A program made the translations under genes and the position numbers. The notes under the pieces are model-generated. The model searched no databases, was not told the origin of the DNA, and saw only the letters and a program-made list of their open reading frames with translations. Positions 1 through 32,587 of a DNA stretch of 32,587 nt are shown here, in pieces. Every line of letters starts with the position of its first letter. The first letter of the stretch is position 1. This DNA comes from Eubacterium sp. GTDB taxonomy: Bacteria > Bacillota > Clostridia > Oscillospirales > Acutalibacteraceae. The stretch spans positions 1 to 32,587 of the forward strand of contig JAFUEH010000017.1 in the NCBI GenBank assembly GCA_017463985.1, written 5' to 3'.

Positions 1-24
1 ATATCCTTGTTAATTTATGCCCAA

Positions 25-59
25 AATTCGTAATATGAAAAATATTCATATTGCGAAAT
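25..59. promoter_or_regulatory. Imperfect palindrome of unknown role
   Basis: Two 15-nt arms (25-39 and 45-59) around a 5-nt centre match in 13 of 15 positions as inverted repeats; the core is AATATGAA / TTCATATT. It lies in AT-rich sequence upstream of a terminator-like hairpin and has no adjacent gene start in the window. It could be an operator for a gene to the left, or the base of a larger structure cut off by the window edge. No function can be assigned. Confidence 0.35.
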
Positions 60-109
60 CAAACGAATTGTATTGTTTAGTCTATTAAATTTCAATCCCA
101 ATTTCAAAA

Positions 110-142
110 GCTGCCTCACTCCCGTGAGACAGCTCCTTTTTT
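110..142. terminator. Bidirectional terminator hairpin, GCTGTCTCAC family
   Basis: The stem is GCTGCCTCAC (110-119) with GTGAGACAGC (124-133) around a 4-nt loop, followed by a T-run at 136-142. On the opposite strand the stem is followed by TTTTG, so it could stop transcription both ways. Read on the minus strand it has the same stem sequence, including the same wobble position, as the hairpin at 32469-32497, so this is a repeated intergenic hairpin in this genome. Confidence 0.7.
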
Positions 143-172
143 GCTACGGCGGCGCGAATTTTAAAATGACGG

Positions 173-201
173 ATGACTTTTTTGCTTACTTCATGTATAA
201 T
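173..201 (+). promoter_or_regulatory. Promoter of the carboxylesterase gene
   Basis: A perfect -10 TATAAT sits at 196-201 with a weak -35 ATGACT (173-178, 4 of 6) 17 bp upstream. It is 35 bp before the start codon at 236. The -10 and spacing are convincing; the -35 is not. Confidence 0.55.
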
Positions 202-235
202 GTGATTATCACTAAAAAAGCAATAGGAGGACGGT

Positions 236-2089
236 ATGAAAAAGCGTGATAAGAAGAGCCGCGTCCGCGCCGGCTTTTGGATTTTACTGACGGTCGTGAT
301 GCTGCCGTTTTTGGCGGTGCTGGAGCTGTCGAAGAACACCCTGCTCGGTTGGGCGGTGGCGCTCTCGGCAACAGCCTTGTATATAGTGCTGGAAATCAAG
401 GTGATCAAGAAGCGCAAGACCGGTGTGCGCTGTCTGGCGTGGCTGGGCTTTTTTGCGGTGCTGGCGGTCGCTGTGCTGATTTCACAGCCGCCCACTCGCT
501 GTGTGCCGGCGGTGGATACAAAGCATCCGGAGACAACGGCGGTGATCACGGTAGCACAGGGTGACCTGACCGGTGTTTATACAGAGGATAAGGACGTGGA
601 AGTTTACGCCGGTATCCCTTATGCGAAGCCGCCGGTAGGCGAGCTGCGCTGGAAGGAGCCGCAGGAGCCTGACAGCTGGGAGGGCGTTCGTGCTTGCGAT
701 ACCTTTGCGCCGATGTCGATGCAGGTGAGGAACAGCGAGCTGATGAATTCGCTGACGAGTATCGTCGGCTACCGTAACTACCGCATCAGCTTGCGGGATA
801 ATTACCGCGAGGCCGTCAGCGAGGATTCCCTTTATCTCAACGTATGGAAACCGGCAGGGGAGGTAACGGACGCCGCTGTGCTGGTGTTTATCCACGGCGG
901 ATCACTCACCAGCGGTCAGCCGTCCTTCAGCGAATACCGCGGCGAGGATCTTGCTAAAAAAGGGATCATTGTGGTCAATTTCGGCTACCGCCTGAATGTA
1001 TTTGGCTATATGGCGAACGAAGCGCTGGCGGCGGAAAGCCCGAACGGTACCACCGGCAACTACGGCCTGCTTGACCAAGTGGCGGCGCTCCGCTGGGTGC
1101 AACAGAATATTGCGGCGTTCGGCGGCGATCCGGCTAAGGTAACGGTGGCAGGGGAGTCTGCCGGCTCTTCCAGCGTGAATGCACTGTGCGTATCGCCGCT
1201 GGCAAAGGGCTTGTTCCGCTATGCGATCGGGGAAAGCAGCGGTATTACGCCGATCACGCCTTACCACACCTTCCGCGATTTACAAAGCGCGCTGGCGCAG
1301 GGTGAGCAGACGCTCTCAGAGTTTGACGCCGAGAGTATTGAGGAACTGCGCAGTATACCGGCCGAGGAGCTGGTAAAGACGACGGCGAATAACAGCGCGA
1401 TGACCGTGGACGGCTATGCCATCACCGAGCAGCCGTATCTGATCTATCTAAAGGGCGAAAACAACGAACAGGCACTGCTCAACGGCTATAATTCGCATGA
1501 GGCGAACGTGTTCAGCCTGTTCAACAAGGTAGAAAAGGAAGATTACGAAAGCACGTTGGCGCAGCTGTTTGGCGACAATGCTGACGAGGCGATAGCGGCG
1601 TTTCCTTATGACAGCGTGCCACTTGACTATGACTTTTTGGTGGAGGCCGGCGGCGCTGCCAAGGGAACCTACAATTATATTCTCGGCGGTACATGGTTTG
1701 CCTATAGTCATAAAAAATGGTCAGACTATGTTGCCGACGAGGGACGACCGGTTTATTTCTATTGCTTTGATAAGGACAACCGCTCGCTGCGTGCCAACCA
1801 CGGCGGCGAAATGCCTTACGCTTACGGTAACCTGTGGCGGCACGCCTGGCTGTACGATGAGACAGATGAAGCCCTGTCGGACGTTATGCAGACGTACTGG
1901 GTGAATTTTGTGAATACAGGCGATCCGAACGGCGACAGTGTGCCGGTATGGCAGCCGTATGCCGCGGACAGAAGTCAGGTGCTGCTACTGGACGAACAGA
2001 TCGCGATGCAGGAGGATACCTATCTGAAGCTATATGCGCTGCTGGACCGTGCACAGCAACAAACCGCACTGTCGGAGGAGGCCGCATGA
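236..2089 (+). CDS. Membrane-anchored type-B carboxylesterase
   Basis: A 617-aa serine hydrolase of the carboxylesterase type-B (COesterase) family, which cleaves carboxylic esters; the natural substrate is unknown. Residues about 12-31, 37-55 and 66-83 are three hydrophobic segments, so the enzyme is probably tethered to the membrane with the catalytic domain (about 112-600) outside. The oxyanion-hole HGG is at 220-222 and the nucleophile elbow GESAG at 306-310 (Ser308). The likely acid is Glu422 (in SHEAN) and the likely base His522 (in NHGGEMPYAYG), so the triad looks intact. The start is set by AGGAGG at 225-230. The stop overlaps the next start (ATGA), implying translational coupling to the exporter. 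Three N-terminal helices are unusual; most bacterial relatives are soluble or carry one signal peptide. Confidence 0.9.
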   Translation: MKKRDKKSRVRAGFWILLTVVMLPFLAVLELSKNTLLGWAVALSATALYIVLEIKVIKKRKTGVRCLAWLGFFAVLAVAVLISQPPTRCVPAVDTKHPETTAVITVAQGDLTGVYTEDKDVEVYAGIPYAKPPVGELRWKEPQEPDSWEGVRACDTFAPMSMQVRNSELMNSLTSIVGYRNYRISLRDNYREAVSEDSLYLNVWKPAGEVTDAAVLVFIHGGSLTSGQPSFSEYRGEDLAKKGIIVVNFGYRLNVFGYMANEALAAESPNGTTGNYGLLDQVAALRWVQQNIAAFGGDPAKVTVAGESAGSSSVNALCVSPLAKGLFRYAIGESSGITPITPYHTFRDLQSALAQGEQTLSEFDAESIEELRSIPAEELVKTTANNSAMTVDGYAITEQPYLIYLKGENNEQALLNGYNSHEANVFSLFNKVEKEDYESTLAQLFGDNADEAIAAFPYDSVPLDYDFLVEAGGAAKGTYNYILGGTWFAYSHKKWSDYVADEGRPVYFYCFDKDNRSLRANHGGEMPYAYGNLWRHAWLYDETDEALSDVMQTYWVNFVNTGDPNGDSVPVWQPYAADRSQVLLLDEQIAMQEDTYLKLYALLDRAQQQTALSEEAA

Positions 2090-3051
2090 GGCAGAATAGC
2101 CGCGCTGTCACGCTCCGTCACTCGCTGCTTTTAGTGCTGACGGCGCTGATTTGGGGCGTTGCATTTGTGGCACAGCGCGAGGGCGGTGACGCCACGGGAC
2201 CGTACACCTTCTGCTGCCTGCGCTATCTGATTGGCGGCGCGGTACTGTTGCCGACGGTAAAATGGATGGACAGGGCCGGATTCACAAATAATAAACCGGT
2301 CACGCGGGCGGATAAAAAGCAGCTCCTTGCCGGCGGTGTTTGCTGCGGCCTGTGCCTGAGCGGCGGCTCGCTGCTGCAGCAGGTGGGGATTTATCAGGGA
2401 ACAGCGCCGGGGAAGGCCGGCTTCCTTACCGCCTGCTATATTGTATTGGTCCCGATCCTTGGCATTTTTTTAAAACGCCGATGCGGCTGGAACGTATGGG
2501 TGGCAACGGTGATCACGGTTGCCGGTCTGTACCTGCTGTGTATGCACGGCTCGCTCACGGTGAAACGGTCGGATGTGCTGGTGCTGCTGTGCTCGGTGAT
2601 GTATTCGCTGCACATCCTGACGATCGATCACTTTATCAATAAAAAGACAGACGGCGTCCGGATGAGCTGTATTCAGTTTTTTGTGGCGGCTGCTGTCTGT
2701 ATGTTCCCGATGTTTTTCCTGGAGCTGCACGGATCTGTAGCCGCATTACCGCAGGCGCTTGCCGTCGCCTTCGGCAGAGAAGCGCTGCTGCCGCTACTGT
2801 TTGCCGGCGTGATGTCCTCCGGTATCGCCTATACGCTGCAGATCATCGGTCAGCAGGCGGTCAATCCGACGGTCGCTTCGCTGTTGATGAGTCTGGAAAG
2901 CGTGTTTTCTGTGCTGGCAGGCTGGCTGCTCCTCGGTCAAACGCTCAGCGGACGTGAGATCGGCGGCTGTGTGCTGATCTTCCTCGCTGTTGTACTGGCT
3001 CAGCTGCTCTTCAGCAAAGAAGGCGCAAAGCCCACCTCCCAAAACGGTTGA
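2086..3051 (+). CDS. EamA/DMT-family transporter
   Basis: A 321-aa hydrophobic protein of the drug/metabolite transporter superfamily with two EamA repeats. The first helix carries the typical TALIWGVAFVAQR motif, and about ten membrane segments alternate with short loops. Each repeat is about 140 residues; the second holds SGIAYTLQIIGQQ and the typical ending ASLLMSLESVFSVLAGWLLLG. Such proteins export amino acids, nucleobases or other small metabolites; the substrate cannot be read from sequence. The start at 2086 overlaps the esterase stop by 4 bp and has GGAGG at 2074-2078; a longer in-frame extension to 1948 lies inside the esterase gene and is rejected. Pairing with an esterase suggests, but does not show, that a hydrolysis product is exported. 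No terminator is seen after it. Confidence 0.9.
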   Translation: MRQNSRAVTLRHSLLLVLTALIWGVAFVAQREGGDATGPYTFCCLRYLIGGAVLLPTVKWMDRAGFTNNKPVTRADKKQLLAGGVCCGLCLSGGSLLQQVGIYQGTAPGKAGFLTACYIVLVPILGIFLKRRCGWNVWVATVITVAGLYLLCMHGSLTVKRSDVLVLLCSVMYSLHILTIDHFINKKTDGVRMSCIQFFVAAAVCMFPMFFLELHGSVAALPQALAVAFGREALLPLLFAGVMSSGIAYTLQIIGQQAVNPTVASLLMSLESVFSVLAGWLLLGQTLSGREIGGCVLIFLAVVLAQLLFSKEGAKPTSQNG

Positions 3052-3075
3052 AAACGGTATAACGCAAAAAATATA

Positions 3076-3103
3076 TTGACAAATCGAAAATATTCGATAT
3101 AAT
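3076..3103 (+). promoter_or_regulatory. Consensus sigma-A promoter of the arsR-type gene
   Basis: TTGACA (3076-3081) and TATAAT (3098-3103) both match consensus, with 16-bp spacing. The expected transcription start near 3110 leaves almost no leader before the coding region. Confidence 0.85.
3083..3098. promoter_or_regulatory. Putative ArsR-type operator between -35 and -10
   Basis: A perfect inverted repeat ATCGAA-AATA-TTCGAT fills the spacer of the promoter and touches the -10. ArsR/SmtB repressors typically bind short imperfect palindromes of the ATTCGAA type in their own promoters, so autorepression by the product of the next gene is the natural reading. This is inference from position and sequence type. 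Confidence 0.65.
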
Positions 3104-3122
3104 AGTGGTGGTGATGATAGAA

Positions 3123-3437
3123 ATGGATATAATTGAGATCAGCAAAGCCCTCTCCAATGAAACGCGGCTGAATATATTGAAATGGCTGAAGGAACCGGAA
3201 AAGAATTTTCCGCCGCAGGGCGGTTGCCTGAACGAACCGGTAGATCTGCAGGGCGGCGTTTGCGTCAGCAGTATTCAAGCAAAGGCCGGTATTTCGCAGT
3301 CCACGGTTTCCAATTATCTGGATATGCTGCAGCGTGCCGGTCTGCTGCTGTCGGAGCGGCACGGAAAATGGACCTATTACCGACGTAATGAAGCGGTCAT
3401 TAACGCGTTATCCGAATATATTAAAGCAGAGCTGTAA
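3123..3437 (+). CDS. ArsR-family transcriptional regulator
   Basis: A 104-aa winged-helix repressor of the ArsR type. The opening ISKALSNETRLNILKWL is the family's first helix, residues about 49-70 (SSIQAKAGISQSTVSNYLDML region) form the recognition helix-turn-helix, and KWTYYRRNE is the wing. Cys35 and Cys47 lie at and just before the position where arsenic sensors carry their ELCVCD box, but the two-Cys box itself is absent, so a metal-sensing role is doubtful and thiol or electrophile sensing is possible. The start is uncertain: GTG 3105 lies before the expected transcript start, ATG 3114 would be nearly leaderless, and ATG 3123 gives the usual family N-terminus. No clear ribosome site precedes either ATG. 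It likely controls itself and perhaps the five genes downstream. Confidence 0.85.
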   Translation: MDIIEISKALSNETRLNILKWLKEPEKNFPPQGGCLNEPVDLQGGVCVSSIQAKAGISQSTVSNYLDMLQRAGLLLSERHGKWTYYRRNEAVINALSEYIKAEL

Positions 3438-3460
3438 CGGCGGTTTACAGCTCTCTCTTT
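3428..3460 (+). terminator. Hairpin overlapping the arsR stop codon
   Basis: AGAGCTGTAA (3428-3437) pairs perfectly with TTACAGCTCT (3445-3454) over a 7-nt loop, followed by only a weak T-rich tail (CTCTTT). The stop codon is inside the 5' arm. It may act as a leaky terminator that reduces readthrough into the next genes. Confidence 0.5.
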
Positions 3461-3486
3461 GGACAATACATATCTACAATTATAGA
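3459..3486 (+). promoter_or_regulatory. Possible promoter of the 3516-6962 operon
   Basis: TTGGAC (3459-3464) and TATAGA (3481-3486) are separated by 16 bp. A small inverted repeat ATCTA-caatta-TAGAT (3472-3487) overlaps the -10 and may be an operator. Both boxes are one or two bases from consensus, so this is tentative. Confidence 0.4.
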
Positions 3487-3515
3487 TTTATAATTATGAC
3501 GAATTGAGGGAGCTT

Positions 3516-3926
3516 ATGACACAAAAAGCAGTAATTTTAATAAAAAGCACGGTCGACGGAGAACAAGCTGTTCGCGAATATAGGGGGGAATACCGCTATA
3601 AAAACGGTGCTCACAACTTTGTTTATACCGATTATGCCGGCAATGCGGTCACTAAAAATGCGGTAGAAGCAACGCCAACGCAGATGCTGCTGCACCGATC
3701 CGGCGCGATCAGCGGCGATATGCTGTTTGATCCGTTAACGGATACGGTTACCCGGTACGACGCGTTCATGGTAACGCACGGCTTTTTAGTCCACACCTAT
3801 CAATACACGGTAAAAGAGGAAGGGAATCAGATCCTGATTGACTTAAAATACGGATTGAATGATAGCACCGCGGAGGAGATCTGTGGCGAGCAAAATATAG
3901 CGATAACATTAGGAGAAGCAATATGA
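3516..3926 (+). CDS. DUF1934-like small beta-barrel protein
   Basis: A 136-aa protein resembling the DUF1934/YwiB group (lipocalin-like beta barrels of unknown function). Seen features are the alternating beta-strand pattern, YRGEYRYKNGAHNFVYTDY near the N-terminus, a central LLHRSGAISGDMLFD, and a C-terminal strand pair ending in NIAITLGEAI. There is no signal peptide or membrane segment, so it is cytoplasmic. ATG 3516 is preferred over TTG 3504 because GAGGGA at 3506-3511 is the only usable ribosome site. Its stop overlaps the next start by 4 bp (ATGA). The family assignment is by remembered pattern and is moderately sure; no biochemical role is known to me. Confidence 0.7.
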   Translation: MTQKAVILIKSTVDGEQAVREYRGEYRYKNGAHNFVYTDYAGNAVTKNAVEATPTQMLLHRSGAISGDMLFDPLTDTVTRYDAFMVTHGFLVHTYQYTVKEEGNQILIDLKYGLNDSTAEEICGEQNIAITLGEAI

Positions 3927-4777
3927 AGGAAATCGGCGTACAAACCAAACGGGGCGTGATACTGAACGGTGTGCTTTTTGACACACCGGGAGCAGATACC
4001 GTCGTCATCAACATCACGGGGATTCACGGAAATTTTTACTCCAATCCCTTTTACTATAACTTTGGCGATACGCTGAACGCCAACGGTATTGATTTTATTT
4101 ATGCCCAGACGAATGACGCTTTCGGGCAGATCAAAACAATCAATATGATCACCGGCAAAACGGAGATCATCGGTTCATGGAACGAACGCTTTGCGTATAC
4201 TGACGAGGATATTGAAGCCTATCTTGACTACGCTGAACGCGCCGGCTACCGCCGTATCATCCTTGCAGGACATTCACTCGGCGCCAATAAGGTAATCTAT
4301 TATTTATCACGGCATCACGAAGAAAGAATAGCGCATTTTATTCTGCTGAGTCCTGCCAATCTGGATTATATGATGAGCGGCGTAACGGAATCGGAAAAAG
4401 CGATTATCCGGCGACAGGTAGCGAGCGGCCGCGGCGGTCAACTGCTTCCGTTCCCGTTTATGGGCTGGGTGGACTGCATTGCCGACACGGCGTATGACTG
4501 GCAGTTTTCGGGTCTGCTCAATAATGTTCATACCGACAGAAACGGTGATTTTTCGCAGGCAGAGCAAATTACGCACACCGGTGCGCTGCTCATCGGCACT
4601 TATGATAATTTCACAGACGGCAACCCCTCCGCCTTTTTAACCAATCTGAACAATCACCTTGCGACGGCGAAGGAAAATAAGCTCATTTTTATTGAAAAAA
4701 CAGGACACACCTACCAGATGAAGCACCAAGAAGTGGCCGATCAGCTGGCAGCTTTAGTAAAGGAGTGGCAACGGTAA
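3923..4777 (+). CDS. Alpha/beta hydrolase
   Basis: A 284-aa alpha/beta-hydrolase-fold protein, similar in layout to DUF1749 esterase-like proteins. The nucleophile elbow is GHSLG (116-120, Ser118). Asp228 or Asp232 in GTYDNFTDG is the probable acid and His262 in EKTGHTYQM the base. The N-terminal VVINITGIHGNFYSNPFYY supplies the oxyanion-hole turn. There is no signal peptide, so it is cytoplasmic. It starts inside the stop of the DUF1934-like gene and its own TAA shares a base with the start of the tautomerase gene, so all are translated as one unit. The substrate is unknown; the neighbouring redox enzymes suggest a role in breaking down a small electrophile or ester. Confidence 0.85.
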   Translation: MKEIGVQTKRGVILNGVLFDTPGADTVVINITGIHGNFYSNPFYYNFGDTLNANGIDFIYAQTNDAFGQIKTINMITGKTEIIGSWNERFAYTDEDIEAYLDYAERAGYRRIILAGHSLGANKVIYYLSRHHEERIAHFILLSPANLDYMMSGVTESEKAIIRRQVASGRGGQLLPFPFMGWVDCIADTAYDWQFSGLLNNVHTDRNGDFSQAEQITHTGALLIGTYDNFTDGNPSAFLTNLNNHLATAKENKLIFIEKTGHTYQMKHQEVADQLAALVKEWQR

Positions 4778-5136
4778 TGCCTTTTATCATTGCAAGAGTC
4801 AATGTTCCGATCAGCCAAGCACAGGAACAGGAAATAAAAGCAAGACTGGGCAAAGCGATCGCTTTCGTCCCGGGTAAAAGCGAAGAATATTTATTACTCG
4901 GATTGGAGGACAATTACCGCCTTTGGCTGAGAGGCGATAACAGCGAACCGATGGCGTATATTGAAGCCAGCATTTTCGGCAATGAGGATCACTGCGGTTA
5001 TGAAAAATTTACTTTAGCAGTAACCGAAATATTCTATGAGGTGCTGCACATTCCGCCCGAAAATATCTATATAAAATATGACGATATTAAGGCTTGGGGC
5101 GTCAGGGGACTCTATATTGACGGGGGATGCTGCTGA
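4777..5136 (+). CDS. MIF-superfamily tautomerase
   Basis: A 119-aa protein of the tautomerase/MIF superfamily. It opens MPFI, so after Met removal Pro1 (residue 2) is the N-terminal catalytic base that defines the superfamily. Further MIF-like features are NVP at 9-11, Lys34 in PGKSEEY (aligned to the active-site Lys of MIF), SEPMAYIEASIFG at 56-68, and PPENIYIKYDDIKAWGV near the C-terminus, matching the MIF SPDRVYINYYD region. Length matches the MIF subfamily (about 115) rather than the short 4-oxalocrotonate tautomerases (about 62). The start is fixed by Pro1 chemistry and AGGAG at 4761-4765; the upstream GTG at 4765 would bury the proline. It probably interconverts keto and enol forms of a small molecule. 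Confidence 0.85.
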   Translation: MPFIIARVNVPISQAQEQEIKARLGKAIAFVPGKSEEYLLLGLEDNYRLWLRGDNSEPMAYIEASIFGNEDHCGYEKFTLAVTEIFYEVLHIPPENIYIKYDDIKAWGVRGLYIDGGCC

Positions 5137-5137
5137 T

Positions 5138-5968
5138 ATGAACAAGGTGATCATTACTACCTTCACCGATCCGATGATGGGACTTTCTTACGAATGTGAG
5201 CCGGTATTCCGAAGACTGGAAACGCATTTTGGCGAAAAAATAGCATTCCGCTATGTGATGAGCGGCTTGGTGCGTAATGTATATGATTTTGTGGACCGCA
5301 ACGATTTACGGTACGGCCAGGAATATGCGTTAAAGCAGTATCTGAAGAAGCTGGCAGGGATTTATAAAAGTGAGGAAAGCCTCGGCGGCTTGCCGATCAA
5401 TATGGAGGGCTTCGCGCTGTTTGATCGGGAGCACACCTCCTCTGTTCCGCTTTGCCTCGCCTATAAGGCAGCCGAGCTGACGGAGCGAAGCAAGGCGGCG
5501 CTGTTCTTATACAATTTGCGTTATGCCACCGTTGTTGAGACAAAACCGACAACGCATTTTGAGGAAATACTGCGCGTGGTACAGGCGACGGGGATAGACG
5601 CCGAACGCTTCACTGCCTATTACAACGGTGCTGCGCAGGCAGCGCTGCAAAAGGATTTTGATGAGTTTGAAGGTCTGGGAGTGTATTCGCTGCCGGCTTA
5701 CCTGCTGCAATATGAGGACAAACGGATGCTCATCAACCGATTGATCGGTTACGATGCTTTTGTACAGCTGATTGACCGTATCAGCGGCGGCAGCATCCGG
5801 CCGCAGTCTCCGACTGTCCGGCTAGAGGCTTTCGTCAGAAAACACCCGTTGATTTCGCTAAAAGAGCTGGCGGCAGCGTTTGATCTGGCCGATCCTGCAG
5901 CTGCCGTGAAAAAGTGCGGGAATATGAAAATTGAAAAGGAGTTTGTGAGATATGAAACGAATATTTGA
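5138..5968 (+). CDS. DsbA-family thioredoxin-fold protein without CXXC
   Basis: A 276-aa protein resembling the DsbA/FrnE-like thioredoxin-fold group. The opening strand TTFTDPMMGLSYECEPVFRRL is in the place where relatives carry TDPxCxWC, but here the positions are MMGLSYE, so the catalytic CXXC is missing and only Cys20 remains close. FRYVMSGLV follows, as in the family, and GVYSLPAYLLQYED (about 190-204) supplies the cis-Pro loop. The last 60 residues look like a small helical winged-helix-type tail. There is no signal peptide, so it acts in the cytoplasm. ATG 5138 is one base after the tautomerase stop and has GGGGGA at 5122-5127. A non-thiol role such as glutathione-transferase-like or isomerase chemistry is plausible; it is not a disulfide oxidase of the usual kind. 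Confidence 0.75.
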   Translation: MNKVIITTFTDPMMGLSYECEPVFRRLETHFGEKIAFRYVMSGLVRNVYDFVDRNDLRYGQEYALKQYLKKLAGIYKSEESLGGLPINMEGFALFDREHTSSVPLCLAYKAAELTERSKAALFLYNLRYATVVETKPTTHFEEILRVVQATGIDAERFTAYYNGAAQAALQKDFDEFEGLGVYSLPAYLLQYEDKRMLINRLIGYDAFVQLIDRISGGSIRPQSPTVRLEAFVRKHPLISLKELAAAFDLADPAAAVKKCGNMKIEKEFVRYETNI

Positions 5969-6962
5969 GGAAGCGATGCTTGGCAATATCAAAATGAAAA
6001 ACAGGCTGATCCGCTCTGCCACCTGGGAAGGAATGGCGGACAGGGAAGGTCATATCAACGACAGCCTGCAACAGGTTTATGAGGAACTGGCGCGGGGCGG
6101 CGTCGGCGCTATCGTTACGGGCTTTACCTCTGTTGCAGGCGATGACCGTTACTTTGGCGGCATGGTACGACTGGCTGACGATGATGTCGTTCCCGAACAC
6201 AAACGGCTGGTGGACAATGCGCATCGATATCACTGTCCTGTGATCGTGCAGCTGGCGCTGGGGGAATATAACGGCCGTTATCGGGATATGCGTATCAATG
6301 ATCTGACACAGGAGGATATACAACATATTCGGGAGCTGTTTGCGGCAGCTGCCCGCCGCGCGTGCAAAGCCGGCTACGACGGCGTACAAATTCATGCGGC
6401 GCACGGCTTCTTTCTGAGCCGGTTTATCAGTCCTGACTGCAATCAACGGTCTGATGAATACGGCGGCAGCGCTGAAAACAGAGGCAGGCTCGTTGCGGAG
6501 ATCACAGAACAGATCAAAAAGGAATGTCCGCACCTGCACGTGACGATGAAGATCAATTGCAGTGATTTTGTGCCGGACGGACTAACGCCGAGCGACAGCC
6601 TTCTCATCTGTCAGCAGTGCGTAGCCGCAGGCCTTGATTCCGTAGAGGTCAGCGGTGCCGGAACTTCTGTACCGCGTATTAAGGCCGGTGTTAACGAGGC
6701 GTATTTTAAACCCTTTGCACTGATGCTGGCGGAAGCGCTGACGGTTCCGGTGATTCTCGTTGGCGGACACAGAAGCGTTGAAAATATGGAAGCCGTGCTG
6801 AACGAGGGCGGCATTGCCTTCCTGTCGCTTTCCCGTCCGCTGATCAGGGAACCGGATCTCCCGAACCGTTGGCAGAACGGTGATACGGCGCCGGCAAAAT
6901 GCATTTCCTGCAACGGTTGTTACCGCACGCAAGCGCACTGTTGTGTGTTCCGGCGGCCGTGA
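5952..6962 (+). CDS. NADH:flavin oxidoreductase (Old Yellow Enzyme family)
   Basis: A 336-aa FMN-dependent TIM-barrel enzyme of the Old Yellow Enzyme family, which reduces activated C=C bonds. Visible motifs are KNRLIRSATWEGMAD (17-30), the HAAHGFFLSRFISP block at 148-161, NQRSDEYGGSAENRGR (164-179) and a phosphate-binding VILVGGHRS. The C-terminus carries C317-x2-C320-x2-C323-x6-C330, similar to the Fe4S4 ligands in 2,4-dienoyl-CoA reductase and trimethylamine dehydrogenase. The second flavin/NADPH domain of those about 650-aa enzymes is absent. The start overlaps the preceding gene by 17 bp and has AAAGGAG at 5935-5941. It is the last gene of the coupled set controlled from 3459 or 3076. 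Electron donor and substrate are unknown. Confidence 0.9.
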   Translation: MKRIFEEAMLGNIKMKNRLIRSATWEGMADREGHINDSLQQVYEELARGGVGAIVTGFTSVAGDDRYFGGMVRLADDDVVPEHKRLVDNAHRYHCPVIVQLALGEYNGRYRDMRINDLTQEDIQHIRELFAAAARRACKAGYDGVQIHAAHGFFLSRFISPDCNQRSDEYGGSAENRGRLVAEITEQIKKECPHLHVTMKINCSDFVPDGLTPSDSLLICQQCVAAGLDSVEVSGAGTSVPRIKAGVNEAYFKPFALMLAEALTVPVILVGGHRSVENMEAVLNEGGIAFLSLSRPLIREPDLPNRWQNGDTAPAKCISCNGCYRTQAHCCVFRRP

Positions 6963-7005
6963 CGCGCAGCGTGCACGGCTTTGGGCGGTTCTGTTAACGG
7001 ACGGC

Positions 7006-7034
7006 TTGACAAAATGATTTTGGCGTGCTATTAT
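7006..7034 (+). promoter_or_regulatory. Promoter of the thrS T-box transcript
   Basis: TTGACA (7006-7011) and TATTAT (7029-7034) with 17-bp spacing. It lies directly before the T-box leader, with an expected transcription start near 7041. Confidence 0.85.
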
Positions 7035-7041
7035 ACAAATA

Positions 7042-7262
7042 ATATTGTAAAATGGCGAGAGGGACATGACAGAGTCGATAATGGCGCAGAGAGCGTTCGG
7101 TCGGTGAAAGGACGTGCAGGACGGCTTTTGTTACCACCCTTGAATGTGCGCAGGCAATGGCGCGCCGTCGCTCCGCGTTAAGGAGGTTGAGTGATGCATA
7201 CAGCAGTATGCATAATTCAGGTGGAACCGTGTTGAACAGCACCCTGATCGCAGGGTGCTTTA
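7042..7262 (+). promoter_or_regulatory. T-box riboswitch, threonine specific
   Basis: A tRNA-sensing leader that lets transcription of thrS continue when tRNA-Thr is uncharged. The T-box sequence AATTCAGGTGGAACCGTG is at 7214-7231, with the tRNA-pairing TGGA in it. Stem I landmarks are AGAGAG near 7088-7093 and GGTGAAAGG near 7103. The likely specifier codon is ACC (Thr) at 7133-7135, followed by ACCCTTGAA as in other T-boxes. A terminator closes the leader at 7238-7259. The codon assignment agrees with the gene downstream. The stem I fold was read by eye and its exact boundaries are approximate. Confidence 0.9.
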
Positions 7263-7268
7263 TTTTAT
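7238..7268 (+). terminator. T-box terminator hairpin
   Basis: AGCACCCTG (7238-7246) pairs with CAGGGTGCT (7251-7259) over loop ATCG, followed by TTATTTTAT. The competing antiterminator would use the T-box sequence 7214-7231. Confidence 0.88.
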
Positions 7269-7303
7269 ATTTATAACCATTAATATATATGGGAGGAAAA
7301 AAC

Positions 7304-9238
7304 ATGAACATTACACTGAAAGATGGCAGCGTTTTGGAATATGCAGCGCCGATGACGGCCGCTGATGTTGCCAAGGACATCTCTATGGGCCTGTACCGGA
7401 ATGCGACTGCCTGCAAGATCGACGGCGCGGTTGCCGATCTGCGTACGGTACTGGATAAAGACTGCGCGCTGGAGATCCTCACCTTTGAGGACGAGGACGG
7501 CAAAAAGGCGTATAACCATACTGCGTCGCATATCATGGCGCAGGCGGTGAAGCGCCTGTTCCCGGAAGCAAAGCTGACGATCGGTCCGGCCATCGAAAAC
7601 GGCTACTACTATGATTTTGATGTAGAAAAGCCCTTCTCACCGGAGGATTTGGAAAAAATCGAGGGTGAAATGAAAAAAATCATCAAGGAAAACCTGGAGC
7701 TGGAGCGCTTTGAGCTGCCGGTGGACGAGGCGATTGCCCTGATGGAGAGCAAGAACGAGCCTTATAAGGTAGAGCTGATTCAGGAGCACGCCGGCAAGGG
7801 CGAAGCCATCAGCTTCTATAAGCAGGGCGAATTTACGGAGCTATGCGCCGGTCCGCACGTTTTCAAAACAGGACAGATCAAGCACAACGCCTTTAAGCTG
7901 ATCAGCAACAACGCCGCTTACTGGCGTGGCGATTCCAAGGGGAAGGCCCTGCAGCGTATTTACGGTATTGCGTTCCCGAAGAAGGAACAGCTGGACGAAT
8001 ACCTGCAGAAGCTCGAGGAGGCAAAGCTGCGCGACCATAGAAAGATCGGCCATGACCTGCAGCTGTTTATGACCGACGAGCTGGTCGGCCGCGGTATGCC
8101 GATGTTCCTGCCGAAGGGCTACACGGTTTGGCGCATTTTAGAGGATTACATCCGCGAAAAGGAAATTAAATCCGGTTATCAGCACGTGCTGACCCCGTGC
8201 ATTGGTACCGTCAGCCTATACCAGACCTCCGGTCACTGGGATCACTACCAAAAGAATATGTTCCCGGCCATGGAGGTGGATGACGAAACTTACGTACTGC
8301 GTCCGATGAACTGTCCGCACCACATGCGTATTTATGCCAACACGCCGCATTCCTATCGCAGCTTGCCGGTACGTATCGGTGAAATTGCGCATGATTTCCG
8401 CTATGAGGCCTCCGGCACCCTGAAGGGCATTGAACGCGGCCGTCACTTCTGCCAGAATGACGCTCATCTGTTCGTGACGCCGGAGCAGATCAAGGACGAA
8501 TTTGCGAAGGTAGTGGATCTGATCTTTGAGACCTATCAGGATTTCGGTATCACAGATTACCGTTTGGTGCTGTCGCTGCGTGACCCTGAGGATAAAGAAA
8601 AGTATCACGACGACGATGAGATGTGGAATACTGCCGAGGACGCGCTGCGCGACGTGCTGAACTCGCTGAACCTAGATTACACAGAGGAGATCGGTGAGGC
8701 GGCTTTCTACGGCCCGAAGCTGGACGTCAATGTGAAGCCGGCGGTCGGCGCTGAGTACACGCTCTCTACCTGTCAGCTTGATTTCTGCTTACCGGCTAAA
8801 TTCAATCTGACCTATATCGATAAGGACAATAAGCCGCGTACGCCGGTTGTACTGCACCGTGCGATCCTCGGTTCGCTCGACAGATTCATGGCCTACCTGA
8901 TCGAAGAGACCATGGGCGCATTCCCGACCTGGCTGGCACCGGTACAGGTGAAGTTCCTGCCGATTGCTGACAGGCATCAAGACTACGCCGCTGCAATGAT
9001 GCAGCAGCTGCAGGACGCCGGTGTGCGTTGCGAGCTGGATGACAGAAGTGAGAAGATCGGCTTCAAGATCCGCAGTGCGCAGATGGAAAAGATCCCATAC
9101 ATGATCCTGGTTGGCGATAAGGATATTGAGGCCAACACGATCTCCGTGCGTTCCCGTAAGAACGGCGACGAGGGCGCTACCTCGATCGAAGCGTTTATCG
9201 CCCGGATCAAAGAGGAAATTGATACAAAGGCAAGATAA
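7304..9238 (+). CDS. thrS: Threonyl-tRNA synthetase
   Basis: A 644-aa class II synthetase that charges tRNA-Thr in the cytoplasm. Domains in order are: TGS (1-62), the editing domain with HTASH (72-76) and ELCAGPH (Cys181, His185), the catalytic core from about 245, and the anticodon-binding domain from about 535. MNCPHH holds the zinc ligand Cys337, NDAH the ligand His387, and VVLHRAILGS the third His. RYEASGTLKG is motif 2. The motif-2 loop reads ERGRHFCQNDAH instead of the common TRVRGFTQDDAH, a recognisable variant. ATG 7304 follows GGGAGG at 7291-7296; the earlier in-frame ATG at 7289 would include the ribosome site and is rejected. Expression is controlled by the threonine T-box upstream. 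It is monocistronic, closed by the hairpin at 9260-9283. Confidence 0.97.
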   Translation: MNITLKDGSVLEYAAPMTAADVAKDISMGLYRNATACKIDGAVADLRTVLDKDCALEILTFEDEDGKKAYNHTASHIMAQAVKRLFPEAKLTIGPAIENGYYYDFDVEKPFSPEDLEKIEGEMKKIIKENLELERFELPVDEAIALMESKNEPYKVELIQEHAGKGEAISFYKQGEFTELCAGPHVFKTGQIKHNAFKLISNNAAYWRGDSKGKALQRIYGIAFPKKEQLDEYLQKLEEAKLRDHRKIGHDLQLFMTDELVGRGMPMFLPKGYTVWRILEDYIREKEIKSGYQHVLTPCIGTVSLYQTSGHWDHYQKNMFPAMEVDDETYVLRPMNCPHHMRIYANTPHSYRSLPVRIGEIAHDFRYEASGTLKGIERGRHFCQNDAHLFVTPEQIKDEFAKVVDLIFETYQDFGITDYRLVLSLRDPEDKEKYHDDDEMWNTAEDALRDVLNSLNLDYTEEIGEAAFYGPKLDVNVKPAVGAEYTLSTCQLDFCLPAKFNLTYIDKDNKPRTPVVLHRAILGSLDRFMAYLIEETMGAFPTWLAPVQVKFLPIADRHQDYAAAMMQQLQDAGVRCELDDRSEKIGFKIRSAQMEKIPYMILVGDKDIEANTISVRSRKNGDEGATSIEAFIARIKEEIDTKAR

Positions 9239-9257
9239 ACCTGCCTAAGATAACGAA

Positions 9258-9292
9258 AACCCCACTGCTTGATAGCAGTGGGGCTTTGTTGT
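9258..9292. terminator. Bidirectional terminator between thrS and the small acidic gene
   Basis: CCCCACTGCT (9260-9269) pairs with AGCAGTGGGG (9274-9283) over a 4-nt loop. T-rich tails follow on both strands (CTTTGTTGTG on plus, TTTTCGTT on minus), so it serves the converging thrS and the minus-strand small gene. Confidence 0.88.
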
Positions 9293-9300
9293 GTTAGCCG

Positions 9301-9447
9301 TTATGCAAACAGGTCGTCAGTCGGATCACCGACGGCGTCAAGATCGTAATCGTCACCGTCACCGACGTGATCACTGTCCGTGAATACGTCCGGCGTCAGA
9401 CGGTACTTTCTGACCTCGAGCTCCGGCTCAAAATAATTCTTTCTCAT
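9301..9447 (-). CDS. Small acidic protein (left copy)
   Basis: A 48-aa protein starting 14 bp after the stop of the giant gene, with GGAGG of its own just after that stop. The N-terminal half is basic and aromatic (MRKNYFEPELEVRKYR) and the C-terminal half very acidic (13 Asp in the last 29 residues), ending DLFA. The N-terminal pattern K-x-Y-x-x-P-x-x-E-V-x-x-Y/F is one I associate with short uncharacterised proteins found beside surface proteins in Clostridia; that link is memory-based. There is no signal peptide and no Cys, so a classical exported toxin is unlikely. It differs from the right copy at 19814 by only 4 bases and one residue (Phe6 versus Tyr6). The function is unknown; a chaperone, secretion partner or modified peptide precursor are all possible. 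Confidence 0.8.
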   Translation of the reverse strand: MRKNYFEPELEVRKYRLTPDVFTDSDHVGDGDDYDLDAVGDPTDDLFA

Positions 9448-10181
9448 GGCAAGCACCTCCGTTAGCCGATAACGGCATCTTGTGTTGCGGAGAATACGGT
9501 GTGCATCGCACCCTGATCGTCAGTGTAGTTGATATAGGCAACATACTTTGCTCTACCGGTTGCACTGTTGAGATGCAGGTTAATGGTGTAGCTGTTGTCC
9601 GTACCGCTGTCAAGCTTCGTGGACTTCAGTCGTCTGATCTTGTCGGCACCGACATCGTTGGCAGCACCGGCGGTATCAAAGCTGAGCTCTCTGTCAACGA
9701 GTACCTCACCGGTCTTGTTGTACTGTACCAGTACGCCAGCCTCTACCAGCTCGTAGCCCTCCGGCATCGCAAAGCTGCTGTTGGTAATGATCGTGTCCTC
9801 ATTGACAGTCGCGTGAGTGCTGACATAGACAGATGAAGGAGCACCGGCATTGTCGTATACTGGCTCTGCACATACTAAGATGTCTTCATCAGACAGAGCG
9901 GATACAAGGTATACAGCTTCTTCTGTAATCTTGAAGGTGTAGGTATTGCCGTAAGCTACAACTGTCAGGAACGGATCAACCGTATCGATTATATCATCAC
10001 TATCATCCTTAAACGGATAGTTTGGATAATCAATGTAAATGCCTTCATAGAAATAATCAGCTATATCTTCACTAGCTACCTTTGCAACGGCTACGGCGCT
10101 ATCATCGAGGCTTTCTGTCACGATTTCACCATAGTAATACTCTGTCTCGCTGCCTTCGTCGAAGTTATATACCGTACACAT
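9301..10181. repeat. Left arm of long inverted repeat
   Basis: This covers the left small gene and the last 239 codons of the left giant gene. It is repeated in opposite orientation at 19086-19960. The small genes match in 143 of 147 bases; the 3' end of the giant genes is nearly as close, falling off further upstream. Similarity stops about 4 bases past the small gene's stop codon. Confidence 0.9.
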
Positions 10182-13100
10182 CGGAACGCCTTCGCCGACC
10201 TGTTCATAGTTCAGGTAAATTTTGGTGTCCTTAGTAATGGAGGCCGGTGCGGCGTCCATACCCTGATAACTGTAGAATGCGTAGGCAGGTGCTTTGACGT
10301 TGCTTGTGTCTACTGTTCCGCCTTCATTCACATACTGTACAGCAACGGTATAGCCCAGCTGTTCTTTTTCATCGGCGTCCTTGCAGGTCGTGACGTAAGA
10401 AACCTTGTAAGGCTTGTCGTCTGTGGCAGCCGCCGCGGTGACGGTCGTGTTGCCTACCAGCTTAAAGGTGAATTCCTCAACGGTGCCGATGTATTTCTGA
10501 TGATGGCTCTTTTCCTTGTTAGCGGTGTAGGATTCATAATCGTAGGTGAAGCAGGCCCCTTCGTCTACGCTGACGGTCAGCATTGTACCGTACGGAATCT
10601 TTGCGCCGTTGGCGTAGGTCTTGCCGGATTCATCCGTGATCACCGCGTCGGCGTTGTCAACGGTTACGGTGTATTCCTTTAGTGGAATGGACTGTACTCT
10701 TGCCTCCGCCTGGTCAACCAGCTGCTGTGCGTCCGGCGCCAGTGCCTTATAGGTGTCGGCGTTAGTAACGGTTACGTCAATGAAAGCGGCTGTTTCCAGC
10801 TCATTAATGGCATCTACGACCTCGTCGACGTCGTAAGCGTCCGGATCACTTGCCTTCCGTTTAGCATCCTGTACATAGTACTGGAACGAATCCTCGTAGA
10901 AGCCGGTCACTTTCTTTAACTTCAGCTGTGCCGTCAGGGTTTCCAGCGTGGTGATCTCGCCCTGCAGGTCGCTTGCATAGTCGGCGGAGATCACTGCGTC
11001 GCGGTCCATCGCGTAATACTGCATACCGGCCAGCGCGGTGTTCACGGCTTGCAGATCTGTAGCATAGTAGCTGTAGTCCGCCAGCTGCTCCGTCAGCGCC
11101 TCAAAGGCTTCGATCGCCGGCAGTACCGGAATGTTCGCCAGCAGCGCTTCGTAAGTGGCCTTCAGCGTGTCGGCAAGGTTGTCGATCGCCGGCTGCTCGG
11201 TGGTGTTATAGTTTCTGATGTTGATATCAGAATACTTGTTGCCAAGGCCGTCCGTGCCGGTAGCGGCTTCATAAGCGGCTGCGAAGTCCGCCCAGGTAGC
11301 AGTGGACCAGCCGGAAGCACCGGCTTCATACGTCGCCTGTACGTTGAGCGGCTTGTCGGCTGCCTGGTAAGCCAGGGTGTCCTTGATCGGCTGATTGGTG
11401 GCCGCTCTGACGAGCGCCTTGTAAGCATTCCACAGGTTGGTGTATCTTGTCTGGAGCTCTTCTGTGATCTCGTTAGCGGTCATTTCGGTGTAGTTCAGAT
11501 TCATCTGTGCGTCCGAATAAGCCGCCAAGAAATTGTTCCAGGAAGCGATGGTGTAAAGCGTTTCGTGGTTAGCGTCGATTTCTTCTTGCTTCACAAGGGC
11601 AATCAGGTCAACCAGGTTCGCCGCATCAACGATCGTGACGTTAGAGGTCATCGGTTCGTCAGATCTCACGAAGCCGTAGCCGGCATACGCCAGTACTGGC
11701 TGGATGTTCCAGGTGTACGTAATACCGAAGTAGTTATTCGTAAAGGAAACGGTGGACTGCGTCGGCAGCGTGGTCGCTGTCAGCATCGGCTCTACCGAAC
11801 CCGGCAGGTCAAGGTACATATCCGCTGCGAATTCCAGCGAAGCGTCGCCACTGCTGGCTACGCAGATATTCGAGGTACCGTAGGCCGGACAGGTGGAGGT
11901 ACCGGTCGTGTAGCCCAATACCTGATCGTATTCCGCGGAATCACGGTCGGTGATCTCTGTGCCGAGATCTGTTAACGCATACCAGTCATAGCTGCGGTTA
12001 CGGGTACCGATGACATGGAAGTTTCGGATACCGAAGCCCTGATCCTGATCGTACAGCAGACCGGCGTAGGTCTCCTTTTGTGCATCGGAGAGAGCGCTCG
12101 GTGTAGAGGTAGCGGCGGTGGAGTTGATCTCGGTATTCGTGGTAGTCGTTGCCTTGATGGTGACGCTGTCGATACCGTTGTTGTTCTTTGAGGTGTTACC
12201 GTCAAGGTTAATAGTGTGAGTCAGATAAGCCGTACCGTAGGTCGTCTGGCTGACCTCGTGGTTCATCTTAATGATGATACCGGAGCTCGGATAGGAGAAA
12301 TAGAAGTAATGATGGAAGCCACCGCTCGAGGAGCTCGGATAGCCCGCGTCCATGTTGATAGCGGTCAGTGCGCCGGTGTTGGCGACCGTACCGTCCGGAA
12401 TTTTCAGGAAAGAATACTGCAGGTTACTGTAAGCGTCGAACACTGCCTGTACTGCCGCTACATACTGCGCATACTGCGCGTCGTAATCCGTGAAATCGGT
12501 GATAGCCGCTACGGACAGATAGGTCTGCGCTTCATTCTTGGCAGTTGTCAGCACCGCGTAGTTCGCATAGTCTGATGGATCGTCAACATCCAGCGCCAGC
12601 GCTTGGTTCATGGACATTCTCATGTTGCTGGTCTGTACCACCGCGTCCGGACTGATGCGCAGTCCCTTGATCGCCGCGTCGATCGCTGCACGGTGCTGTT
12701 CTACGGTTGCTTGCGCTTCGGCAGAATCGTCTAATGCGTCGGCAGCAACGCCGTAGTTGCCGTTCCAGATTGCCTGAGACGCCGCGTTGATCGCCGCCTC
12801 TACGGCTGCATAGCTCGCCGGCGTAAAGATATTGTTGTAGCTTCTGAACTGCGTTACCAGATTCTCTACTGGCGTGGTGTCCACCTTCGCCGCCACGGTC
12901 TCCAGCGGCCATGCCGCCTCGATCGCGTCAGCGTAGGTCTGTGCCGTGCTGTTGTTATAGCCGTTCGTCGGCAGCCAGGTCGCATGCGTTACACCGGCTT
13001 CGTAGGCTGTCTTGAAGGCGGACCAGGATTCGCTCGTGTAGCCGGCGCCGTCGTTCACGATCGCCGCGTCGTAGGTCGCCTTAGTGTTGGTGAGCCAGGT

Positions 13101-14390
13101 CCTGAGCGCAGTGTAGCCGCTGCCGTTCTGATTGCCGACTGTAGCGTTCGGGTCAGTCGCGGACGCTTTGATGTTGGCAGCCCATTTTTGTGCGTTGGAG
13201 GCATAGTTGTCGGTTGTCCAGGCGGAGCCGTAGGTCGCGGTATCGTACGGATCAAGACTGCTTTTTGTATATTGATCCATCGCGCCAAACAGTGCGGACA
13301 GTCCGCCGGTCTCGCTGTAATCCGCAACGCCGTTGGTGGTAGCCACAGCACTTCTTACCATCGGAACGTATTTATCAATACCCTCCTTGATCGGCTTGTA
13401 GTTCACCACGTAGATCGGTATGCTGATGGAAGCCGTGCTGGTTTGCCACTTGGCAGAGCTAAAAAGGGCACTGTTTTGATAAATATAGGTTTGGAAGCTA
13501 AAGGAATTGAAGAGCTCATAGTAATTCGTCGTGTTACCGGTGCCGGTATAGCGCAGCTTGTTGATCCAGAAACGGGAGGTGCCGGTATTACCGTTAGCAC
13601 CGGTTGTGTTGCTGCTGCCGTCAGAGGTTTGGTAACCGAAGGTGATGTTGTTATAGCCGCTGTCCAGGTGTCCGCCGTACCACAGCTGATAAACATTGTT
13701 AACACCGGAATAACGGCCGAGCCATTCCTGCTGGAATGCCCAGCTTGACGTTGTGCTGGCCGTGTAGCCGATCGTACCGTCACGGTTGCTGGTCATCTTG
13801 GTTTCCATACCCATCGGGACGTAAACATTGCTCTTTCCGTCCGCTTCCGTCGTGCCGTCATAAACCAGTACGGTGCCGGTGGGCAGAATATACTTATAAT
13901 TAGTATAGCTAACATTTGTCTCACCTGTAAAAGTGACATTTACCGGGTCAGAGCTGGTATTAGCCGGATAGCCGAATACAACGTGGGAATAATACGCGTC
14001 ATCTGAACCGCCGGCACCGCCCTTAGCCTCTTCGTTGAAGTAGTAGATCGGCTGACCGTAGTAAGTCGGCGCCGTCCACTCTTCCATGGCAGTGGTAGCG
14101 TTGTACAGGTTGCCGGCCGCCGTGTCGATATCGCCCTGTGTGGCGAACGTGCCGTAGGTGGCGGCGTCGTAATACTCGTTTGCAATAACGTACTTGTCGT
14201 ACGCATCCTGCATGTTGGTGTAGATCGTTCCCGTCTTGACGTTCGCCATCTTATCCTCATAAGCGTCGATCGCACTTTCGAGCGTCGTAAGGTCCGCCGC
14301 CATCGCGGTAACCGCGAACAGGGGAACAGAGGATACGATTAACAGCGCCGCCAAAAGAACGGATATTAATCTTTTGCTGAGCTTTTTCAT
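9462..14390 (-). CDS. Giant secreted FIVAR-like surface protein (left copy)
   Basis: A 1642-aa exported protein. Residues 1-31 are a signal peptide (KKLSKR, hydrophobic core, cleavage at AMA-AD). There follow a helical segment (32-105), a Gly/Ser/Tyr-rich beta domain unique to this copy (about 110-330), and helical repeats of FIVAR type with YTxxSWxxFxxAY motifs (about 340-655). A second beta domain covers about 656-915, more FIVAR-like repeats (SWNNFLAAYSDA near 950, ATWADFAAAYEA near 1031) reach about 1225, two beta domains of MucBP/InlB-B type cover about 1238-1400, and a C-terminal domain runs 1404-1642. There is no LPXTG, dockerin, SLH or C-terminal membrane helix, so anchoring is unexplained. 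Cys residues in TTCK, MCTVYNF and LVCAEP are shared with the paralogue. The start is set by AGGAGG at 14399-14404. It is transcribed divergently from its paralogue at 14982. Confidence 0.9.
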   Translation of the reverse strand: MKKLSKRLISVLLAALLIVSSVPLFAVTAMAADLTTLESAIDAYEDKMANVKTGTIYTNMQDAYDKYVIANEYYDAATYGTFATQGDIDTAAGNLYNATTAMEEWTAPTYYGQPIYYFNEEAKGGAGGSDDAYYSHVVFGYPANTSSDPVNVTFTGETNVSYTNYKYILPTGTVLVYDGTTEADGKSNVYVPMGMETKMTSNRDGTIGYTASTTSSWAFQQEWLGRYSGVNNVYQLWYGGHLDSGYNNITFGYQTSDGSSNTTGANGNTGTSRFWINKLRYTGTGNTTNYYELFNSFSFQTYIYQNSALFSSAKWQTSTASISIPIYVVNYKPIKEGIDKYVPMVRSAVATTNGVADYSETGGLSALFGAMDQYTKSSLDPYDTATYGSAWTTDNYASNAQKWAANIKASATDPNATVGNQNGSGYTALRTWLTNTKATYDAAIVNDGAGYTSESWSAFKTAYEAGVTHATWLPTNGYNNSTAQTYADAIEAAWPLETVAAKVDTTPVENLVTQFRSYNNIFTPASYAAVEAAINAASQAIWNGNYGVAADALDDSAEAQATVEQHRAAIDAAIKGLRISPDAVVQTSNMRMSMNQALALDVDDPSDYANYAVLTTAKNEAQTYLSVAAITDFTDYDAQYAQYVAAVQAVFDAYSNLQYSFLKIPDGTVANTGALTAINMDAGYPSSSSGGFHHYFYFSYPSSGIIIKMNHEVSQTTYGTAYLTHTINLDGNTSKNNNGIDSVTIKATTTTNTEINSTAATSTPSALSDAQKETYAGLLYDQDQGFGIRNFHVIGTRNRSYDWYALTDLGTEITDRDSAEYDQVLGYTTGTSTCPAYGTSNICVASSGDASLEFAADMYLDLPGSVEPMLTATTLPTQSTVSFTNNYFGITYTWNIQPVLAYAGYGFVRSDEPMTSNVTIVDAANLVDLIALVKQEEIDANHETLYTIASWNNFLAAYSDAQMNLNYTEMTANEITEELQTRYTNLWNAYKALVRAATNQPIKDTLAYQAADKPLNVQATYEAGASGWSTATWADFAAAYEAATGTDGLGNKYSDINIRNYNTTEQPAIDNLADTLKATYEALLANIPVLPAIEAFEALTEQLADYSYYATDLQAVNTALAGMQYYAMDRDAVISADYASDLQGEITTLETLTAQLKLKKVTGFYEDSFQYYVQDAKRKASDPDAYDVDEVVDAINELETAAFIDVTVTNADTYKALAPDAQQLVDQAEARVQSIPLKEYTVTVDNADAVITDESGKTYANGAKIPYGTMLTVSVDEGACFTYDYESYTANKEKSHHQKYIGTVEEFTFKLVGNTTVTAAAATDDKPYKVSYVTTCKDADEKEQLGYTVAVQYVNEGGTVDTSNVKAPAYAFYSYQGMDAAPASITKDTKIYLNYEQVGEGVPMCTVYNFDEGSETEYYYGEIVTESLDDSAVAVAKVASEDIADYFYEGIYIDYPNYPFKDDSDDIIDTVDPFLTVVAYGNTYTFKITEEAVYLVSALSDEDILVCAEPVYDNAGAPSSVYVSTHATVNEDTIITNSSFAMPEGYELVEAGVLVQYNKTGEVLVDRELSFDTAGAANDVGADKIRRLKSTKLDSGTDNSYTINLHLNSATGRAKYVAYINYTDDQGAMHTVFSATQDAVIG

Positions 14391-14465
14391 ATCTATTACC
14401 TCCTAAATAATAGATCCGGATCGCACTGCCTCGCGACAGCCATAGTTAATTAACTGCGTTAAATA

Positions 14466-14484
14466 ATTATACGACCCGTATAAT
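14466..14484. promoter_or_regulatory. Perfect palindrome in the left giant gene's control region
   Basis: ATTATACG-ACC-CGTATAAT has perfect 8-bp arms. The left arm read on the minus strand is TATAAT, so the palindrome either overlaps a -10 box or lies just downstream of the promoter proposed at 14505-14533. It is a good candidate operator. Confidence 0.5.
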
Positions 14485-14504
14485 AATATTATATCTACGA
14501 GGCC

Positions 14505-14533
14505 AATATATCATATATTTAACGAAAAAACAA
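14505..14533 (-). promoter_or_regulatory. Possible promoter of the left giant gene
   Basis: On the minus strand TTGTTT (14528-14533) and TATATT (14505-14510) are separated by 17 bp, about 115 bp before the start codon. Both boxes are imperfect and the region is AT-rich, so chance matches are likely. Confidence 0.35.
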
Positions 14534-14589
14534 TAAAAATTTCACAAAAATTTAATAAATTTGCTAAAAAAGACAAAACGAATGCGGAG

Positions 14590-14602
14590 TGTATATTATA
14601 CA
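14590..14602. promoter_or_regulatory. 13-nt palindrome in divergent region
   Basis: TGTATA-T-TATACA is a perfect inverted repeat with a one-base centre, midway between the two giant genes. It is operator-like; no regulator can be named. Confidence 0.35.
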
Positions 14603-14779
14603 AATAGTAATATTTCTGTGCGACTTGACAGATGGCAACTGTCGCAGATTTTGCTATTATTCTTCTGAGAACAGGCGTTAATGAACAAACGGCAATGAAA
14701 TTGACAAATAGAGGCATTTTGTAAGAATGATTTGTGAACAAAATGTTAAAATTTTTTCAATTTTTTTATACAAAAGGTG

Positions 14780-14808
14780 TTGCAATTTGCGTAATAGTGT
14801 GGTATGAT
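14780..14808 (+). promoter_or_regulatory. Promoter of the right giant gene
   Basis: TTGCAA (14780-14785) and TATGAT (14803-14808) with exact 17-bp spacing, followed by a leader of about 165 nt to the start at 14982. Confidence 0.7.
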
Positions 14809-14981
14809 GCACCTGTAATAATTTTAAATAGGGGATTTTGCGCGTAAATTTTTCTATGCGCAAGCGAAAACAGGCCTTTACCTGCGTCCTCTATTTGTAC
14901 TGCACGGCTTTTTGACAGTCCATGGTCAGTGAGCGGCTGGCTGAAAAGCGCGTCAGTGCAGGTTTATTGGGAGGTAAAATT

Positions 14982-17900
14982 ATGAAAAAGATGACGAAGA
15001 AGTTTTTATCCTTGCTCTTATCGGCGCTGTTGATCGTCAGCTCGCTTCCGCTTTTCGCCTTCACGGCACTGGCAGCTGGTATTGACGACCTGAACAATGC
15101 TATTACTGCCTATGAGGATAAGATGGATGGCACCGTGTATACGAATATGAAAGCGGCATACGATGAATATATCGATGCGCTTGCTGCGAAGGATGCCTAT
15201 CTTTACGGTGGCGATACAACAGTGGATCTTGCTGCGGCTGCATCCGCTTTGACTGCTGCAAGCGATGCCATGAATCCTTGGAGCCGCGCTACCTTCAATG
15301 CGGATGCTTACTATTATGGCAATGTAGCGACCGGCGGATACGCGAATGTTGTTTACTGCTCTAATGCGTCGAGCAATACGCTTTCGTCAGGAAAGCAGAA
15401 CAAGGCATATATGGATAACTATTTTTATGCAGTGAACAATATTGTTGTTGCTTATGATGGCGAGACAACACCGCGGATTCCGGCTGCTTATGTTCAGAAG
15501 TGCGAATCATCTCATTCCAATAGAATTTATTATGTAGCAGCAACATCAATTACCAACTTCAAACTGAATGGCAATTGGTACGGCTCTACAGATGCAAAGG
15601 TGAACGGAAGCGTAGTTTATACCGGCCTTCCGTGGAACACGAGCTCATCCAGATCTATCTCTTCCACTGTTCAGACAAGCACATATAACAGCGACTGTAC
15701 CAACACCGGCACACCGAGAATTTACAGCAACTCTTTAGCTTATACCGGTAGCGGTAATACCACTAATTACTATGAGCTGGTTAACTCATTAACCTACCGG
15801 TTCTGTGGGTACTATAGCTATTGGGGCTCTAATACGCAAACCATTGACTATACTTTCTCACCGCATTACTATGTCATTAATTACAAACCGATTATTGAAG
15901 ACATTAATAATGTTAAGGACACGCTGAGCACGGCTTGCACCAGTGGCGTTGAGAATTATACAGAGGGTGGTCTTGCTTCGCTTCTGACCTATCTTGATCT
16001 GCATACTGCGGACAGTGCCAACCCGAACACATACACATACAGCTCTAATATGGCAACATCTGTTACCAACTGCGCAACGGCTATTAAGACTGCGGCTACC
16101 GCTTCTTACACCGCACCGTCTCAGGATGGCAACGGCTACAGCAACCTGAGATCTGCGATTAACAGAACGAAGGCTACTTATGATGCCACGAACGACAGCG
16201 GTTCTTACACGGCGGATTCCTGGGCGGCTTTTGCTACCGCTTATGAGGCTGCTGTGAATACCATGAAGGCACAGCCGACAGACGAATATAATAATGATAG
16301 CGATGCTGCTGCTAAGGCAACTGCATTAAACAATGCGTATGACGCACTCGAAACCGTTGCTACCAAGGTTGATACTACACCGGTGACGTCGCTGGTGGAT
16401 ACTTACAGAAGCTGGAACACGATCTTTACCGCTGAAACAGCGGCGGCTGTGGAAGCAGCGATCGATGCGGCCTCTCAGGCGATTTGGAACGGCAACTACG
16501 GCGTAGCCGGTGACGCGCTGAACGATTCTGATGAAGCACGCGCTACTGTAGAGACGCACAGAGCAGCGATTGCCGCGGCAATCAAGAACCTGCGTATCAG
16601 CCCTGACGCGATTGCGCAGAGTGACAATATGAAACTGTCTATGAATCAGGCGCTGGCGCTGGACGTGGATACGCCTTCTGACTACAGCAACTACTCTAGC
16701 CTGACAAATGCGAAGAATGCTGCACAGCTTTATATGACGCAGGCGGCTTCTACGGATTTCACCGATTATGACACGCAGTATGCAGAATATATAGCTTATG
16801 TACAGGCGATATATGACGCCTTTAACGGCTTGCTTCCGTCTTTCCTGAAGATTCCGGACGGTGACGCAGCACAGAATACAGCGCAGACGAATATGACCCA
16901 GCTCACAACCTCTGACCAAGGTCAGCAGATTGTTCAGTTTGGCTATACGAATTATGCGCTCATCATGAAGATGAACCATGACGGTACAACGGTTCCGTTC
17001 GGTGTAGCAGATATTCTGTTTGCTACCAATATTGAAAGCAAGGTCAATAACATGCTTGACAGTATCAGCATTAATGCAACGGCTGATACGATCGGCGGTA
17101 ACGGCCAAAAGAACCATATTAGAGATCTGAGCACCTGGACATCAACGCCTTATGCGCTGTCTGACACAGAGAAAACTACGTATGCCGGTTGTCTGACCTA
17201 CAACGAATTTTCTGTTTCCGATATCCGTTATTTAGGCGCTAATGCCAATAAACCGGAACAGTTTGCGACGGATAACAGCGGTAATGTTATCAGCTTTGAG
17301 GATGGCGCAACAACAGACTTTACTCCGATTTTGGGTACGACCGACGGCGCCGCTACTAACCCCGGTACCGGCGGTATCTTCGCCCGTTCCACCGGCTCAA
17401 CCGCTTCTGTTCTGTTAGAGGGTAACTTTAATCTTGATATTCCTTCCAGCACGGCGGCAGGTGTGGAATCCAATAACGGTAACGAGGTTGTCAAGACGAC
17501 CTACACCATGAACAATACCTATTTCGGTGCGGTAACGCTTTACAACTGCCAGAACGTTTCCAACTGTGCCGGTTATGACTGGTATACTTCTAAAACTAAT
17601 AATGAAAAAATTAATATCTCCGTTGATGTTGTTGACGCTGCAAACCTTGTTGATTTAATCTATGCTGCTAACGACATTCTTTCAACAGAATCCCTTTATA
17701 CCAAGGCATCTTGGGAAGAATTTACGGCGGCATTAGAGGCAGCACAGACTGACATTGATTATACCACGCTCAGCGCTAACGAAATTCAGTCTCAGCTCCA
17801 GACGAGATATGACAATCTTTGGAGAGAGTGGAAGGACGCAACGGACGGCTTACAGCTGGCAGCTAACAACCAGTCCTTAAAGGATGCGCGTGTTTATAGC

Positions 17901-19799
17901 ACAGACGCAAAGGACAACAAGACAGTGGATGCACTCTATAACGAGGGCAACGCCAACGAATATTGGGATACTACCCTGTGGGCTGCTTTTGAGGCGGCTT
18001 ATGAGGCAGTAACCGGCACGAACGGCCTTGGCAATAAGTATTCTGATATCAATATCAGAAACTACGGCACCAGCGAGCAGCCGACGATCGACGGCCTTGC
18101 CGATGCGTTGAAGGCAGCTTACGATGCGCTTGAGATTGGCGGTATCCTGGTTGACCCGGCAGTAGAGCTGGTTTACGGCGAGGATGGCTTAGCCGCTAAG
18201 CTGGATGACTATAAGTTCTATGCAAGCGATCTTGAAACCATGGCGAATACACTTGCTGATCTGGAGTATTATACCGATACAATCGGCACTTATATCCCGA
18301 AGGAAAATCAGACTGCCTTTGATGCGGAGGTTGCTGCGCTTGAGGCACTGAACGCGATCGAGCCTGCCGGCGACTTTGATAAGGATGCATTCCAGCAGTA
18401 CATCAACACTGCGAAGGCAAGAGCGAACGATCCGGATGCTTATAACATTGATGAGGTCGTCAGCTATATTGCTGAGATGGAGGATGGCGCTTCCAGAAGC
18501 GTGACCGTTCTCGGCACAAGCTACGAAGGCCTTGCGAGCGACGCGATGCAGAGAGTGGATAACGCTTATCAGAAGCTGGAGTCCATGGATATTCAGTCCT
18601 ACGCCGTAACGGTTGACAATGCAGCGGCAACGATCACGGACGCCAGCGGTAAGACCTACGCCAGCGGCGATAAGATCCCGTACGGCACGACGGTAACCGT
18701 TTCGACAGGCGACAAGGCTGCTTACACCTACGATTACGTATCCAACACGTCTAATAAGAACGGCGGTCACATTCAGAAGTACGTCGGCACGCTGGAGGAA
18801 TTCACCTTTACCGTAGCCGGTACGACGAATATTATTGCGGCTGCTCCGAACGGTGATAACACCTATAAAGTTTCTTACATCACCTCCTGCAAGAGCGGCG
18901 ACGAGGAACTGCTTGGCTACACAACTTATGTTGAGTACGTATCCGCCGGCACGACCGTCAACGCGACGAAGGTAAAGGCGCCGAGCTATGCGTTCTACAG
19001 CTTCCAGGGCTACAGCGAGACCTCTGCTACGATCAACGCGGATACGAAGATCTACCTGAACTATACGATCGTTAGCAACGAGCCGATGTGCACCGTTTAC
19101 AACTTCGATGAAGGTAGCGAAACAAGCTATCACTACGGTGAAATCGTGACAGAAAGCCTCGATGAGAGTGCTGTAGCCGTTGCAAAGGTAGCAAGTGAAG
19201 ATCTGGCTAACTACTTATATGAAGGCATTTACAATGATTATCCTAACTATCCTTTCAAGGATGATAGCGAAGATTTGATCGATACGGTTGATCCGTTCCT
19301 GACAGTTGTGGCTTACGGCAATACCTACACCTTCAAGATTACGGAAGAATCTGTATATCTTGTATCCATTCTGTCTACAGATGAAATCTTAGTATGTGCA
19401 GAGCCAGTATACGACAATGTCGGTGCTCCTTCATCTGTCTATGTCAGCACTCACGCGACTGTTAATGAGGACACGATCATTACCAACAGCAGCTTTGCGA
19501 TGCCGGAGGGCTACGAGCTGGTAGAGGCCGGCGTACTGGTACAGTACAACAAGACAGGTGAGGCGCTCGTTGACAGAGAGATCAACTTCGATACCGTTGG
19601 TGACGATCAGGGTAATGATAAGATCAGAAGACTGAAGTCCACGAAGCTTGACAACGGTACGGACAACAGCTACACCATTAACCTGCATCTTAACAGTGCA
19701 ACCGGTAGAGCGAAGTACATTGCTTACATTAATTACACTGACGATCAGGGTGCTATGCACACCGTATTCTCCGCAGCACAAGATGCCGTTATCGGCTAA
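14982..19799 (+). CDS. Giant secreted FIVAR-like surface protein (right copy)
   Basis: A 1605-aa paralogue of the minus-strand protein at 9462-14390 with the same architecture: signal peptide (1-32, ending TALAA), helical start, variable beta domain (about 100-300), FIVAR-like repeats (such as SYTADSWAAFATAYEAA), a second beta domain starting near SFLKIPDGD, more repeats (SWEEFTAALEAA, LWAAFEAAYEAVTG), MucBP-like beta domains, and a C-terminal domain from 1369. The N-terminal domain has little resemblance to the other copy beyond GNTTNYYEL and YVINYKPI, while the C-terminal 237 residues differ at only about 30 positions. No cell-wall sorting signal is seen. ATG 14982 follows GGGAGG at 14969-14974; an upstream in-frame GTG/ATG extension from 14922 would add 20 residues ahead of a normal signal peptide and is rejected. 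Confidence 0.9.
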   Translation: MKKMTKKFLSLLLSALLIVSSLPLFAFTALAAGIDDLNNAITAYEDKMDGTVYTNMKAAYDEYIDALAAKDAYLYGGDTTVDLAAAASALTAASDAMNPWSRATFNADAYYYGNVATGGYANVVYCSNASSNTLSSGKQNKAYMDNYFYAVNNIVVAYDGETTPRIPAAYVQKCESSHSNRIYYVAATSITNFKLNGNWYGSTDAKVNGSVVYTGLPWNTSSSRSISSTVQTSTYNSDCTNTGTPRIYSNSLAYTGSGNTTNYYELVNSLTYRFCGYYSYWGSNTQTIDYTFSPHYYVINYKPIIEDINNVKDTLSTACTSGVENYTEGGLASLLTYLDLHTADSANPNTYTYSSNMATSVTNCATAIKTAATASYTAPSQDGNGYSNLRSAINRTKATYDATNDSGSYTADSWAAFATAYEAAVNTMKAQPTDEYNNDSDAAAKATALNNAYDALETVATKVDTTPVTSLVDTYRSWNTIFTAETAAAVEAAIDAASQAIWNGNYGVAGDALNDSDEARATVETHRAAIAAAIKNLRISPDAIAQSDNMKLSMNQALALDVDTPSDYSNYSSLTNAKNAAQLYMTQAASTDFTDYDTQYAEYIAYVQAIYDAFNGLLPSFLKIPDGDAAQNTAQTNMTQLTTSDQGQQIVQFGYTNYALIMKMNHDGTTVPFGVADILFATNIESKVNNMLDSISINATADTIGGNGQKNHIRDLSTWTSTPYALSDTEKTTYAGCLTYNEFSVSDIRYLGANANKPEQFATDNSGNVISFEDGATTDFTPILGTTDGAATNPGTGGIFARSTGSTASVLLEGNFNLDIPSSTAAGVESNNGNEVVKTTYTMNNTYFGAVTLYNCQNVSNCAGYDWYTSKTNNEKINISVDVVDAANLVDLIYAANDILSTESLYTKASWEEFTAALEAAQTDIDYTTLSANEIQSQLQTRYDNLWREWKDATDGLQLAANNQSLKDARVYSTDAKDNKTVDALYNEGNANEYWDTTLWAAFEAAYEAVTGTNGLGNKYSDINIRNYGTSEQPTIDGLADALKAAYDALEIGGILVDPAVELVYGEDGLAAKLDDYKFYASDLETMANTLADLEYYTDTIGTYIPKENQTAFDAEVAALEALNAIEPAGDFDKDAFQQYINTAKARANDPDAYNIDEVVSYIAEMEDGASRSVTVLGTSYEGLASDAMQRVDNAYQKLESMDIQSYAVTVDNAAATITDASGKTYASGDKIPYGTTVTVSTGDKAAYTYDYVSNTSNKNGGHIQKYVGTLEEFTFTVAGTTNIIAAAPNGDNTYKVSYITSCKSGDEELLGYTTYVEYVSAGTTVNATKVKAPSYAFYSFQGYSETSATINADTKIYLNYTIVSNEPMCTVYNFDEGSETSYHYGEIVTESLDESAVAVAKVASEDLANYLYEGIYNDYPNYPFKDDSEDLIDTVDPFLTVVAYGNTYTFKITEESVYLVSILSTDEILVCAEPVYDNVGAPSSVYVSTHATVNEDTIITNSSFAMPEGYELVEAGVLVQYNKTGEALVDREINFDTVGDDQGNDKIRRLKSTKLDNGTDNSYTINLHLNSATGRAKYIAYINYTDDQGAMHTVFSAAQDAVIG

Positions 19800-19960
19800 T
19801 GGAGGTGCTTGCCATGAGAAAGAATTATTATGAGCCGGAGCTCGAGGTCAGAAAGTACCGTCTGACGCCGGACGTGTTCACGGACAGTGATCACGTCGGT
19901 GACGGTGACGATTACGATCTTGACGCCGTCGGTGATCCAACTGACGATCTGTTTGCATAA
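19086..19960. repeat. Right arm of long inverted repeat
   Basis: This is the counterpart of 9301-10181 in opposite orientation: the last 237 codons of the right giant gene plus the small gene. The high identity limited to this end suggests recent duplication or continuing gene conversion. Confidence 0.9.
19814..19960 (+). CDS. Small acidic protein (right copy)
   Basis: A 48-aa protein, identical to the minus-strand copy at 9301-9447 except Tyr6 for Phe6. GGAGG (19801-19805) lies immediately after the giant gene's stop and 8 bases before this ATG, so the pair is co-transcribed and probably coupled. Of the four base differences between the copies, three are synonymous, which indicates selection on the protein. 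The acidic C-terminal half has several D-x-D spacings but no canonical EF-hand or dockerin calcium loop. Function is unknown. Confidence 0.82.
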   Translation: MRKNYYEPELEVRKYRLTPDVFTDSDHVGDGDDYDLDAVGDPTDDLFA

Positions 19961-19968
19961 CGGCACGA

Positions 19969-20001
19969 CCGCCGCAGAGTTAACTCTGCGGCGGTTTTTT
20001 T
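19969..20001 (+). terminator. Strong terminator after the right small gene
   Basis: A perfect 26-nt palindrome (19969-19994, arms CCGCCGCAGAGTT / AACTCTGCGGCGG) is followed by TTTTTTT. It differs completely from the terminator of the left copy, marking the edge of the duplicated unit. Confidence 0.93.
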
Positions 20002-20089
20002 ATATTTGTATAGGGTATTTTATTTGTATAGGTTTGTATTGGAATTCAAAATGAATTATAAATATTCGGTAACATTCTTTCACTAAAAT

Positions 20090-20118
20090 TTGACATTGCT
20101 TTGTCAATATATTATTAT
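20090..20118 (+). promoter_or_regulatory. Promoter of the tyrA-aro operon
   Basis: TTGACA (20090-20095) and TATTAT (20113-20118) with 17-bp spacing. The expected transcription start near 20125 almost coincides with the left end of the 280-bp inverted-repeat element, so that element would form nearly the whole leader. Confidence 0.8.
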
Positions 20119-20126
20119 TAATATGT

Positions 20127-20406
20127 ATAGCCATAGCACTCGCATTCGAACCACGGTTTAGAACGGCAAATTAAACTTATTTCTGCGTTAAAAATGCTCG
20201 CAATCCGAAAGGATTACTGTGCTTTTTGCCTTGAACTAAGCCCAATTTGCTCATTCTAAACTGCGTAGCACCTAAAACCGTAGGAGTTAAGATGAAGTTT
20301 GGTGCTTTGAGGGCGAAGCAAGGCTTGCGCCTTGCAAGAACGAAAACGGCAAAATTCGCTTAAATACTCGGTTTTAGGCGAGTTCGAATACGAGTGCTAT
20401 GGCTAT
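20127..20406. mobile_element. 280-bp MITE-like element with 25-bp terminal inverted repeats
   Basis: The left end (20127-20151, starting ATAGCCATAGCACTCG) and right end (20382-20406) are inverted repeats matching in 24 of 25 positions. Inside are further inverted segments: TTTAGAAcgGCAAATT near 20156 with AATTTGCTCATTCTAAA near 20248, CCTAAAACCG near 20272 with CGGTTTTAGG near 20369, and a GCAAGGCTTGCGCCTTGC hairpin near 20319. It encodes no transposase. No clear target-site duplication is seen (flanks TATGT and CTATAT). It fits a non-autonomous palindromic repeat element, but could instead be a structured regulatory leader because it fills the space between the operon promoter and tyrA. Confidence 0.75.
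20292..20363 (+). CDS. Possible 23-codon ORF inside the element
   Basis: ATG 20292 follows AGGAG (20283-20287) and opens a 23-residue basic peptide, MKFGALRAKQGLRLART then KTAKFA. It has only two Phe and no Tyr or Trp, so it is not a classic aromatic attenuator peptide. It may be chance. Confidence 0.2.
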   Translation: MKFGALRAKQGLRLARTKTAKFA

Positions 20407-20442
20407 CTATATTCAGATAACAACAACCCCACGGAGGCACTC

Positions 20443-21273
20443 ATGAATATTTTAATTTGCGGCTTAGGTTTGATCGGCGGCTCGCTCGCTAAAACCTTAA
20501 AAAAGAACACAAACCATACGGTGCTCGGCTGGAACCGAACCGATACCGTTACCGAAAAGGCGCTGCGTGACGGCGTGATCGACAGGACCGGCGATATTGA
20601 CGCGCTGATGGCGGAGGCGGATATTACCTTTATTAATTTTTATCCGGATGCAATCGTGCCGTTTATTTTGGCACACAAGGACTCCTTTAAGCGCGATTCG
20701 ATCGTTACCGATTCCTGCGGCGTGAAAACAAAAATCTGTCGTGAAATGGCGCAACAGCGCGACCTGCCGTTCTATTTTATCGGCGCGCACCCGATGGCCG
20801 GACGTGAGGTCAGCGGCTATGACAACAGCCTGGATGATCTGTATGACAACGCCAGCTTTATCTGTACGCCGCTGGAAGATACGCCGCGTGTGAAAAGCGA
20901 TGCGCTCGTCGGTCTGGCGCAGCAGATGGGCTTTGCCCGTACGGTGGTGACAACGCCGGAGCACCATGATGAGATGATCGCGTTTACTTCGCAGATCGCT
21001 CACGTGCTTGCCTGTTCTTATGTATTGTCACCGCTGGCACCGATGCACGCAGGCTACTCGGCCGGTTCCTACCGTGATGTCAGCCGCGTCGCGCGTATTA
21101 ACGCCGAAATGTGGACGGAGCTGTTCCTTGACAACAAGGAGCCGCTGGTGCGTGAGATCGATGACTTAGTATCGAATTTAATGCGTTTTAAATATAATAT
21201 TGTCAACGGTGACGGCGCTGCGCTGACAGCGCTGATGAAGGAAGGCAACCGAATCAAAGAGGAAATCGGCTAA
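20443..21273 (+). CDS. tyrA: Prephenate dehydrogenase
   Basis: A 276-aa NAD(P)-dependent enzyme that oxidatively decarboxylates prephenate to 4-hydroxyphenylpyruvate, the committed step to tyrosine. The Rossmann motif GLGLIGGS is at 7-14, GAHPMAG at 114-120 is the family substrate motif, and SQIAHVLACSY (183-193) carries the probable catalytic His187. It is the short form without chorismate mutase or ACT domain, so Tyr feedback through ACT is not expected. ATG 20443 with GGAGG (20433-20437) is the start; an in-frame extension to 20332 runs through the inverted-repeat element and is spurious. Its stop TAA shares a base with aroB's ATG. It is the first gene of the aromatic operon driven from 20090. 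Confidence 0.93.
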   Translation: MNILICGLGLIGGSLAKTLKKNTNHTVLGWNRTDTVTEKALRDGVIDRTGDIDALMAEADITFINFYPDAIVPFILAHKDSFKRDSIVTDSCGVKTKICREMAQQRDLPFYFIGAHPMAGREVSGYDNSLDDLYDNASFICTPLEDTPRVKSDALVGLAQQMGFARTVVTTPEHHDEMIAFTSQIAHVLACSYVLSPLAPMHAGYSAGSYRDVSRVARINAEMWTELFLDNKEPLVREIDDLVSNLMRFKYNIVNGDGAALTALMKEGNRIKEEIG

Positions 21274-22325
21274 TGAAAAAATGCGATGTTCATGCCGGTA
21301 AAGGCTATTCTATTTATATTGAAAATAATATATTACAGCGTGCTGCCGACTATATCCGGCCGGTGACCGCGGCTAAAAAAATCTGTGTCATCAGCGATAC
21401 GAATGTGTTTCCTCTTTACGGCGACGCGTTGGTCGACTGTCTGACGGCGGCAGGCTTTGCCGTTTGTCAGTATGTTTTTACGGCCGGTGAAGCCTCTAAG
21501 ACGACGGATACCGTTATACGGATGGTGGCGTTTTTGGCCGAAAATGAGCTGACTAGGAGCGACCTTGTTGTGGCGCTGGGAGGCGGCGTTACGGGCGATA
21601 TGGCCGGCTTCGCTGCAGCGATTTATTTGCGCGGCATTGATTTTGTACAGATCCCGACCTCGCTTTTGGCGCAGGTGGATTCCTCTGTTGGCGGCAAAAC
21701 GGCTGTCGATCTGCCGCAGGGCAAAAACCTGTGCGGCGCGTTCCATCAGCCGGTGTTGGTACTGATTGATCCGACGGTGCTGGACACGCTCCCGCCGCAC
21801 TTTTTTGCGGACGGAATGGCCGAGGCGATCAAGATGGGCTGTATTAAAAGCGCCTCTTTGTTTGAAAAAATTGAACAGCAGCCGGCGCGGATGGTGATTG
21901 AAGAGATCATTTATGAATGCGTCAGCTTAAAGGCCGGTGTGGTAGAACGAGACGAAAAAGAGCATGGAGAACGGGCGCTGCTGAACTTTGGTCATACCGC
22001 CGGCCATGCGATCGAAAAGCTGCACGGCTTCACCACGATCTCGCACGGTGAAGCAGTCGGCATCGGCATGGTGACGGTCTGTGAAGCGGCCGAGCGCAGC
22101 GGCTTGACACCGGCAGGAACGGCCGACAGGATCAGGGCGGTGCTGCAAAAATATCAACTGCCCACCCAAGATAACCACAGTATGAAGGAAATCGTGACGG
22201 CCATGGCGGCGGATAAAAAGCGTACCGGTGCCGGTATTCGCTTTGTGCTGCTGCACCGGATTGGCAACGGCTTTATTGAGCCGATCGCGTTTGAAGATAT
22301 CAACGCTTTTTTCGGGGTGGCATGA
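21273..22325 (+). CDS. aroB: 3-dehydroquinate synthase
   Basis: A 350-aa NAD+- and metal-dependent enzyme that cyclises DAHP to 3-dehydroquinate, the second shikimate-pathway step. The NAD loop ALGGGVTGDMAGFAAA is at 101-116. Substrate residues are in QIPTSLLAQVDSSVGGKTA (126-144). Metal ligands are Glu184 (MAEAIK), His241 (FGHTAGHAIE) and His258 (SHGEAVGIG). Length is normal for the family. Translation is coupled to tyrA by a one-base overlap, and aroA follows after one intervening base. Confidence 0.96.
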   Translation: MKKCDVHAGKGYSIYIENNILQRAADYIRPVTAAKKICVISDTNVFPLYGDALVDCLTAAGFAVCQYVFTAGEASKTTDTVIRMVAFLAENELTRSDLVVALGGGVTGDMAGFAAAIYLRGIDFVQIPTSLLAQVDSSVGGKTAVDLPQGKNLCGAFHQPVLVLIDPTVLDTLPPHFFADGMAEAIKMGCIKSASLFEKIEQQPARMVIEEIIYECVSLKAGVVERDEKEHGERALLNFGHTAGHAIEKLHGFTTISHGEAVGIGMVTVCEAAERSGLTPAGTADRIRAVLQKYQLPTQDNHSMKEIVTAMAADKKRTGAGIRFVLLHRIGNGFIEPIAFEDINAFFGVA

Positions 22326-22326
22326 T

Positions 22327-23538
22327 ATGAGCAGCGTTATCATTTCCCCATCAGCACTGCATGGAACGGTCCGCGTACCGTCCTCAAAATCGGCCGGACA
22401 CCGTGCGCTGATCTGCGCTTTTTTGTCAGGCTGCAGTACGGTCAACGGTATCGACTCCTCGCAGGACATCCTTGCCACCCAAAACGCGCTTGCCGCACTG
22501 CAAAACGGCGACAGAACGGTCGATTGCCATGAGTCAGGCTCTACACTGCGGTTTATGATTCCGCTGGCGGCAGCGCTGGGCAGAACGGTGACGTTCGTCG
22601 GGAGCGGTAAGCTGCCGCAAAGACCGATCGACGAATATCTTCGCCTGCTGCCGGCGCATGGCGTTACCTGCCGCTATAACGGCTCACTGCCGCTGACCGT
22701 TAGCGGTCAGCTCCAAAGCGGTGTATTTTCCGTCAGAGGCGATGTTTCCTCACAGTATATTACCGGCCTGCTGCTGGCCTTGCCGCTGCTCGACGGCGAC
22801 AGTGAAATTCGCCTGACGACGGCCTTGCTGTCAGCCCCTTATGTGGATATGACGGTGAAGGTGATGCGCGATTTCGGCGTGACGGTGAACCGTACGGAAA
22901 ACGGTTTTTTTGTCAAGGGGAAGCAGACCTATCAACCGTGTGCGTATACGGTAGAGGGCGACTGGTCGCAGGCGGCGTTTTTTATGGCGGCCGGTGCCTT
23001 GCACGGCCCTGTCCACGTGACAGGACTGGACTGGCATTCCACGCAGGGCGACAGGGAAATTGCTACGATTCTAAAGCGCTTCGGCGCCGCGCTGACGGTA
23101 ACGGAGGACGGCGTGACGGTGTCGAAAGCACCGCTGCACGGCATTACGGTGGACGTGTCGAATATTCCGGACACAGCGCCGACGGTAGCAGTGCTTGGCG
23201 CGCTGGCGAGCGGAACGACCGTGATCACCGGCGGAGAACGCCTGCGCATCAAGGAATCTGACCGCATTGCCTGTGTGGTCAATAACTTAAAAAAAGCCGG
23301 TATTCAGGCGCAGGAAACGCCTGACGGCATGATTATCAAGGGCGGCTTGCCAAGCGGCGCCGACCTGGAGGGATATAACGACCATCGGATCGTGATGGCG
23401 ATGAGCGTGTTGGCGTTGGCGGCAACGGGGCGCACGCAGATCAGTGAAGCGGACAGCATCCGTAAATCATATCCCGACTTCTTTAACGACTATAACTCCT
23501 TAGGAGGAAAAGCAGATGTCATCGGTGACAGGAAATAA
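22327..23538 (+). CDS. aroA: EPSP synthase (3-phosphoshikimate 1-carboxyvinyltransferase)
   Basis: A 403-aa enzyme that transfers enolpyruvyl from PEP to shikimate-3-phosphate. The N-terminal signature is PSSKSAGHRALI (18-29, with Lys21, Ser22 and Arg26). The second signature is RIKESDRIACV, and GYNDHRIVMAMSVLAL lies near the C-terminus. It is about 25 residues shorter than the E. coli enzyme. The glyphosate-loop position reads PSSKSAGHRAL, where class I enzymes carry LPGSKSxxNRxL. The start at 22327 is one base after the aroB stop; an upstream in-frame extension lies inside aroB. The 3' end overlaps aroC by 23 bp. Confidence 0.95.
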   Translation: MSSVIISPSALHGTVRVPSSKSAGHRALICAFLSGCSTVNGIDSSQDILATQNALAALQNGDRTVDCHESGSTLRFMIPLAAALGRTVTFVGSGKLPQRPIDEYLRLLPAHGVTCRYNGSLPLTVSGQLQSGVFSVRGDVSSQYITGLLLALPLLDGDSEIRLTTALLSAPYVDMTVKVMRDFGVTVNRTENGFFVKGKQTYQPCAYTVEGDWSQAAFFMAAGALHGPVHVTGLDWHSTQGDREIATILKRFGAALTVTEDGVTVSKAPLHGITVDVSNIPDTAPTVAVLGALASGTTVITGGERLRIKESDRIACVVNNLKKAGIQAQETPDGMIIKGGLPSGADLEGYNDHRIVMAMSVLALAATGRTQISEADSIRKSYPDFFNDYNSLGGKADVIGDRK

Positions 23539-24601
23539 GCTCAGGCTCTCCGTGTTCGGTGAAAGCCACGGCGCAGCAATCGGCTGCGTACTGGACGGCT
23601 TACCGGCAGGGTTAACGCTGGATATGGATAAAATAGATGCCGAAATGGCGCGCAGGGCGCCGGGACGGGATAAAACCACTACGCCGCGTAGAGAAAAGGA
23701 CGCGCCGCAGCTGCTGTCCGGCGTACTAAACGGCGTGACGACTGGCGCACCGCTGGCGATGATGATTGAAAATACCAATGTGCATAGCGCCGATTACGGC
23801 AATGTCATGACAGTACCGCGCCCGAGTCACAGCGATTATCCGGCTTTCGTGAAATATCACGGATGGAATGATGTGCGCGGCGGCGGCCATTTCAGCGGCC
23901 GACTGACAGCGCCGCTGGTTTTTGCCGGCGCTGTTGCCAAACAGCTGCTGGCCGAAAAGGGCGTTACGGTTGGCGCACATATTCTGAGGATCGGCAGTGT
24001 GACGGACGATGCGTTTGACAAAAACGATATCACGCGCGCACAGCTGGAGTGCTTGACGGACGGCCGTTTCCCTGTCATGAATCCTGATAGTGAGGATGCC
24101 ATGCGTGCGGAGATTGAGCGTTACCGTCTTGAAGGCGACAGCGTTGGCGGCGCGGTGGAATGTGCTGCGGTTGGTTTGCCGGCAGGTATTGGCGGCAACA
24201 TGATGGATACGCTGGAGGGACGGCTGTCACAGCTGTTATTTGCTATTCCGGCGGTGAAGGGCGTTTCATTTGGCACGGGCTTTGATTTTGCGTCGAGCTG
24301 CGGCTCAGCGGTAAACGACGCTTATACCGTCAAGGACGGCCGTGTGGCACTGCTGTCGAATCATAACGGCGGCATCCTCGGCGGCATTACCACCGGTGCG
24401 CCGTTAGTGCTGTCAGTAGCGGTGAAGCCGACGCCGTCGATTGCGAAGCCGCAGCAGAGCGTTAACCTGCAGACAATGACGGAGGAAACGCTGCTCATCA
24501 AGGGACGGCACGATCCTTGTATTGTACCGCGCGCCGTGCCGGTTGTCGAGGCGGCGGTCGCGTTCACCCTTGCGGATTTAATGGTTGAAGGCGGCGAATA
24601 A
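23516..24601 (+). CDS. aroC: Chorismate synthase
   Basis: A 361-aa FMN-dependent enzyme that removes phosphate from EPSP to give chorismate, the last common aromatic intermediate. The diagnostic FGESHG is at 14-19 (His18), with RPSHSDYPAF near 102 and RGGGHFSGRLTAPLVFAGAVAK near 122-143. KGRHDPCIVPRAVPVVEAA near the C-terminus is also characteristic. The start has GGAGG at 23503-23507 and sits inside the aroA 3' end, so the two are coupled. pheA follows 31 bp downstream. Confidence 0.96.
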   Translation: MSSVTGNKLRLSVFGESHGAAIGCVLDGLPAGLTLDMDKIDAEMARRAPGRDKTTTPRREKDAPQLLSGVLNGVTTGAPLAMMIENTNVHSADYGNVMTVPRPSHSDYPAFVKYHGWNDVRGGGHFSGRLTAPLVFAGAVAKQLLAEKGVTVGAHILRIGSVTDDAFDKNDITRAQLECLTDGRFPVMNPDSEDAMRAEIERYRLEGDSVGGAVECAAVGLPAGIGGNMMDTLEGRLSQLLFAIPAVKGVSFGTGFDFASSCGSAVNDAYTVKDGRVALLSNHNGGILGGITTGAPLVLSVAVKPTPSIAKPQQSVNLQTMTEETLLIKGRHDPCIVPRAVPVVEAAVAFTLADLMVEGGE

Positions 24602-24632
24602 TCATATAATATAACAGACTAAAGGATAACAG

Positions 24633-25778
24633 ATGGATTTACAGGAATTACGAAAAGAAATTGATGAAATAGATGACGCGCTGATACCGCTGCTGCTGCG
24701 GCGGATGGAGGTATCCCGTCAGGTGGCGGAATATAAGGTGAAACGGGGCATTCCGGTATTAGATCAACAGCGCGAGCAGGCGATCCTTGACGATGTGGCC
24801 GCCAAGTGCGGCGAGCAGGGCGACGCCGTTAAGACGATCTTTTCTGCGACGATGGACGCCTCTCGTGCGCTGCAGCATAAGCTGATCGGCGGCGGTGAGC
24901 AGCTGCGCAAGGAAATTTATAGCGCCACACGCTGCAGGACCCTGACGGCGGACGGTGCGGCGATTGCCTGCCAAGGCGTGGACGGCGCCTATTCCGGCAG
25001 AGCCGCCGGTAAACTGTTTCCGGATTCACCGATCCGTTACTATAAGCAATTTGAGGATGTTTTTGAAGCCGTAAATCAGGGAAAGGCGCGCTTCGGCATT
25101 ATTCCGGTAGAAAATTCTACGGCCGGTTCGGTGCATGAATCGTATGATCTGATCATGAAGTACCGTTTTTATGTGGTAGGCGCTTATGATTTAACGATTT
25201 CCCACTGCCTGTGCGCAAAGCCGGATACGGACTTTACGGACATTGAAGAGGTCTATTCCCATCCGCAGGCACTGGCGCAGTGCAACGGCTTTTTGAAAAG
25301 CTTTGGGCTGACGGGTGTGAACGACACCAACACGGCCGCCGCTGCGAAGTTTGTCAGCGAAAGCAGCAAACGCAATATCGCTTGTATTTGCTCCGCAGAC
25401 GCGGCAAAAAAGCACGGGCTGACGGTCATCAAGAGGAACATTCAGAATGTAACGCATAATACGACGCGGTTTATTGTGATATCGCGCGAGCTGGTCATTG
25501 ACGAGCAGGCGGATAAGATTTCACTGATCTTTTCTGCGCCGCATACCACCGGCTCGCTGTACCGTGTGCTGGGACGGTTTTCCATGACGGGGCTGAATCT
25601 GACAAAGCTGGAATCCCGTCCGGTGGCCAACGGAAAATTTGACTATATATTTTACGCAGACGTGCTTGGTTCCGTATTTGACGAGTCGACGCTGGACCTG
25701 TTTTGCGCGCTGCATGACGAGCTGCCGGAATTTACCTTCCTCGGCAATTATTTTGAAGCGGCAGACAGCTGCGAGTAA
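24633..25778 (+). CDS. pheA: Bifunctional chorismate mutase / prephenate dehydratase
   Basis: A 381-aa fusion that makes prephenate from chorismate and then phenylpyruvate, the Phe branch. The AroQ mutase domain is at 1-80 (LRKEIDEIDDALIPLLLRRM, Lys at VKRGIPVLD). The dehydratase domain covers about 110-284, with VDGAYSGRAA, IPVENSTAGSVHES and the catalytic NTTRF (276-280). A C-terminal ACT domain (about 295-375) carries HTTGSLYRVLGRF and ESRP (327-330), the Phe-binding signature, so feedback inhibition by Phe is expected. The mutase activity also supplies the TyrA encoded in the same operon. ATG 24633 follows AAAGGA (24621-24626). Confidence 0.96.
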   Translation: MDLQELRKEIDEIDDALIPLLLRRMEVSRQVAEYKVKRGIPVLDQQREQAILDDVAAKCGEQGDAVKTIFSATMDASRALQHKLIGGGEQLRKEIYSATRCRTLTADGAAIACQGVDGAYSGRAAGKLFPDSPIRYYKQFEDVFEAVNQGKARFGIIPVENSTAGSVHESYDLIMKYRFYVVGAYDLTISHCLCAKPDTDFTDIEEVYSHPQALAQCNGFLKSFGLTGVNDTNTAAAAKFVSESSKRNIACICSADAAKKHGLTVIKRNIQNVTHNTTRFIVISRELVIDEQADKISLIFSAPHTTGSLYRVLGRFSMTGLNLTKLESRPVANGKFDYIFYADVLGSVFDESTLDLFCALHDELPEFTFLGNYFEAADSCE

Positions 25779-25796
25779 CGATCGGAGTGGTGACGT

Positions 25797-26567
25797 ATGA
25801 ATAAAGCAACACGCCACAGAACAAACTTCATATCTCTCATTATCGTGATCGTGACGCTTGGGTTGCTGGTGCTGTTGACGGTCATGCTGATCAACCATGT
25901 CAAAATTGAGTCGCGTTATTATACGTTGATCAACTTCTTAGACACAATCGATAAATCCGTGGTGAAGCTGGATACGGAATGGGAAATTTTGCTGTGTATT
26001 TTTGCCTTGTTTATTGCAAAATGCCAGCTGCCGATCCCGATGAGCTTTTTGGTCGCCATTTCGGGTGTGGTATTTCCGTTGAATCAGGCGTTGTTGATCA
26101 ACGCGCTCTTTACGCTGTTTTACTTTACCGTCAAGTATGTGGAGGGTATCTATATCGGTCCCGGCTGGGCCGGCGCGCTCCTGAGTATTAAAAAGATGCA
26201 TTTTATCCGTGACTGGATTCAGTTTAAAGGGAACGGCAACCCCTACGTGCTGACCGTTACGCGCCTGATTCCGGCGATTCCGTTGGCGATGGTATCAAAG
26301 TATTACGGCAGCCTGCGGTATGACTTTGTCAATTATTCGATTTTATCGCTATTGGGCTTTGCGCCGAGACTTTATATTTATACCAAGCTCGGTGCGGCTT
26401 ACAGCAATCCGTTTTCACCGCAGTTTTTAATCCCGTTGATGATCATTGTGGCGTTCACGGGTACGACCAGCTTGATATTTAATATTTTTTACGGTATTAA
26501 GTCACGGCAGATGAACCAGACACTGTTGATTTACAGTGAGAAGGAAAAATATAAAATAGTATTATAA
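25797..26567 (+). CDS. VTT-domain (TVP38/DedA-like) membrane protein
   Basis: A 256-aa integral membrane protein with about five or six hydrophobic segments: near 14-38, 62-78, 80-104, 108-125, 178-200 and 207-232. The central FVAISGVVFPLNQALLINALF and VTRLIPAIPLAMVSKYYG match the VTT (SNARE-associated) domain, in which a conserved Arg and Pro lie in a re-entrant loop. Family members are linked to lipid scrambling and membrane homeostasis. It starts 18 bp after pheA with CGGAG at 25783-25787, so it is probably read from the aro operon although it has no aromatic role. The lipid-kinase gene two places downstream makes a lipid function more natural. Confidence 0.8.
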   Translation: MNKATRHRTNFISLIIVIVTLGLLVLLTVMLINHVKIESRYYTLINFLDTIDKSVVKLDTEWEILLCIFALFIAKCQLPIPMSFLVAISGVVFPLNQALLINALFTLFYFTVKYVEGIYIGPGWAGALLSIKKMHFIRDWIQFKGNGNPYVLTVTRLIPAIPLAMVSKYYGSLRYDFVNYSILSLLGFAPRLYIYTKLGAAYSNPFSPQFLIPLMIIVAFTGTTSLIFNIFYGIKSRQMNQTLLIYSEKEKYKIVL

Positions 26568-26588
26568 TTTTTTTTACGAGGTGTAAAA

Positions 26589-27869
26589 ATGATAGCAAAG
26601 GATTTAATCAAAGCAATTGAAGACGGCCGTTTGGACGCGAAATTTCAAGCTGTTTACGTAACGGCGGAAGCGGTAACGCAGCAGAAAAAAAGATACTGTG
26701 AAGCGATTGCCGCGTTTGCAGAGCTGTTTGGCGACGACCGCGACATCAGCGTGATGTCCGCTCCGGGCAGAACAGAGGTGTGCGGCAATCATACGGACCA
26801 CAATAACGGTAAGGTGCTCGCTGCCGCGATCAATCTTGACGCGATCGCCGTGGTGGCCAAAAGTGACGACAACACCATCCGCGTGAAGTCGAAGGGACAC
26901 CGTATGAACGTAGTGGACCTGTCCGATCTGACCCCGAAGTCGGAACGCTACGGCGACTCCACGACGCTGGTACAGGGTATGGCTGCCGGTATTCAGAACC
27001 TTGGCTTTACGGTAGGCGGCTTTGACGCCTATACTACCAGTGACGTCATGGGCGGCTCTGGCTTATCCTCCTCTGCAGCGTTTGAGGTTCTGCTGGGTAC
27101 GGTCCTGTCTTACTTATTTAACGACGGCAACATCAGCGCTGTCGATATTGCCAAGGTGGCACAGTACAGTGAAAATGTGTATTTCGGTAAGCCTTGCGGC
27201 CTGCTGGATCAAATGGCCTCCTCCGTCGGTACCTTTGTCACGATCGATTTCGAATCCGTTGGCGAGCCGGTGATCAAGAAGGTTGCCTTCGATTTTGCCG
27301 CCTCCGGTTACTCGCTTTGCATTGTGGATACCGGCGGCAATCACTCTGACCTGACGGACGATTATGCCGCTGTCAGGGGCGAGATGGAAGCGGTCGCCAA
27401 GGCGATGGGCAAATCGGTACTGCGTGAGATTGCTTACGAGGATTTCTTTGCGGCAATTCCTTCGTTAGTCGGCAAGGTGAACGACAGAGCCTTGCTGCGT
27501 GCGATCCATTTTTATAACGAAAATAAGCGTGTGGAGCAGGCGGTCTCCTGTCTGGAGCAGGGAGATTTTGAGGGCTTTAAGGCCGTGATACTGGACTCCG
27601 GCTTCTCCTCCTATATGCTCAACCAAAATGTTTATACGCCGAAAAATCCGACGGAGCAAAAGCTCTCCCTGGCACTTGCCATCAGTGAGGAGCTGCTGCG
27701 CAGTAAGGGCGCTTGGCGTGTACACGGCGGCGGCTTTGCCGGTACGATTCAGGCATTTGTGCCGAATGATATGTTGGCGGAATATAAAAAGACCATTGAA
27801 GCCGTATTTGGAGAGGGAAAATGCTATGTGCTGATGATCCGTCCGTGCGGCGGCGCACAGGTGATATAA
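26589..27869 (+). CDS. galK: Galactokinase-family GHMP kinase
   Basis: A 426-aa GHMP-type sugar kinase. The galactokinase signature is present as GRTEVCGNHTDHNNG (60-74), where classical enzymes read GRxNLIGEHTDYNxG. The ATP loop GGSGLSSSAA is at 155-164, the probable base Asp207 is in CGLLDQMASSVG, and GGGFAGT is at 380-386. Galactose is the likeliest substrate; the EVCGNHTDH variant leaves room for another sugar. The start has GAGGTG at 26579-26584. No galT, galE or regulator lies nearby. A weak internal promoter (TTTACA 26530, TAAAAT 26552) could give it some independence from the genes upstream. Confidence 0.85.
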   Translation: MIAKDLIKAIEDGRLDAKFQAVYVTAEAVTQQKKRYCEAIAAFAELFGDDRDISVMSAPGRTEVCGNHTDHNNGKVLAAAINLDAIAVVAKSDDNTIRVKSKGHRMNVVDLSDLTPKSERYGDSTTLVQGMAAGIQNLGFTVGGFDAYTTSDVMGGSGLSSSAAFEVLLGTVLSYLFNDGNISAVDIAKVAQYSENVYFGKPCGLLDQMASSVGTFVTIDFESVGEPVIKKVAFDFAASGYSLCIVDTGGNHSDLTDDYAAVRGEMEAVAKAMGKSVLREIAYEDFFAAIPSLVGKVNDRALLRAIHFYNENKRVEQAVSCLEQGDFEGFKAVILDSGFSSYMLNQNVYTPKNPTEQKLSLALAISEELLRSKGAWRVHGGGFAGTIQAFVPNDMLAEYKKTIEAVFGEGKCYVLMIRPCGGAQVI

Positions 27870-27893
27870 CAGCGTGAAGAAGGAGAGAGCAGT

Positions 27894-28856
27894 ATGAAAT
27901 ATGTATTTATTATCAATCCGATCGCCGGCAATAAGGACAAAAGCCGGATCATGTCCCGGATTCAGTCTACGTTCCGTCAGCTGGACGATGAGATGATCAT
28001 AGAGGAAACACGCTGTCAGGGCGACGCTGCCCGTATTGCAGCAGCGTATGCAGAAAAATACGGTAAGGACTGTGTTGTCGTCAGCTGCGGCGGCGACGGT
28101 ACGGTGCATGAGATCGCCAACGGTCTTGCCGGAACGGATACGCCGATGATGCTCCTGCCGCTCGGTACCGGCAACGATTTTGCCAAAAAAATTTACGGCG
28201 CAAAAAAAATCAATGTAGAGAACGTGATCAAAGCCTTTGGCCTGTACAACGGCAAACTGCGCTATGACGTAAAGCCGATTGATCTGATCGACTATAACGG
28301 CGAAAAATGCATCAACGTGATGTCCTTCGGCTTGGACACGCTGGTGGAAACGCTGGGCAAAAAGATTGCCGACAAGGCGCCCTTCCTCGGTCATCAGGCC
28401 TATAACGTGGCCATTGTACCGATCTTATTGCGGCCGCTGCATTATAAGATCAGCTACGATATTCTTTGTGTGAACAAGGAAACCGGTGAGGAATATCGGC
28501 TGACGGAACGGGATAAGGACTATGCGCTGTTTGCGATCTGCAACGCCAGCTATTACGGCGGCGGCTTCTGTCCGGCACCGAATGCTGTGCTGGATGACGG
28601 CCTGGTGGACTTTGCGCTGGTTAACGGGTTGTCCCATATTAAGGCGCTGCCGATGATCGGCAAGTATAACGCCGGTACCGCCAACGATCAGGTTTATCCC
28701 GGTCTTTTCGTCAACGGCTACGCCAAGAGCGGCAAGTTCTGGACAGAGGACGGTTCGCCGTTGATCGGCAATTGTGACGGCGAGAATTTTGATTATAATG
28801 AGCTGGACTTTACCGTGCAGGAAAAGGCACTGAAGCTCTGCTTTATTAAAGATTAA
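27894..28856 (+). CDS. Diacylglycerol-kinase-family lipid kinase
   Basis: A 320-aa cytosolic kinase of the DagK/YegS/sphingosine-kinase fold. The opening FIINPIAGNKDKSR is the typical first strand and Asn-Pro motif. The nucleotide motif GGDGT is at 66-70 and GTGNDFAKK at 91-99. The second beta-sandwich half contains YYGGGFCPAPNAVLDDGLVDF. Such enzymes phosphorylate diacylglycerol or related lipids at the membrane, recycling it to phosphatidate. It begins 24 bp after galK with GAAGGAGAG at 27878-27886 and ends in a strong hairpin, closing the transcription unit. The exact lipid cannot be read from the sequence. Confidence 0.88.
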   Translation: MKYVFIINPIAGNKDKSRIMSRIQSTFRQLDDEMIIEETRCQGDAARIAAAYAEKYGKDCVVVSCGGDGTVHEIANGLAGTDTPMMLLPLGTGNDFAKKIYGAKKINVENVIKAFGLYNGKLRYDVKPIDLIDYNGEKCINVMSFGLDTLVETLGKKIADKAPFLGHQAYNVAIVPILLRPLHYKISYDILCVNKETGEEYRLTERDKDYALFAICNASYYGGGFCPAPNAVLDDGLVDFALVNGLSHIKALPMIGKYNAGTANDQVYPGLFVNGYAKSGKFWTEDGSPLIGNCDGENFDYNELDFTVQEKALKLCFIKD

Positions 28857-28874
28857 TTTATAGCTCACAAGCTT

Positions 28875-28914
28875 AAGCGGCAATCAATCCCCACGGCTTT
28901 GATTGCCGCTTTGT
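28875..28914 (+). terminator. Terminator after the lipid kinase
   Basis: A perfect 13-bp stem AAGCGGCAATCAA (28875-28887) / TTGATTGCCGCTT (28899-28911) over an 11-nt loop. The T-tract is short (CTTTGTCT), so it may be leaky. Confidence 0.75.
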
Positions 28915-28945
28915 CTCATCAGCATTGTGTGGAAGGGTGAACGCT

Positions 28946-31561
28946 ATGAAAGCAAAAAAACGAAGCAAAGCAATCATAATAGTTATACTTTCTGTAATTA
29001 TTCTTTGCGGTGCCGTTGTGGGGATTTTCTTCCTGACGTATCAGGCTACGGTCAGCTTTGATGTTGCGGATAAGACCGGTGCTGTCATGAAAGGCGCGTC
29101 AGGCTATTTGTACGGTGTTGCCGAAAACGGCGTGCCAAGCGCAGAAATGGTCGAAAGCGTGGACGTGCAAACGATCGTGCAAAAGGTGCCGAACGGGCTG
29201 CAGCACCCGATTGGAGACCTGGATCATGTCGCGCCAATGCTGGAAAATACGCAGTACAATATCGTCTATTTACAGGATGTGTATGATACCTGGTATTATC
29301 TGAACGACAGTATTATGGAGCAGCGCGCCGCCGGTACCTACGATTGGCAGCAGTTGCTGGACGAGGATTATCTGCCTAAGGTAGAGGCGATGACCAACGC
29401 GCTGAAGGAAGAACCTTATGCCAACAAGTTAATATACTGCTTGTATAATGAGTGCGACAACGGCGTTTGGTTCGGAGAGAGCCAAAAGGACGACAATCCG
29501 GAGAATCCGTACGGCGTTTGGTGCGACTATAATGAGATTGGCAGGGATAACTTTAACGCCGCCTGGCTGCAGACCTATACCCTTGTCAAATCGCTTGACC
29601 CGAATGCGCTGATCGGCGGTCCGGGCTTTTGTGATTATAACCGGGAGGAGCTGGAATATTTTCTTGCCTTCTGTCGCGATCATGACTGCCTGCCGGAGAT
29701 CATGATCTATCACGAGTTGGGGGAGGACACGGTTTACTTTTTTGACGAGCATATCCGCGAGTACCGCGCTTTGGAGGAAACGCTCGGTATTGACGCGCTG
29801 CCGATCGTGATCAGCGAATACGGTATGATGAACGAAAACGGTTATCCTGGCGAGATGGTCAAAATCATTACGCAGCTGGAGACGGCGAAGGTTTACGGCG
29901 ATAATGCTTACTGGCGCTTGGCGGACAACCTGAACGATACGTGCGCCGATGATAACAGTCCTAACGCCGAGTGGTGGCTCATGCGGTGGTATACCGACAT
30001 GAAGGGACAGACGGTACGGGCGACGAATAAGGATATTTTGTCCTCCAATTTTAAAAATTATTTTAAATATCATTTAGATGAGCTAAGCTTCCGTGGCTTT
30101 ATGGGAATCGCTTCTGTTTCGGATGCGGGCGATGAGATCGACGTGGTTTGCGGCGGCGGTGACAGAATTTCACGTGTGCAGCTGAAAAATCTCGATACTA
30201 CCGCCTTGTATGGAAAAACGGTGTCGGTCACGGTCGAGGAAACGGTTTATAAGGGACTCTATGGCGTTGTCAGCAAGCCGGTCGTCAGGTTCAGCTACAC
30301 GCAGGAGCTGACAAAAAAATCGCTCACCGTGGCGCTCGGTAAGTTGGATCCGGCCAATGCTTACCGCGTTGTTATCAGAGAGGCGGACGAAAACGCTGAT
30401 CGCGCTTATGTCAACCAGCGTCAGCCAGTGCGCTATGAATTTGAAAACGGCACGCTGCTCGGTGCTGCCTACACTTACGACAGCTACTGCCCTGCCAGCG
30501 GCGGTAACGAAGAGGGTAATGATACGGTCGGCGGTATGGAAAACGAGGGCGACGGTGTTGCAATCAATATCACTGTTCCGGAGGACGGAAGCTATCAGCT
30601 GGATTTTGTTTACGGCAATTCCAATGACGGTGAGTGGAACGAAAACGGCCGGCAGGACCCGAACGACAGAGCCGATACAATGGCTCTGCTGACGGTCGAC
30701 GGCGAGACGCAGGAAATCGCACTGCCGAATACCATCCGCAGCGAGTACACGTCCTGTTATACGGTTGTTGCCGCCCTAGAGAAGGGAACGCACACCGTCA
30801 CGGTGGCGCATCTTTCCGGCACTTATGTGCTGGATAGCCTGCTCGTCACGCCTGCGGACGACAGCGCGGCGATCGCGGTGCTGCCGGATGAGGACAGAAC
30901 CAAGGACGGCGTGACGTCTTATGTGGCAGTAGCGCCGCAGAACGGTTATTATGATATGCAGGTAGTTACCGCCGCCGATACTGTCACAGTGGACGGGACG
31001 GCGCTGCCGCTCGACAGCGGGATGACGACCCTATATCTCAAGCGGGGCCTGAGCTATCTTGATTTTTCTTCGGCTAAAACGGAAACGCCTGTACTGACCC
31101 TGAACGAAGAAAAACAGGGAGCGGTTTACACTGCTGATAACGCCGTGCTGACCGGTTCTGCGATCTCGGTATTGCTGGCTACACCGAATGGGGAAGTGCC
31201 TTATATTACCGGTATCGAGGACAGAGGCGGTGAGGCTTCCTTTACGGTGACGGCAGCAGAGGCAGGCCCGTACCGCGTGACCCTCGATTACGCGAACAAC
31301 GAGGAGAGCGGCGTGCATGATTATAACGTGGACCTGATCGAGACTTATGTGACGGTGACGGTGAACGGCATACCTGCCGGTAACGTTTTCTGCCGCAATA
31401 CGTATTCCTGGCAGACGCGCAAAACCGTGACCTTTACCGTCAGTCTGGTGCAGGGAGAGAACGTGATTACGCTGCTGAATGACGGCTCGGTGCGTTTTGA
31501 CGACCGTCCGACTGCGGCGCCGTCTATCTTCGGCATTTCTGTTAACCCCGCCCAGCAGTAG
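28946..31561 (+). CDS. Membrane-anchored clan-A-like glycoside hydrolase with CBM-like modules
   Basis: An 871-aa surface protein. Residues 1-32 are a basic stretch plus one membrane helix, probably an uncleaved anchor. Residues about 55-360 look like a (beta/alpha)8 glycosidase: IYCLYNECDNGVWFG puts Asn168-Glu169 as the acid/base pair, IYHELGED follows, and VISEYGMMNENG gives Glu291 as nucleophile, the layout of GH39/GH5-type enzymes. A beta-sandwich (about 385-480) and two CBM6/35-like modules follow (about 494-635 starting YEFENGTLLGAAYTYD, and about 725-866), each ending in a strand such as VLDSLLV or SIFGISV. ATG 28946 with GGAAGG (28931-28936) is preferred to the ATG/GTG near 28925. The substrate is probably an extracellular glycan; family assignment is tentative. 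Confidence 0.78.
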   Translation: MKAKKRSKAIIIVILSVIILCGAVVGIFFLTYQATVSFDVADKTGAVMKGASGYLYGVAENGVPSAEMVESVDVQTIVQKVPNGLQHPIGDLDHVAPMLENTQYNIVYLQDVYDTWYYLNDSIMEQRAAGTYDWQQLLDEDYLPKVEAMTNALKEEPYANKLIYCLYNECDNGVWFGESQKDDNPENPYGVWCDYNEIGRDNFNAAWLQTYTLVKSLDPNALIGGPGFCDYNREELEYFLAFCRDHDCLPEIMIYHELGEDTVYFFDEHIREYRALEETLGIDALPIVISEYGMMNENGYPGEMVKIITQLETAKVYGDNAYWRLADNLNDTCADDNSPNAEWWLMRWYTDMKGQTVRATNKDILSSNFKNYFKYHLDELSFRGFMGIASVSDAGDEIDVVCGGGDRISRVQLKNLDTTALYGKTVSVTVEETVYKGLYGVVSKPVVRFSYTQELTKKSLTVALGKLDPANAYRVVIREADENADRAYVNQRQPVRYEFENGTLLGAAYTYDSYCPASGGNEEGNDTVGGMENEGDGVAINITVPEDGSYQLDFVYGNSNDGEWNENGRQDPNDRADTMALLTVDGETQEIALPNTIRSEYTSCYTVVAALEKGTHTVTVAHLSGTYVLDSLLVTPADDSAAIAVLPDEDRTKDGVTSYVAVAPQNGYYDMQVVTAADTVTVDGTALPLDSGMTTLYLKRGLSYLDFSSAKTETPVLTLNEEKQGAVYTADNAVLTGSAISVLLATPNGEVPYITGIEDRGGEASFTVTAAEAGPYRVTLDYANNEESGVHDYNVDLIETYVTVTVNGIPAGNVFCRNTYSWQTRKTVTFTVSLVQGENVITLLNDGSVRFDDRPTAAPSIFGISVNPAQQ

Positions 31562-31597
31562 CTACTGAATAATAAATATAGTCTTTCACAAAGTAAC

Positions 31598-31650
31598 AAC
31601 TCCTTCATAGTATGTAATGAAGTCCGCTTCAAATACATCATGAAGGAGTT
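31598..31650 (+). promoter_or_regulatory. Nested hairpin covering the ribosome site of the Cys-rich gene
   Basis: AACTCCTTCAT (31598-31608) pairs perfectly with ATGAAGGAGTT (31640-31650), which contains the Shine-Dalgarno AGGAG (31644-31648). Inside, ATGTA/TACAT and GAAG/CTTC around loop TCCG extend the stem. As drawn, the ribosome site of the gene at 31656 is shut. The tail ATTTTAT could also make this a terminator of the gene upstream; both readings remain open. Confidence 0.7.
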
Positions 31651-31655
31651 ATTTT

Positions 31656-32459
31656 ATGTCTGATTTATCCAACAGAAGCAGCGATGACAGACGCAGGCGA
31701 GAGGCTGTTTGTATTGATACCAGCCGGATTTATGACGCTTGCTCCAGCCGTGACTGCGCAGAAAATTTAAGGGTGACCTTTGATGAAAATTCGCAGGACA
31801 TCATCGACGATGCGGAGATCATTAAATGCCGCGACTGCGATATTGCCGCCGTCAGCATTGATCTTGACGAAACGCCGTTTAACAGAGGTTATTTCAACGT
31901 AGACATCAGCTTTTATTTTAAGCTCCGTTTTGATACGTATACCTCTCCGATGGCGATGCCGCGCACCGTCAAAGGTTATGCCGTGTTTAATAAACGCTGC
32001 ATCCTCTACGGTTCAGAAGGCAGCGTAAAGACCTTTACGTCAACGCTGAACACCTGCGGAAGCGACCGTCCTGAGGCGCCGCAGTATACGAACCCGACTG
32101 TGAAGGTGCAGGCACTCGATCCGGTAGTACTGGATACAGATGTTGTGCGTCGCTGCAACTGCCATATCTGCTGCTGTACCAGCTTTCCGGATTCTATTCG
32201 TAACGCAGTGGGCGGCGCACGCTTTACTGACGACGGTGAAAAGGCTGTGCTGGTAACGCTGGGCATTTTCTCCATTATTCAGATGACCCGCGACGTACAG
32301 ATCATGATCCCGTCTTACGACTTCTGCGTGCCGGACAGAGAATGTGACTGCTCTGACCAAAGCCCTTGCAGCGCCTTCGGTAATATTGATTTCCCGACAG
32401 ACGAATTTTTCCCTCCGGACAGAGACAACCTGAACTGCTCCTGCCGTGACAGAGACTAA
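31656..32459 (+). CDS. Cys-rich clostridial protein of unknown function
   Basis: A 267-aa protein with no signal peptide or membrane helix. It opens with a charged segment, then VCIDTSRIYDACSSRDCAENLRV, a pattern I recall from conserved uncharacterised proteins of Clostridia. The middle is beta-rich (VDISFYFKLRFD, AVFNKRCILYGSEGSVKTF). Cys are clustered: CNCHICCC near 172-179 and DRECDCSDQSPC plus CSCRDRD at the C-terminus, 18 or so in total. The clustering suggests metal binding or disulfide cross-linking, as in spore or exosporium coat proteins; that is inference. The ribosome site lies inside a long hairpin. A possible mother-cell-type -10 (CATAGTATG at 31606) is too weak to use. A terminator follows 10 bp after the stop. 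Confidence 0.75.
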   Translation: MSDLSNRSSDDRRRREAVCIDTSRIYDACSSRDCAENLRVTFDENSQDIIDDAEIIKCRDCDIAAVSIDLDETPFNRGYFNVDISFYFKLRFDTYTSPMAMPRTVKGYAVFNKRCILYGSEGSVKTFTSTLNTCGSDRPEAPQYTNPTVKVQALDPVVLDTDVVRRCNCHICCCTSFPDSIRNAVGGARFTDDGEKAVLVTLGIFSIIQMTRDVQIMIPSYDFCVPDRECDCSDQSPCSAFGNIDFPTDEFFPPDRDNLNCSCRDRD

Positions 32460-32468
32460 GCAAAAAGG

Positions 32469-32506
32469 GGCTGTCTCACGGAAAACGTGAGGCAGCCGAA
32501 TTTTTT
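32469..32506 (+). terminator. Terminator, GCTGTCTCAC repeat family
   Basis: GGCTGTCTCACG (32469-32480) pairs with CGTGAGGCAGCC (32486-32497, one G-T wobble) over loop GAAAA and is followed by TTTTTT at 32501-32506. The stem is the same sequence as the hairpin at 110-133 read on the minus strand. Confidence 0.9.
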
Positions 32507-32542
32507 GCAAAGAAATATGCAAAGAAATATGCAAAGAAATAC
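32507..32542. repeat. Three tandem copies of a 12-bp unit
   Basis: GCAAAGAAATAT at 32507-32518 and 32519-32530, then GCAAAGAAATAC at 32531-32542. It lies immediately after the terminator T-run and looks like slippage or short tandem amplification. Confidence 0.95.
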
Positions 32543-32566
32543 AGGTCGGTATGGAAACCGACCTGT
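32541..32566. terminator. 10-bp perfect hairpin at the window end
   Basis: ACAGGTCGGT (32541-32550) pairs with ACCGACCTGT (32557-32566) over loop ATGGAA. No T-run follows in the window, so it may be a terminator for an opposing gene or a repeat element rather than a plus-strand terminator. Confidence 0.5.
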
Positions 32567-32587
32567 AAATGGTGTATGATGTAAGTA

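What the first reader, a model, noticed from the sequence alone, without database searches (positions are those of the whole stretch)
9301..19960. Divergent pair of giant surface proteins, each with its own near-identical acidic small protein
Two secreted proteins of 1642 and 1605 aa are transcribed head-to-head from one intergenic region. Each is followed 14 bp later by a 48-aa acidic protein; the two small proteins differ at one residue. The unit giant-plus-small has been kept intact in both arms, so the small protein probably works with the giant one (for example in export, assembly, anchoring or as a modified tail). I know of no described system with this layout.
Basis: partly seen in the sequence, partly recalled or inferred. 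Interest (0 to 1): 0.8.

Follow-up and report, generated by a model that had tools for sequence, protein, structure and literature searches.

The report
Giant surface proteins with RiPP precursors
In a gut bacterium related to Eubacterium coprostanoligenes, each of two huge secreted proteins is encoded next to a tiny acidic protein that looks like the raw form of a chemically modified, exported peptide, which suggests an undescribed pairing of surface proteins with peptide natural products.

Summary
In detail: two divergent secreted giants (1642 and 1605 aa), each followed 14 nt later by a 48-aa acidic gene and a long hairpin terminator. The small proteins belong to a family found in 69 of 80 genomes of the genus. 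Their build is that of a precursor peptide: conserved leader YxEPELEVRKY...VFT, then a variable, Cys-free, acidic core. The leader carries the YxxPx[LVI] motif read by discrete PqqD-like RREs. RREs, an HprK-like kinase, an S26-type peptidase beside an ABC exporter, and extra NTP_transf_5 copies occur in most genomes with the family and are absent, or marginal, in the same ten genomes without it. The nearest described system is the LPP/paeninodin class of RiPPs, but the window precursors lack the full LPP motif and lie apart from their enzymes. Most members follow a giant. A second class (19 of 143) precedes a lipoprotein and two-component system; its core matches the giant-linked core of the same genome (0.81 versus 0.33 elsewhere) although nearly half of the matching residues use different codons. 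That the small genes are RiPP precursors is likely; what the peptide does with the giant, or whether it is a signal, is inferred.

The parts
9462..14390 (-). giant secreted protein A, 1642 aa; signal-peptide-like N-terminus; no Pfam family
9465..10187 (-). C-terminal 241-aa domain of giant A, 89% identical to that of giant B
9301..9447 (-). 48-aa RiPP-type precursor A
9379..9447 (-). leader of precursor A (MRKNYFEPELEVRKYRLTPDVFT) with the YxxPxL motif expected to bind an RRE; cleavage after T23 is inferred
   Evidence: sequence; alignment; motif and cleavage rule from PMC13381572
9304..9378 (-). core of precursor A (DSDHVGDGDDYDLDAVGDPTDDLFA), acidic, no Cys
9256..9287 (-). terminator-like hairpin after the giant A-precursor A unit
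14391..14981 (.). divergent intergenic region between the two giants
14982..19799 (+). giant secreted protein B, 1605 aa from the ATG with Shine-Dalgarno
19083..19796 (+). C-terminal domain of giant B
19814..19960 (+). 48-aa RiPP-type precursor B
19814..19882 (+). leader of precursor B
   Evidence: sequence
19883..19957 (+). core of precursor B, identical to core A
19967..19996 (+). terminator-like hairpin after the giant B-precursor B unit

Best explanation
Each 48-aa protein is the precursor of a ribosomally made, modified peptide (RiPP) related to the linear-polyphosphorylated-peptide (LPP)/paeninodin type. Seen in the sequence: leader with YxxPxL, conserved T-x-S junction, acidic Cys-free core, gene order giant-precursor-terminator. 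Inferred: a discrete PqqD-like RRE encoded elsewhere in the genome binds the leader; an HprK-like kinase phosphorylates a Ser at the start of the core; the S26-type peptidase cuts after the Thr; the neighbouring ABC exporter secretes the core; an NTP_transf_5 enzyme may add a further group. Co-transcription would put the secreted giant and its peptide outside the cell together. The least certain step is that the peptide then serves as a surface ligand, cofactor or anchor for the giant. One shared set of enzymes would serve about ten scattered precursors per genome, nine of which follow a giant in the window's genome.
For: Family in 69 of 80 genus genomes. Window genome: 10 members, 9 of them 2-65 nt after a secreted ORF of about 1380-2230 codons. 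YxxP in 134 of 143, YxxP plus hydrophobic in 130 of 143, Ser in core positions 1-3 in 139 of 143, no Cys in any core (partly circular, a profile of the family found them). PqqD/RRE: 72 of 80 at E<=1e-3; 70 are strong (best E 1.9e-14 or lower), and the ten others (eight none, G014 and G042 marginal) all lack the small protein. NTP_transf_5 is exactly 1 in those ten. S26 peptidase in 65 of 80 and HprK-like kinase in 62 of 80, both absent in the same ten. Fisher 7e-12 (RRE), 4e-10 (two or more NTP_transf_5), 2e-8 (S26), 3e-7 (HprK), confounded by phylogeny. The families are not universal: among 14 control genomes PqqD rings in 3 and NTP_transf_5 in 2. The window genome holds all of them: two RREs (C1, C37), four NTP_transf_5, one S26 with an ABC exporter next to it (C16), two HprK-like (C18, C40). 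Linked loci: a secreted 1519-aa ORF, HprK, RRE in G015 (L226); a long ORF, a YxxP small ORF, a lipoprotein, HprK, RRE in G028 (L337). The RRE position that fixes the leader Tyr is Asp in 47 of 48 unique RREs; one window-genome RRE matches PDB 9x90, a lasso RRE, at E 0.0035.
Against: No product has been seen and no activity can be shown from sequence. The LPP consensus after YxxP is not present and the Tyr-to-Thr spacing is mostly 17-20, not 15. The S26 peptidase scores below the TIGR02228 cut-off (28.5 against 51.85 bits); the kinase matches no HprK model in Pfam or NCBIfam and rests on its P-loop motif, read by eye, and gene neighbours; one RRE type had no PDB match. One of the two marginal PqqD hits (G014, G042) passes Pfam's cut-off, since 71 of 80 do. 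Among the 69 family-positive genomes S26 is missing in 5 (and only weak in G058) and HprK in 8; G008 has RRE, S26 and HprK but no small protein found. The ten negatives cluster in a lepA tree (3 changes, bootstrap 2-4, one origin not excluded). 9 of 143 members lack YxxP. The G028 small ORF scores only 4.1 bits against the family profile and the long ORF before it is cut at its 5' end and shows no end like the window giants. Window precursors are not next to any maturation gene.
Confidence: 0.78

Rival explanations
1. Unprocessed cytoplasmic partner: the small protein is a chaperone or export factor for the giant, acting as a whole.
For: Constant position shortly after giants; the leader part tracks the C-terminal domain more than the core does (partial correlation 0.23 against 0.06).
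Against: 19 of 143 lie at a locus without a giant but with the core of the giant-linked copy; co-absence with RRE, S26, kinase and extra NTP_transf_5; leader-core architecture.
Confidence: 0.1
2. Species-specific signal peptide. This is compatible with the RiPP reading and competes with the ligand/anchor role: the mature core is a pheromone made with giants and also from a separate gene before a lipoprotein and two-component system.
For: Cores are shared within a genome but differ between genomes (own genome best in 14 of 17). In all 15 loci of the second class that could be read far enough, the precursor is followed by an ORF of 385-446 aa (a lipoprotein in most by its start), a 236-237-aa response regulator and a further ORF that begins like a histidine kinase (plus G015 in the same call). 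One window-genome RRE lies beside a response regulator and histidine kinase.
Against: No receptor identified; several different cores per genome; most copies are tied to giants rather than to the two-component genes.
Confidence: 0.3
3. Lasso peptide precursors.
For: Same leader motif class, discrete RRE, HprK-like kinase and nucleotidyltransferase (PMC13381572).
Against: Lasso leader peptidase B2 (PF13471) has no match in the window genome and only 4 of 80 genomes have one, 1 over the cut-off. Macrolactam synthetase was not searched for.
Confidence: 0.03
4. Matching cores merely reflect recent gene conversion between small genes.
For: Some pairs keep all codons (G031, 23 of 23); over the mnmA/giant pairs codon identity 0.55 is above the 0.44 expected from pooled codon use.
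Against: 161 of 359 identical core residues use different codons in those pairs, and their leaders are only about 0.49 identical.
Confidence: 0.1

Closest known systems
Linear polyphosphorylated peptides (LPP; lpp genes of Paenibacillus alginolyticus, PMC13381572; outline with abstract and sections 4, 6, 7, 8, 9, 11, 12 read, plus a term search)
   Same: YxxPx[V/L] leader, conserved N-part with variable C-part, Thr before and Ser near the start of the core, discrete RRE, HprK-like kinase, S26/SpI-type peptidase, ABC exporter, NTP transferase, no need of lasso B2.
   Different: Precursors scattered and mostly attached to giant secreted protein genes; about ten per genome with one shared enzyme set; no HQ/FET motif; longer Tyr-Thr spacing; acidic cores shared between unlinked loci. 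The words Clostridia, Eubacterium, giant and surface protein do not occur in that paper's main text.
Paeninodin-like lasso peptides (PMC13381572; PMC7533575, passages only)
   Same: RRE, HprK-like kinase, nucleotidyltransferase, leader motif class.
   Different: Tyr rather than Trp in the leader; no B2 peptidase in the window genome; core residue 1 is S, T or D in 100 of 143 (some boundaries misplaced).
Sortase-, SLH- or FIVAR-type surface proteins of Firmicutes (recalled as a class)
   Same: Large secreted proteins.
   Different: No Pfam domain in either giant; no LPxTG-type motif near the C-terminus and no hydrophobic segment in the last 60 residues; paired with a precursor peptide.

Membership tests
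LPP RiPPs | RRE-binding YxxPx[LVI] leader | tested here: met
   Both window precursors; 130 of 143 family members have YxxP plus a hydrophobic residue
LPP RiPPs | Full consensus YxxPxVLxHQxIxFETxxS | tested here: not met
   Alignment; Tyr-Thr spacing mostly 17-20 against 15
LPP RiPPs | Discrete RRE in the genome | tested here: met
   PF05402: two in the window genome, 72 of 80 genomes at E<=1e-3
LPP RiPPs | HprK-like kinase | tested here: inconclusive
   Homologues of RRE-linked APSGxGKTTH kinases in 62 of 80, two in the window genome; no HprK model hit in Pfam or NCBIfam
LPP RiPPs | SpI/SipW-like leader peptidase | tested here: inconclusive
   S26-type family in 65 of 80, one in the window genome, but a member scores 28.5 bits to TIGR02228, below cut-off
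LPP RiPPs | MsbA-like exporter | tested here: met
   ABC protein (PF00664+PF00005) next to S26 in the window genome; a like ORF, judged by eye, next to S26 in six relatives
LPP RiPPs | NTP transferase | tested here: met
   PF14907: four in the window genome, one directly after an RRE
LPP RiPPs | Precursor inside a biosynthetic cluster | tested here: not met
   No RRE, HprK-like, S26 or ABC gene among the 16 other window ORFs scanned; candidate linked cases in G028 and G031 are weak
LPP RiPPs | Multiple phosphates on core Ser | not testable with these tools
   needs mass spectrometry
Lasso peptides | B2 transglutaminase-like leader peptidase | tested here: not met
   PF13471: none in the window genome, 4 of 80 at E<=1e-3, 1 over the cut-off
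Lasso peptides | Macrolactam synthetase | not tested
   no search left

The most novel reading that the evidence does not exclude
A genome-wide system in which a single RRE-kinase-peptidase-exporter set turns about ten dispersed precursors into species-specific acidic phosphopeptides, most of them made together with their own giant surface protein, so that a RiPP works as a ligand, cofactor or anchor of a surface protein (or marks self) rather than as a free antibiotic.
Probability: 0.33. Interest if true: 0.88.

Novelty: new variant of a known kind. Interest (0 to 1): 0.77.

Why it matters
LPPs and paeninodins have no known role (PMC13381572, section 12 read). Here precursors of that type are tied, gene by gene, to giant secreted proteins, and the same core is kept at two unlinked loci in most species that have both. 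That gives a concrete place to look for function: the cell surface or the two-component system beside the second locus. It also shows that such precursors can be orphan and numerous, so cluster-based genome mining will miss them.

Tried and rejected
FIVAR or any Pfam domain in the giants: none; NCBIfam gave only noise. No solved relative of giant A or of the C-terminal domain (two acyl-carrier-protein rows at E 0.1 are chance). Lasso reading: disfavoured by absence of B2. Core-CTD lock and key: not supported; among 11 within-genome giant pairs with matching cores CTD identity ranges 0.28-0.97. SipW model TIGR02228 as a marker: its 11 genomes over the cut-off do not follow the small proteins. 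Independent losses as proof: weakened, the negatives cluster in the lepA tree. The core/leader split script misplaced the boundary in a few members (for example G035, G099, G049); these rows were kept. The same check showed the weak profile score of the G028 small ORF; I lowered the main confidence from 0.80 to 0.78 and the novel case from 0.35 to 0.33, and raised the signal rival from 0.25 to 0.30 for the constant two-component neighbours. Gene calling, lipoprotein and signal-peptide calls were my own crude scripts or by eye. Structure prediction of the C-terminal domain never finished, so no fold comparison was made. Paper searches for this layout found nothing (listings of open-licence PubMed Central only).
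Full report
Observation. The window holds two divergent secreted giants, 9462-14390 (-) and 14982-19799 (+), each followed by a 48-aa gene 14 nt after its stop. The small proteins differ at one residue. Long hairpin terminators follow each small gene and none lies in either 14-nt gap (the number of terminator-like sites in the region is at chance, so stem length and place carry the weight). The giants share 51% identity, and 89% in the last 241 aa, a domain that BLAST finds only twice in this genome. Pfam finds nothing in them.

The small protein is a large family. A BLAST-type search found it in 53 of 98 relatives at E<=1. A profile of 31 members (A1) found it in 69 of 80 genomes of the genus at E<=0.5, one of them (G041) only at 0.345, with up to 14 matches per genome. 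The window genome has 10, the weakest at E 0.31. From fetched regions I extracted 143 members from 61 genomes. Context: 73 follow a complete ORF of at least 800 aa at 2-90 nt (median gap 18 over these and the cut ones), 70 of these 73 with a crude signal-peptide call; 34 follow a long ORF cut by a contig or region edge; 19 belong to a second class; 17 are other, several of them at contig ends or after broken giants. The second class has mnmA upstream in 18 of 19, and in 15 of 15 loci that could be read far enough it is followed by a 385-446-aa ORF that mostly begins like a lipoprotein, a 236-237-aa response regulator and an ORF that begins like a histidine kinase. In the window genome 9 of 10 follow giants and one is of the second class.

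Anatomy. The first 23 residues are conserved (YxEPELEVRKY...VFT), the rest is variable, acidic (mean net charge -6.3) and without Cys (0 of 143); Ser lies in the first three core positions in 139 of 143, and an aromatic residue in the last six in 139 of 143. This is the build of a RiPP precursor. The [Y/W]xxPx[LVI] motif is the known handle of discrete PqqD-like RREs, and in LPPs the leader is cut after a Thr and the kinase acts on Ser 3 of the core (PMC13381572, sections read).

The machinery is there and travels with the small protein. PqqD/RRE: 72 of 80 genomes at E<=1e-3, 70 of them strong; eight genomes have none and G014 and G042 have one marginal hit each, one of which passes Pfam's cut-off (71 of 80 do). 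These ten (G014, G042, G043, G034, G046, G003, G108, G021, G018, G050) all lack the small protein; G008 has RRE but no small protein found. NTP_transf_5: exactly one copy in those ten, 2-5 in the others except G102 (one) and G112 (none). S26-type peptidase: 65 of 80, absent in the ten and in five positives. HprK-like kinase: 62 of 80, absent in the ten and in eight positives. Fisher values are, but a lepA tree of 29 genomes needs only 3 changes for the 9 negatives in it and does not exclude one, so this is co-occurrence, not many independent events. At lepA, an NTP_transf_5-like ORF lies directly upstream in 19 of 19 readable RRE-positive genomes (G008 among them), with the RRE before it (shown as an ORF in 12; in the other 7 my gene caller took an antisense frame and the RRE is placed there), and in 0 of 9 negatives.

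Linkage. S26 and an ABC exporter are neighbours in the window genome and, judging the ABC by eye, in six relatives inspected. HprK-like kinase and RRE lie within 300 nt of each other or fused in at least 16 genomes (12 by the coordinates, the G033 fusion, and G011, G019, G025); the tables were cut, so this is a lower bound. NTP_transf_5-like, HprK-like and RRE ORFs follow each other in those last three. In G015 a secreted 1519-aa ORF is followed by HprK and RRE, with no precursor found between (L226). In G028 the order is a long ORF (at least 945 aa, 5' end cut), a 50-aa ORF with YxxP, a lipoprotein, HprK, RRE (L337); the small ORF scores only 4.1 bits against the family profile and the long ORF does not end like the window giants, so this is suggestive only. 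In G031 a set NTP_transf_5, HprK, S26, ABC, RRE stands next to an ORF that is precursor-like by eye (4.0 bits; L257). In 47 of 48 unique RREs the residue that aligns with the Tyr-fixing Asp of LppB is Asp (the equivalence rests on spacing to the conserved Phe and on the alignment to 9x90).

Cores are locked within a genome. For 17 genomes with both a second-class and a giant-linked precursor, core identity averages 0.81, against 0.33 for the best core in each of 58 other genomes; the own genome gives the best match in 14 of 17. The leaders of the same pairs average 0.49, and the own genome is best in 2 of 17. Without the G015 copy, which lacks mnmA, the figures are 0.83, 0.34 and 13 of 16. The three misses are G049 (its partner was probably not fetched), G051 and G099. 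Of 359 identical core residues, 198 use the same codon (0.55; 0.44 expected from pooled codon use, which ignores codon bias of single genomes), so the cores are held equal mainly at the protein level. In the window genome the C12 core equals the C17 cores but for one change and an added Asp. The core does not follow the C-terminal domain of the giant more than the rest of the giant (partial 0.06). So the shared partner of the cores is probably an enzyme, receptor or surface component common to both loci.

Best account and limits. I read the small genes as precursors of RRE-dependent, probably phosphorylated linear peptides, exported in parallel with the giants. That reading rests on sequence, context and co-occurrence. 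That the peptide acts on or with the giant is inference from the operon; a signalling role, suggested by the two-component genes beside the second class, is the main alternative. It works like an LPP system; I do not file it as an LPP member, because the full LPP motif and the clustered precursor were tested and not met for the window genes.

Named organisms. A scan of named genomes with a close alignment returned 12 loci: metagenome-assembled or uncultured Clostridia, Clostridiales, Oscillospiraceae and Eubacterium records, and one cultured strain, Eubacterium coprostanoligenes ATCC 51222.

Noticed in passing
L072, L084, L086, L088 and 11 further loci: The precursor that is not next to a giant precedes a lipoprotein-like ORF and a response regulator/histidine-kinase-like pair in 15 of 15 readable loci.
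   Followed up: partly
L220 (window genome C1): A PqqD-like RRE sits beside a response regulator, a histidine kinase and, a little further, two proteins with weak HipA_C matches below the cut-off.
   Followed up: no
L256 (G033 C4): HprK-like kinase and RRE are fused in one 375-aa protein, near S26, an ABC exporter and a second ABC transporter that looks peptidase-containing by eye.
   Followed up: no
G100 C27 and C35 (L184, L180): Three precursors with identical 18-aa tails follow three giants whose C-terminal domains are only 32-40% identical.
   Followed up: partly
window 28925-31561: 878-aa ORF with a CBM_35 match near its C-terminus.
   Followed up: no
window 20332-25778: The right-hand unit is followed by prephenate dehydrogenase, dehydroquinate synthase, EPSP synthase, chorismate synthase and chorismate mutase/prephenate dehydratase; a like order follows giant-linked precursors in relatives such as L085, L087, L089 and L090 (by eye).
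   Followed up: no
G001 C23, G006 C11, G038 C42, G051 C34, G101 C30: Members of a subgroup of 8 (KKxFxEAEIEIT...) that lacks YxxP; in these five no giant was found directly upstream.
   Followed up: no
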